Assembly (NCBI GenBank): GCA_963922205.1
Contig: CAWUHX010000112.1
Span: forward strand, 990,598-1,054,597
Length of the DNA stretch: 64,000 nt
Direction of reading: 5' to 3'
Origin: Romanomermis culicivorax
Taxonomy: Eukaryota; Nematoda; Enoplea; Mermithida; Mermithidae
Part shown: positions 1 through 64,000 of the stretch, piece by piece
Position numbering within the stretch: position 1 is the first letter of the stretch
How the letters are laid out: each line of letters opens with the position of its first letter
Notes under the pieces: model-generated
The model's input: only the letters and a program-made list of their open reading frames with translations
Databases searched by the model: none
What the model was told of the DNA's origin: nothing
Program-made: the position numbers and the translations under genes

Positions 1-764
1 ACTAAAAAGCGGTAATGGTTTTACATTTGAATTTGATGTACTGTATCACAGACTTCTCAAGTGAAACCATGCTGTAGATTAAAATTTCTGCCACAATTCA
101 ACTCTGAAAATAATGCAAAAATAATGCGAATTAAAGTGATCATTTGTATTTACACTGGATACTCAAATTTGGTACCCATGAAAAGTACCAAAATTTAAAG
201 CACGAATACATATGGCATTCCACCTTAGCTGAAGTAGTTAATTATAATAGCATGTTTTTTGGCTACTCCTCGCACATTATCATTTTCGTTTTCTCAAACC
301 TGATCTTCATAATTTTGATCTTCAATATCCTCATCAACAAAATCGTTATTCATTTTTGCAAAATTGTATACCACAACACATGTATAATGATTTAAATTTT
401 CTTCCAGTAAAGCTGTCAGTTGAATCGCGTTATTTTTGATTAGTTTGTATCTTATCCAAAATTCAGTATCAGAATATCTTTCAAGTGGATTTGTACGATC
501 AAAAAAAGTCGTGGTTCGAACAAAATCATCAATATCCTCTTCATCCATATCTTCAAGAATGTCCAAAACCACGTATTCCAGATTTCAGAAGAAAAGTGCA
601 CCAACTCACCGTTAATCCTGGAGGAGAGCAGGATTAAAATCTCGTGTTAATTTAACATGGTGTTAGCACTAACTCACGTTCCTGCATACTGCTTAACTTT
701 AACACCGCTTAAAGTGCCGTTTTTAACACTGGATTATCTTAAGCGGTGTTCGTGCATACGGCCC
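1..764 (-). mobile_element. PIF/Harbinger-type DNA transposon, 5' end, cut by window edge
   Basis: The right end at about 764 begins, read on the minus strand, with GGGCCGTATGCACGAACACC. This is followed by subterminal repeats of a CACCGCTTAA/TTAAGCGGTG theme (about 650-764). A GGGC...TGCACGAA terminus is typical of Harbinger transposons. Inside it, on the same strand, is the start of a Harbinger-like nuclease ORF. The other end is outside the window. No clean 3 bp TWA target duplication can be judged from one end. The assignment rests on the terminus plus the ORF. Confidence 0.6.
294..572 (-). pseudogene. HARBI1-like transposase, N-terminal exon (fragment)
   Basis: The first about 55 residues start with an acidic stretch and contain RTNPLERYSDTEFWIRYKL. 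This resembles the conserved N-terminal segment of Harbinger/HARBI1 nucleases (NPxExYxDxEFxxRYRxSK). After about residue 60 the reading becomes unlike the family, so an intron donor probably lies there and the catalytic DDE exons are missing or outside the window. It sits just inside the Harbinger-type terminus. Host domestication cannot be excluded, but a transposon fragment is simpler. Confidence 0.55.
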
Positions 765-872
765 ATACACACAAAAGATATCGAGATTAGGGCGAACTGT
801 CACTTTTTGCTCATCACTAATGTGTACAGTAATTAGGGGGAACTGACCAACCAGAAACACATGAGCGTGAAC

Positions 873-1801
873 GGTTTGTAGCCATATGCACCAACATCAA
901 TTGCACTTTCCCATTTGCACCCTAGCCAATTGCGCCGATTTTCAAGTGCACCATTTTTATATGTGCCCTATGCATTTGCGCCATGTGTATAATGCGCCAA
1001 CTGCAATTGCGCTTTTTGCAAATGCGCCTTGGTGTTTTCATTCATCATAGAAAAGGCAATGAGTAAACTGGTAATAAAAAGCATGACAAAGATGACTATT
1101 GTCTCCAGAAATTGTTTAGGAAGCATTTTTTGTACAGATTTTTTTTTGCAGTATGTTTATTTTTCTCAGACTTATGTGGTTAATCTATATCAGAGTTTAT
1201 CTACTGTAAATGATTCTATGATCTGATCATGATTCTATGATCAGATAATCCTGTGACCAGCAACTTCATAATTCGAATTTGTTCAGAAGCAGTAAAAGTA
1301 AACATTTGCTCCAGATCTTACCACTTGAGTTCGAAAGTCAAAATAAGCAAGACATAAATGTTTAGTTACATTATTTGCTATGCCAAAGGATCACCCAAAT
1401 TATGAGCTATGCCGGTCATAAAATCAATAGCACTAATTTCACCCTGATCATACTGTAGCTTGAGTGTAAAAAATTCTGAAGTTCCAAATGCGACATAATT
1501 TCTTTCTGATAATTTACAACTCTGTGGCTATGTGACTAGCTGTGTGGTCCTGTATGATTGTACAATAATTTACAATGCTGTTTTCGCCTAGTTTGTATTG
1601 TCTTCAATAATGATTACATTTCTCATTTGATACTATCTTTCCAGTGTCCAATTAGAATTATGGCGTGAATGAACAATGCGCATTTGCAAATGGCGCATTT
1701 AACACATGGCGCATTTGCTAATGGTGCGTATGACATGTGGCGCATTTGGATCAGCGCAATTGGCAAAAGCACATATGAAAAAAGCCCAATTGGCTACACC
1801 C
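873..1801. mobile_element. Foldback element FB1 (arms of ATTGCGCC-type motifs)
   Basis: The left arm (873 to about 1030) is an array of degenerate 10-14 bp units such as CAATTGCGCC and AAATGCGCC. The right arm (about 1665-1801) is the same array in reverse complement (GGCGCATTTG, GCGCAATTGG). The outer ends match as inverted repeats (TTGTAGCCA against TGGCTACA). The 630 bp between them is AT-rich with no credible coding region. No transposase is visible, so it is non-autonomous. Confidence 0.7.
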
Positions 1802-2482
1802 TGCATAAACTAGCATAAACCTCGAAATGGGATCGCAAGCAATATCACGCGTGGTGGAAAAATAAGTTTACTGTATCACGTTTTGCTCATCGCAAGGATA
1901 GAAAATTTTCTAAACTAGGGATATCGCACCAAGCAAAAAAGGCCAAATTTTTAATTTCTGTCCATTTTCATCCCCATTTTCTGTAATATTAATCTTTATT
2001 TGGGGATTTTAATCAAATTTATTGCTGGTCTGCATCTGCCCAACTGATTTTGTTTGAAAATTCTTTTAAAATTCGAGATTTTTGAAAATCTCAATTTTTT
2101 TTGCTCTTTTCATCATCCATGTTGTTTTAATTTCGCTAATTTCAGAAGAGCTTTTATTTCGTTGATATCTTTGACATCGGATGTCTCACTAGCCGCATGT
2201 ATTCACCGTGAGTTTCCCGTAATCCAAAAAAATTGTGGTTTTCTTGTCCCCTTTTTTTCTTCGTTGCTTTTGCTAGTAAGCAGAGTAGAATAGCTGTTTT
2301 GAATTTTGTGCTAATTAACATTTTTCACTTTAAAATGCTGAGAAATTACTATTTCTAGAAAACTAAAATTTGCTACAGTATGCCAAGGTGTTGCTGGTGA
2401 TATTGTGCCATCACTAGATTCTATAATCGCTACCTTCACTCCCACAAAGTGAGGATAGCTTCGTGCAATAAGTGACAGTGAG
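1802..2482. other. AT-rich spacer, no gene seen
   Basis: Between FB1 and LTR element 1. It contains homopolymer T runs and one short plus-strand ORF (2054-2293) with no recognisable domain. I see nothing functional in it. Confidence 0.6.
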
Positions 2483-3004
2483 TGTTGTAGTGAATTTCCA
2501 CGGATTTGTGGGAATTTTGAATAGTTTGTTGATTATTTAATGATGCACACAGGCCTGACATGGAGTGAGCTACGTGGACCATTGAAGGGCGTCTTACTGT
2601 AGTTCAGTTTCAGTACAAGTGTGTTGAGTGCTCTCTCATTGTTGTTATTAATATTTTTCATATACCAGTGTGTGTCCCCCTGCTTTTTGCTACATTTTTC
2701 CAGCATGCAGGACTCTTGCTTATTCTCACCCACCCACTAGTCTTGTACATAAGTGTATCATTTTTGATGGGTAAAAATATTGGCTGGAAGTTCTCCTCTG
2801 TGATTTAGCTCTTTGGGAATTCAAATTAGGAAACTGAAGGTTTTCTAATTTGAGCTAAATTATAGTGGGGTATAAGTACTTTAAGTAATTAGTTAATTAG
2901 GTAAGGGTGGGTGTTGGAAACACATGCATTAAGGATGATCCCTGGACCCAACTCCTGCCTCCTATCAGCATCTACAGCATGGCCCAAAATATATAAATAC
3001 AACA
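2483..3004 (+). repeat. 5' LTR of element 1
   Basis: Starts TGTTGTAG and ends TACAACA. It is collinear with 18429-18948 over its whole length; both share the TCTTACTGTAGTTCAGTTTC block and the TGGACCCAACTCCTGCC block near the end. About 522 bp. Confidence 0.88.
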
Positions 3005-3005
3005 C

Positions 3006-3020
3006 TGGTGAGCGACTTGG
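3006..3020 (+). other. Primer-binding site of element 1
   Basis: One base after the LTR comes TGGTGAGCGACTTGG. It begins with the TGG expected for pairing with a tRNA 3' CCA. The same position in element 2 reads TGGTGACCC. I cannot assign the primer tRNA without a tRNA set. Confidence 0.6.
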
Positions 3021-3131
3021 TTTGCACACCTCGTTTCCATGCCCTTGGACTGCATCGGACCTCCATTTTCAATTCTGGAAAATCGACCATGCCGCTCTTG
3101 CACTCAAGGATACCAATGAGGATTCTACAAT

Positions 3132-5303
3132 TTGTGTAAGAAAACGCCACATGTGAGACACACACCTCCGGATCAAATTAATCAAAATTTGCAATCAAGT
3201 TCCCCTAATGCCACCTCAAGCGCCATGCACTGTATTCTGAATTTTGACCAGCAAATTCCGCCGAACCTTTCGAATTCTGCACAAACGTCTGTGCCATCCT
3301 TGGTGAGTCTCCCATCCCTCAATCCACCCTTTTCTCTTTTCAGTAATGCTCCATTGAATGGAAAAACCACAAGGCAAGTGCCCCCAGCTCTGCAATTCAA
3401 CCACCACCGAATCCGGTTGCTTCCCTAGCCCTCAGACAAGTTTCAAATACCACCACCGCTAAGGATGCTAGTGCTCCGGCCCTATCTCAAGTACCGCTGC
3501 CAATAAATGCCATGCAACCAGAAACTGATCCAAACATCGACCACACCAATTCAATGGATCTTTTGTCAATCTAGATCCACTGCTGGTCCCAGCCACTACC
3601 CTGGCCTCTGCCTGCGACCACCGCAGCAGTTTAGCCATTGCCAACACAAACGGAGTCCGAAACTTTCGATCAGAAGTATGTTATGCCCTTGAGCAACTTA
3701 ATACAGCTGATACAAGGATCACCAACAATGTTCCCACTGTACAAACCATCGATCAAATCATTGGCACTGTCTCTGATCAATTTTAAGCCCAACAATTGGG
3801 CGTTCAATGTGAAATACAGGAACAAGTTCAATCTATGAACATGCCTTTTGCCGCCCTTGCCGAACAAGTGCAACAGCTCATTTCAACAACCATTGCCTCC
3901 GCTGTAGCACACAATAACCCAATAACACCTAGACCACTGCCGGCGACCTCATCGTTTCACCGCGAGGAGCCCCATGATATTTATATCACCAATGACACTT
4001 TCCGGGAAACTGAGCCGGCTTTAGCCTAGGGTCACCCTCCAGCATGTATCCAACCAAAGGCGCCATCCATGGATACTCTATATAAGAACAAATTTTCGCA
4101 TACCACCCCCAGTGTTCCATGCGCTGTGCCAATGGGATGCCCGCCGCGTGCAACCCCCCCTTTTGGCTTCTCAGACTATCCACCTGACAATTATTATGAT
4201 TACCTGCAGCCTCAGCTCGACACCCCGTGCATGTCCCACCGAGAAGAAGATAGCTGAATCAAAATGATAGTCAACAATATGCATCAGCTCATAATCGACA
4301 GTGCCACAACCAACAAACGCCTTCTAAGTTTCTTCATTCCTCTTGAAAACCAGTTAAGATATGACATGTCCAACCATGTGAAAATGAGCACCCTCCACTG
4401 CCTTACCTGTGATACACTGAGCAATATGATAGAAGATATGACGAGGATAGGACGCGAAGAATTTCCTTTTGTTCCAATTGGCACCTGATTGTAATCAAAT
4501 GACCCTCAAGCGCGGAGTTGCATCCATCACTCCCAAACCCAGAAAAGAACCCGCTGCATTCTTGAGTAAGGTAATAACATAGATGCAGTTGTTGTATCAA
4601 AATGAGGACCAGACTTCTCGGTACAAACAAGTAATTGATACCTTTTTAACTAAAATGCCTGTTTTCTATCAATTGACTATTGGTGAACAAGCAAAAACTT
4701 TTACAAATGTACAACAATTGGCCAATGCCATTGCCAAAGCCCGCAGCATCCTTAATGCCACAAAAGCAGAAATTGGTGCTGCAGAAGAACCTATCCTCCT
4801 GAACCAAGCCATGCCCGATGCCTTGCCACCACGATCGCCTCAACCTTCTTTTTGCTGCTTTGACCAGCCCCGCAGTCTGGACTGTTCCCAAGAATGCCAC
4901 CACAAATGCAAACCCTCCACCGACTGATGAATACAGGACTTGCCACCAATGCCAGCCAAGAATGTCTCTTTTCAACAACTGCAACTATGAACCAAAATTC
5001 TGCTAGAGCAACTAATCAAATGCTGGGACTGTGAATGCAAAGAACGCCAATCCCAATATCATACTGAAGAATATCAACACTGCGCTCGCGACCCACTAAC
5101 ATGGCAAAATTCCAAACCACATGATCATTATCGTAACCGCTTTGACCATTCTGCTAGCTGCGACAGCTGGTGCCGCGCCCAGTACCAATCAACAGGTCTT
5201 TTTTGTGACGCACACAAACCCCCTACCCACAACACTGAAGATTGTGTATGGCTCAAACGTCAAAACGCTAGAAAAAATCCACGCCTTGATCAAGGCGGGA
5301 TAC
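3132..5303 (+). pseudogene. gag region of element 1 (broken)
   Basis: Several overlapping frame fragments line up in order with the gag of element 2: a Pro/Ser-rich start (3132-3428), a coiled Gln-rich part (3796-4029), the NMHQLIIDSATTNKRLL segment (4264-4488), [20 protein letters not shown] (4583-4927), and a zinc-binding motif CDAHKPPTHNTEDC at about 5208-5250. Stops and frameshifts separate the pieces, so it cannot encode a full Gag. The end is cut by foldback element FB2, after which the collinear sequence resumes at about 6880. Confidence 0.7.
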
Positions 5304-6851
5304 GGACAATTCGCCCCCAGTAATTCGTCCCCCACAATTCGTCCCTGGTAATTCGCCCCCACTGCAGATTGCCCCCCGGACAATTTGCCCCTAACACAAT
5401 TCGCCCCTGAGCAATTCGCCCCCGGACAATTCGCCCCCAACACAATTCACCCCTGAGCAAATCACCCCCCCCCCCACAATTCTCCCCCAGTAATTGGACC
5501 CCAATTCACTTTTCTAATTTAAAAAATTCAGATTTGAAAATAATTCCACTAGGTTGTTAGCAGTTATGTAATAGCATTTCTACACATCTATACACAATAC
5601 CTATAGATTTTTCCCAGCCGAAATAGCATGTTTATTTATGAATTCTGCATGCAGAATGCAAGTATTATGTACAAGAAAAAGATCTACGGTAGAGGTCCCC
5701 AAGATCAGATTTTTCAGGTAGGGGTAAAGTTGAAAATTTGCAAGGTAGTGTAGCTAAATGTCCACTAAACACGTCATTTGCAACTAGTGATCAATTTTTA
5801 GAACATTAGGCATGGGTGATACCCCATGCCTAATGTTCCTCCCTATGGGGTAGTCTGATCTACAGCAATGTTCCAAATAAATGTCCACGAATAATTTTTT
5901 TAAATTTTCTTTGAATGTAAGATTTTGTTACTGATGCAGTTAATACTAAGTCAGTATAAGCATTTTTTACTCGTACAGTCAGCAATACAGCATTTGAGCA
6001 GTAGTTCCTTAGAATTGAAGTGGCCGGTTGCTTTTCCACTTGAAACAAAATGTGTGGCCGAGTTCAAAATGAAAGCCTGCAGCTAAAGTTTATTGGACTG
6101 AAAATAATCAATTTCGACCAAAAATTTGTGAAAAATCTCAACACTGGCAATTTGCAAATTCATATTTTTTCAAGTTTGTAATGATGGTGTCCTAATCCCC
6201 AGAAACCATGCCAAATTTTAGTCTAATGGCGTGAATACCTAGAAGAATTTACGCAGAACTTTAATTTGTAACACGGATATCATAGGCAGAATTGCAAGTC
6301 ATTTATGTTCTTCGATCTGCATTTGTTTTTTATGTTTTTGTTCCTTTTTCACTTAATTATTTTCTTGTATTCCTTTTTTTTGTCCTTCATCTTTCTTGTT
6401 TAGTTTCTTCTATATTTTTTTGATTACTTTTTACTCATTCTCCTTTTCTGATTTTTTCCTTTATATTTTTCTTCTGTTTTTTATATTTTTATTCTTTTTT
6501 GCTTTTGGTACACCGAAAAGTTGTCAGGAAAAAGATAGTGAAGAACACGATAAAGTCACACGTAGAATAATTGTGATACTTTTTCATAATTTTAATTGCT
6601 CTCCATAGATCCCGATAAAAAGTTACAAGAAATAAAGCTGTAAAAAGAAAATCTGGAGATATATTACATGAGATATCATGGAGTTTCTTTTGAATCTAAA
6701 ACCAGGTAACTATAGTACCAGAGGCGAATTACTGTAGGCGAATTACTGGGGTGAATTGCGCAGGGGCGAATTGTGTTGGGGGCGAAATGTCCAGGGGCGA
6801 ACTGCAGTGGGGGCGAATTGTGGGGAACGAATTGCTGGGGGCAAATTGTCC
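5304..6851. mobile_element. Foldback element FB2 (arms of CAATTCGCCCC motifs)
   Basis: The left arm (5304 to about 5500) is an array of CAATTCGCCCC and TAATTCGTCCC units. The right arm (about 6715-6851) is its reverse complement (GGGGCGAATTG). The ends match: GGACAATTCGCCCCCAG against the reverse complement of the right end, GGACAATTTGCCCCCAG. The loop is AT-rich, with a T-rich tract at 6310-6510 and a 16 bp perfect hairpin at 5801-5838. It interrupts gag of element 1, so it inserted after element 1. No protein is encoded. Confidence 0.82.
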
Positions 6852-8331
6852 TAAAACCGATCCAGACGGCCCGCCATATGCCATGCAACCTCGAATGCTG
6901 TACTTCTGAACCAATTCTAAGGATGTCCATGGGAAACGGGAGTGGAGACCGCAACATGGAGCACCTCCCCAAAGAGGCACTTATTATTCATGCAGCACTC
7001 GCCGATATTATAATGAAAGTAATCACCCCTCTCGCCTTACTGATTTTTTTCAGAATACATATGCCATTTACCCGAATTACGATTGCATGTCACCATGGGA
7101 ACAACATAGCCATTATAACCCCCCACCGACCCCTATGTTACCACGCCTACAGATTCACTCTGTGCCAGCTCCCAACATCGGAAGTTCCACCTGCTTTACC
7201 AGCTTTGATGTCCACCTCTGCAACCCCCACAGGTGGCCTGGATATGTGCCCTGGCACCCAACTGACGTCTATGGCCAATATGGTCATACGTTCAAAAGAA
7301 ATCGCCTCCGCTGCTCCTATCATCAGCAGAGGTATAGTCCGATGGGCCATGACAACCCATGCAGCCATATCCAATCGTCAGTTTGCCAAATCGATAACCT
7401 AACGCCATCCATGAAAATGTTTTTTCCGAAGTATGCCTCCACATGAGCTTTTCAAATTCCCATCAAGATTGGCAGTGTCAACACATATGCTCTTATCAAC
7501 ACCAGTGCTCAACGTTCTGTGTTGTCCTCCAGCCTCGTCAATTGCTCTTTCAACAAACAATCACTTCAACTACCTATATGCGGAAAGATCAAAGTCGCTG
7601 ATGACGCCATCCTGACCACCCATGGCATAGTTGTTGTTACCATGGAATCCACCTTTGGAGAACATATGATCAAATGCATTATCCTCAGCAATGATAGTAA
7701 CGATCAATGTGTCATCGGTACCAATTTTTTGGCACTTCCCGACATTCACATAATCCTCAACTTCAAGGATAATTATATCAAAATACAGGAGGTAAAGCTA
7801 CCACTCAAAGTAATTGCTCAAAGTAATAGCCAAGTAATTGCCCTCAAAGTAATTGCCACACAAACAAAATTGTTTCTCAGCACTGCTCTTGACAACGTTT
7901 TGGAAGAAATACCCAAAGAGGAAAGAGTAAGTTTCTGTGACAATAAATCTGATACTTTCAGTCAAATAGAAGAAATTAAAGCCAAACAATCTGTTCGGCA
8001 GCCTCAGCCTAGTCTACACCAACCACCCTCAAGGGGGATGGAGGTCACAGAATTAGCCGAACTGATTTTCCTTGTTGCTCAAGTTTCCATCTCCATTTCG
8101 CCAAATTGCCAGCAATGGGTAACTGGTGCCATTTTTCCATCGACTTCCACTCCTATTCCTGACTTAATCGTTCAAGAGCTGCCCAACAACCAAGTTGCCA
8201 CAGAATTTCCAATTGAAACTGCAATTGTCAACATTACCAATGGTAGATGTCCGCATTGTTTGTCAACAACACTCCAAACAGCATCAAAATTCGTCCTAAC
8301 CAATTCCTTGCTGTGGCAAAACACAGGCTAG
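6852..8331 (+). pseudogene. gag end and retropepsin of element 1 (broken)
   Basis: After FB2 the sequence again matches element 2 ([30 protein letters not shown]). The protease lies at about 7440-7800. Its active-site block reads INTSAQRSVLSS where an aspartate is expected, so the catalytic Asp is Asn. The flap and C-terminal part include [19 protein letters not shown] and CVIGTNFLALPDI (usual form IxGxDFL). The frame 7519-8331 then runs through a linker toward RT. It is inactive as written. Confidence 0.75.
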
Positions 8332-9120
8332 AACCCCCAGCACATCCTGATGATTCTCAAGTTGCAACCGCCACATTGGACCGCGATCAGACCAATCATG
8401 AACCGGCGGTGCTCAATAAATTGCTCCCTTGCCACACTGACTTTGCATTGAACAAAAAGGCCCAGAAAACATACGTCACCACTGCCCAAAAGTCAAAAGC
8501 CCTCAGTATGTTTGGACAGAATAGAGACGTTTTCAGCCTCCCCGGCCACAAACCTATGTTTGCCAATGAAATTACCATCAGCATCAACACTGGCACAGCA
8601 AAGCGGGCATCCTGCCACTATTACCGTGCAGCCATGGAACAAAGACCCATCATACATTGCCATATCCAAGAGATGCTCGACAACAATTTCATCAAACCAT
8701 CTCGCTCACCCTGGGCTGCGCCCCTGTTTCTCATAAAAAAAAAGTCAGTACGTGGCATCCTGTTGTAGACTACCGGGGTATCAATGAAGTTACGCCTAGT
8801 GACAAATTCTCAATCCTGCCCATTGATGACAATCTGGATGTGATGGGACAAGCGAAATTCTTCACCACACTCGACCTAAAGGCTGGGTACTGGCAGGTAC
8901 CTCTATATAACAATTCCCATGACAAAATAACCTTCATCTGCCAAGAAGGTTTGTTCCGATTCAAAGTTTTGCCATTCGGCTTGAAGAATGCACCAGCTGA
9001 ATTTCAACGTCTGATGGAGAGAATTCTCCACCCGTACATTTGGAAAATATGCCTCGTTTATATGGGGGACATTATTGTATTCTCGAACTCATTTGAAGAA
9101 CACTTGGAACATTAGCGAAT
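8247..9120 (+). pseudogene. Reverse transcriptase of element 1 (inactive)
   Basis: Ty3/Gypsy RT blocks are visible in order: the [20 protein letters not shown] region, [53 protein letters not shown]. The catalytic box reads YMGDIIVFSNS where YxDD is expected, so one aspartate is lost. There is a frameshift near 8745 and a stop at 9116. RNase H follows in a different frame. Confidence 0.85.
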
Positions 9121-10010
9121 AAGTTTTGATGCCCTTTGTGCAGCCAACTTAACGCTTCCGCCCAATAAGTGTGAATTCCTGCAGCGGCAAGTCAAGTTTC
9201 TAGGACATCTTCTTAATGCGGAAGGAATTGCAGCCAATCCCAAAAAAGTCAAAGCAATCGCGGAGTATGAATTCCCCCAGAACAAGAAATGCAGAGTTTT
9301 TTAGGTCTAGTGCAATGGTGCAAACGTTTCATCCCCCAACTGGCAACCTTGTCAAGCCCGCTTTATGCACTTCTCTCCTACAATTCCAATTACAAATTCA
9401 CCAAGGATCATAAAAAAGCTTTTGACAGCATCAAGAAAGCCCTAACGTCATTGCCTTTCCTACACTACCCTGTGTACGAGGGCAGAGCTCAATTCATTAT
9501 TCAAACCAATGCAAGCACAACTGCCATCAGCATGGTATTATACCAAGAGAGTGGCCAAGATAAATGGGTAATTGCCTACAACAGCCGTGCTATGACAGAG
9601 CACAAATGCCTCGCCATTGTTTATGGATTCCGAATGTACGGCCACTACGTTTACAGCCAGAAGGTTATTGTGTGTGCTGACCATAAACCGCTCAAATGGC
9701 TAGAGGACGAAAAGCACCACAATTCTTAACTCCAACAGTTTGCCATCAACCTTCAAGATTATGATTATAAATTCAAATACCTCAAAGGCAAAGACAATGT
9801 CTGTGCTGATTTCTTGTCCAGAATAGATGACCGCAAGAAACGGCTGATTCCAAGCATGGAAGATTTAACCACAGAGATCATTCGTCCTAAAATTCGTCCT
9901 GCTGGTGCAGTATTGGACGCCAACATCAGGGCAATAGATATTCTATCAGTGGAGGTCCACCCCCCTCGGAAATTGATGCAGACGTCAACACCCACACCCC
10001 TGCAATAACC
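9121..10010 (+). pseudogene. RT connection and RNase H of element 1 (broken)
   Basis: The frame 9289-9729 carries QSFLGLVQWCKRFIPQLA (the RT tether), then RNase H blocks ALLSYNSNYKF, the IIQTNASTTAISMVLYQ strand (catalytic Asp position is Asn), [18 protein letters not shown] and VCADHKPLKWL. A premature stop ends it. Downstream the GKDNVCADFLSR segment is readable at about 9785. Family: Ty3/Gypsy RNase H. Confidence 0.8.
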
Positions 10011-10117
10011 AAGCAACCCTTCAATCAACCCACACTATCCGATCCCATATTGTTAGCCCCTGACTACATGCTGCCTCCAGTGGAAGCCATAGCTCTCGCC
10101 TCCCAAGAAGAAATCCA

Positions 10118-11375
10118 ATGAGTGCAAGTTGCCAATCCGGCCACCATGAAAATCCTAGAAACACTTCAGAACGACAACACCGCGAAACAACCCACTGTTT
10201 TCTTCACCCAAGATGGCATCCTGTACCGCCAAATAAGACATCAATGCCAGCTAGTTATCCCTGCCTCTATGGTCAACCAAATGCTTCACCAATTCCACGG
10301 CGCGAAGATTTTAAATCATCAAGGATCAAACCGCACATTGGCAGCCATCAAAGCTCATTTTTGGTGGCCCTGCATGGAAGAAGACGTGGACAATAGGATA
10401 AGAAGTTGCAAGATTTGTTAATTAATGTCACAGCATGCACTGCCGCCACCGCCTTCATTACCAATTCAGCCGGCCCCCTTTGAAATCATAGCCATGGACA
10501 TCATTAATATTTCCCTGGTAGGTGAGAAACGTCCCTATGTTCTTGTTTTTCAGGACTACTTCATCAAATGGGTTTCCCCACACCTTATCCCAGATCAAAA
10601 AGTGACAATGATCATTGAATGCTTTTGTAAACAACATTGTCCTCCCCCACAGTAGCCCGCTTGTCCTCCTCTCTGATCAAGGTGGATGCTTCACGTCAAA
10701 ACTTATGCAAGAAATCTGTGAGCTGCTAAAAATTTGAAAGGTCAAGACCAAGGCCTACCATCCTCAATGCAATGGCATGGTCAAACATTTCAACCTAACC
10801 CTCATCATGCAACTTAAGAAATATACCTCGACAATCGGAACAATTGGGAATGCTATTTGCCCTATGCCATTTTCGCCTACAATGCAACACCGCATACTGC
10901 AACACCCCATTCACCCTTCAGCCTGCTACGTGGATACAAAGCCCAGATCACTTTCAACTACGATTGCTTGCGTTGCCTCACTTTACCACTCAATTACGAT
11001 GCATACCAACATATACTAACGCAGATGCAACTCAAAATGCACGAATCAATCAAATCTAACCTGGAAAAAGCCGCCAACATTAGCAAGAATTATTTTGATA
11101 AAAAGGCCCACAAACGCCATATCAATGTTAATGATCTTGTCTTATTGACCAACATGCGGAAAGCTAAAAAAATCCAACCCGATCTTATTGGTCCATTCAT
11201 CATTACCCATACTGATGAAAACGTCATCACTATTGACACCCTGGAGGCACCCGGTAGACCTCAAACAGTTTCCATGCTCCATTGGAAACCATTCATTCCT
11301 TGCCCCACCAAGGACATCTTCAGTTCTGAAGCGGGTGGACTCCATTGGCTGTATCACACTTCACTGCTACAATAA
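10118..11375 (+). pseudogene. Integrase of element 1 (inactive)
   Basis: The HHCC zinc domain is visible ([16 protein letters not shown] ... CKIC at 10280-10421). Core: first Asp in AMDIINIS, second in [12 protein letters not shown], then YHPQCNGMVKHFN where the catalytic Glu is Lys. The C-terminal part (10857-11375) contains the GPY/F-like KIQPDLIGPFII. Frameshifts and stops separate the parts. Followed by about 85 bp collinear with element 2 up to 11461, where the inverted fragment begins. Confidence 0.85.
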
Positions 11376-11461
11376 GGTTGATTCAAAACCTATTTTGTGA
11401 TAGGTGCTCATCACGCCAAGTTGTACATAATCCTCGCCCTTTTGTTTACTTTAGATCATGG

Positions 11462-12049
11462 TGTTGTATTTTAGTTTGGTCAGGGCGGAGATGATGCGGC
11501 GTGCGCAGGATTGGGATTCCGAGGTTGCATCCTTAATGTACGTGCTTCCCACACCCACGTTTACCCGATAAACTAATTACTGGTACTTAAACCCCAACAC
11601 TAATTATCCCAACAATTAAAGAAAGAACAGCTTTCTTTAATTGTCTCCCTTGTTACGCAAGATTGAAAGGCGATGGATTTTCTACCTTTTAATGTTACGC
11701 AATAATGTACAAAACTTACGTGAACAACAACGGAGACGGGCGAGACGAAAAGAAAATAAGGAACACTAAATCAACTCCCACGCACAGGCGAGAGAAAAGA
11801 CAAAAAAGGCGTGGTGGGAGGCCGTGAGTATGGACTAGTGGTGGCCAACGGGGCGCACAACTAGTAATGAAAACACATAAAATTATAACACTAATAATAA
11901 TAATTGAGAGAGACCAGCGCACGCATACCGACGTGCGCTACAGTAAGATGGCTACTGGTGGTCCGCGTTGCTCTCTCCACTTGCCACCTGCGGGCCTCTA
12001 ACGCACTTTGACAAAACGATAAAAAATCGGTGGAAAACACACTACAACA
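11462..12049 (-). repeat. LTR of element 3 (3' LTR of an inverted copy)
   Basis: 588 bp. The plus strand reads TGTTGTATTT...ACTACAACA. It is collinear with the 555 bp LTRs of element 2 with many substitutions and small indels, so it is a related but older or different subfamily. The adjacent CCCCTCCCCCC is the complement of the polypurine tract. Confidence 0.85.
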
Positions 12050-12465
12050 CCCCTCCCCCCTTGCAGTAGATCGCCCTAAGCGATCGTCAAGAAATACCGA
12101 AAAACATGCAAGGGGAAGGGCTCCGCCACTACAGGCCGTCGCCGGGGTTGCCGAAGAATTCTTCGGCGTCACACAGCGAGGCCGGCGGAGTTGTTGGGGT
12201 AGTTTGAGCTGATTTTTGGGGCGGCGACAATAGTGAGTCCAGCGGCGAGGGTAAGGACAAAAACGGGGCAAGTGGGGGCCTGTAGCGAGCCACCGGCGGT
12301 CAACTTACTGTGTGGTTGCAGCGTCGGCTGCACATGCGCTGGAAACACTAGTACAAAAATATAAAGCATGAACGAGATTAGAAATTAAACAACCGGTTTG
12401 AAATGAGGCGAAGAAGAAACAAACAAAGACAAAGAAAACAAAATTACTGTACAAAAAGCTTCGTT

Positions 12466-13725
12466 TTAATGGCGGCGGCGGTGGCGAGTATCAGATGCAG
12501 AGCGGTAGTTTCGAGGAGAATCATGGCCGTCGCGTTCGTTTCGGCCATATCGATCATTATGGTAGCCATGTGGATCCTGAGGGTCGTCGTGGCGGTCAAA
12601 AGGGATATTACGGGAGTAGCGGGATCGACCGTAATCGGCGGTATTGCGGCGACGCGAAGACGAGGTATACGTTTGAGGTTGAAGCCGCGAGAGCGGGTTT
12701 ACGCCTCGGGCTGGCAGTTGAGTGGCGATTAGTGACGGGCGATTGGACGGCAACCCTGTTGGCGGCAACGGTCGCGGTGGCAATAGATTCCACCGGGCGG
12801 AAAAGTCGTGCCGACGCAGCAGGGGTGCGGGGCGATCCGTCTCGCTGTGATACTGCAAATAAATTTGTTGAATGTCGGCAATTTCCGGTGGTTGTGGAAA
12901 TGGGGCGTAGCGTGGATAAGTCATTCAACTGTCTATGAGTCCGACAGCGGTGTTATAGGCTTGTAGCAGACACGAAGGGTTATCCAAACTGCGGGCTTCA
13001 TATAGGAAAAGGGTCAAGTGGGCGGTGTGAACGGTGTCAACGACGCCGAGCTCCTCAGCCCAAAGGCCCGCGACCCATTTCAATATCAGAGTGGCCACGT
13101 CGTGGGAGATGGGCGGTTGTTGTTCTTGATATGTGGGGCAGTAATGATCTCGAAAATATTGGTACAACGCGAGCGAAGCGTTCCTAGCACGGATGTGCAC
13201 GGGCATGATGATGCGAATGCCGAGGCGGCCGAAGAAGTTGATCAATACCATTTCGTGTAGCGTGCGCGGCGAGAAAAACTTGACGGCGGGATCGATATTC
13301 GGCGGGTAGCCCGGTGTTACGAGCCTAACGCAATGCGGCGTATCGGTGGTTCGGAAACGCGTATAGTTCGGTAATCGCGTGGCTTCGCTAGGCAACCGAG
13401 GTTTGATAGTTGGTGCGGAACTTGGTGGCAGGGGAGCTCCAAGAACTGGCCTAGTGGTGATGATCATGGGCGGCTGTTTGAATGCAGCAACCGGAGCCGA
13501 CGTCGGGGCCGTAGGCGGCAGCGACGTGGTGTGGGTTACCGTAGTTGTAGCGGCAGTTGTCTGAACCGTAGTCGGTTGCGATGTGACCATTGGCGGAATC
13601 GTGGTGGCAGTCAAAGTTGCGGCATCCACGTCCATAGGAGGTGGTGGAAGCGGGACTTTGAACTCATCTTTCGGCAGGTTTTTCAAGGCTTCCAGACGAC
13701 GTTGGATCTCAGCATCCCTATGCAA
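12466..13725 (-). pseudogene. Extra 3' ORF of element 3, C-terminal part, one in-frame stop
   Basis: Two frames (13725-12925 and 12924-12466) are continuous except for one TGA at 12925-12927, where the other copies read Trp (LIDS-stop-MTYP here; LINSWMAYP in element 2). The N-terminal part is Thr/Pro/Ala-rich. A conserved block follows: [19 protein letters not shown] ... [14 protein letters not shown] ... [12 protein letters not shown]. The tail is rich in Arg, His, Asp and Ser. I do not recognise the conserved block. It is present in all three elements at the same place, so it is a lineage-specific retroelement protein of unknown role. Confidence 0.7.
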
Positions 13726-14040
13726 CGGGCTAATAAAGTCCGTAAACTTGGGCCGTGACTGGCGGAACTGGTGGTGATGTGCCTCTTCGTAGAAACCGGT
13801 CGAATGTACCTTGCGTGTTTGTTCGCTTTGAGTACGGTGCGGTGGTACATCATCGCGGCGTTCCTGTTGACGACTATCCCGGCCGGTTGGTTGAGTTTGT
13901 TTTGTTTCTCTACAGTGGCGATCATCACGAGAGTGTGATTCGTGACGTGAACGGTGGCTATCGCCTTTGGGTTTCAGCGTTGACGTGGCGTGCGAAGATC
14001 TTTCAGCTCTCTGTTTATCTTGTTACCCCATCTTGCTTTT

Positions 14041-17000
14041 CCTCGCTTTTGGCTGATACTGATTTATTCCAAAGATCTATAACACACCCTCACTGTATCT
14101 GCACAACTCATTGGAAGCCGTCGAAATTGATCAACTGGCCAAAATGCTCATCGCCCTCCCTTCCATAACATTTTGTTAACCGACATCTTGCCTGCCAATT
14201 CGACTGACAAAGTGCTCTTGCAAGTCGCCTTACCAGCAATAATGCGGGACAAGGTTCTTTCTGCATATCAATTTTTTATGTATGATTACACATCATCCAA
14301 CCACAGTCAGTCTTTTGTGTAGGCACCCTAACTGTTTTCAAGACTTCAAAACATCGATGCGTACCACACATCCAAAACTGCTGACCACCCACCAGACATC
14401 TCCGATGATGAAGACCATGCACTTCAACCTGAGAAAATCTACAATGATCTGAAACACCTTCAAGCAGCCGTAGCCTTGGTTATGAAGAGGGGCCTAATGC
14501 ATTGCTTGATCGAGTTACTCAGCTTCCCTGTATCTCGAGTTTATAAGCTCACAGTCCATGAGCATATCAACATTGTAAATGACCCACTGCTCTCCACAGA
14601 TGTTGATGACGTTTGGACCAGGCGCTTGGCAGCAGACCAACCCCTCCGCAATCACACTTACCACAGTACCCATTACCATTATCCCCCTAACACCATTCTT
14701 AGTGTTTTGCAGGCTGATGGATGCTGGCTTCAACAGCCCACCAAAACTATGCCGCTCACAGCGGTTTTAGCTTCACCCTGCTTCTCTACCAAATTCACCT
14801 ACATATACGATCTTTTGGCAAAACATGCCCAAACACTCAACAATGTAACCCACACAGCCTTTTACACTTGTATGTGGTACCGTGCTGACAGCAACCCCCG
14901 TACTTGGCTTACCAATTGGATGAATCACATCCTGGAACGTGAGCCCGCTTTTGACCATGTGCCTGGCACATACGTCTGCAATCACTTTGCCCTGCGCCCG
15001 ATCATCTTTGAGGAAGATTTTCATATGGAAGCTGCCGTGAAAGAAATTGAAATGGACGAAATGGACTACACATCAAACCCTGACAGCCGGATCCACTTCT
15101 ATTCTCACTTGCTTGGCAATATCGATTTTCAAAATTGGTTTTCCTTCCCAGCTCCTATCTATGCATACCCATTGCCGACTACAGCCTCAGTACATGCATT
15201 GATCGCCAAAGAATTGCTGGACCACCCAATGTTGCTGGCCACACTGGAACTGTCCTATGATGAGCTGCTCAAAACTCCCATTTTTGTCCTCAACATCTTG
15301 AAATTGCCTGTGACGGTTCCTACGTCCGCACCAACCAAACCTCCAGCTGGAGCCGATCTTATGGTTTTAGCGGCATCAATCAATGATTTCCTCAAGCTCA
15401 CCCTTGACAACATTTGGTGGCTGGCACCAGTTCCAGTGGAGGAATTGATGCCCATTCAGCCAATCGACATGGACACCAAAGTGAACACTGCCACTTCAGA
15501 CCAAACGTTGACCAATATCGAGGAAGAAACCACAGCTGATAACATCACTGCTATGGACATAGCTCCACCCACACCTGCATTGGATCCTTCGCTCTATTTC
15601 GCCAGGTCCCCCGAGTTGCCAGGCCCCCCAATGATCACCACTGTTGCTGCAGCCAGGTATATTCCCCCTGTTAGATTTTCGCAGCAAATCATTTCAGATA
15701 CTCAATGAAATGCCATGGCCACTGCCCTCAAAGCCTACAGTTTCCTGCCACCACTGCCCCATATGCTGTTCCCGGAACACCACTGACGCAACTACCCGCT
15801 GGCTTTACAAGACCAAATTAAGGAAAATTTGCTGCTGCCTATGACCCCTGCTCCAGCTGCCCAGCAACAAATGCCATCTGTTCCAAGGGCCCCCATTGCC
15901 ACACAATCGGCACCTCAGCGGATGGCTAGGCAATTGCTGCCGATGGTACCTATGGACATTCAACCACTGCAGCCACGGAGCACCTCTACCCCTAATCTCG
16001 ATCACTATGGGCAATGGATTGGCAAACCTGCTTGGTATAAGCATTTGGTCAAACAGAAAACTCAGCAGCAAGAAGAAGTCGAATCCCATAAAGCCCATAA
16101 AACCCGCATGATGGATGAACTACATGCCCAACGTAGACTGCCACCCAGTACATCCTGTACTGAACACGGCAAAACACTGAGCCAATGAACAATCAGATGC
16201 CGTGAACAATGGGCCAAGCAAAAAGAATGACAAATGGCCATTCAAACCAGTTCATCCACTGGCGTGACTGCACAGCCGAAGGTCACACCAACAAAACATT
16301 TGGGTACTCAAACAAAAACTGCTCAAGGCACAGTGCAGCAGCAGCAGATGCCACCAGCATGCCCTTCCAATAGCCACCAATCTCATCACGAGTCACATCA
16401 GCATGACGACCACCACCCCCAAGAAAGGGACTGTTCCCCTGGCCAAGACAACACCACCTGAGACAGCCACAACCAAGATCGTCACGGCGATGCCCCTCAT
16501 CATCGAACCCAGAGCAAACAAACCTGACAAGTGCACTCTACCAGCTTTTACAAGAGAAATTATCAAAACGCTTTCCGCTGTTCGCCACCCGAGTTGACCG
16601 ATTATATTAGCCCACTGCACCGCAAAGCCTAAATCCAACACTGCCTTGAAGCATTGCAAAATCCAAGGACGTAGCCGGAGATCAAAGTCCCATTGCCACT
16701 GGCAGGGCCAATGGATGTCGGACCTACCATTCTGAAATCGGCAATGACCACCATGACTATGATGTCATTGCGGACCATGGCCTTGATGTTGGTCTCTTCT
16801 ACAACAGTTTTGCCAATACCAGCTATGAGCACTCCGATGTTAACAACTACGGCAACCATTCCCTCGCAGCCAAAATTGGTGATCACAATCCATCCAGTAC
16901 TAGGCACCATCCCCCTGGCCGGTACAAACTTGCAATTCCAACTGCATTTGCCCAACTATGTTGCCAAATTATGTTTTTTTTTGCGCGGCCAATCTGCCCC

Positions 17001-17930
17001 ATCCAATTATGCTGGCAATGCCATGTTATCCTCTCCGTATTGAGCTGAATGTCGAGCCCTTCTTGCTGCATACTTTGCACGAGATGGTCCCCATTAACTT
17101 TTTCAGCTGCATCAGAGTTCACATTACAATGGCTGTCCACGTCCAGGCCACAAATGCCTCATTAGCCATTTACCAATATTTCCATGATCACTACTGCATG
17201 TTGCTACCCTCACCTTGTAATGGGTTGCCAGTATTTGGGCTGAAGAACTTGGTGTTGTCAATGCTGTCCAAACCGCCCATGTTGCCTTGTTCCTCTACGA
17301 AGCTCCCAGATTGGACAACCCATTTTGCTTGGTCCAGGCCTATAACACTGCCATTGGCCTCATCCATTCTTGGATAGCGTACCCTCAATACGCTACATTC
17401 CCTCAACCAACCGAATCTGCCAATATTCAACATATCTTTTTGCAATACCACAGCGAAATGGATCGCCTGATTCCCTTGTTACATCCTCACAATTTCTGGG
17501 TGTGCTGGAACCTTCTCCCGCCCCGACCTCTGCTGCCAAGGGGATTGCCATCCGACCACCCTACTATGGTTCCGCTGCCGATTCCTTGGCCCGGAACTAG
17601 TCTGCTATCGCTGATTCCAACTCAAACATACATGTCATCATCCTGCCGCAGGGGTCACGCCAACCATCACAGCTGCACCCACTATCCTTCACAATCCCAT
17701 CGGTTCGACAACCATTATGATAATTGCCATGACCCTCCTTGCCATCATGACCATTGATACCACGATGACTGCTACAACGACCACGATGATTATCAAACCC
17801 ACCCATGTTCCACCTGGGACACATGCCACCACCATCGCCATTGATCCACAACTGTTTTCGTACAGTAATTCCATTTTGTTATTTTCTTTGGTTTCTCACT
17901 TTTGTTTCTCATCCCGTTGTTTTTGTTAAT
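14041..17930 (+). pseudogene. Extra 3' ORF region of element 1 (broken)
   Basis: Downstream of the inverted fragment, element 1 resumes just after the exonuclease part (NSLEAVEIDQLAKML here, [15 protein letters not shown] in element 2). The longest open piece is 14476-15708 (410 residues), collinear with 31171-32442 of element 2: shared FLLHxHAQxL-type stretch, [39 protein letters not shown]. Further pieces include the LHEMVPINFFSCIRVHITMAVHVQATNASLAIYQYF block (about 17075-17190) and a His/Asp-rich tail (17690-17840). Function unknown; no intact frame. Confidence 0.65.
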
Positions 17931-18417
17931 CTCGTTTTTGTGTGCTTTACTATTTGTACTAGTTTTCCTCACCACTGTGCAGCCGATGCTCATCCACTGA
18001 GTAAGACACTCTGACATGTTTATACCGCCACACCCCCCACCTTCATCAAATTGTCCTATTGCTGCCACCGCGTCATTGCGTTTTGTTTTTGCCTCAGGAG
18101 CCGCCTGACCGTAGTGGCCAGCCTCACCCTCCCATCCACATAGACTCGTATGCTGGTGTGCTCCAGATTTATCAGTGCCGACAGAGTGACGACACAGGCT
18201 GCAGTGTTGCTGATATAATTTGGCCTTGCTAATTGCAGACCGCATCAGGAGGTCTCACCCTACGCCCTGCCAAAATCGGCTCAAAACACTACAACAACTC
18301 CGTCAGCCCCACTGTGTGCCGCTGAAGATTCCTTCGACCACCCTGGTGACGGCCTGTAGTAGCAGAGTCCCTCCCCTTGGTTGTTTCATGATGATCGCTT
18401 AAGGCGATTTACCGCAT

Positions 18418-18428
18418 GGGGGGAGGGG
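18418..18428 (+). other. Polypurine tract of element 1
   Basis: GGGGGGAGGGG directly before the 3' LTR start TGTTGTAG. Expected position for plus-strand priming. The same tract adjoins the 3' LTRs of elements 2 and 3 in complement. Confidence 0.85.
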
Positions 18429-18948
18429 TGTTGTAGTGTGTTTCCGCCGATTCGCAGGAGTTTCAAATATCTTATCGATTATTCAAAGATGCATGCAGGC
18501 TCAAAGTGGAGTGAGCTACGCGGACCATCAAAGGGCGTCTTACTGTAGTTCAGTTTCGGTACGCGTGTTGTGAGTGCTCTCGTATTATTATTGTTATTAA
18601 TTTTTTTCATTTACTAGTGTGTGTCCCCACGTTTTGTTATATTTTTCCAGCACGGGGGATTCTAGCTTCATTCTCGACCACACATTGCTTTTGTACGTGT
18701 GTGTTATTCTTAGTAGGTAAAATTATCGAGAGGGAGTTTTCCCTCTTGGGCTTTAACTCATAGGGAATTCAAATTAGGAAGCCAAAGGTTTTCTAATTTG
18801 GGTTAAATTATTGTGGGGTTTAAGTACTTTAAGAAATTAGTTTATCGGGTAAGCATGGGTGCTGGAAACACATGCATTGAGGATGATCTCTGGACCCAAC
18901 TCCTGCCTACCATTATCCGAGAACCCCGACACATTCACAAATACAACA
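18429..18948 (+). repeat. 3' LTR of element 1
   Basis: About 520 bp, TGTTGTAG to TACAACA, collinear with 2483-3004. Differences are frequent, so the element is old or the two LTRs have different sources. Confidence 0.88.
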
Positions 18949-19421
18949 GTTAAAACTTGTTCATTGTCATCACCTGCTCATTCATTAAGCATTTACCCAT
19001 ACTTGATAAAATTTCTGTTTTAAATTGTGGTAGATGAAAACCCATTCAGCCACGCAAAGGATATGTTCCGACTCAAGCTTCAACAGAGTATGTTAACTAC
19101 AGCAGCTACTGAAATGAAAAAAATTTATGGCATCCCAATAGAAAGTACGCTCCTAACCGTTTATCGAGTTTTTTGGAACTTACGCCACAAAATTTTATAA
19201 AATCTGTAAAATGCAAGATTTGTGAAACTTATTTAGTCTATTGACGGTTTAACCATGGAGTTGTGTCTTCCCTAGGCTGATAGCTTGGTTATTTACAGAC
19301 CAAAAACGTTAAAAATTGATTAATTTTGAAGTTTCAAGTTCTGCAGCTATGGGAGGTTTTATGAAAAATTAACATCCCTATATCATTCAGCATATGAAAC
19401 TACACGCTATATATCTCATCT
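18949..19421. other. Spacer with a diverged dispersed repeat (copy A)
   Basis: Between element 1 and the last fbl-1 exon. From about 19060 it aligns by eye with 59770-60170: shared CTTCCCTAGGCTGAT-type block, AATTTTATAAAATCT-type block and ATGTAACGCAAGGTCTAA-type block. A short plus-strand frame (19063-19200) ends in FWNLRHKIL; the other copy ends in [11 protein letters not shown]. It could be a degenerate coding repeat. I do not recognise it. Confidence 0.4.
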
Positions 19422-19491
19422 TCAGTTATGATTAATTTCTAACTCATAATAGATCAATGTAACGCAAGGTCTAATTCCTAAGAAAGTGCGC
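19422..19491 (-). CDS. fbl-1: fbl-1 exon 16D: fibulin-1D terminal exon
   Basis: Acceptor TTTTTAAG, then [20 protein letters not shown] and a stop. Length and hydrophobic pattern fit the end of fibulin-1D (VVSHRNVVNVHIFVSEYWF). The 137 bp intron keeps phase. It overlaps dispersed repeat copy A, so support is lower than for exon 15D. Confidence 0.7.
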
Positions 19492-22400
19492 CTTAAAAAT
19501 AGAATGTATGCATTTTCTATAAGGATAACTTTCGAGAGTAATTTATCGTTTTCAGACGTTGTGTGAATTTTCAATTCGAAGATAAAACGCAAATTAAACG
19601 TCTGTAATAGTTGATTCGTTATGCTCACAAATCAATTTTTTCTAAGCCAAGGTTGCAGTTGAAACAACGATTTTCCAACAAAGATATGGATCTAAAAAGT
19701 CCCAATACTCTATTACCATTCTTTTCATTCTGGATTACGTAGAATCTGTCGGCGTTTCTGCGGTCGACAACGTACCGTACGTAAAAAGGGCTACCGTCCA
19801 GACTCTCAGCTCGAACCCCGATCACTTCCACGGGTATAGGTAGAATGGTAGTCGATGGTAAAGCTGCGAATTGGTAGCTTATGGAAACGGTATGATTGGC
19901 CAGACACTGGACGTCGGGGAGCTGGCACACTTTTCTACAGAAGTAGCCGTCCTCGACTAAACTGGAAGAATAATTAGACTGTAAGATATCAGGTAAATTA
20001 GTGCAGGTCACATTTTAGGCTTCCGCTTTGTACACGATCTGTAGGATCTATAGCAGTTTATCACTGTGTTAAAGATGATCGTGTTCGGGAAATTCTGGAA
20101 AAATGGGGAAAAATTTAGTTTTTTTCGATAGAGCAAACTGGGAACTGCAGTAATGCTGTATGACTACAATCTATTCCTGAATAGTTCCTGAAATATGCGA
20201 TTTTTGGACAGTTGCAGCATCTAAACCTGAGATTGAACTCCAGTTCGGTTTTAACCTCTAAACCTCAGGTTTAGTTACACGCGATGTTGATTTTAACTTA
20301 TATTGGTTTCGATAAAAAATCTCGAGCTCGGTTCCTGCTAAATCTCAGGTTCGAACGGGTTTTTAACGGAGAAAAATTAAACCTACCACCCCCATGGTCT
20401 ACATTTTTCAATGCGTTAAAACTGAACTTGAATTTTTAAAAATGATTGATTTTTATTGGAAGTGGAAGTGACAAGCTGGGGTAAGCTCGAGTTTATCTTT
20501 CTTCTATTGCAACTGCTACACTGGACCTTCGAAAATGCTCGAGTTAAACAAGAGTCCGTGCTTAACTAGTGATATTGCAACCGGTCCTGTATATTTGAAA
20601 TTTCTTGTAGTTATACTTAAACTGAAATCTGAGCATGTTAAATTTTTTTTTGATTTCGGCAAATCCTATCAAACGCGACCATAAACCATTTACATTGACA
20701 TGTTGTTTGCCAGGCAAAATAGTGACCAATATTAATTACATCATATGCTGTTGGACGTGCTCAGGCATAGCCTATTTTTCTTGAAATGCTTGTAAATATC
20801 TTGAGTGGAAAGCGAGTGCTGTTTCGTATTTTGCTATTACTTGATAGACCGTATGCCACATAGCATTGAAAATTTTTGAGCCTACTCAAATAAACGTAAC
20901 AAATTTTTTTGAGTGAAAAACCTACAGTAAAGGCTCAGTATGAACTATCTTGCAGGTAGTACCTATTTTTTCATTTTTCAATTTTCAGGCAAGACCGTTT
21001 TTCTCTTTTTTTAAGTGCTTGTCAACCAGAAAACAACACCAAAGCTTTTACCATAGAATATTTCCTCAAAAACATTGTTAAAGATTGGTTGAGTATAATC
21101 ATACACTTGTTACATACACTTCAGTAGGAAATGACAAAAAACATAAAATAGCACATGCTTCCCACTGTTATTATTTAAAACATTTCAAGAAAATCAGACT
21201 ATAGAGTCCGTTTTTATAGACAACTTCTTCACTAATAGCGACAGCATGACAGTGGCACTACAAGCATACCTATGCAACTGAATATGAGATCTTCATGATC
21301 GCATAATATCTACTAAAAGCCTACACATTTGTTGGTTAGAACATGAATTTACAGATAACAAACTGTATCAAGTGGAATGGTAATTCGTTTTACAATCAGT
21401 TATATCAGTTAACTAAAAATGTTTCTTCCATTTGGAACGTTTGTTGAACATTCGTTGTTCCTCTCTTCTTCCTTCTTCTTTGGCCGAAAAACTCTTCTTG
21501 TTCCGAAACGTGAACCACCAATTTGGCCACCGCCTTGCCGCCGATATTGACGTTATTCTGATCCCGCTTATCAACTCTGAGCATCAATTCCAAATAGACG
21601 TCCTGTGGTCCGGCCAACGGTTCAACCAAAGCCACGACAGCCGAATTCGGTTCAGAGCCTTTCTGCAATATGAACGAATCGCGACCAGCTCCTTTGACCG
21701 AACGACCGTGTTGATAGATCACTTCGATCAATTTCAATTCAAAATGAACTTCAGCCGCGGCGGCTCCCAATTGTTTGGGACCTTAAAATTTCGGTAGTCC
21801 AAGAAAGCTGCTTCTCGTTTTATAGCTAAAAATTTTCTATACAACTAGCCTTTCATAGTGAACAACGGCAAATGAGTTAGTCCGAAATTTCGAAACTTAA
21901 GATTACTGGGCACCGATATGAAATTGTTGGAAATGGATATGGGTTTTTCGAAGCACATTTGATCGCTGATAGCGCAAACTGCTGATACGCGGTTACAACG
22001 GCTGAAAAATATTACTCTGCATTTTGTTAGACATCGCTGTACATCGACACTGTCACTGGCTTGTGAGTTTCATGCAGAAAACTTATACATTGATAGGTAA
22101 AAACCAATGAGCACCTAAATATAAAGCTAATCATAAAATATAGCCAAGTAGCCTGGAGGTAAAAGTTGAACGTAATTAAAGAGTTCATCTGTGGCAAATT
22201 TGGTATAGAGGAATAAACATTATAGTATGTTTTTCATGAAATGCTTGTAAATCAAAATTGTGAAGAATTAGCACTGTCGTCGACATAGTTTATACAAATT
22301 TTTTTTCATATAATTTTATTGAAGCTCAGTTGGCTCTGCTTAAAAATTTTTGGTCCGATGTGACATACGACTTAGAAAAAACTCGTAGAAAGATAAAATA

Positions 22401-25400
22401 TCACCTGTTTTCCACTTTCATTATTTACAAGCATTTCAAGGAAAACAGACTAGATCAATCAGACTAGCGTAAGCTGCAGCAGATTTTCATCTGTAACTGC
22501 AACTCATACCTTCCTATTAAGGGATACAGAAAAGTTAAAAAATCTTTTTAACTTTGATGGTCCTTAGCTGATACTGAGCGTTATAGCTATATACATTGTT
22601 CATTCAATTTTCAACTCAACCTGCATCTTACAAGTCAACTATTGTGACCATCAAACAACGTGATATGATCAAACACGGCAATGTAGATATCATCTAATGT
22701 AGTCTTTCGGTGTAAATTCCAAATATCTGCATGTTATAGTGCATTCCATGGCCTATAAGCATGCGAGTAACGTTAAACTTATCTTTTTTGCCCATAGGCC
22801 ATATACACACTAAAATTTTCATAAATGTGGTCTACAGTAGTAAGTACGCCTACAATCGATATCAATAACGGGGAAAGACGCTGAGACACGCATTAAACGG
22901 GCAACTGTTAGCAATACAATAACGTCCAGTAGATGAAGCGTTCATTTGAATACAGCCTTCGGAACCTTGATGAAGTTCAAGAACATATCTCGAAAATGGA
23001 TCTATGTCATGTTCTTGTGAATAACTTGTCTTATTTCAGTAAGCTCTGCCGAATACAATTTTCCACTTGTTCATATCTGTTATAATTTCTGAGTTCAGGT
23101 TTAATTAAACTTCAGATTGTTCAGCACACTTGTGTAAAGAAGCTTTCGATTATTTAGCACGCTTTTATAAAGAAGGCCTACGGGCAAAAATGATTGGTGT
23201 AACCTTGCTCAGCTTGCTTTGAGCTATTGAATGCATTATAACCATATGATTCCAGACTTTGCACTTGGAGGTCCATCTCGTGAGTAACAGAAATGTAGAG
23301 AAATGATTTACAGTATTAGAAAGATAATTTCTATCCACATACTATGAGAAATTCTTCAACTCAGAATTGGTGTCTTACTTTTTGTATTGCTGATCCCTGA
23401 CGTAACTCTCTGGGCACCGAACAATGTGACAACGATAACTTCCCAACGTATTGACGCATATGCGATCATCACCTCGACACTCACCCTGAGCGCATTCGTC
23501 GATATCTTCAATAAGATGATTCAAAAGAGAACATGACATTTAAATTTTTCCGTAAATCCAGGAATTAAAAGATGAATTCAAAATTTTGGTTTCTTACCGT
23601 TAACTTAAAGAGAAACAACAACAAGGAATCCTGGTTATCACACGGATGATTCAGGTACACTGATATGTAAGAACTGCCAGAATCACGGAACTCCTCACCA
23701 TACATCAGTTTGAAAGGAAAATCCGGTCTCCACCATTTTTAAAATTCTAAATTTTACTTCTAATTCAAATTATGTCAACCAAATTTTAACCAAGCTTTAA
23801 CCACCCTTGACTCTCTCAAAAATAGAAAAACACCATTCTAAATAATGTTTTTTGATAGTTCTGAAGAGATCTATAGATCCGTGTTCCTTTGAAAAGCTCT
23901 ATCTGCGAGGTCAAATAAAACATGTATGAGGGAGGTCCAATCTACCCTTATCCCAACCTCGATATATGCTCTTCGCCACAAGGTCTGCTCTGAGCATAAT
24001 TTTCACCATTTTAAGTACAACACAAAAACGTTTTTGCGTTGTAATTTTCCAAAGCTTTTTTCATGCGCAAGTCAACATTTTTGCAACAGGCCTTTAAAAT
24101 TCACAAATGCATGCAGTCTACGGTAGGCAGAGTTGAAATCAGTTATTTTACATCACAAGATTACAAGAACTCGTTTACCAGGTTGAAATTGACGACGCTG
24201 ATCAGTTGAAAAGGAGTATTCTATGGGCCTGAAACAGCTTAGCAAGCAAAAAATTAATGAAGCCATTTATGAGTTTTCTATGCGGACATAGAAACGAAAT
24301 TACTGTGATTTGCATATTTGACGTGTTATTGTTTCATGTCACATGAAATTTGTTCTCGTTTAATTGAATATATTAGTAATTAAGCAGGTTTTGTTGTGGT
24401 TTGTAAAATGTATTTTGAATAAGAACTAGCAGCTCAGAATTTATGAAACTCAGTAGGTTTGTGGATAAATTTTTGGCTTGTTTACCGCAGAGGGAAAAAT
24501 ATTGAGTTGAAGAAAAACAGAGACATGGGTAGTCTTTTTTAGACGCCCTGTATAACCTGGAGATAATCAGCCATTGCCAGAGTAGTCACAGGAGGACTTT
24601 TCTTTAACTCGCCATCGCGCATCCATAAACTCACCATCACAAGTTCGCCCGTCCATTGACGATCTATAGCCTTTGGGGCATGAGCAGGTATACGAGCCCG
24701 GCGTATTGATGCATTGCCCTATGCACAGATTACTACCATGACTGTGCCACAAAGCGCATTCGTCAATGTCTTGGCAAGTGTGGCCGTCCAATGCCAGGGT
24801 GTAACCACGATCGCAGACGCACTGGTACGAACCGGGAACGTTGACGCATCTTTGCTGACAGCGCGCTTCGCCCGTTCGGCATTCGTCCACATCTAGGAGA
24901 ACCATAGTTTATGATGAGCGCAAGCATTGTAAAAAATCGGAGAAAACACAATTACAGTTCATATATCGACTAATCCACAGAAAAATTTCAGATCTATAAT
25001 TTTATAAAAGGCTAGTAAACTTTAGAGATGACAAAAATAAGTAAAATCTCCAAACTATTCACATGAAATTTTACTGGAGAACACTCTATTCAAACATGGG
25101 AAGGCTTACTAGAGTGCGTTCGAAAATCTCAAGTTCCATGCAAATGAGAAGAAGCTTCACAAAGACTAACTTGCAGCTTTCAAAACGCGCAAAATAATAT
25201 TTACTTTGCAGTCTTATTATTTACATGCATTTTTGGGGGAAGCACAGATTATATAGTTACGGACGGACGGCCACCATCAATGGATCAAATATTTTTCGCT
25301 CAAACTATATCCGACTATCTATAGTCTGTTTTTCTTGAAACGCTTCTAAATAATGAAAGTGGAAAGCAAGTAGTATTTCAGATTATTGCGATTTGCTGAT

Positions 25401-28400
25401 GAACAATATACCGTATAGGACTGGAAACTTGTGAGCATACTGACCTTACCTTTAGCAATTTTTCGAGTAAAAGGTTTCACAGAAACAGCTCAATGTAACG
25501 ATTTTGACGACAGTACTGATTTGTGTCACTTTTCTATTTATAAGCACTTTATAAAAAACAGACTATATAAATTCTATGAATTGAGTTCAGTAGAAATATT
25601 ATATGGTATGCAAAACTTCTGCTAAGCCCGACGAAAGTTCAAAACTCGACAGTAAATAAGGCAAGGCAACCTAGGAACAAATATTTGAAATTTTTTACTT
25701 TTCAAGTTGCGCTGAACATTGGTCATATGGACCATAAGACATGGTAGTAAATAGAATGGGCATAATGCTGATCATTCCTCTCCTTGAACAGTCATGAGAA
25801 AATTCGTGAAAATTCATATAAGCTATGAATTTTTGTAAAGTAGTAACATTAGCAATAGAAAAACAATGGAAGTCAATTAATAACTGATGATTCTCTATAC
25901 TGCTGGCTTATCAGTAGATTCTGAGGTTAAATTAAATTAATTTAAAATTAAAAATTTTATATTAAAAAAATTAAAAATTTTAAATTTAAATTTTAAATTT
26001 TAAAAAATTTAAAATTAAAATTTAAAATTAAAACTTAAAATTAAAATTTAAAATTAAAATTTAAAATTGAAATTTAAAATTAGAATTTAAAATTAAAATT
26101 TAAAATTAAAATTAAAAATTAAAATTTAAAATTAAAATTTAAAATTAAAAATTAAAATTTAAAATTAAAATTTAAAATTAAAAATTAAAATTTAAAATTA
26201 AAATTTAAAATTAAAATTTAAAATTAAAATTTAAAATTAAAATTTAAAATTAAAATTTAAAATTTAAAATTAAAATTAAAATTTAAAAATTTTAAATGAT
26301 AGAAGCAGCGAAAACCAAAGAACTCAATTTGATACGCAATTTTCGCGTAATGGAAAACTTCATACTGTAGAAAAATAAACTTCTCCATGAGAGCGGGAAA
26401 AGTTAAAATCATTGAAAAGCATCGTGCTTATCCACTGTCGATTTGGATAGAACTGTGTCGATACCGGAGTTCTAATGGAGAAACTGTGACAACTTGACCA
26501 GGTTATTAAAGAAAATTTTCAGCTGTTTTGTTTACTGATCACTGACGAAAATATATTTTCTTTTACTTCAGTAACGAGCGTAGTAGTTTTTTCGTATTGA
26601 ATTTACTTTCGTGGGATCCCTGCATCTTTTATTTCGAAATGATTGGAGTATAGTAGCAGTTTTCACAGTTTTACACATATATCCGAATGCTTTTTTGAAT
26701 AAGGCTAAAGGATTGGGCATCCTATAATATAATTCTGCCCGACACAGACTTGTCAATATAGTATAACACATTTCAGAATTCACACACAATAATGACGTCT
26801 TGAGGACGTGCTAGTTTTTCACCCTATCTGATTTGTAGGATGGAGACAGTTGACCTCACCTTCACAAGTTCTTTGATCTGCGGCCAGTACATACCCGCGT
26901 TTGCATATGCACCTAAACGATCCAATCGTATTTTCGCAAGTCGCTTGAAAACTGCAAACATTGCCGTTGGCGGCAGCACATTCGTCAACATCTGAAAAGC
27001 ATAGAATGTCTCACTTCATCGAAAATCACAAACGTACAATGTTCATGCCACTTAACTTCACATTGTTTTGTCACACGATTGAACGTGTAACCTCGTTGGC
27101 ATTCGCAAATGTAAGATCCTTCTGTATTTCGACAATATTGACGATTATAGCATCGATGGGTACCCCGAAGGCATTCATCGATGTCTAGAAGCAAAGTGAT
27201 ACGAAATTTCCGCAACACAGTTTTCGCAGGTTGTAGCAGCAGAAATAAATGCTCAACAATGTTCTAATGAAATGAAGCGCGTGACAAAGCTCGTGAGAGG
27301 CGAAATCCTAGGTTAGTTGTCTCAAAAACATGCTAAGTATACGTTAGAACACGAAAATCGCTCTAGCTCTTTATTATCTTGAGAGATGAAGTGTTGTATA
27401 AAATGTTACCCAAATCTCATCCTGACCGGTAGCAGATTTTCAATTGACCTAGTTCAACAAATCTTCACCAACTTGACATGCTTTTGATTCACAGAAGTAC
27501 AAACTTCTGTGGTATAGAATAGGGATATGAAGTCGTCAGCATGAGTTCTTGGACTGCTTGCCCGACTTGCTGATTATCATATAAGACACATTAGCATGAA
27601 AAACAATACAAAAACAGTGTTAAAGTCTAATAATTGAATTATATTCTGTTGCTTGTAAAAAATGAAATCAGGAAGCAAAAACTATTTCAAATTTTTGTCC
27701 TCTCTGCCGTACTACGCGTCAGGTGGAACTGGAAATTTGTGAGCCGACTCATCTACCCTAAAATAATTTTTCAGTAAAGACTTCGTGTAAACAATTTTCA
27801 AGACAACGCTAATTTTTGGTTCACAAGCATATAAAAACACGGAAAACTATGAAATGTAAATTAATAATTATTGGAAGGCCGTCGTGTCTTATCGAACTTG
27901 AACTTTTTCGAGTCGGAGTCTAATTCGACGTGATAGAAAGAAATGATGAACACCTTTGCAGCTCATAGACGAATGTTAAGGTGCCAATTGTTGGGGATGT
28001 ACTTACGGTAGCAGTCATCCCACATCTAAGCAAAATTAGCGATTCGGGCGAAGCCACAATTCGACCAGAAAAAAAGAGTGATTTTAGAATTCGTTATACT
28101 TTTCTGTGTTTGTTGTATTTGTGAATATGGTCGGGGATTGATGAGTCAGGCAGGAGTGGGATCCCAGGGTTCGTCCTTAATCTATGTATTTCCCACGTCC
28201 ACGCTTACCCGATTAGGTGAAGTAAATGTACTTAAACCCGACACTAATTACCCCACAAATTAAGGAAAGGTACTTCCTTAATTTGTCTCACCAATTAAAA
28301 TAAACGCAAGAAAGGAAACCTTTCTTCAATTTTACCTTACGCAACAAAAACACTTACTTACAAAATGAGGCTGGGCGAGAACACAAAGAATTCACTCCCA

Positions 28401-31400
28401 CGCACTATGGAGAAAAAGACAACGGAAAAGGCGTGCGGGGAGGCAATGAGTACAATATAAAAACCAATAATAAACGTACGTTATAAAAACCAATTTTTAT
28501 GCACACACTATGAGAGAGAGCCAGCGCACGCGTACCGGCGTGCGCTACAGTAAGACAGCTGTCGATGGTCTGCGTTGCTCGCTCCACTTGGTACTTGTGG
28601 GCCTCATGCACTGAACGAAAAAAACGATAAAAGTATAGTAAAATCGGCGGAAACACACTAAAACACCCCTCCCCCCTTGTGGTAGATCCCCCTTAGCGAT
28701 TGTCAAGAAACAACTGAGACGTGCAAGGGGAAGGGACTCTGCTACTACAGGCCGTCACCGGGGAAGCCAAACATGAAATTGGCAGCGCACAGTGGGGCCG
28801 ACAGAGTTGTTGTAGTGTTTTGAGTTGATTTGGCTGGCGCATAGGATGAGACCTCCCAACACGAGTGGCAATTAGCGAGGCCCTAAGTTCGGCAACACCA
28901 CAGCTCGCGTTGTCACTCCCTCCGCACTGCTATACTGGAGCGCACCAGTAAAAGAGGCCATGCGGATGGGAGGGTGAGGCCTGCCACTACATTGGGGGCG
29001 ACAACAACACGGGCACAAGGCGGCCAAGGCGAGGAAAGACCAACAGCGCAAGTGGGAGTGTGTGGCCGTAGAACAAGTCAAGCCATCTTACTGCGTGGTC
29101 TCAGCGTTGGCTGCACGTGCCCTGGTGAAACTAGTACAAAAAATAGAGCACGACAAAAGAGATTAGAAAAACAAAACAACCGGTATGAACGAGGTTAATG
29201 AAAATAAGAAAGAGAACAAATGTTACTGTACAAAAAGCTTTGAATCAATGGCGGGGATGGTGACGGGTGTGGGATGCGGACCAAGATTGCTGGTAATTGT
29301 TGCGATGGTTGCGGTTTTCTTGGCGATAGCAGTTGTTGTGATAGCAATGGGGGTCACGGGGATCTTCATGGCCATCAAAATGAATGGAACGGGAGTGGCA
29401 AGGATAGTGGCTGTAATCGGCGGTATTGCATCGGCGGGAAGACGAGGTTAAGGTTTGCGAGCACAGCGGCGAAAGAGGATTCATGCCTGAGGGCGGGAGC
29501 TGCGTCACGATCAAAGAGGGTCGGTCCAAAGACAACCCTGTTGGTGGCAACGATCTCGGTGGCAGCAAGTTCCACCAGGCGGAGAAATCGTGCCAACGCA
29601 GCAGGGGCACGGGATGGTCGGTTTCACTATGGTATTGAAGATAGATTCTTTGGATTTCAGCAATTTCCGGGGGTTATTGAAATGGCAAATATTGCGGGTA
29701 GGCCATCCAGCTATTGATTAAGCTGACGGGGGTGTTATAAGCCTGCAATAGACACGACGGATGGTCTAGGCCCTGCGCTTCATACAAAAAGAGTCCAAGA
29801 TGAGCAGTGTAGATGGCCTCGACTACGCCGAGTTCCTCAGCCCAGAGGCCAGCGACCCATCGCAAAATTAGCGCAGCAACGTCTGGCAATATGGGTGGTT
29901 TTTGTTCTTGATACGTAGTGCGATATTGAGCCCGAAAGTATTGATATAATGCCAGCGAAGCATTGGTTGCATGAATGTGGATGGCCATGGTTACGCGAAC
30001 ACCAAGGTGGCCGAAAAAAATGATCAAGACCATCTCGTGCAAGGTCCGCGGAGAGAAAAATTCGATAGAGGATCGGTACGAGGCGGATAGCACGGCAATG
30101 CCAACATGATACAGTGCAGTGAGTCCTTGGTTCGAAAATTTGTGTAGTTTGGCAATCGTGTGGCCTCGTGGGCAAATGTGGTTCGAAACGTGTGCTACGG
30201 TTGGCAGGGGGGCTCCGAGTACTGGTCGTGTGGTGATGACCAATGATGGTTGAGCAGGCCCGGTTGACTGAACCGACATGGGGGCCCTAGGCGGCAGGGA
30301 TGTGGTGTGTGTTACAGTGGTTGGCGTGGCCGACATCAGGCCGTAGACAGCAGCGACGTGGCCGTAGGTGGCAGCAATGTGGAACATGATGTGGCTGGTT
30401 CATAGAAACCGGTAGAATGCACCTGACGTGTTTGTTCGCTTTGAGTGCAGTGCGGTGGTGCATCGTCACAGCGTTCTTGTTGACGGCTGTCACGGCTTGT
30501 AGTGTCTTTTCGTGGCGATTGTTTGGTTTCTTTTCGGTGGTGGTCATCACGGGAATGAGACTCATGACAGGAACGATGGCTATCTGATTGGGGGGCAGGC
30601 GGCGTTTGTTTGGCTGGTGCTGCTGTCTTTGTAGTCGTGATTTTTGGCTGCAGTGTCGCACTAGTCTGAGAACTAGTTTGATCGGTCGTTTCTCGAGCTT
30701 TCTGTTGGGCGCGTTGTTCGCGGCGACGGGTTGTTCGTTTACTGGGCGTCTTGCCGTGTTCAGTACGTGGAATACTGGGCGGCGGTGTTGGTCAAGTACG
30801 CAGTTCATCTGTTGTACGCGTTTTGTGAGACTTGCGGTATTCAGCTTCTTCCAAAGGATGTTGTTTGTGTTTTGCAGTGTGTTCCTAACGTCCGCGTTTT
30901 TGGATAGGTTGGCCATGAGGATCTAAAGCCGGTGCGGACGTGCTGGGAGCCTGTGGGGTTTGAACATCTATAGGCGCCATTGGCAGTAATAGAGTCGCAG
31001 GCAGCCATGGCTGAGGTACTGGCGGCAGCGGCAGTGCGGCTGGCGGCTGTACAGCATTAACCAGAGCCGGTTGAGTTACTTGAGGGACCGCCAAAGCTGG
31101 TGTCAGTTGCAGAAGCAAAATACATTGGATTTCCTCATTGAGCGCATCCGGATAATCCATCCAATGGTGTTCAGGGAACAACACACTGGCGGGGGGGACG
31201 GGAAGTGATACACGGTGAGGGCTGCAGCCAATGCTTGCCATTGAGGATTTGAAATAATTTGTTGTGAAAAACGAACAGGAGCACAATACCTGGTAGTGAC
31301 AACAGTGGTGATAATCGGAGGTCCGGGCAGAATTGCCATAGTGGCCAAATTGATGCGGGGGTCCACAGCCGGCGCCGGTGGAGGTGCTGTGGTTGCTGGT

Positions 31401-34400
31401 TCTGTGGGCACGATGTCCATGGACGTGGACTGGTCGACAATGCCTTCTTCAGGATACCAGTTAACCTTTGCTCTGCAGTGGTGGTGTTGGTTTTGGCATC
31501 CATCCCCATGGTTTGGACTGGAGTAGATTCGTCCATCGGTACCGGGGGGAGGGTCGATATGTCATCAAGCATCAATTTCAGAAAATCGGTTATTTGCGTG
31601 GCCGTCGCCATAAGGTCAGCTGTGGCAGCAAGCGTAGGAAGGGCCAACACAGCAGTTGACGGCGGCAGCTTGGCTATATTCAATTCGAAAACCAGTGTGT
31701 CCAAAAGTTCTTCCTCAGCGGGCTCTAGGTCTAGGGCCGAGGTTGGGCAGTCCAGGAGTTCCTTGGCTGTGAGCATGTGCTCCGAGGCTGTAGTCCGCAA
31801 CGGGTACGTGTACACTGGCACAGGGAAAGAAAATCGATTTTGGAAATGGATGATGTTGAGCAAATGCAGATAGAAGTGAAAACGGCTATGGGGATTGGTT
31901 GTGTAGTCTGATTCGTCGATATCGATTTGTTCAACAGTGGTTTCCATTTGGAAATCCTCATCGAAGATGATGGGGCGAAGGGCGAACCAGTTACAGATGA
32001 AAGTTCCGGGTTCGCTTGTGAAAGACGGCTCTCTTTCGGGTATTTGATTCATCCAATCTGTGAGGCGTGTTCGAGGATTGCTGTCAGCGTGGTACCACAT
32101 ACATTTGTAAAAGGCGGTACATGTGGCTGGATCCAAATTTTGAGCGTGGCTAATTAACAAATTGTTGATGTAGGCATATTTGGCGGGGGAACAAGGCGAA
32201 GCCAAAAGTGCGGCCAATGGCATGCATGTTGTTAGGCATTGAAACCAGTCTCCATCCACCTGCAAAAGACTAAGATTCGTGGAAGGGAGATAATGGTGAT
32301 GGGTACCCTGGTAGGTTTGATCGCGGAGCGGTTGGTCGGCAGGGATGCGGTCGATCCACACATCGTCAACCTCATGAGGAATTGGTGGCAAAGCTGGGTC
32401 GGGTTCGAATTGAATGCGATCGCAGATGGCTAGTTTGTACATAAAAGACCGGAAAATTGAGCATTTCGATAAGTCGGTCCGTGAGCTCGCCCTTCATGGC
32501 CGAAGTGACGGCTGTTTGAAGGCGTTTTGGGTGGTCAAACAACGATTTAGGTTGGAGAGACGGGTCTTCATTGTCTGACACCTCCGGCAACTTGTTCCAT
32601 TTGTCTTTTTGCTTCTTCTTCTTCTTTTTCGGTGCTTTCGGGGTGGTGAGAAGCTTGGGATGCGTCGTGCGCATCAATATTTTGAGGTTGCGAAAACCGT
32701 TGGGCACTGTTCCTAAACAAAAAGACTGACCGTGGTCGGAGGATGTGCAATCGACCATGAAAAATTGGTATGTGGAAAGAACCTCGTCTCGCATAATGGC
32801 TGGAAGGGCGATTTCCGAGATAGTGGGATAAGTTGTATCTGCGGAGTCGGCGGGTAGAACATCCCATAATGCGATGTTGTGAAAAGCGGCCATTAACGTC
32901 TCTGTGAGCTGGTCGATTTCAGCAGCATCCAACGAGTCGTGAGGGAATAACGCAGGAGCCTTGTACTCTTCGGGGACAAAGCCATAATGGCCCAAAGCCA
33001 AAAACAACAAAAGCTGGTAGTAAGCGTCAAGGGCCGCGTACGCGAGGACGTCCAATTCTAGGAATGATGTTGCCGGGTTGTTGAAAAATAGCAGGGCGGC
33101 TGGGAACTTTAGCGTGTGTTTCAAAACATCCAGCGCCTACATGGTGGAAACGGTAGCTTTCAAGATATGCTTTTCGGGGAAAACCCTATCTGATGAGCCA
33201 GCTCGTACAGTGGCAGGGAGATATCGATGTTTCTGATTATGTGGTACACGTCGAAATGGATCACTTTGAGGACGGGATCCTTATTCTTCTTTTGGGGATC
33301 GGTCCGGAACTGGGTGCCTAGAAATGCATATATTCCCCCCCAGTCATCGGCTCCATCGAAGGAAACAATGATGGTGTGGTCACGGTCAACCAGGGAGAAT
33401 AATGCAGTCCAGTCTTCCGGTGTGGCGCTGAAAGTTTCGAAAATGAACATCGTGCCATTGGGGAATGCGAGTTGAACGTATTGCGGATAGCTGGACGCCG
33501 TGGAATCGGCTGGCATGGGCACTATAAACTGGAAACTTTTCATATCCGCGGCCATGATTGACTCAGTATCGAAGCCAACCAGTGTGTAGCCACAGAAATT
33601 TGGCGTAGTCTGGGCCGCCAGGGCCGCCCCCAAATTTCTGGGTGAAAAAAAGATCAGCGGCAGCAACACATTTGGAGGTCTGGCAAACAAGGAGACGTAC
33701 CAACACTCCAAATCAGTGGCGTGAATCATTTGTTTGACATTATTTTCTTAAACAAGAGCAAGCGCGATATTCGGCATATGACACAGTGGGCTCCAATTCG
33801 AGGGAGCGAAATGGATTCAAAAGGTTGACTTTAGAATGGATATGGTGTTGCTTGCTGTACAAAAAAGGGAGAGCAGGCCCCGGGGAGACGGCAGCTTGGG
33901 CGACAATGTCACTTTGACAGGCGCATCTTGTCAATTGGATCGGGCTATGATAGCGAGAGATGAGAGTTGGCATATGCAGGGGTAAAAGCAACAGTTGGTT
34001 GTGGCGTAGTAGTTGCCACAACTTGACAATGGCTGGATCGCGGCGGCTGACCATGGGCTCTGGTGCTGGGCTACAGAGTGGGGGGGGTCCCATGAGGTCC
34101 CAAGCAGAAGAGAGCATGCAAGGTTAAAGCAAAAAAATATGCAAAGAAATATGTACGATCGCAGCAGAAGCTAAGATTGTTCTGATGTGGCTGCTGTTCT
34201 GCCCGTGGTACGTAACATTCATTGACGTTTATGGATTGGCGGTACGGCAGGGGTTCATCGGCTGCGGAGGCGGAAGAAGTTGACGGTGTTGTCATGTTGA
34301 AAAAAAAAATATTTTTGAGAGCAGCTGGAAAATACGACTATTGCGGGGGGAAGCGAGAAATAGAAATAAAATAAGTAAAGAATAAGCCGCTGAAATGTTG

Positions 34401-37400
34401 AGAAACTGTAAAGTTGGAAAAATTGTGAAGTAACACAACAATAAAGCAATACTGACACCACTATGTTAATGGGAGCTGAAATCAACCTTTCCCAGTTAGT
34501 CTTATGAGAGTGAATGCGGCCAGGGTCAGGTGGAAATAAACAGAATGGCTTCGCGCAGAACAGAACCTAACATTAAAGAAGATACCCCCTCCTACGTGGA
34601 AGTGTGGAAAACAGGGAGTTGTGTAAGGGGATGGTGTAAAGTTGGTGAAGTTTTCCCTGGTGATGTATCGGGCGGAGAGAATGTAACCGAACGGATTACA
34701 CTTAGTCCGTAGTTGTTGTCTCGTCAACATCCTTGCCAGGATCTAAATTAAACAAAATGTGGGAATTATGTACAACTCGGCGTGATGTGCACCATATCAC
34801 AAAATAAAATTTCAAAGCAGACTATTGATGTCGTGAAGTGTGAGGCAAATGCGGTCCACCAGCTTCAAGTTCAAAGACTTTTTTTGGGGGGGTGCCATAT
34901 GAATGGTTTCAAATGCAGCATGGAAACAGTTTGCGGCCGGCCAGGCGTGTTGAGTGAATCCATGGTGATGACGTTTTCGGCAACGTGGGATGCGTCCATG
35001 ATGATAAAAGGACCAATGAAATCGGGTTGGATTTTGTTCCCCTTTCGTGTGTTGGTCAAAAGGACAAGGTTGTTGAAGGCGAGGTTGCGTGTTCGGGCTT
35101 TTTGATCAAAATATTCTTTACTGACCGCAGCGGCTGTATCAAGGTTAGCTTTGATTTTCTCGTGCATCTTAAGCTGTGCTTGCATGAGGATATGTTGGTA
35201 GGTGTCGTAATTGAGCCGTAACATGAGTCGGCAGGCGCAATCATAATCGAAAGTTATGCCTGGTTCCTAGCCTCGTAATAGGCTGAAGGGCGAATGGCAC
35301 ATGGCTGCTTTGCAGCATGGCGTTACAGGCGAACATGGTGTATGGTAAGTAGCATTCCCAATTATCCGGATCATCTGTGGTGTACTTCCTTAGTTGAGCA
35401 ATTAACATTTGGTTGAAACGTTCGACCATTGCCTTGCACTGGGGGTGGTACACAGTTGTTTTGACTTTTTGGATTTTGAGTAGGTCGCAAATGTTCTGCA
35501 TTAGCTTTGATGTGAAACATCCACCTTCATCAAAGAGAAGGACTAGCGGGCTACCATGGGTGAGGACAACATTGTTCATGAAGCCTTCAACGATGGTTGA
35601 GGCTTTTTGATCCCCGATGGAGTGTGCTGAAACCCATTTCGTGAAATAATCCTGAAAAACAATAATGTATGGACGTTTTTCACCTTCTGGGGATATGTTG
35701 ACAATATCCGTGGCGATGATCTCGAAAGGGTGCATGGGTTGGATTGGTAATATCAGCAGAGGCGGCAATGTGCGCGGTGTTGTCAATTGGCAAATCTTGC
35801 ATGACTTGATCCAGTTGGGGACGTTTTCTTCCATGCGGGGCCACCAAAAGTGGGTTTTGATGGCTGCTAACCTATGATTAGATCCTTGGTGGTTCAATAT
35901 CTTTCCGCCGTGGAATTGAGGAAGAGTTTGATCGACCATGGATGCGGGAACAACCAGTTGCCTGCTATCTTTAATTTGTCGGTACAGAAGTCCATCTTCT
36001 GTGAAGAAAATCAGTGGGTGCTTTGCGGCATTGTGGATTTGGAGAGAGGCGACGATTGTGGTGATAGCAGGATCGGCGGCCTGTGCTCGTGAGACTTTGT
36101 CATGGGAGGCAATTGTTATATGGCTTCGACCTGAGCGGGCGCGTAATTGGCGGCCAATGGTATAGAATCGGGGAGTGTGGATTGACTGATGGCCTTTTTG
36201 GTAATTGCCCGAGTGACGGCATTGACGTCTGCATCGATTTCTATGGGCGGCTAGGCCATTGCTCGGAGTATATTGGGTACCGTTGAGTCAGCGCCTGATA
36301 ATGGACCAGCAGGGCGAAAATTTGTTCTGAAAATTTCAGCGGTTAGATCTTCAGTATTCCGAATTGGTGGTTTCTTTCGGTAATCTTTTCTTGACAAAAA
36401 ATCGAGACAAGTGTTGTCTTTGCCTTTGACGTATCCAACTTTGTAGTCATAATCTTGGAGGTTTATCACGAAACGTTGGAGGCGTGAATTTCGGTGCTTT
36501 TCATCTTTGAGCCAATCGAGGGCTTATGATCCGTATGAACAATAACTTTTTGGCCATAGACGTAATGGGGGTACATTCCGAAACCATAGACAATGGCGAG
36601 GCATTCACGCTCTGTTGTACTGTATAGGGTTTCGGTGTTGGTGAGTACACGGCTGTTGTAGGCGATGACCCATTGATCGTGTCCATTTTCCTGGTATAAG
36701 ATTGCTCGAATTGCAGTTGTGCTGGCTTTGGTTTGTATGACAAATTGTAGACCCGGTAGGGGAGGAAGGGCAATGACGTAAGAGCTTTGGTGATACCATT
36801 GAACACCATGTGGTGTTCTTCCATGGCGATGTATTGAGCATCTTTTCATTGGAGTCTGTACAAAGGACTGGACAAGGTGGCCAATTTTGGGATAAATTGT
36901 TTGCACCATTGGACAAAAACCTAAAAAACTTTGCATACGTTTCTTGGTAGTCCGGAATTCGTATTCTGCAATGGCCTTGACTTTGTCCAGATCGGCAGTG
37001 ATTGATTTGGCGTTAAGGAGGTGGCCCAAAAATTTGACTTCTGGCGGCAGGAATTCGCATTTGTTGGGCCGAAGCGTAAGATTGGCTGTGCAGAGGGGGT
37101 CAAAAACCATTTGTAAATGTTCCAAATGTTCTTCAATCGAATTCGAGAAAACTATAATATTGTCAATGTAGACGAGGCAGATTTTCTAAATGTAGGGGCA
37201 GAGGATTCTTTCCATTAAGCATTGGAATTCGGCAGGTGCGTTGTTCAAACCGAACAGCAAAACTTTGAATAGAAACAAACCTTCTTAGCAGATGAAGGTT
37301 GTTTTATAGTGGGAGTCGTTGTTGATGGGGACCTGCCAATATCCACCTTGAGATCAAGTGTGGTGAAGAATTTTGCTTGTCCCATGACGTCCAAGTAATC

Positions 37401-40400
37401 CTCAATGTGTGGAATTGGGAATTTGTTGCTGGGCGTAACATCGTTTATTCCACGGTAGTCGTCGATGGGTCGCCAAGAGCCATCATTTTTCTTTACCAGG
37501 AGAAACGGTGCAGCCCAGGGTGAGTGGGATTGTTCGATGAAGTCGTTGTCGAGCATTTCTTGGATATGGCCATGAACAATTGGTCTTTGCTCCATCGCAG
37601 TGCGGTAGTAATGGCTGGATACAGGCTTTGCGGTGCCGATGTCAATGTTGACCGTCAATTTGTTGGTGAACATTGCTTTGTCACCAGGAAGGCTGAAAAC
37701 ATCATGGTTCTGGCGTAGCATGCCGAGGGCCTTTGATTTTTGTACGGCGGTAACGTATGTTTTTGAGGTCATTTTGGTCAATGCAAAATCCTATTTTTGG
37801 TGATCCCTGTGGCATGGAAGCAATTTATCGAGTGCAGCGGGTTCATGGTCAGTTAAATCACAGTCTGCGGCGGTGGTTGCTACTTGACATTCGTCGTGGA
37901 TTTCCCTAAAGCCAAGCGCCTGTTTTGCAACTGCGTGTAATTGATTCACGTGAAGCTTGATGCTGTTGTGCATATTGTTGACAAATAGGAGCGGACATTG
38001 ACCGTTGGTGATGTTGATGACTGCGGTTTCAATTGGGAGCTCTGCAGCTATGCTGGTGGTTGGCAGTGGTTGAACGATCACGTGGGGAATGGTTTCCGTT
38101 GTTGTAGGAAAGATGGTGCTGGTTACCCATTGCTGGCAATGGGGCGAAATCGAAACCGATACTTGGGCGACGAGGAAAATTGGCTCGGCAAGCTCCGTAA
38201 CCTCCAGCCCCCATGATGGCGGTTGGTGTGGACTAGGTTTAGCCTGCCATATCGGTTGTTTGGCTTCGATTTCTTGGGGTTGGCTGAAAGTATCGGATTT
38301 GTTGTCATAAAAACTTACTCGCTCCTGTTCGGGGATTTCTTCGAGACCATTATCATTCACGGCATTTAAAAATAATTCCCTTTGCGGGCAAACTGAGGCA
38401 ATTACTTTGAGCAGTAGCTTCACGTCTTGAATTTCGATGTAATTTTCCTTGAAGTTTAGGATCGCATGAATATCGGGGTGGGCCAGAAAATCAGTACCCA
38501 TGATACATTGATCGTTTCTGTCATCGTCAAGAATTACACACTTGATCATATGTTCACGGAACGTGGATTCCATTGTGACTACCACTGGACGGAGGGCATT
38601 GACAACAGCGCCATCGGCCACTTTGATTTTACCACATATCAGGAGTTGGAACGATTGCTTGTCGAATGCGCATTTGACTAGTCCTGAGGACAATACCGAG
38701 CATTGGGCACTAGTGTGGATGAGCGCATCTGCCTTGACGGCGCCAAGTTTGATGGGGATTTGGAAAGCTCGCGTGGAGGCGTATTTGCGAACGAAAGTCT
38801 TTGATGACGGCATGAGGTTGTCAATCTGGCAAACAGATGAGCGGATGTGACGTGGATTGTGGGAAGCATGGACCATTGCATTCCAACAAACGATTCCTGA
38901 GCTAACAATCGGTGCGGCGGACGCTATTCCTTTGGAAGGGATTACCATGTTGGCAGCGGAAGTTGATTGGTTGGGCACGTGCATATCCAAAGCAGTCACG
39001 GAAATGGTTGAGGATGACGGCAAGGCCGGTAGCGCGAGTGGGAGTTCAAAGGATTGGGAGCTGGCACGTGAGGAATCCGTGGGTGTTGTAACATATGGAG
39101 CTGGCACAGCATTATAGTGAATGTGTTGTTCCCACAGCAACGGGAAGTTTGGATTTGGGTATATGGCGTAGGTGTTCTGAACAAAATCATTTGGACGATT
39201 TAAAGAGTTACCTTCAAAAAAAGTTCCTGGCCCCGTGGGAGTAATTCGAACCTCTCTGGGACAGTGCTCCATGGCGTGGTCTCCAATCCCATTGGCCACG
39301 GATATTGTTAGAGCTGATTCGGAAATTGGTTGATGGTAGTTGAACGGTGTGAGTTGGATGGTTGAAATATTGCCAATTGTTTTGTTGAGCATTTTGCCGC
39401 TTGAGCCAGATGCAATCTTTGGTATTGTGGGTGCGTGACTTGTGAGCGTCACACCAGAGACCTGTCGGTGGCATGGGACGAGGGGTGGTCGCGACTTGCA
39501 CATCGGTCGAAGCGGTTGGCATAAGTATTTCGGGGTTGAGATTGGTGGCGAGGGCTTTGCTGGCGTGTACCGGATGGGTAATCTTCAAGGCGTTGCTGTG
39601 ATTTGCGTTCTTCATGGTCGGTGTCGTATCGTTGGATCAATTGCTCCAGGTGCATCTCCGTGTGCAGTTGCGACTGCAGAGGTTGTTCTAGCGACAGTGG
39701 TTGAAAAGAGACGAATTTTGTGGCTGGCGGCACCATAGATTGCGGGTGGCGATCAGTGGAAAGCGTGCGGTCGCGATAGCAGTCCTGTGATCGGTCTGTG
39801 CTACAGCTACGTCAAAACGGTGATCGAATGGCTGTGGCGATCTTGGTTGTGGTGTTTCCTGATCGGCTTGGTTAACAAGTATTGGTTGCTCCGCAGTTCC
39901 AATTTCAGCTTTAGTTGTGTTGAGGATGCTAGGGGCTTTGGTGACGGCGTTGGCCAATTGTTGGACATTTGTAAAATTTTTTGCTTGCTCGCCGATTGTT
40001 AATTGGTAGAAAACAGGCATTTTGTCAAAAAGGTGTCAATTACTTGTTTGTGCTGAAAGTTTGGTCCTCATCTTGGTATAACAATTGTACATATGTCATT
40101 ACCTTACTCAAAAATGCGGCAAGTTCCTCTCCAGCTTCAGGGGTGATTGACGCGAGCTCGCGCTTGAGAGCCATTTGGTTACAATCCAGGGCTAATTGGA
40201 ACATGAAGAAATTTTTTGCATCTTCATACCGTGTCATATCTTGAAGCATGTCGCTCGGCGTATCGCCGGTAAGCCGGCGGAGTGCGCTCATCTTGATGTG
40301 GTTTGAGGTGTCGTATCCAAACTTGTTCTCCAAGCAAATGAAGAAACGTAGGAGGCATTTGTTTGTCGCGGCTCCATCGATGGCGAGTGGGTGCACATTG

Positions 40401-43400
40401 TCAACAATAGTTTTGATTTGACTGTCTTCTTCGCGATGAGACATGCATGGCAAATCGTACCAAGGTTGCGGGTGGTCATACTAGTTGTGGGGCGGGTAGT
40501 CCGAGAAACCAAATGGGTTGGCCGTGGGCGGCGGGCATCTTTGAGGTGCGGAGCAGGATATTTCATCTTCACCCCATGCGTTACGAGAGAATTCATTATT
40601 ATACAAAGTGTCAGTGGATGGCGCTTTACGTTTGACATGTGCTGGTGGCCGACTGAAAGCCAGAGCCCGTTCAGTTTCACGGAGAGTTTCGTTTAGGATA
40701 TAGATATTGTGCGTTTCCTCGCCGTGAAACCGTGAGGTCACTGGCGGTAGTCTTGGTGTAGGCAAGTTACGTGCTGCGGCTGCGGCGGTGGTCATTGAAA
40801 TTAATTGCTGCATTTGTTCTGCTAGGGTGGTGAAGCGCGCGTTTGTGGATTGCACTTGCTCTTGAATTTCACATTGAACACGTAGTTGCTGGGCTTGAAA
40901 TTTGGACTGTTGGAACATTGTTGGTTATCTGCGTGGCGGCAGTGCTGAGCTGTTCTAGAGCGTCCCGTGCTTCAATTTGAAAATTGTGAACTTCATTTGC
41001 GTTTGCAATTGCTAAACTGCTGTGGTGGTTGGTTACTGAAGAACGGGTGGCAGCTGGGGCCTGCTGTGGATTAATGTTGAGGAAAGACTCTGAGGAATCC
41101 CTTCGGGCGATGGTTGTGTCATTGTTGGCCTGTGCAGCGGTGCTGGGCAGCGGTATCTGAGATATGGCCAGCGTGCTAGCACATACAGTGGCAGCGATGA
41201 CTGAATTTTGACTTAATGGTGGCATTGGGAGTAAGTGTATCCGTGCGGATGCGGTGGGAATGAGGGGTACCTAGGCTTGTAAGGTGCCATCCAATGCAGA
41301 GTTACTAAAAATACAGGAGGGCTGATTAGGGGGTGGTAGGCTTACCGTGGGCACCGCAGAAGATTGCGCAATATTTGCTGTCAGCGGCGGCATTATTTGG
41401 TCAAAATTTAGGGTGCAGCGCATGGCCATGGTTGCATTAGGCGAGCTTGATCATGACGGGAGACATATGAGATCCGGCTGCATTTGGCTTACTTTCAGCA
41501 TCTTTTTCCGGAGGGTATAATAACCTTTTTTATAACCTTGGGTGTAACTACGGTGTGGTCGAATTTTGAAGATGGGAACCGTATTCGGATGCAGCGCAAT
41601 GGCGGGGAAAGGAAGTGACAATCCAAAGGGTCACCAGTGTTGTATTTGTGAATATGGTCGGGGATTGATGAGTCAGGCAGGAGTGGGATCCCATGGTTCG
41701 TCCTTAACGTACGTATTTCCCACGCCCACGCTTACCCAATTAGGTGAAGTAAATGTACTTAAACCCAACACTAATTACACCACAAATTAAGGAAAGGTAC
41801 TCCCTTAATTTGTCTCACCAATTAAAATAAACGTAAGAAAGGAAACCTTTCTTCAATTTTACCTTATGCAATAAAAACACTTACTTACAAAATGAGCCTG
41901 GGCGAGAACACAAAGAATTCACTCCCACGCACTACGGAGAAAAAGACAACCGAAAAGGCGTGCGGGGAGGCAATGAGTACAATATAAAGACCAATAATAA
42001 ACGTACATTATAAAAACCAATTTTTATGCACACACTATGAGAGAGAGCCAGCGCACGTGTACCGACGTGGGCTACAGTAAGATGGCTGTCGATGGTCCAT
42101 GTTGCTCGCTCCACTTGGTACTTGCGGGCCTCATGCACGAAACGACAAAAACGATAAAAGTACAGTAAAATCGGCGGAAACACACTACAACATGTTGTGG
42201 ACGAGTCCCGTCCATTAAACATAGTATTTGTTTACTTTTCGCCTAGTGAAACGGAACGCTGACAGCCCCAACTACATTACATATTATTACATTATTAATA
42301 TTATTATTAATACTTATTTTTATTCTTGCGTATCTAGCAGAGGCCGATTTACCGGGACCAAGTATCAAAGTATGCCCCAGCCTTTCCAGGATATTGTTAT
42401 TAGTTCCTTATATTTGTGTCAGCCTTTAGGAAACATCTGGGGCGACCCTGATTGCTTTTCGATTGCAAGAGTTAGAAATTCCAGTTACTTATTAGCGACT
42501 GAAGGTTGTGTTTAGTTCTGCTAGAGAACTGTTGCACTGTGTTCAGCTGATTACTTATAGGAAGCTCCTTTGATTGGCCTATGGTGGTTAGTTAGATACA
42601 AGCCAATAGACTCTTTAGTTATATTGCTGACATCTTCAGACCTAAGCAGAGTATTAAACGTAACACAATTGCTCTCAATCTTCGAGATGTTGTTGATCCA
42701 CTTTGGATTTTTTCAAAAGTATTGCTAATACAAGAAATTCGAAATGTCAAAAAATGATTACTTCTGAAAAATTTTTATTGTCGTTTAATCCTTTGCCCTT
42801 CACAAGATGGCTTTGTAGATCACTTTTGTTAATGCAGATTTGTAGATTTAGAGATCAATTGGACTACAACCTGCCAAAACTGCAATATCTTTCCGTTCAA
42901 CAGTTTATTGAGCCGAAAAACTTTTTTTAATCCATCTTTATAACCTTACAGCTAACATTCGAAATAATGTGATTAATAGTATTTTCTCACACTGTTTTGT
43001 CAAAAAATTATTGACATACTATAGCAAGCCATCACAATTACAAGCCGAAGCTTTATTCCCTGGATTGTCGACCCTCTTGCAATAGAACTTTAAGCCCATG
43101 TCAAAATGTTTATGAAATCAGTTGGAATACTTAATAAAGAATGTTTGATAAGCAAAAACTTAAGCAAGTATCATACATTCAATTGTCATCTGCCCGGAAG
43201 CACTGAAATCCCAGAGGAACTTTTCTTTTGCGCTGACTTTGTTTAGATCACAGAAAATATTTTCTGATTGTTTTTCTGACAGTAATCCACTCCGTCTATA
43301 CCTACCCACACACTGCCCAAGGACTCGATCCATTTCGTAGCCTTCCCGACAAACGGAATTTTGATTGACACAGTAGAATGAGCCGGGTGTGTTGACGCAG

Positions 43401-46400
43401 TTTTCGTGAGCAGGGCAAGACTTCGGGTTACCGCATTCGTCCACATCTAAAATAAAAAACTTTGCGCAAACGTTGTGTTACAAATGATCTAACTTTTTTA
43501 GCCCTTCCAATGATGAAACCTCATGTGAAAAATCCATGAAATTTTCACTGGACATCCTATGAACATGGTAATGCAAACTTTACCGTGACATTTGCCGTCT
43601 GAACCGATGACATAACCCGAATCGCAAAGAACAAATTTGCATAAACCCGTTACTCTATCTAAAATTTGACCCGATGAACAGACCCGTTTTTCACACCTAA
43701 AGCTCCCTTTGGTGTTGCGGCAGGAATAAGTTGGGCCGCAATTGTGTGTCTCCAAGGCGCACTCGTCCACATCTGTAAAGCATTACTGTTTAGAGTTATG
43801 GTGACGGTTCCGCTTTTATTCGTAAGAACTTGTATAAAACACCCCTGCCGAGGATTTTTATCGACAATATTCACAACTAGCAGTGAAAAAACTGCTTCCT
43901 ACAAGAATTGAAGACCGAACCTGGACTGTACGATATCCCTCAAATAAAAAGTAGTTAATTGTGTCAGCTTTGATTTGGTTCTACTGAATTGATTTATTTA
44001 TGAAGGCAGATTTCAGAAAAAAAATTGATTTTTCAACTTTATTGTTTCTGAAATTTCTTGAACAAACTTGGAAATTAAAAAAAATTAAAACCATTTCCCA
44101 CATGAATTTTCAAAATCTGAAGACTTACTTTTCAATAGACTTATAAAATCACAAGTCAACAAAGAACAGCACTGTTAGCTAATAATTTAGAAAGGATGCA
44201 GACAAATACCCACAACACATAAGAAAAGCCGCAATGTCAAACAAGAATCTTGACCCATCAAACACAACTCCCGTCCCACAGTTATCTGATCAGATCATTA
44301 GATGTGTTATGCTGGACAATGGCACTTTCAGCTTTGGACACTTTCAGCATTAATAATTTAATTGAATTTAGAAAAGTCGCCATGACCATCTCTATGATTC
44401 ACGAAAATTGTCTTATTCGGCCCATGTCCTCAACAAGAAAAATCAATTTTTTTTTGTAACAATCAATTTTTTTGTTACTCTACTCGCTTTTCTATAAAGC
44501 ATGCTCGATCGGAAGCCTGGGAACTGTGGTATGATTCATGGTAATGATCATTAATGTTCACCGAGATCTACAACTCTGAACTTCAGCAAAGTTTCAAGGC
44601 TTAGCAACGTGAGATCGGTTTCTGAGCATTCTAGTGGTAACTTCTATATCATGTACCTTTGCGGCCGCTTGCAGTAGAAAAGATAAACGAGATAATTTCC
44701 AACTTTTAAGTGTTCATAACTTCGTGATTATCTCGTTTGGTGCAATTGGCTCATGCACCAAACCAATCACCGATCATGCATGCAAGAAATGGAACAGTTG
44801 AGGCCCAAGTAAAAATTACCGTGACCAACAAGATTCATACCTTTGCAGTCTTCTGTATCACTATCTAAGTAATAGCCAGTGCCACAACTCATGGTTCGAA
44901 TGCATTTGTAAGATCTAGTAAATAAAGCAATACTAATACAAACTAAATATGATCTAACTATTACCACGCCACGTGATAGATAATTGCAGCTGATCAGAAC
45001 TATAACTACAAGAACCATACCCTACTGTGTTAATGCAACGTTGACCAACCGAACATTTGTTATCACGTTCTAGAACACATTCATCCATATCTAAATTTCA
45101 CCATAACAAATAAGATATTAAATTTGGACAAAAAATTACCTACCCACACATTTATCCAAAGTCGAGTTCATAACAAACCCTGTTTTGCAAACACACCTAA
45201 AATATTTCTAAGAATGGAAGCCACAAAAATAAGCACTTATTAGTGTGAAACAAATTACTACTCGAAACTTCCAATCGTATTTGTGCATACTTCAGTGACA
45301 GTGTCGCAGACCAACTCGGCGTCTTGGCATTCGTTGACGTCTGCAATAAATATGCCAAAGTATGCTATTATCGAACAATGTGGATGAAGAGCTTGCACCG
45401 GTGCATTGTCCGCGTGTGAACGTCATTCCCGTTGCACAAACTTGATCAGAAACGATCGAAGGTATGCATTCGAACGATCCGATGGAATTGATGCACCGTT
45501 CGGTACGCGAATCGCACGGATTGCTTGATGCGGATGAGTTATTGGAGCATTCATCTACATCTAATAATAAGTTCAGTATTGGTTAGAATAGTTGCATTGT
45601 GAGTCATCCAACAAGTTAGAACTATAACCCATTCTGTTTAAATGTCAGGCGTAGCGACATAGCAGAAAAATAGGTTCCGTTTGTTAGGCAATTTTCTCTT
45701 ACAGGAGAAGTGTATACTGTAGTAAAGTGCTAAATTTCTTCATGGGAATGGAAGGCAAAACCATTTTAAAACGTTTATCTACTGTTGTTAATTTTTTGTC
45801 TATTTTTTATTTTTTAACACGTTTATCTACGGTCGATTTGGACAGAACTGCGTCGACATCTGAGCACTGCTCGGGAAATTTGATCACTTAACCAAGTTAT
45901 TGAAAGAAATTTTCAGCTATTCTGTTTGCCGCTAAGTGACGAAAATTTTTTTAATCGATTACAGTAAAGTTCACTTGTTTTTTCCGATGTTGAATTGACT
46001 TGCATGAGATTGCTGCATTGATCATTTGAAAATACAATAAGTTCACCAAGGCGTTGGATCGGGAAATAACAATCTGTTTTTTTTTTTGTATTGCCGTCTC
46101 TTCAAACTAATCTTCCACATAATTTTAGCCATATAATGGTCTGACGGTATAATTTTTCTAGAAACTACAGCTGGAAAAATAAGACATGTGCCTTCACAAT
46201 CAACTTGAAATGGGAAATTACGGCCATCTCTATTTTATTGGTGCTACCAACAATGCATGCGAGTTGTCATTATTGTATTGCATTTGAGGTGTTTACGGAT
46301 AATCAGCCCTAAATTTGTCTCCCTGCTCTAACAGGAGCTATACTCCATTCGTTTTGAAATAATCGAGTCTCGGCAGACACAGCCTTACTGGAGATCAGGA

Positions 46401-49400
46401 AAATGACGTCATCTTGAAATGATTGAAACTAGTGATCATCAAAGACCCAGTATCATGATTAGAAAGAGTCAACGAGCCTCTCGTAATTTTAAATAAAAGT
46501 TTGGCTGCGATCCCACTGCATCGGTCATTTCAAAATCAAAGGAGTAGCATCAGATATGAATAAATGGACGTACTACTACAGTGTATAGCAAAAAATTTCC
46601 TCAGTTGCCAATTAATGCAGATCCTCATGTAATGATGCTTCAACTCCGACTAACATAGGTCAATAGCAAACCGTACCAGAACAAGTTTTCCCATCCGAAT
46701 TGAGCCTATATCCAGGCTTACAAGCGCAATTTACTTCCACTTGACCGTGATCCTCACACAATTGCTCGCAAGGGTTGTCAGTCCAACATCGATTATGAGA
46801 TTGCAATGTGGCTAGAAAAAAAATATATGTTCACTAGTTCATCAGAAAATGCCCCGATAGGGCAGAAAAAAGAATATACTTGCTTGGACAGTTGCCAAGC
46901 TAAAAAAAGAAGTGGACTTGATTTTTGAGAACTAGGGTTAAAGTCGGAAAAAATTCACTTTCGTTATGTTGGATTTTCATTCTTTCTCAAAAAAAAATTT
47001 TCCATGTCTGTGAAAAAGTATATTCTGCTGCATCATGCATTTGTCCTTCCCCTGGCATCTACTACACTAAAATTGTTCTATATGAAAATTATATGCACAT
47101 GACTTCAAATGTAAAGAAACGGTAAACAGATGGCATTGTAACTCCCGACCGATTCAAAACTCCTGCCTCTCAATCCAGCTAAAAAATACTGATGGAGGCA
47201 TATTAGTCATTTTCAGAACTATAAAGAAGCTTCTGGTTGGTTGCACTGCCTCAACATAAGAATAATCTCAACATCGGGATTAAATTTTTGATCTTTAGTT
47301 TGAGCTTATCGCAATGTCGAGATTATTTTCTTTCAGTTCACAAACGATGCTCACCTCAGGATTAACTAATACTGAGGTGTAAGTTCGAGTTTGGGAATTC
47401 CAGAAATTTTTGTATTTATTTGCTTTGCCATACGAAAATTATGCGAAAATGTTAGTGCAACCCAACAGCTCGTGCTAGGGATAATCTCGGCATTGAGCTC
47501 GTTATAATCCTGGTGACATTAAATTATACCGAATTTGAGATCAAACCGAAAAGCCTTTTTGTTCAAGATTACCTTGAGCTTGAGCTTAGACCCTTTTAAT
47601 GCAACTGGGCCTTAGTGACAGTCATTGGGCACCATTCTGCAAATGGGAGAACAGGGTAAAGCATACAAAAATGCTCCTGATTCAAAGTGCGCCAAATCCT
47701 TTACCCTGTTCTCCCCCACTATACTTGCACTCCCACGGCAACAGTACGACTTTTTTGAAAGCAAGATGGGAGCGACAGGAATGGGTGAAATTGCTTCCCT
47801 TCTGCTATCCCGCAAAAAGGCCGCTTTCTTCAAATTTCAGTTTAAATTCGAAAACTGTGAATGATGCTATTTTGTTGAATAGTTGAATAGAAGAGAATAA
47901 ATATGTTTATAGCTTGTAATCAGTAGAACTTACGGAGTGAATTCTATACGATATGTTATCTAAAATGAGCGAATTAAACATATCTTGCACAATCGATTTG
48001 TTGAGAGTGGCCAAAGCAGCCACCTCAACTACGAATTGTTGCAAAAAGAGATCGCCTTTCCCGCTGCTCGGTTGGCTCAGTTGGTTAGAGCGTGCGGATG
48101 GTAGCCACAAGGTCTCGGGATCAAAACAAAAAAATGGAATGGATTGAATATATGTAAACTGGATGGCATGGGGGGAATTAATAGGGGCAGTGATGGTGGC
48201 ATTGGTCTGATGAGGAGGAGCAGGAATGATTGTGACCATCATTGTATCCTGAATCGTGGCCCTCATGATAGTGGTCATCATGGGGATGGCTATCATGTCA
48301 TTGGTGGTTGTAATTCTGGGAATCATAGCACCCATTTCATGCCATTAGCCATCAATAGTAAATGTGACCATGGGATCAAGTCCCGGACCGAGCCTAACTT
48401 TTACTGAAGTCCCGAGTAGCGGGAACAGGTTGCCTCAACAGATTCAGTTCTAAGAAGACTTCTTGCCGTAGCTTTTTCTAAAAAAGCTGAGTGGGATTTT
48501 ATGAGCTATTTTCCCACAGTTGATTCCTTTTGTTGACACCAAATTCAGTGAAAAAGTTCAACACAGTTGGAAGCACACATGTGTCAGGGTTTTTGAAATG
48601 GAAAATTTGTTATAAAAGAAAATTGATCGGTCAACTTTTTTCGAATTTTTTGTCTCAGAAAACGCCAAAAAACCAAGGTCCACCCCCGCACCCTCCTCAA
48701 AATTTCCGAGATGCACATGTTTGGTTGGAAAGTGTGTTGCTGAACTCAGCTGCAGAATATACTTTTTCACAGACATAAAAAATTTTTTTTGAGAAAGAAT
48801 GAAAATCCAATATAACTAAAGTGAATTTTTTCCAACTTTAACCCAAGTTCTCAAAAATCTAGTCCACTTCTTTTTCTAGCCTGACAACTATCCAAGCAAG
48901 TATATTCTTCTTTTTTCTGCCCTATCGGGGAATTTCTAATAAACTAGTCTACCTCTTTTTAGTGGGCCTCAGCCATGCATGAAACATTCGTAAAAGCACA
49001 TTGAAATTTTAAATTTGGTCATCTTCGCATTAAAGAAACAATAAAAAAAGCTACGAATTCTCACTTTCGGTAAAAGTAAAAGATGTGTAAACCCCATACA
49101 ACTTAAAACACATTGTAAACAGAGTATAAACTGACCATTTCCCTTAATTCACAATGATCAAGAACCCCTCAAATAAAAAACCGCACAAATACCTTTGTTT
49201 ACACTCGAGTTAATTTTGTGTGTAAAGCAATCGCATTCATCAAATTCCCCCTGGTCGAAAACCCCTTCCACAAAAAATCACGAAAATACGCTTGTTTACA
49301 CCCGGAATAATTTTTCGTGTAAAGTGACCGTGTCCATCGAATTCCCAATGGTCGAAAACCCCTGCAGCCCAAAAATCCCAAAAAAGCAGTAGGCACTTGA

Positions 49401-52400
49401 CCGGTTTTTTTGCGGCCCGCAATTGCGGGTCGGTTGCGGCTCTCACAATGGCATACTTTTGTGCGGTTCCGCAAAAATGCGGAACCGGAAAACGGCAATT
49501 GTAAGCATAGTTAACAGCAATTTCGAACTGGAAATTACTTAAGAGATGCAAGGTTGTTCATTTAAGTTAAAATACGGAGAATGAAACATTCACTGTACAT
49601 ATTGAAAATCTATAATTATTCGATTTTTTAATTTGTTAAATGAATTTCATTTTTTAATCGTGCATGCTTATGAGGGAGCACTTTTTCCATGAAGTTTTTT
49701 CAACATTGAAGAATATGAATTCTTCAAACAGAAAGAATTTCGTCTATTTTCTAGGCTCAATATGTTTATTTTCCAAATACAAAAAGCTATGTTTACGACG
49801 TAAGAAATTCAATTTTTTTTTTAAATCAGGTTTTGGCAAAATAAAGGTGGAAAATCCTGCGTTTCATCATATTCGTCGAAAAACAATTAAAGATCAACAT
49901 TTTTCCATGGGTCTTTTAGGACAAGTAGGAGCCGGTGGACAGAGCAAATTCAGGAAAAAATTGAGTTTTCTAGTTGATAAAGATCAGGTATTCAGTGTTA
50001 TTCAGCGCAAAACGGCATATACTGTATCAAGTGCGCCTACCAGAACCGCAAAAAGTACTTCACTCGAGAACTCTTTGCGGGTCTAAAAACCGCACTAAAC
50101 CGCAATGCGGTTGCGGGTTTCCACCCGCAAAATCTTTTTCCGGTTGCGGGTGACCTGCGGGCCGCAATTTTTTAAAACCGCAAAAAAGTGTGCGGGCCGC
50201 ACACTTTTTCGACCGTTGCGGCTAAGTATGCCTACGGCTTAAGGCTACCGGTTCAACTGAAACTGCAAAAAATTGGTAGTGCATTATGCTGCAAAAAATT
50301 ATTTTTTTGAAGCCGTAAGTATTTTATGACTAAATGGGGGAATTTGGCGTTTTCTGGGCCTTTGGACCAACATATAATTGAATTAAGGCCATATTTTTAA
50401 AAAATGAAAAATCGCATTTAAGATTGCACTCCCAAGATGCTTAGGCCGAAGTATGGAGCTTTGATATGCCATACTCATTGTGGGGTATGCTGGGACTGAG
50501 GACCCTTAAAAAGTGCGTTTTTTGCATGTTTTTGGGGCCTTAGCGAGCACCAATTGCAGATAGAGGCGAAAAGACAACAGGCACCCCATAGTTTGCCCCT
50601 ATGCCCGAAATTATGAAAAAATCCGAAGGTTCTAGCCCTTACTATTTTGGCTCAAGGATGGGGGGACATGAAATTTGGGGGCCAAGTATATTATAGGTTG
50701 ATGCTATCGCGCGATGAAGCGCTACCGCTCATAAAAAGAATTCTCCTGGGAGGTGATGGAGATAACAAGTTCAGGCGTCATTAGTAGGTCAAGATCTCCG
50801 TATGTAAATTCTGAAATGGTACCTTTATAGTGCATTAAACAGACATATGAGACCGGCGTAGCTTTATACTGATATTTTTCCAAAGAAGTTTAACCTCGTT
50901 CAGATAGGAGTAAACCTAGTAAACGATGCAAAAATCTTACATTCCAGTGCCACAACAATGTTTGACAAACGTCAAGTAATGCATCTGATTGACTTACCAG
51001 AATCAAGAAATTTTGTCACTGTTTTAGCAATATGAGCAATGAGTTGGGCATTTGACTAAGTAGAGAAAATAAGTCTCCATGTTCTGAATTCTTTCATTTT
51101 AGACGACTCTGTGGAGGGTACATCTTTTTACTTCACCAAATCAAAAATAGGCGGACTAACTTCAGCGATCACATTTAAGCTAAGCAACATCGTGAAACAT
51201 GTGCGTGAACAATATCTCGGATTGCTCTCGGACCCTAATTCATCATGACATGACTCCTAATAACGTGCTGCTCATGCTAATTATGAGAACAATCTCACCC
51301 GTCGGAGCAAACGAATGCGTGACGACGATCGACGATGTACTTCGATGATCATCATCTTGGCGGCAACAATTTTCGAAAGATCTCTTGCACAAAGTGTCGA
51401 ACGTGGATAACGGTTGGCACTGCCGACCATCGCGAATCATCTGTCTGGCCAAAAGGCAACATTCGCAGCATTTCTGATGAAAGAATGCAATTGATTTCAC
51501 GTCTACTTCTGCTAGTTGCATCCTAGCTGCACAAGCAAAGCTTAAAGGTGCGCAGGACAGTTACTTCGATCCAAGACGATGGTTTTCTGACACCGGAGAG
51601 TGTTTCAAAGTTAGATTAGATTGACAACAAACATTTGATTGACAACTAAACGTGAAAATATTTGGAATACTAAGAAAAAATCCTCAGCTACGGATGTTTG
51701 TAGTATCATACTCAGTGACCTAAAATATTAGAGAAATCGTTCAGCTTCCACGGAGAATTCCTTGTGACGATAGTAAAGTCAGTTTTACCCTATAAACATC
51801 ATCACATAGCGGAACACACTGCTGACGGCTCTTGTTAATTCAAATTTCCAGTTTTATTCTGAAATGTCTCCTCATATTATCAACCATTCTGCCTACTGTT
51901 ACGATGAAGGTACATATTAATAATAACCACACGATACTTGAATAATTGCTCATTGGAGTCACAAAAGGAAGCATCAGGTTCTGATTTTCCGCAATTCGAT
52001 GGCCACAATCGAATCACTCGTAAATACACAAATCGATTATCCACAAGATATGATCAGCTTGCAGTTTGCACGTGGAAATTACAATTATGCGTAATTTTAT
52101 GATACTCCATTGGTGCGGAATATTGAACTCAACAATTAGTTTCCAATAAATGATCATTTTCAACCTCGTCAGTGAATTGACTACTACCCTCTTAAAAATT
52201 GTCGCTGTACTCAATTTTACAGATCTGTCACTAGAGCTCGACATGAAAAAACAGAACAATGTAAGAAAACAACATTTTCGATAAAACTTAATTGATCGAG
52301 AATAGAAAATATTTTTGTTATTTTCATGGAATTCATTTTTTAACATCATTTTTGACGAACGGCGTTTGAAATCTATATTGCGAATCGTCGAATTTACAGC

Positions 52401-53145
52401 TAATAAGGCAAAAGCTAAGCCAAAGAACAATGTGAGCCCAGTACGGATAGTTGAGCTGTGTTCTGCACTTATTCAGCAAAGAGATTATAGCAATTTACGA
52501 CTCTAGGCAGAGACTAGTAACTTATAATCTGTTTTTCACGAATGTTACTGAGGCGAAAGTTAACAGAAATGAGTACTGACTCCAAGACAGCTCACTTAAG
52601 CGTTTACTGCAGAATTTTTCAACACAAATATCAAGGGTCAGTTGAATTTTCTCGCTAATTCGCAGCTCTATGAAACATGTGGTTAAAGAGTTAAATATAT
52701 AAAAATGTGAGATAAATCTTGCCTTCCAATTTTATTTTTTTGAAACATTTAAAGAAAAACAGACCATAGATGAGATTTGCAGTGGCGGCGGCGAAAGCAA
52801 AAATAAAACAGTAAAGTGCAGGCAGCAGCACTGGTCTACCCTTTCGTATCCCGCTCCGTATGTCTCAGCGTGGTGACCGGCTACGCATAAACTGTAAGTT
52901 TGAGCTTTCTCTTCGCCCAACGTACAGTGCTTCTCAAAAAGAGATTTCAGGCAACATACTGAGGCGGCCCGTGAACAAGACGATCCGAAAACCGTCCTAG
53001 CCATCGTACTGATATCCAAAGGGCACGAGCCCTGTATGGCGTAGGTTCTGGATCCATCGTTGCAACATCTGTTGATTTCGTTGAAGGAGTACGCTGAAAT
53101 CACAAACACGAAGATAAATATGAGGAAGTATTGCAGTACTCGCAT
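19422..53145 (-). CDS. fbl-1: Fibulin-1 orthologue, about 33.7 kb gene with alternative C and D ends
   Basis: A secreted extracellular-matrix glycoprotein; fibulin-1 binds basement-membrane and elastic-fibre partners and in nematodes acts in gonad and muscle-attachment matrices (established for the family). Visible here: signal peptide [20 protein letters not shown], an anaphylatoxin-like region with CC pairs (exons 1-2), one non-calcium EGF (exon 3), then about ten cbEGF modules with D-V/I-D-E-C starts and NTxGSxxC cores, and two alternative fibulin-type C-terminal domains. Exons (5' to 3'): 53145-52840, 51473-51299, 46812-46678, 45560-45399, 45340-45262, 45196-45144, 45090-45021, 44914-44841, 43772-43584, 43446-43306, 27184-27038 (donor uncertain), 26991-26860, 24892-24635, 23505-23379; then C end 22001-21907 plus 21781-21405, or D end 19961-19629 plus 19491-19422. 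The phases I checked agree at every junction except the exon 11 donor. Introns carry a 14 kb retrotransposon and many smaller repeats. Extra small exons in the 4.5 kb second intron cannot be excluded. Confidence 0.9.
19629..19961 (-). CDS. fbl-1: fbl-1 exon 15D: fibulin-1D-type C-terminal domain
   Basis: Acceptor TTCTTCCAG, then [19 protein letters not shown] and [10 protein letters not shown]. This matches the fibulin-1D pattern CxKSCRPNDVxCxxxxxHTIS. It continues through [19 protein letters not shown] to [10 protein letters not shown]. Phase 2 in and phase 2 out at GATTT/GTGAGC. Confidence 0.87.
20767..21208. repeat. MITE family M3 copy, in the intron between the C and D ends of fbl-1
   Basis: Starts with CTATTTTTCTTGAAATGCTTG and ends with CATTTCAAGAAAATCAGACTA, its reverse complement. 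The other copies are at 22221-22453, 25316-25566, 27640-27845 (partial), 52528-52768 and 63231-63473. No coding capacity. Confidence 0.65.
21405..21781 (-). CDS. fbl-1: fbl-1 exon 16C: fibulin-1C-type terminal exon
   Basis: Acceptor ATTTTAAG at 21782. Encodes [15 protein letters not shown], then [20 protein letters not shown], then [10 protein letters not shown]. These align with the fibulin-1C end (SGVVALTKPVPEPRDLLL ... FVAKLFIFVSAEL). A basic tail (RRRKKR) and 20 more residues follow before the stop at 21405. Confidence 0.87.
21907..22001 (-). CDS. fbl-1: fbl-1 exon 15C: start of fibulin-1C-type C-terminal domain
   Basis: Acceptor ATATTTTTCAG, then [17 protein letters not shown] and [13 protein letters not shown]. 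The pattern follows human fibulin-1C (RCERLPCxxxxEC, then a beta-rich stretch). Phase 2 in, phase 1 out (CCCA/GTAATC). Confidence 0.8.
22221..22453. repeat. MITE family M3 copy, fbl-1 intron
   Basis: Ends TATAGTATGTTTTTCATGAA and CATTTCAAGGAAAACAGACTA are inverted repeats. About 230 bp, the usual length for this family. The rest of the 22002-23378 intron holds no gene. Confidence 0.7.
23379..23505 (-). CDS. fbl-1: fbl-1 exon 14: last cbEGF, shared splice hub
   Basis: Acceptor TTATTGAAG, then [24 protein letters not shown] and [10 protein letters not shown]. The RCPxxY end is typical of the last fibulin EGF. Donor AAAA/GTAAGA in phase 2, which fits both alternative terminal exons below. Confidence 0.87.
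24635..24892 (-). CDS. fbl-1: fbl-1 exon 13: two cbEGF modules
   Basis: Acceptor TCTCCTAG, then [15 protein letters not shown] / [10 protein letters not shown] and [16 protein letters not shown] / [14 protein letters not shown]. Donor GATG/GTGAGT. The best-conserved exon of the gene. Confidence 0.9.
25316..25566. repeat. MITE family M3 copy, fbl-1 intron
   Basis: TATAGTCTGTTTTTCTTGAA at the left, AAAAACAGACTATA at the right. The cleanest inverted ends of the family. Confidence 0.75.
25925..26292. repeat. AT-only minisatellite (AAATTAAAATTT units)
   Basis: About 370 bp built almost only of AAATTTAAAATTAAAATTT-like units, with hardly any G or C. It directly abuts the M2 MITE copy at 26293. 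Confidence 0.9.
26293..26655. repeat. MITE family M2 copy, fbl-1 intron
   Basis: Collinear with 45620-46040 and 57150-57497: shared internal blocks such as CATACTGTAGAAAA, TTATCCACTGTCGATTTGGA and TTTTCAGCTGTTTTGTTTAC, with ends resembling AAATGATCGATGCAGCGA inverted repeats. Confidence 0.72.
26860..26991 (-). CDS. fbl-1: fbl-1 exon 12: cbEGF module
   Basis: Acceptor CTTTTCAG, then [26 protein letters not shown] and [15 protein letters not shown]. Donor GAAG/GTGAGG, phase 1. Confidence 0.87.
27038..27184 (-). CDS. fbl-1: fbl-1 exon 11: cbEGF module, odd donor
   Basis: Acceptor TTGCTTCTAG, then [26 protein letters not shown] and [15 protein letters not shown]. The expected phase-1 donor right after CE reads GAAGTTAAGT, with no usable GT in phase. 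The next in-phase donor is GTACGT after 27038, which adds VKWHEH to the linker and changes Asp to Tyr before VDEC. Confidence 0.7.
27640..27845. repeat. Partial M3 copy between exon 11 and element 2
   Basis: Collinear with the 25316-25566 copy (GGAACTGGAAATTTGTGAGC and TTTTGTTTC-like blocks); the outer end is missing. Confidence 0.5.
28111..28665 (-). repeat. 3' LTR of element 2
   Basis: 555 bp, collinear with 41638-42192. Because it lies in fbl-1 sense orientation, its polyadenylation signal could act on the host transcript (inference). Confidence 0.93.
28666..28679 (-). other. Polypurine tract of element 2
   Basis: Minus strand CAAGGGGGGAGGGG ends exactly at the 3' LTR start. Confidence 0.88.
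29245..32442 (-). pseudogene. Rest of the extra 3' region of element 2
   Basis: Frame pieces 32442-31171, 31286-30885, 30916-30287, 30387-29674 and 29610-29245 continue the exonuclease polyprotein. Recognisable only by conservation with elements 1 and 3: [30 protein letters not shown]; a Pro/Ala-rich stretch; an Arg/Gln/Asn-rich basic stretch; then [20 protein letters not shown] ... [10 protein letters not shown] ... [12 protein letters not shown]; and a His/Arg/Asn-rich tail. I do not recognise any of these as a known family. Frames are broken several times. Confidence 0.65.
32372..34295 (-). pseudogene. WRN-type DEDDy 3'-5' exonuclease domain in element 2 (frameshifted)
   Basis: Not part of ordinary gag-pol. 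Possible start at 34295 ([20 protein letters not shown]), then frame pieces 34117-33740, 33729-33160 and 33124-32372. The exonuclease fold is legible: Exo [12 protein letters not shown] (33580-33550), a [13 protein letters not shown] strand, Exo [11 protein letters not shown], then DVYHIIRN / [12 protein letters not shown], and Exo [22 protein letters not shown] (about 33045-32990). All four acids (D, E, D, D) and the Tyr of Exo III are present, as in WRN/Egalitarian/RNase D-like enzymes. Such enzymes degrade nucleic acid from the 3' end. One frameshift plus one TAG (33133-33165) separate Exo II from Exo III. The part after Exo III has a [10 protein letters not shown] basic stretch. Role in the element is unknown. 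Confidence 0.8.
34296..34870 (-). other. Leader between integrase and exonuclease region of element 2
   Basis: About 570 bp after integrase. Short frames (34730-34482, 34485-34255) have no recognisable domain; one contains hydrophobic runs, which could suggest a remnant but is weak. May hold the promoter or splice site for the downstream region (inference). Confidence 0.35.
34871..36469 (-). pseudogene. Integrase of element 2
   Basis: The linker begins [23 protein letters not shown]. Zinc domain: [16 protein letters not shown] ... CKICQ. The core keeps all three acids: [37 protein letters not shown]. The C-terminal domain (35224-34871) has [12 protein letters not shown]. There is a frame break between core and C-terminal parts (about 35230) and stops upstream of 35939. 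It is better preserved than in element 1. Confidence 0.85.
36466..37781 (-). pseudogene. Reverse transcriptase and RNase H of element 2 (broken)
   Basis: 37781-37245 holds RT blocks [50 protein letters not shown] frameshift follows. At about 37165 the catalytic box reads [10 protein letters not shown] (YxDD expected). 37125-36466 has the tether (MQSFLGF...), then RNase H blocks [36 protein letters not shown] and HTDHKP. A TAG stop precedes the catalytic box, so this RT is not functional. Confidence 0.85.
37791..39503 (-). pseudogene. Gag-pol junction and retropepsin of element 2
   Basis: 570 residues open. The protease is at about 38820-38400: [20 protein letters not shown] has His at the catalytic Asp position and Ser at the usual Gly; [19 protein letters not shown] and [13 protein letters not shown] give the psi-loop region. 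The C-terminal 250 residues form a linker to RT that is conserved between elements 1 and 2 ([18 protein letters not shown]). The protease is probably inactive as written. Confidence 0.8.
39214..41225 (-). pseudogene. gag of element 2 (broken)
   Basis: In-order fragments: 41225-40869 (Ala/Thr/Ser-rich, with [19 protein letters not shown]), 40918-40481 (coiled, [18 protein letters not shown]), 40453-40040 (capsid-like, [20 protein letters not shown]), 40020-39688, and 39615-39214. The last ends in the zinc motif [15 protein letters not shown], a C-x2-H-x4-H-x4-C pattern rather than the CCHC knuckle. An Arg/Gly-rich end follows. Frameshifts near 40870, 40470, 40030 and 39690 break it. Confidence 0.75.
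41621..41636 (-). other. Primer-binding site of element 2
   Basis: Minus strand TGGTGACCCTTTGGAT, one base after the LTR end. It fits a tRNA 3' end in ...GGGTCACCA. Primer tRNA not identified. Confidence 0.65.
41638..42192 (-). repeat. 5' LTR of element 2
   Basis: The plus strand reads TGTTGTATTTG ... ACTACAACA, 555 bp. It differs from the 3' LTR at roughly 31 positions with no length change. Confidence 0.93.
42197..43305. other. fbl-1 intron sequence, nothing recognised
   Basis: Between element 2 and exon 10. AT-rich, short frames only. Confidence 0.5.
43306..43446 (-). CDS. fbl-1: fbl-1 exon 10: cbEGF module
   Basis: Acceptor TATTTTAG, then [24 protein letters not shown] and [15 protein letters not shown]. 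Donor TGTGG/GTAGGT. The next intron (about 16.1 kb) contains LTR element 2. Confidence 0.87.
43584..43772 (-). CDS. fbl-1: fbl-1 exon 9: cbEGF plus Cys extension
   Basis: Acceptor CTTTACAG, then [25 protein letters not shown] and [15 protein letters not shown], plus an extra [13 protein letters not shown] segment that looks like a partial second module. Donor TCACG/GTAAAG. Confidence 0.85.
43773..44840. other. fbl-1 intron sequence, nothing recognised
   Basis: Between exons 9 and 8. No repeat family or RNA seen. Confidence 0.5.
44841..44914 (-). CDS. fbl-1: fbl-1 exon 8: cbEGF, second half
   Basis: Acceptor TTTACTAG, then [20 protein letters not shown] and EDCK. Donor TGCAAAG/GTATGAA, phase 1. 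Confidence 0.82.
45021..45090 (-). CDS. fbl-1: fbl-1 exon 7: cbEGF, first half
   Basis: Acceptor AAATTTAG, then [18 protein letters not shown] and NTVG. Donor ACAGTAGG/GTATGG, phase 2. Confidence 0.82.
45144..45196 (-). CDS. fbl-1: fbl-1 exon 6: cbEGF, second half
   Basis: Acceptor ATATTTTAG, then [17 protein letters not shown]. Only 53 bp. Donor GTGTGG/GTAGGT, phase 1. Confidence 0.82.
45262..45340 (-). CDS. fbl-1: fbl-1 exon 5: cbEGF, first half
   Basis: Acceptor TTATTGCAG, then [19 protein letters not shown] and NTIGSFE. Donor TTCGA/GTAGTA, phase 2. The module is completed by exon 6, across a short intron. Confidence 0.82.
45399..45560 (-). CDS. fbl-1: fbl-1 exon 4: cbEGF module
   Basis: Acceptor ATTATTAG, then [27 protein letters not shown] and [13 protein letters not shown]. 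Donor CACCG/GTGCAAG, phase 1. cbEGF consensus is present, with an enlarged first loop. Confidence 0.85.
45620..46040. repeat. MITE family M2 copy, fbl-1 intron 3
   Basis: Begins ACTATAACCCATTCTGTTTA and ends CTGCATTGATCATTTGAAAA. Internal blocks match 26293-26655 and 57150-57497 (TTTATCTACGGTCGATTTGG, TTTTCAGCTATTCTGTTTGC). It carries an extra copy of the TTTATCTAC segment. Confidence 0.7.
46328..46550. repeat. MITE family M1 copy, fbl-1 intron 3
   Basis: ACTCCATTCGTTTTGAAATAA at the left; right end CATCGGTCATTTCAAAATCAA. Same internal order as 53322-53795 and 56286-56520 (GAGATCAGGAAAAT, GAGTCAACGAGCCTC, AAAGTTTGGCTGCGATC). Confidence 0.7.
46678..46812 (-). CDS. fbl-1: fbl-1 exon 3: EGF-like module
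   Basis: Acceptor TTTTCTAG. Encodes [17 protein letters not shown], then [16 protein letters not shown]. This resembles the first EGF of fibulin-1, which lacks the calcium-binding DxDE start. There is no Met, so no long ORF shows it. The edge may be off by one base. Confidence 0.85.
47645..47715. other. 17 bp perfect hairpin
   Basis: GGGAGAACAGGGTAAAG (47645-47661) and its exact reverse complement (47699-47715), with a 37-base loop. Could be a structured RNA or the remnant of a small palindrome-ended insertion. Confidence 0.6.
48066..48393 (+). pseudogene. tRNA-like sequence interrupted in the T loop by 247 bp
   Basis: 5' part 48066-48124: acceptor GCTCGGT, D arm GCTC/GAGC with A box TGGCTCAGTTGG, anticodon arm TGCGG/CCACA (one C-A mismatch) around ATGGTAG (anticodon GGT), variable AGGTC, T stem TCGGG. 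3' part 48372-48393: GGGATCAAGTCCCGG then ACCGAGC, pairing exactly with the acceptor 5' strand. The 8 bp GGGATCAA occurs on both sides of the insert (48117-48124, 48372-48379). Without the insert it folds to a 73-nt cloverleaf. T54 is A and a GGT anticodon is unusual for a eukaryotic tRNA-Thr, so a pseudogene or a SINE-type tRNA relic is likelier than a working tRNA. Confidence 0.65.
49133..49385. repeat. About 97 bp tandem repeat, 2.6 copies
   Basis: The AATTCxCxATGGTCGAAAACCCC block recurs at about 49150, 49245 and 49342, with TTGTTTACACxCG between. Units diverge by 20-30% by eye. Confidence 0.7.
49389..50238. mobile_element. Foldback element FB5 (arms of GCGG/CCGC motifs)
   Basis: The left arm (49389 to about 49500) has TTGCGGCCCGCAATTGCGGG and GCGGTTCCGCAAAAATGCGG. 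The right arm (about 50045-50238) has AACCGCAATGCGGTTGCGGG and GCGGGCCGCACAC. Ends GTAGGCACTTGACCGG and the reverse complement of CTAAGTATGCCTACGG are related. The AT-rich loop holds a 140-codon plus-strand frame (49664-50086) without recognisable domains. Confidence 0.68.
50239..51298. other. fbl-1 intron 2 sequence, nothing recognised
   Basis: No gene, RNA or repeat family recognised. Modest GC rise at 50440-50700. Confidence 0.5.
51299..51473 (-). CDS. fbl-1: fbl-1 exon 2: anaphylatoxin-like module
   Basis: Acceptor TTTCATCAG, then [22 protein letters not shown] and RSFENCCRQ. This closely follows the vertebrate fibulin-1 pattern CCxCCLLGxxAxxxGxxC ... FxxCC. Donor GACGG/GTGAGA, phase 1. 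Confidence 0.88.
52528..52768. repeat. MITE family M3 copy, fbl-1 intron 1
   Basis: Left TATAATCTGTTTTTCACGAA, right AAACATTTAAAGAAAAACAGA. It lies just 3' of exon 1. The rest of the 1.4 kb intron has no recognised feature. Confidence 0.68.
52840..53145 (-). CDS. fbl-1: fbl-1 exon 1: signal peptide and first Cys module
   Basis: The start ATG at 53145 is chosen because it begins a clean hydrophobic signal sequence; upstream in-frame codons are not signal-like. [21 protein letters not shown] and LFEKHC follow, a fibulin N-terminal anaphylatoxin-like pattern. The donor is AAAGG/GTAGAC at 52839 (phase 0), joining YGAGYER to KCCECC of exon 2. Confidence 0.85.
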
Positions 53146-53321
53146 TTTTAAGAACTGATAATTTTGTAACTGCAGATGGATATAAGCTTTGCGAGCCCAG
53201 GCTTTTGGTATTGTTGATTTTTCCTTGAATAAAAACATAATCGAAACCCAAAAGCTGTCGACCAAACTTCTTGAGTTAAGAATTTACATTTTCAAAGATT
53301 TAAAAATGAAGTATCTGATTA

Positions 53322-53795
53322 CCATGCTCAGTTTAATTGGAAATGATCGATGCAATGGGCGGAGTTTCGGCAAACGTAACCTTACTAGAAATCAGGAAAT
53401 CAATTTCGATAATTTTGAAATAATTGATAAGAGGAGCCAACTATACTTCGCCGTGCGGTGCCTTAGGGCGCCGTACCGTGCCGTACGACGCGCAAGTATA
53501 GCAGCTACTTATCATCTTCATTTACTTATCATAATTTACCACCGTAAAGCGCCGTACGTCGTGAAGTTTGGCAGCCACTCATCAAGCGCCGTATGGCACC
53601 GCACGGCCCGTGCGGCGAAGTATAGCAGCTCAATGTGGTGCCGTACGACGAAGTATAGTTGGCCCCTAATCATCAAGGACCCTGTATCATCAAGGAAAAA
53701 TTTATTGGTTAGATATAACGAGTCTTCCATAATTTTGAATTAAAGTTTGGCTGCGATCTCGCTGCATCGATCATTTCAAAATGAATGGGGAGTGT
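53322..53795. repeat. MITE family M1 copy, with FB3 nested inside
   Basis: Left end AATTGGAAATGATCGATGCA, right end CGCTGCATCGATCATTTCAA. The middle is split by FB3 (53434-53668); the two halves join to the same order as at 56286-56520. It lies just upstream of the fbl-1 start, possibly in promoter sequence. Confidence 0.72.
53434..53668. mobile_element. Foldback element FB3 (CCGTACGGC motifs), 235 bp
   Basis: Outer ends GAGCCAACTATACTTCGCCG and the reverse complement of the right end (GGGGCCAACTATACTTCGTC) match. Arms are made of GCCGTACGGCGC-type units. Inserted in an M1 MITE. Confidence 0.75.
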
Positions 53796-54019
53796 ATTGC
53801 TCCAAGGACTAACGTGGGATCTGTAATTACAATAAACTTTACTGCTTTGAAACACAGTCTCTAAAGATTCGTCATCAATGAAACTGTGACATACATCAGT
53901 TGACAACTAAAGCATTTCGATCATTCAACAGTCTCATAATCTTCATGCCCGATAATAAGCTGAAATCCGGGTCGGACATAACTGCATTCACAAATTTTGG
54001 CATACCCAGGAGCCCATGG

Positions 54020-54788
54020 CCCGACAATTGAGTGCCGGACAATTGAGCGCCGACAATTGAGCCCCGACAACTGAGCGCCGACAACTGAGCGCCAACTATT
54101 TAATGTCAGATAAATAACCTAATCAGTTTGAAGTAACTATTTTGCATTTAGGCTTAGGCTTAGGCTTAGGCTTAGGCTTAGGCTCAGGCTTAGGCTTAGG
54201 CTTAGGCTTAGGCTTAGGCTTAGGCTTAGGCTTAGGCTTAAGCTTAGGCTTAGGCTTAGGCTTAGGCTTAGGCTTAGGCTTAGGCTTAGGCTTAGGCTTA
54301 GGCTTAGGCTTAGGCTTAGGCTTAGGCTTAGGCTTAGGCTTAGGCTTAGGCTTAGGCTCAGGCTTAGGCTTAGGCTTAGGCTTAGGCTTAGGCTTAGGGG
54401 CTTAGGCTTAGGGGCTTAAACTTAGGGGCATAGGCTTAGGGGCTTAGGCTTAGGCTTAGGGGCTTAGGCTTAGGCTTAGGCTTAGGCTTCATCATACGAA
54501 TCAAAAATGACCATATTTGTTTGATTCATAATATTAGACGTATGGATATATACATTACGGTAGATAATCATTACGGTAGATAATCACTGAAATGCTAGTA
54601 TTCCGTAGCGCTCAGTAAATGAAAAAAACGCTCAATTATAATGCATTAAATAGTCGGCGCTCAGTTGTCGGCGCTCAAATGTCTGGCGCTCAGTTGTCGG
54701 CGCTCAAATGTCACGGCGCTCAGTTGTCTGGCGCTCAGTTGTCGGCGCTCAATTGTCGGCGCTCAATTGTCCGGTGCTCAGTGGTCGG
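54020..54788. mobile_element. Foldback element FB4 enclosing a telomere-like array
   Basis: Left arm 54020-54105 with GACAATTGAGCGCC and GACAACTGAGCGCC units ending AACTATTTAATG. Right arm 54644-54788 starts CATTAAATAGTCGGCGCTCA and continues with the reverse-complement units (GGCGCTCAGTTGTC), expanded to more copies. Between the arms lie 54142-54490, an array of TTAGGC, and about 150 bp of AT-rich DNA. Confidence 0.82.
54148..54490 (+). repeat. Interstitial (TTAGGC)n telomere-type array
   Basis: Over 50 near-perfect TTAGGC units, then a degenerate part with TTAGGGGC variants from about 54395. TTAGGC is the canonical nematode telomere unit. All units run in the same direction. Short TTAGGC/GCCTAA traces also occur at 61286-61306 and 62570-62585. 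The Gly-Leu frame across it is an artefact. Confidence 0.93.
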
Positions 54789-55007
54789 TTAACCCTCAGG
54801 AGCCTGATGCAAGATCTATCATTAAGCTTGTAGTCTTTTTTACTCAATTTTCTAGTACTGAAGCAAGCATTCTTGATTTTAAAAAAACCTATCAGGAAGT
54901 CCAGCATTCCATAATTTTCGTCTAAATGCATTGATCTCGAAGAGGACTTTTTTCCAAATTTCAACTACGACTAATAAATTGACGTAGGATTCTGTTTACG
55001 ATTATAA

Positions 55008-55085
55008 CTATAGTCCATTCACTTTTAAATGATCGATGCAGCGAGGTTGCAGCCGAGCTTTTATTCAAAATTATGGAAGGTTCGT
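55008..55085. repeat. M1-type MITE end (solo)
   Basis: TAGTCCATTCACTTTTAAAT, then ATCGATGCAGCGAGGTTGCA and CTTTTATTCAAAATTATGGA: one end of family M1 without its partner. Confidence 0.6.
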
Positions 55086-56285
55086 TGACTCACAGATTTC
55101 ATATGTTATGAACATTAAAGATGAAGACAGCCTTGTTTGAAACTGTCACTATTACACGAAGGAACAGGAATCTCGGTATTTCTCAAAGTTTATAAGTGAC
55201 AGCCGTGCGTTGATGATCTTCGAAAGTTGGCACAGTGTTTCACGGAACAAATGTTTTCCCAGTACTGTGTGTCCATAAATGAAATACATTGAATACTTTC
55301 ACAACAGATATGAATGTGAAATATTGAATATAAGTCAAGAGCATCAATCAACACACAATTTACACATTTGAATCATTTCCATATGATATCTGATTATTAA
55401 GATAACAAAAATTGAAATCAAAAGCTCAAGATCGTATCTCTGATCATTAAAAATAATACAGAACCTGGTCCGAAATCCATATTTAGATCCAGGAGGCTTC
55501 TTTGAATGTTACTCTCTCACCTGTATCTAAAATCAAATAGCTAATCAAGATGAAATATATATTATTCCAATTAGGATTCACGTGGAAAAATTGAAAATCC
55601 ATATTAATATGCAAATTAAGGCGTTAAACCGCGTTCAAAATATCCAAAAGTGACGTCATATGCAAATATTCTTCGCAGAGGCAATAAGAAGCCTAAATTT
55701 TTAGCGCCAGATGTTATTTTTGGTTAAAACGACGATCAAAATCGAGTTGAACGAAAAACGACATGAGTTCGAAGAACACGCAACCTAAAAAATTCTAATG
55801 ACGAAAAAAACAATGGCACATCGAAAACGGGCTAGTTTTCTTTGAAGTCCAAATTTTCGCCCTTGCTCAAACTTTTCTAACTTTTCTTTTGCTCGCCGAG
55901 ATTTTTTTCCAGCGGGAATGATTGAAAAGTTTAGATAAACAGGTATAAAAAGCAAATGTGAAAACAGAAACAAAAGCATAAAATTAATGCGTAATATTCC
56001 ACGAGTTGAATGACAACATATGATATTAAATATTCAGGGTGGTTTAGAATTTCACGGGATACTAAAAGCAATGGCCGGCGGCATGACTGTTACTGGATAT
56101 GTGACAAATTCAGACTTCGACTTCGGAACAAGGGCAAATAAAGACATGAATACGTGCTGTGCGTCCTTCTATTATTTTTGTCACATTTAGTCACTCGAAT
56201 GTCTTCTGATAAGGGTATATCACCTGCAGTGTGTACAGAAAATCGAAGCTTTCGCTTTGTGCCGGTGTTTTTCCCATTGTTTTAC
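55086..56285. other. Intergenic, nothing recognised
   Basis: Part of the 4.5 kb between the fbl-1 and B9D1 starts. AT-rich; short frames only (for example 55979-55785, minus, Lys/Arg-rich and hydrophobic, no known family). Confidence 0.5.
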
Positions 56286-56520
56286 TACATTACGTTGATT
56301 TTGAAATGATCGATGCAGTTGTCAGAGTTTTGGTAAACGCGGCCTTACAAGAGATCAGGATATCGATGTCGATAATTTTGAAGTGGCTGAAAAGAGTGAT
56401 AATCAAGGAGTTTGTCATGGAAAAAATTTATTGATTAGTGCCAACGAGCCTCCCATGATTTTGGTAAAAGTTTTACTGCGACCTCGCTGCATCGCTTATT
56501 TCAGAATGAATGGAGTATAG
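56286..56520. repeat. MITE family M1 copy, intergenic
   Basis: Full-length simple copy: ATTTTGAAATGATCGATGCA ... CTCGCTGCATCGCTTATTTC, about 235 bp. Confidence 0.73.
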
Positions 56521-57149
56521 CAGTTATGACAAAATTTGTAATTTTTGAAATTGTTTGAACTATAAATCGTATTTTACATCAAATTTCGAATGTTATCGCC
56601 GAATCTTGTGACTAATGTTGATACGTATTCTAATGAATGTTTTTCAAAATTAGTATCTAAATTAGTATCAGATCTTTTTGGGCTCCAGATACTAATAAAT
56701 ATTGATTTCATTTGTCTACTTTTACACTGGATGCACAAGAAATAAACTGCATCAGAACAGTGGCATCAGTAAATCACAGTAGCGTAAAAGAGCTTGCTCA
56801 TATGAGGTAAAAGGATTATGTAACCCTTTCACTTATGATATACATGAGTACGGCACAATAACTTACCTACACTGGTCAAATAGTACCGTTTTACTTAGGT
56901 CCGTCTTGACTGAGCACCCAATGTTACAGCGACGTGTAAGACGGGTGCCCCAAGAAAATACAGAGCTCGGGTGGCAATGCAAGGCAGAGTGCCAGGTTAT
57001 GTGGATTTTATCGCTTCAAAGTAGTTCACGTTTATACGATATCGCCATGTATCCTAGTATCATTCGTACCTCATTCCATCCTTAACTAAGAAAAATCTAA
57101 AATGTTTAGAAGTATTGAATCATTCAACTGAATTAGAGAACTTGAATTA

Positions 57150-57497
57150 ACTATATCCCATTTATTTGGAAATGACAGACGCAGCGACAACCAAAAAAGT
57201 AGGTTCATGTTGGTAGACAGTTTCACAGAGTGGAAAAATTTTCACTGTAGAAAACGCTAAATTTCTTCTTGATAAATGATTCTTATCCACTTTTGATTTG
57301 GATAGATATGTGTTTGACCGCTGAGCGTTATTCGAAAAATTTTTAACAATTAATGAGGTTACGTGAAAAAAGTTTCTGCTGTTTTTTTACTGCGCATCGA
57401 CGATAGATTTTCTTCGTTCATTACAATAATATGTTTTTCGGTATTTTCCTTTTGTGGGATCACTGCATCGATCATTTTAAAATGAATGAAGTACAGT
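57150..57497. repeat. MITE family M2 copy upstream of B9D1
   Basis: CCATTTATTTGGAAATGACA ... CACTGCATCGATCATTTTAA. About 350 bp, ending 180 bp before the B9D1 start codon, so B9D1 promoter sequence is short or overlaps it. Confidence 0.72.
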
Positions 57498-57677
57498 GTG
57501 GCTAAAGTAAATTACTATCGATTTTCGCTACACGATATTTTTACCACCGCTAGCTATTGACTTGGGCATATGAAAAAGCAATAGAATGTTTACTTTCATC
57601 TCTATAGCAACTCATGGTATGTATACTGGTTAGGGCAGTAGGATTGATACTTTTATTATGTGAATCATGCCAAACAA

Positions 57678-57737
57678 ATGTCAGGGAGTGTTCAAAATTT
57701 CATTTATTTGGCCAACGGACAGATTGAAAACGCGGAA
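57678..57737 (+). CDS. B9D1: B9D1 exon 1
   Basis: Start ATG then [19 protein letters not shown], donor GCGGAA/GTGAGT (phase 0). Matches human ...SVFLLMVNGQVESAQ. The start is the only in-frame Met before this block. Confidence 0.9.
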
Positions 57738-60700
57738 GTGAGTTTGTTGCAAATAAGAACTTAAATGATTGTTAATCAAAATATTTTCCTCCTACAGTTC
57801 CCACATTTGCAAAATTTATACTTGAAATATTTATTCGTTACAGGAGCTGATTGGTCCATTATTTCGGTAAGATATTCCATTTTATCTGTTTTACATCTGC
57901 ATCATTTGACCAAACTGAAATTTTGCATGTCAAAAGAATGCTGAAAGTTTCTATTTTAATTTTCAGCCGGAAAATAAAATGCAAGTTTTCAGGATGTTCG
58001 ATACTTATAGAAGAAAGTTAGTTATTTTGGAAAATCCTTTCATGCGTAAAATGGCAACTAACAACAAATCACTTCCCTCGACGTGAGAAATTCCATCGTA
58101 AAATTCTGCATACCAAGTCAATTGATAAAAACATTAGGAAACGTTTTGTCCCTGAGGATAACGATAATGATTGACTCGGATTAATCATGATCAGTTCTTG
58201 TCATCGTTTGTCTTTATCATGGAAATAGTGAAATTCGTGCAAGTTTTCAGACGACTTTTTAAGGCATTTTAGGGCATTGAAGAAGGTATCACTCAAGTTT
58301 GTCGAACGAATGAAGTGTCAAATCACAAAAACAATTTCGTGATTAATTTTCCATTCGAAATTGGTTTCAAGTCGACAAATCCATTCGGATGTGAGTATAT
58401 GTGAACAAAGACCCGTTGAAACCACTGATGTTTCCGATATCCCATCATGACATTTATTCGAAGTAGGAATCGTTGGTTGTGGCATTCTTCACATGGGGTC
58501 TCAATGTGTCAAGCTTAGCAATGACGTGTGTAGATATTTTGATTATTGAAAATTGTTAATGGTGATTGGTGATCATATGACACAGTTTTACACAGTTCAT
58601 TGAATTTCAGGGCCTCAAATCGTCCTTTGTTGCTACGGTAGCGACTTTTTCGGGAATGACGTCATTCGAGGTTATGGAGCGTGCCATATTCCAATTTCAG
58701 CCGGGTCGTAAGTGTGATTGAACTCATGAATGTACTTGAAACAGCGAATTTCCGAACGGAAACTCGACAGTTTTAATTATGATAAGTCAAACATAAACTA
58801 TGTACCTGAAAGACAGATATTTTGAGTATCCTGGTACCTTGGTATTACTGCGACATTCATTCTACATGAAAATCAAAATTCGCATAGGTATAGTAACCCA
58901 AAGTTTAAAATTTTTCAATTTCTTTGATGTTTTATTCTTGTACAGAATCGAAGATATTTTAGCCTAACAATGCTATAACTTTTTACTAACTCTTGTGTTC
59001 GGAAGACATTTCAATTTATCGCAAAAAACACCCCAAAATCATTAATTGTACACCTTTTCACAAAATTTAAAGTATGAAAAACGAGGCGAGAAATGGACAC
59101 GAAGGGAATGTCTACAGATCACCTTCTCATACAAAAAAGTTGCTAAATGGAATTGAATCTGTCATCGATGATATGCCGGAGATACAAAATGTATTCCGAT
59201 CGGGTAAATTGCAGGACAATACGTACATTGACTTATTCATCAGATCTAATTGTTCAAGGCTCAATGGTTTCTAAGCGGGGTGCCTCAAATGACCGTGAAA
59301 AATGTTTTAAATTTGATCGAAATCCTCGACTTTAATTTATGAACAAACGGCAAGGAGTTATTCTGATACCCTGTTTCAGTTTAAACTCACTCGGCAAACT
59401 ATTTTTTCCTTAATTTTTTTCATCTAACACAATGTGATGTGAAACTGGGTGATTTCAATCGCAACTGGCTTTTTCGCTGCTTATAGGATAGAAGCGGCCT
59501 GTGCAGCAAGCTCATATTTGCAATATAAATCTTCCAGGTTCATTTTTGTTTAGTTGACGCAACAATGAAAAAATGCTTAGAGTGTCGTCTGAGCATCCAT
59601 TGAAGCTAATCTAACGAAACTTTATCGTTGTTCCGATGCAGATCTTTCCTTCCGATTTCTGTAGTAAAACAGCATTCAATACAAGCAACATTCAGTACAA
59701 GCAACAGTGAAGACTTAATGACGTTTGACAGCGTTTCTACACTGAACCCTCGCAAATCTCCAAATGATACGCGAATCAGATTTAAACTTCCACAAAATAT
59801 GTTGGACCAAAGTATCCCATGTAGGAAGGTGCGTTTTTTTTCAGAATTTTGGCCTCATTTACGACACTTGGAAATTTTGTAAAAAATCTAAATTGTAGGA
59901 TAAGAAACCCGTTTTTACATGAAGTTATAGAACATTATCTTATGCACATGTTGAAAGTTTAACATAAACGAGTGTCCTCCCCAGGCTGACGTGCTGAGCA
60001 AATCGGTAGAACTGCGAAATTTCGAGCTTTTCTGTACTCTAGGAAAGCAAATTTATGTTTCCATGCAAAATCGTCTTTAGGCATGATTTATTTACAACTT
60101 ATCAAAGGTAAATGTAATACAAGGTCGAATCTGTCAGGAGCTGCATATTGAATACCAACCAAAACTTTCTTTTCATATTCAGGCATAAAACTAGGATACC
60201 AATGTTTGTTCCGGACTCTTCGTCAATAGTCCAAAGATTTTTAGGATGGCTCCTTAGTCGTCGACCGGAGCTCATAAATCCGTCCAGCATTGCTAAAGCT
60301 GAGAATCGCGAAGGTAACTTTTAAAAAGCTCGTGGGAAAAGTTTTGATATCGATGAAAAACTATTGAAAAAAGTTCCAATTACCGGCAATGGAATTCCAC
60401 ATTGATATTTCAACGGGAAAGAACTTTCAGGAGTAAATAAAGAAAAACGCAAATGTTCAATAGCGTTAAATAGTCCAGGGCGACCTCTGTGATACACCAT
60501 GAAAACTTTGATTATAACGATCAATGAAGTACAAAGTGTAGCGAAACATGCTTTCAATAAAGCACTGTGAATTCTGCAAAATTGTATCTTTCTAACAGCC
60601 CATCGCTGATACTTCGTTAACAAAAAGTTTTGAACCTCCATCAAATTTGATATCTCACGATCTGTAAAAGTGCAAGATTGATTTCAGGTTTCTGATGTTA

Positions 60701-62194
60701 TGAGTGCGTCTTATTTCAAATGCGGTTTCCTGCTGATCTATATCTAGCTCATGGGACTGAGTATGACTGAACGGCGAACCCCGCTTGCGGATGCGGACGA
60801 CGGATTGCGTCTGAATAGCGGATGCGGTCGCGGATAGTGCACACGGAATCCGCATTTTTTGAGGCGTCTTTTGACTAAAAGGCGAATTGCTTATGACTGA
60901 ATCAGCAATTTTGACGAATTTTGCTGTTTGAAGATCAAGCCTAAATCTGAGCCGATTTTCAAAGTCTAAGCTTGGTCTCAGACTTGAGAAATTAACAATT
61001 CGCATCCGACTTTCAGACGCCAAAATCGGTCAAAAAATGCGGAATCGTGTCCGCCAACTGCATCCACCTTTCTGATACAATCCGCTGTCCGCATCCGCAA
61101 GCGGATTCCGCCGTTTAGACACAACCTATGAAACCCATTGAGGCTTTTCGTTTGGAATATTCATGCAAATTTTAGGGTTAAAACCCTTTGAGCAGAACTG
61201 GTTAATGTGACATTATCTAGGGGCCCAACCGGTTAATCCTACTACCAGAAATTTTTGACCTTGGCTCTGCAGACCACGGGCATACCCTAAGCCTAAGCCT
61301 AGCCTATAGAGACTGATAAGCCTAAGCTTCAGGATGGTTCTCCTTGTGAGATCCTCATAAGTTATAAAACTATGTGGAGCATCTTGGTTGAAATAACATG
61401 CATTTTATGTCGAATGAAGCAGATTATAAATAATTTAATATGTAAACCATCGGATTTTTTTATTTTTGTAGATTATTTCCCTACAGTTTTCTCGAATGCA
61501 ACTTTTGAATTTCCTAGGCTTTCTGGGTTAAGTATTTAGACAAGGTTGTTTCACCCTTTGATTTTTGGCTCGTGCATAGCTTGTAAATGTAGTATCAGGG
61601 TTAGAATCTGCTGCTGCAAACGGGCGTAACGAAACGTATACGTACGGAAAAGACACTGCAAAACATTCTACAAAACAAAACTTTCAGCATAAGTTGAAAA
61701 TTAGTCTTCTTGTAGCTATGCACGTGAAAACTCAGGGATTCGTCGACGTCATGTGGAACATTGTGACTAAAGACACCAAAAAATTAGCCTTCGATTTGAA
61801 TCCCAAAAGTCTGTCCTTACTCAGCGATTTCCCTCTGCAACTGCCAACCACCGCGTCCGCTTTACCGCCGCCCAGACTTGGTATAGAGCCTGCAAATCCT
61901 GTGGAAGAAATCGCGTCGCTGAACAATAACGCCAATATCGAAAACGGACAGCCCCCGGAACAACCGTCAACTTCCGTGGAATTGTTCAGAGCGAGTAAGG
62001 AAACCGTCACGCAAAATGAGAATGAAGAGCGAGAAACCATGTCTACGCAAAATATCCAAATGATTGCTCCAGCGGTGCCGACTAACGGACAATCGACCAG
62101 ATTGTTTAGACCAGAAAAAATGCCAAGAAATAAGAGAGTTATGGATACCGTCGATGAAATTTCCGAAGAGAAAGATATTCAAAGTGAAAATTAA
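57678..62194 (+). CDS. B9D1: B9 domain-containing protein 1 (ciliary transition zone)
   Basis: B9D1 (MKSR-1) is a B9/C2-like subunit of the MKS complex at the ciliary transition zone, where it helps gate membrane proteins (established for the family). Six exons: 57678-57737, 57798-57866, 58273-58390, 58611-58707, 60183-60313, 61716-62194, all in phase with GT/AG borders. The B9 domain is readable: [54 protein letters not shown] joining [34 protein letters not shown] and [40 protein letters not shown]. These follow human B9D1 block by block. The predicted protein is about 315 residues against 204 in human, because of a roughly 130-residue Pro/Asn/Glu-rich, probably disordered tail. In a nematode it should act in sensory-neuron cilia. 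Confidence 0.93.
57798..57866 (+). CDS. B9D1: B9D1 exon 2
   Basis: Acceptor [29 protein letters not shown], donor TTTCG/GTAAGA. Phase 0 to 0. Confidence 0.9.
58273..58390 (+). CDS. B9D1: B9D1 exon 3
   Basis: Acceptor [27 protein letters not shown], then [18 protein letters not shown]. Donor CGGAT/GTGAGT, phase 1. Confidence 0.92.
58611..58707 (+). CDS. B9D1: B9D1 exon 4
   Basis: Acceptor [43 protein letters not shown]. Donor GGGTC/GTAAGT, phase 2. Confidence 0.93.
58708..60182. other. B9D1 intron 4, with dispersed repeat copy B
   Basis: 59770 to about 60170 aligns by eye with 19060-19490 (copy A). A plus-strand frame 59628-59882 ends [18 protein letters not shown] ... [12 protein letters not shown], similar to the end of the copy A frame. 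No other feature recognised. Confidence 0.4.
60183..60313 (+). CDS. B9D1: B9D1 exon 5
   Basis: Acceptor [29 protein letters not shown], then [20 protein letters not shown]. Donor GAAG/GTAACT, phase 1. Confidence 0.92.
60765..61125. mobile_element. Foldback element FB6 (TCCGCATCCGC motifs), in B9D1 intron 5
   Basis: Left arm (60765-60885) GAACGGCGAACCCCGCTTGC and GGATGCGG units. Right arm (61010-61125) is the reverse complement (AATCCGCTGTCCGCATCCGC, AAGCGGATTCCGCCGTTTAG). The roughly 125 bp loop is not coding. Confidence 0.75.
61716..62194 (+). CDS. B9D1: B9D1 exon 6 and C-terminal extension
   Basis: Acceptor CTTCTTGTAG, then [27 protein letters not shown]. From about residue 28 of the exon the sequence becomes low-complexity (Pro, Asn, Glu, Thr). 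It ends with a charged stretch ([20 protein letters not shown]) and a TAA. The extension has no counterpart in the human protein. Confidence 0.88.
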
Positions 62195-63230
62195 CATTTG
62201 ACTAACATCAGTGTATGTATTATCTCTCACTATAATGTTCATAAAGAGTGCGATTCAGAAGTGAGAAACCCTAGGATTTTTGATCGACGATAGTCTTCCC
62301 ATAATTTTATTGCCGATTCCCTCAATTTCAACCCCAATTCAGAAGTAACAAGTCCTAGGTTTTTCATAGGCGTCATCGTTATAGCGAATGTATCCTTATG
62401 CCGAATAATTTATTAATTCTAGGTATCCCGAACATATACAATTTTGCTTTTTATTCCGTCGCATTGACTGATTCTCACTACACGGAATACACATTTTTGT
62501 CCATGTTGTCAACTGTTCGAACATTCCAAAAATTTGTGAGAGGATCCTGGTCAGCTTGCGATTAGACGCTCAGGCTTAGGCTTAGTATCTTCCATATTAA
62601 TACTAAGAAAAGCAAGTGTGGGGAATCAATCTTTGTTTTATTGTAAAATCACGTGAAAAGATTGTTTCATTGTAAACTACCATGGGCAAGTATATATTAG
62701 TACTGTACTGTCAGATTTTTCTTCTCATTTTATAACATTATTCGGGATACCGATACGTACGGGATATCAATACACTGGGAGTACCGATACATTCGGCACA
62801 CCTACACAATCGACCTTGTTGAGTTGGGCTTGATAATCATTAAGGAGATCGATTTGTTTTAAAAAAAATAACTGAAGTCGGCCAAAATTTCACGTTTTGA
62901 TACATCAATAGACCGGTAAGAGCGGATATCTATGCTTATTTTTGATCAATATGTCTAAAATAGTTGTGCGGTTTAACCATCGCGCTACTATAGGGTTCAA
63001 ATAAAATCTGATGAAATTCAAGCTCTGAAATCATAAATGCGTCTCCGAGGTTAACCATAATCTCAATACATCAAGTTGTTTTTATTTTTCGTCCAAAAAG
63101 ACAAACTTGATTTAATTTTTTCCATGAATGCATCTTTTCTGCTCTGCAATTTTATGAAATTGTTTTTACGTAAGACAATGCCGTTTCCCGATTACACAAT
63201 CTTCCAACATTTTGAGAAAAATCTCTTGGG
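62195..63230. other. Downstream of B9D1, nothing recognised
   Basis: Presumed 3' UTR and intergenic DNA. No gene or RNA seen. Confidence 0.5.
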
Positions 63231-63473
63231 ACTATAATCTGTTTTTCATAAAGTGCTAGTAAAGTGAAAATGGACAAAAATTAGCACTGTCTTTGAGATC
63301 GTTTACACAAACCTTTGACTATGAAATTTTTCATTCAAAGGTATCTAAAGGTTAATTGAGTATGCTCGCATGTTTTCGGTGCTGTATGACATACGGTTTA
63401 GCTGAAAATCTTAACAATGAGATTGTACTTGCTTACCACCCTCATTTAGAAACATTTCAAGAAAAAACGACTG
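63231..63473. repeat. MITE family M3 copy
   Basis: Left ACTATAATCTGTTTTTCATA, right AACATTTCAAGAAAAAACGA. Internal TGACATACGGTTTAGC is also seen in the 22221-22453 copy (TGACATACGACTTAG). The last 530 bp of the window show nothing further. Confidence 0.7.
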
Positions 63474-64000
63474 TAAAATAATATTCTACTAGTTAGGATG
63501 AATACAAATGATCCTGAAAACTAATTTACATGAGTAGTATTGATACCTTTTACTGTTGATATTGACAAAATTTGGTTGTGCATCAATTGACTCGAACCTT
63601 TTTCCGATTTGCCCAAAATATTAATATGTCAGAGAAAACGAGATTCATTCAATTTTTCCAAGACGAGTATTCATACATTCGGGTTCTAGAAATGACTTCC
63701 TGATGTTGGTTAGTTTTATGAATGACGCTCGTTTACAAAACGACGATGTATTAGAGTGAATTTATTGATCAAATAAATCAACTATGACATTTTCCTACTT
63801 CTCACTGAAAACGCTTCATATAGTCAAGCAGAATGTTTCTAGGTTCCCAGCCCGCCTGATTTGCATCTCCTGTCTTCACAGGTCTATAACACTCAATTGT
63901 ATGTATTTCTACACAAATTTACACTAATCAAAAAATCGAAAACGCCTTGATTTTACCGGAATCCGCGCAGTTTCATCTTTCTTGCTGTATTCTCCTTCCC

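What the first reader, a model, noticed from the sequence alone, without database searches (positions are those of the whole stretch)
32372..34295. LTR retrotransposon carrying a WRN/RNase D-type DEDDy exonuclease downstream of integrase
Seen: Exo I (GFDTES), Exo II (DGADDW) and Exo III (YAALDAYY) in the right order and spacing, inside a 14 kb element bounded by LTRs and a target duplication. Known: Ty3/Gypsy elements carry gag-pol and sometimes env; I know of no standard lineage with a 3'-5' exonuclease after integrase. Inference: captured from a host Egalitarian/WRN-like gene, perhaps trimming cDNA or RNA ends or countering host small-RNA silencing.
Basis: partly seen in the sequence, partly recalled or inferred. 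Interest (0 to 1): 0.86.

Follow-up and report, generated by a model that had tools for sequence, protein, structure and literature searches.

The report
Nematode retrotransposon with exonuclease-like third gene
A 14 kb jumping element in a mosquito-parasitic nematode carries, after its integrase gene, an extra multi-copy gene whose first part looks like a very diverged 3'-5' exonuclease, a kind of add-on already described in rotifer retrotransposons.

Summary
On the minus strand, inside a 14,082-bp LTR element (28111-42192; LTRs 94% identical), the stretch after integrase carries ExoI GFDTES, ExoII FDGADDW and ExoIII YAALDAYY in order, in this copy split over two frames. The host is Romanomermis culicivorax: all 108 relatives found are its predicted proteins. 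Some hold all three motifs in one predicted protein that runs into a second module. Three other gene models keep the integrase-to-ORF3 order. A ~70%-identical second element keeps ORF3 downstream of ExoIII (pN/pS 0.35-0.43; integrase 0.26-0.32) but has lost the exonuclease core. So ORF3 belongs to the family; it is not a one-off capture. The DEDDy assignment is weaker: no Pfam, PHROG, NCBIfam or PDB profile places it, and two AlphaFold models are of low confidence. Only a non-blind ordered-block profile test supports it (z 3.6-4.8). 'No precedent' is wrong: DEDDy ORF3s were published for bdelloid LTR elements in 2017 (PMC5408684). Capture from Egalitarian/WRN and piRNA countering are unsupported. 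A new variant of a known kind.

The parts
28111..42192 (-). Element 1: LTR retrotransposon, 14,082 bp
   Evidence: LTR pair 524/555 identical; RT/RNase H and integrase domains
41638..42192 (-). 5' LTR
28111..28665 (-). 3' LTR, preceded by a purine-rich tract
39412..39453 (-). gag zinc-knuckle-like motif C-X2-H-X4-H-X4-C
37794..39584 (-). 597-aa frame with a weak aspartyl-protease match
   Evidence: Pfam E 0.031 and 0.045, below cut-off
36469..37790 (-). Reverse transcriptase and RNase H, in two frames
   Evidence: PF00078, PF17917, PF17919
34874..36287 (-). Integrase (H2C2, rve, C-terminal GPF), in two frames
   Evidence: PF17921, PF00665; GPF read from the translation (motif name as in PMC5408684)
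34157..34295 (-). ORF3 N-terminus (MTTPSTSS...), possible first exon
   Evidence: similar N-termini in relatives P0002, P0007, P0009, P0011
33747..34156 (-). Possible 410-nt GT-AG intron within ORF3
   Evidence: predicted gene models P0002, P0007, P0011 join near here; no transcript seen
33163..33747 (-). Exonuclease-like domain, N part, with ExoI (33576-33559) and ExoII (33360-33340)
32375..33136 (-). Exonuclease-like domain, C part with ExoIII (33040-33017), and linker, in another frame
31174..32493 (-). ~440-aa ORF3 C-terminal module of unknown fold; its start lies in one predicted protein with the exo region in P0060, P0061, P0063
   Evidence: pN/pS 0.35 over 329 codons against element 2
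29248..31448 (-). Further downstream open frames; a 241-aa piece (29677-30399) has related copies
   Evidence: pN/pS 0.34 over 203 codons against the nested third fragment, 0.51 and 0.59 against element 2
2482..18948 (+). Element 2 (ends approximate): diverged relative, pol ~70% nt identity, keeps ORF3 downstream of ExoIII
11461..14015 (-). Nested inverted fragment of a third related element, lying where the exonuclease core of element 2 is missing (ends approximate)

Best explanation
This is a multi-copy Ty3/Gypsy-type LTR retrotransposon family of Romanomermis culicivorax. In the post-integrase slot (usually env or nothing) it carries a large ORF3. The N-terminal ~250 aa of ORF3 are a very diverged DEDDy-type 3'-5' exonuclease-like domain, followed by a ~440-aa module of unknown fold. 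Shown: position, multiplicity, single-protein gene models in relatives, and conserved coding sequence downstream of ExoIII between two diverged elements. Inferred: the DEDDy fold. Inferred further: an auxiliary replication role, most simply two-metal-ion trimming of 3' ends of element RNA or cDNA (or binding of such ends) inside the particle or nucleus, with the C-terminal module targeting it. The window copy itself is broken and makes no full ORF3.
For: 113 related R. culicivorax proteins. P0059, P0060 and P0061 carry ExoI, II and III in one predicted protein. P0052, P0067 and P0085 join integrase C-terminus to the ORF3 start in gene models of other copies. ORF3 pN/pS 0.35 (module) and 0.39-0.43 (exo C-terminal part) against integrase 0.26-0.32 and RT 0.21-0.47. 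hhalign raw score 28.8-30.7 against shuffle maxima 20.0 and 25.0 and 20.6 for the reversed profile.
Against: No DEDD family in Pfam for 17 of 17 sequences, nor in PHROGs or NCBIfam for 6 of 6, nor any PDB sequence hit. hhalign probability is only 13-17%, ExoII is misregistered, and ExoI lies outside the first alignment. HMMER with an RNase D profile scores relatives no better than shuffles. AlphaFold pLDDT 49.3 and 51.6; no fold search ran. Candidate catalytic D, E, D are present in 33/42, 35/43 and 57/76 aligned relatives, about the mean column (0.78), while some other acidic positions reach 0.92-1.00; only 4 of 10 proteins covering all five positions keep all five. The block test's blocks and spacings were chosen after seeing the motifs, its four frames are not independent, its FDTQ block falls just after ExoII and not at a convincing site; on nine single relatives z is 1.2-5.1, and the best of 28 integrase decoys outscores three of them. 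The selection test does not cover the catalytic core, which element 2 lacks.
Confidence: 0.58

Rival explanations
1. ORF3 is a DEDD-derived but catalytically dead nucleic-acid-binding protein, comparable to Maelstrom or EXD1, serving as an RNA/cDNA chaperone or targeting factor.
For: Candidate acidic residues are lost in many relatives and the first three are about as conserved as an average column. Inactive DEDD derivatives that bind RNA are discussed in PMC5408684 (passage).
Against: The commonest residue is still D, E, D, Y, D at the five sites; losses are mostly D>N and E>K, as decay of dead copies could give.
Confidence: 0.2
2. The three motifs are coincidental: ORF3 is an element-specific protein of unrelated fold (structural or accessory).
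For: Every standard profile search fails; structure models have low confidence; a loose motif trio occurs 0.3 times per shuffled window.
Confidence: 0.25
3. ORF3 is an env-like protein for cell-to-cell spread.
For: Its position downstream of integrase is the classic env slot (general knowledge). Three of seven pieces have a 19-residue hydropathy peak of 1.67-1.85, just above the customary 1.6 mark (mark recalled).
Against: One of these peaks is the ExoIII helix itself; no peak reaches 2; 0-2 N-glycosylation sequons per piece; no Pfam env match in the four ORF3-region pieces scanned. No transmembrane or signal-peptide predictor was run.
Confidence: 0.08
4. A one-off host gene insertion into a single element.
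For: None beyond the broken window copy.
Against: 113 related proteins, the same integrase-to-ORF3 order in three other gene models, and a second diverged element with ORF3 remnants.
Confidence: 0.01

Closest known systems
Bdelloid rotifer Juno and Vesta LTR retrotransposons with DEDDy-type ORF3 (Rodriguez, Kenefick and Arkhipova 2017, PMC5408684)
   Same: LTR element, RT-RH-IN order, an additional ORF after integrase with DEDDy-type motifs
   Different: Nematode host; no dUTPase match between PR and RT; exonuclease part too diverged for Pfam; followed by a ~440-aa module and ~2 kb of further open frames; possible intron. Sequence relationship could not be tested because the rotifer sequences were not at hand.
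Terminons (giant Athena Penelope-like elements of bdelloids; PMC6431247, passages)
   Same: Accessory DEDDy 3'-exonuclease ORFs in a retroelement
   Different: Penelope-type RT; described as endonuclease-deficient, not LTR elements
RNase D / WRN / Mut-7 DEDDy exonucleases
   Same: Motifs ExoI-II-III in order, beta2 block, Y-x3-D ExoIII (compared here with bacterial and phage RNase D and PolA exonuclease sequences only)
   Different: No significant profile similarity; longer ExoI-ExoII (75 vs 57) and ExoII-ExoIII (106 vs 70) spacing than E. coli RNase D

Membership tests
DEDDy 3'-5' exonuclease | ExoI DxE, ExoII D, ExoIII YxxxD in order | tested here: met
   (two frames in the window); in one predicted protein in P0059, P0060, P0061, P0021
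DEDDy 3'-5' exonuclease | Placed by a family profile (DNA_pol_A_exo1 / RNase D) | tested here: not met
   0 of 17 sequences in Pfam; RNase D HMM no better than shuffles; hhalign 13-17%
DEDDy 3'-5' exonuclease | Ordered conserved blocks score above chance | tested here: met
   z 3.6-4.8 on four query frames of one profile, decoys -1.3 to 2.2; not blind; single relatives z 1.2-5.1
DEDDy 3'-5' exonuclease | RNase H-like fold | tested here: inconclusive
   pLDDT 49.3 and 51.6; fold searches never ran
DEDDy 3'-5' exonuclease | Catalytic residues under constraint | tested here: inconclusive
   33/42, 35/43, 57/76, 44/47, 43/47
DEDDy 3'-5' exonuclease | Metal-dependent 3'-5' activity | not testable with these tools
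   needs protein
Ty3/Gypsy LTR retrotransposon | LTRs, purine tract, RT-RH-IN order | tested here: met
Ty3/Gypsy LTR retrotransposon | RT phylogeny within Ty3/Gypsy; tRNA primer site | not tested
   no tree was built; sequence after the 5' LTR was printed but not matched to a tRNA
Bdelloid Juno/Vesta type | DEDDy-type ORF3 after integrase | tested here: inconclusive
   position met; DEDDy identity only moderately supported
Bdelloid Juno/Vesta type | dUTPase between PR and RT | tested here: not met
   no dUTPase match in frames 37248-37790 and 37794-39584 at E<=1
Bdelloid Juno/Vesta type | Sequence homology of ORF3 to Juno/Vesta ORF3 | tested here: inconclusive

The most novel reading that the evidence does not exclude
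LTR retrotransposons in two distant animal phyla (rotifers, and here nematodes) independently filled the env slot with a DEDDy exonuclease. This would mean that a 3'-end-trimming nuclease solves a general problem in LTR replication, here in a host reported to lack piRNAs, so that a piRNA-related role is unlikely.
Probability: 0.3. Interest if true: 0.7.

Novelty: new variant of a known kind. Interest (0 to 1): 0.47.

Why it matters
If the fold is confirmed, a nuclease ORF3 has been recruited outside bdelloid rotifers. Recruitment of end-trimming enzymes by LTR elements would then be a recurrent theme rather than a rotifer oddity, and it could be tested in a host reported to lack piRNAs.

Tried and rejected
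Host-gene capture as a one-off insertion: rejected by copy number and order. CpG decay as the reason for loss of candidate catalytic Asp/Glu (R. culicivorax is methylated, PMC8821070, passages): dropped, because only one of the four acidic codons starts in a CpG and element 1 CpG o/e is 0.91. RNase D relatives for a deeper profile: the alignment query was not accepted, E. coli RNase D found nothing and a phage PolA exonuclease one near-identical locus in viral contigs, and genome contigs returned the best 80 of 558 relatives, all close; none was used further. Viral contigs gave no relative of the ORF3 piece. The third protein search, on integrase, returned only R. culicivorax at E<=1e-10 (28 of 28). 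The PHROG matches are to two families of unknown function over 41-52 residues (best E 0.00069) and were not pursued.

Full report
What is there. The window holds a 14,082-bp LTR element on the minus strand (28111-42192). Its LTRs are 555 bp and 94% identical, with a purine-rich tract before the 3' LTR and a possible but ambiguous 4-bp duplication TGTT. Pfam places RT, RNase H and integrase in that order; the protease match is below cut-off. After integrase, ORF3 starts at 34295. ExoI, ExoII and ExoIII lie at 33576-33559, 33360-33340 and 33040-33017. This copy is broken between ExoII and ExoIII by a frame change and a stop.

Host and copies. The 58 proteins related to the ExoI/II piece (E<=1 among 769 candidates) and the 108 found with a family alignment (E<=1 among 6223 candidates) carry Romanomermis culicivorax names (some cut off in the listing); together they are 113 proteins. 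No other organism is listed. P0059, P0060 and P0061 hold ExoI through ExoIII in one predicted protein, and P0060, P0061 and P0063 run on into the next module (P0063 lacks ExoI and the ExoIII region), so ORF3 reads as one protein: exonuclease-like domain plus at least the start of a ~440-aa module. These are gene predictions; they could step over frame breaks by predicted introns, and no transcripts were seen. P0052, P0067 and P0085 join the integrase C-terminus to ORF3, the same order in other copies. A genome-wide count was not possible: the genome search did not complete.

Second element and selection. Element 2 (about 2482-18948, plus strand) has pol about 70% identical at nucleotide level. 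A nested inverted fragment lies where its exonuclease core should be, but the part downstream of ExoIII and the 440-aa module survive. pN/pS is 0.35 (329 codons, bootstrap 0.29-0.41) for the 440-aa module and 0.39-0.43 for the exonuclease C-terminal part (108 and 122 codons, two overlapping frames, with stops in element 2). For comparison: integrase 0.26-0.32, RT/RNase H 0.21-0.47, gag 0.15-0.26, the protease frame 0.29-0.58, and the downstream 241-aa piece 0.34 against the nested fragment but 0.51 and 0.59 against element 2. Synonymous sites are saturated in most comparisons, so these are ratios of proportions, not true omega values. The catalytic core itself was not covered.

Is it a DEDDy exonuclease? 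Sequence profiles say no or nothing. Pfam finds no DEDD family for 17 of 17 sequences (2 window pieces, 15 of the 113 relatives). PHROGs and NCBIfam find none for 6 of 6 relatives. PDB sequence searches are empty. An RNase D HMM built from 11 bacterial and phage sequences scores relatives like shuffles. hhalign gives raw scores 28.8-30.7, above shuffle maxima 20.0 and 25.0, but only 13-17% probability, with ExoII misregistered. Two AlphaFold models are of low confidence (mean pLDDT 49.3 and 51.6), and no fold search could be run. For it: an ordered-block test of the family profile against RNase D blocks gives z 4.6, 4.8, 4.6 and 3.6 on four query frames (0, 0, 0 and 1 of 300 column shuffles reach the score), against z -1.3 to 2.2 for six decoys. 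ExoI, beta2, ExoII and ExoIII fall where expected in three frames; in the fourth (P0061, truncated start) ExoI does not, and the FDTQ block falls just after ExoII in all four. I chose blocks and spacings after seeing the motifs, and the four frames share one family. On nine single relatives the same test was weaker, z 1.2-5.1, and the best of 28 integrase decoys (10.6) outscored three of the nine. The candidate catalytic residues are the commonest residue at each site (33/42, 35/43, 57/76, 44/47, 43/47) but the first three are about as conserved as an average column (0.78), and some other acidic positions are more conserved. My reading is a diverged DEDDy domain, more likely than not; its activity is open.

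Mechanism. The position after integrase and conservation of the downstream part at roughly pol-like levels argue for a functional part of the element. An env is less likely but not excluded: hydropathy peaks reach only 1.67-1.85 in three of seven pieces, one of them the ExoIII helix, and no membrane predictor was run. Trimming or binding of 3' ends of element RNA or cDNA is the simplest inference. A role against piRNAs is unlikely in a host reported to lack them (PMC4323106; passages).

What is known. DEDDy ORF3s in LTR retrotransposons were described in bdelloid rotifers (PMC5408684; abstract, passages and one section read) and are mentioned in later papers (PMC6431247, PMC5718144, PMC6338049; passages). 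I saw no report for nematodes in the listings of searches; most listed papers were not opened. The 2013 R. culicivorax genome paper has no occurrence of retrotransposon, exonuclease, Gypsy or LTR in its main text. The long-read genome paper reports that more LTRs were identified in R. culicivorax (PMC10879605; passages). This is therefore a new variant of a known kind.

Noticed in passing
24567-24908, 26985-27263, 43160-43477, 43498-43782, 45292-45582 (-): Calcium-binding-EGF-like frames (read by eye from translations, not profile-tested) lie on the same strand on both sides of element 1, as if it sits in an intron of a fibulin/fibrillin-like host gene.
   Followed up: partly
54148-54489: Array of about 55 copies of TTAGGC, the nematode telomere unit (recalled), inside the window.
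   Followed up: no
25939-26288: AT-rich 13-bp tandem array, about 27 copies.
   Followed up: no
11461-14015: Third related element fragment nested in inverted orientation in element 2.
   Followed up: partly
39412-39453 (-): gag knuckle-like motif is C-X2-H-X4-H-X4-C rather than CCHC.
   Followed up: no
P0060 (UniProt A0A915K5M7): UniProt names this ORF3 relative 'DNA-directed DNA polymerase'; no Pfam match explains the name.
   Followed up: partly
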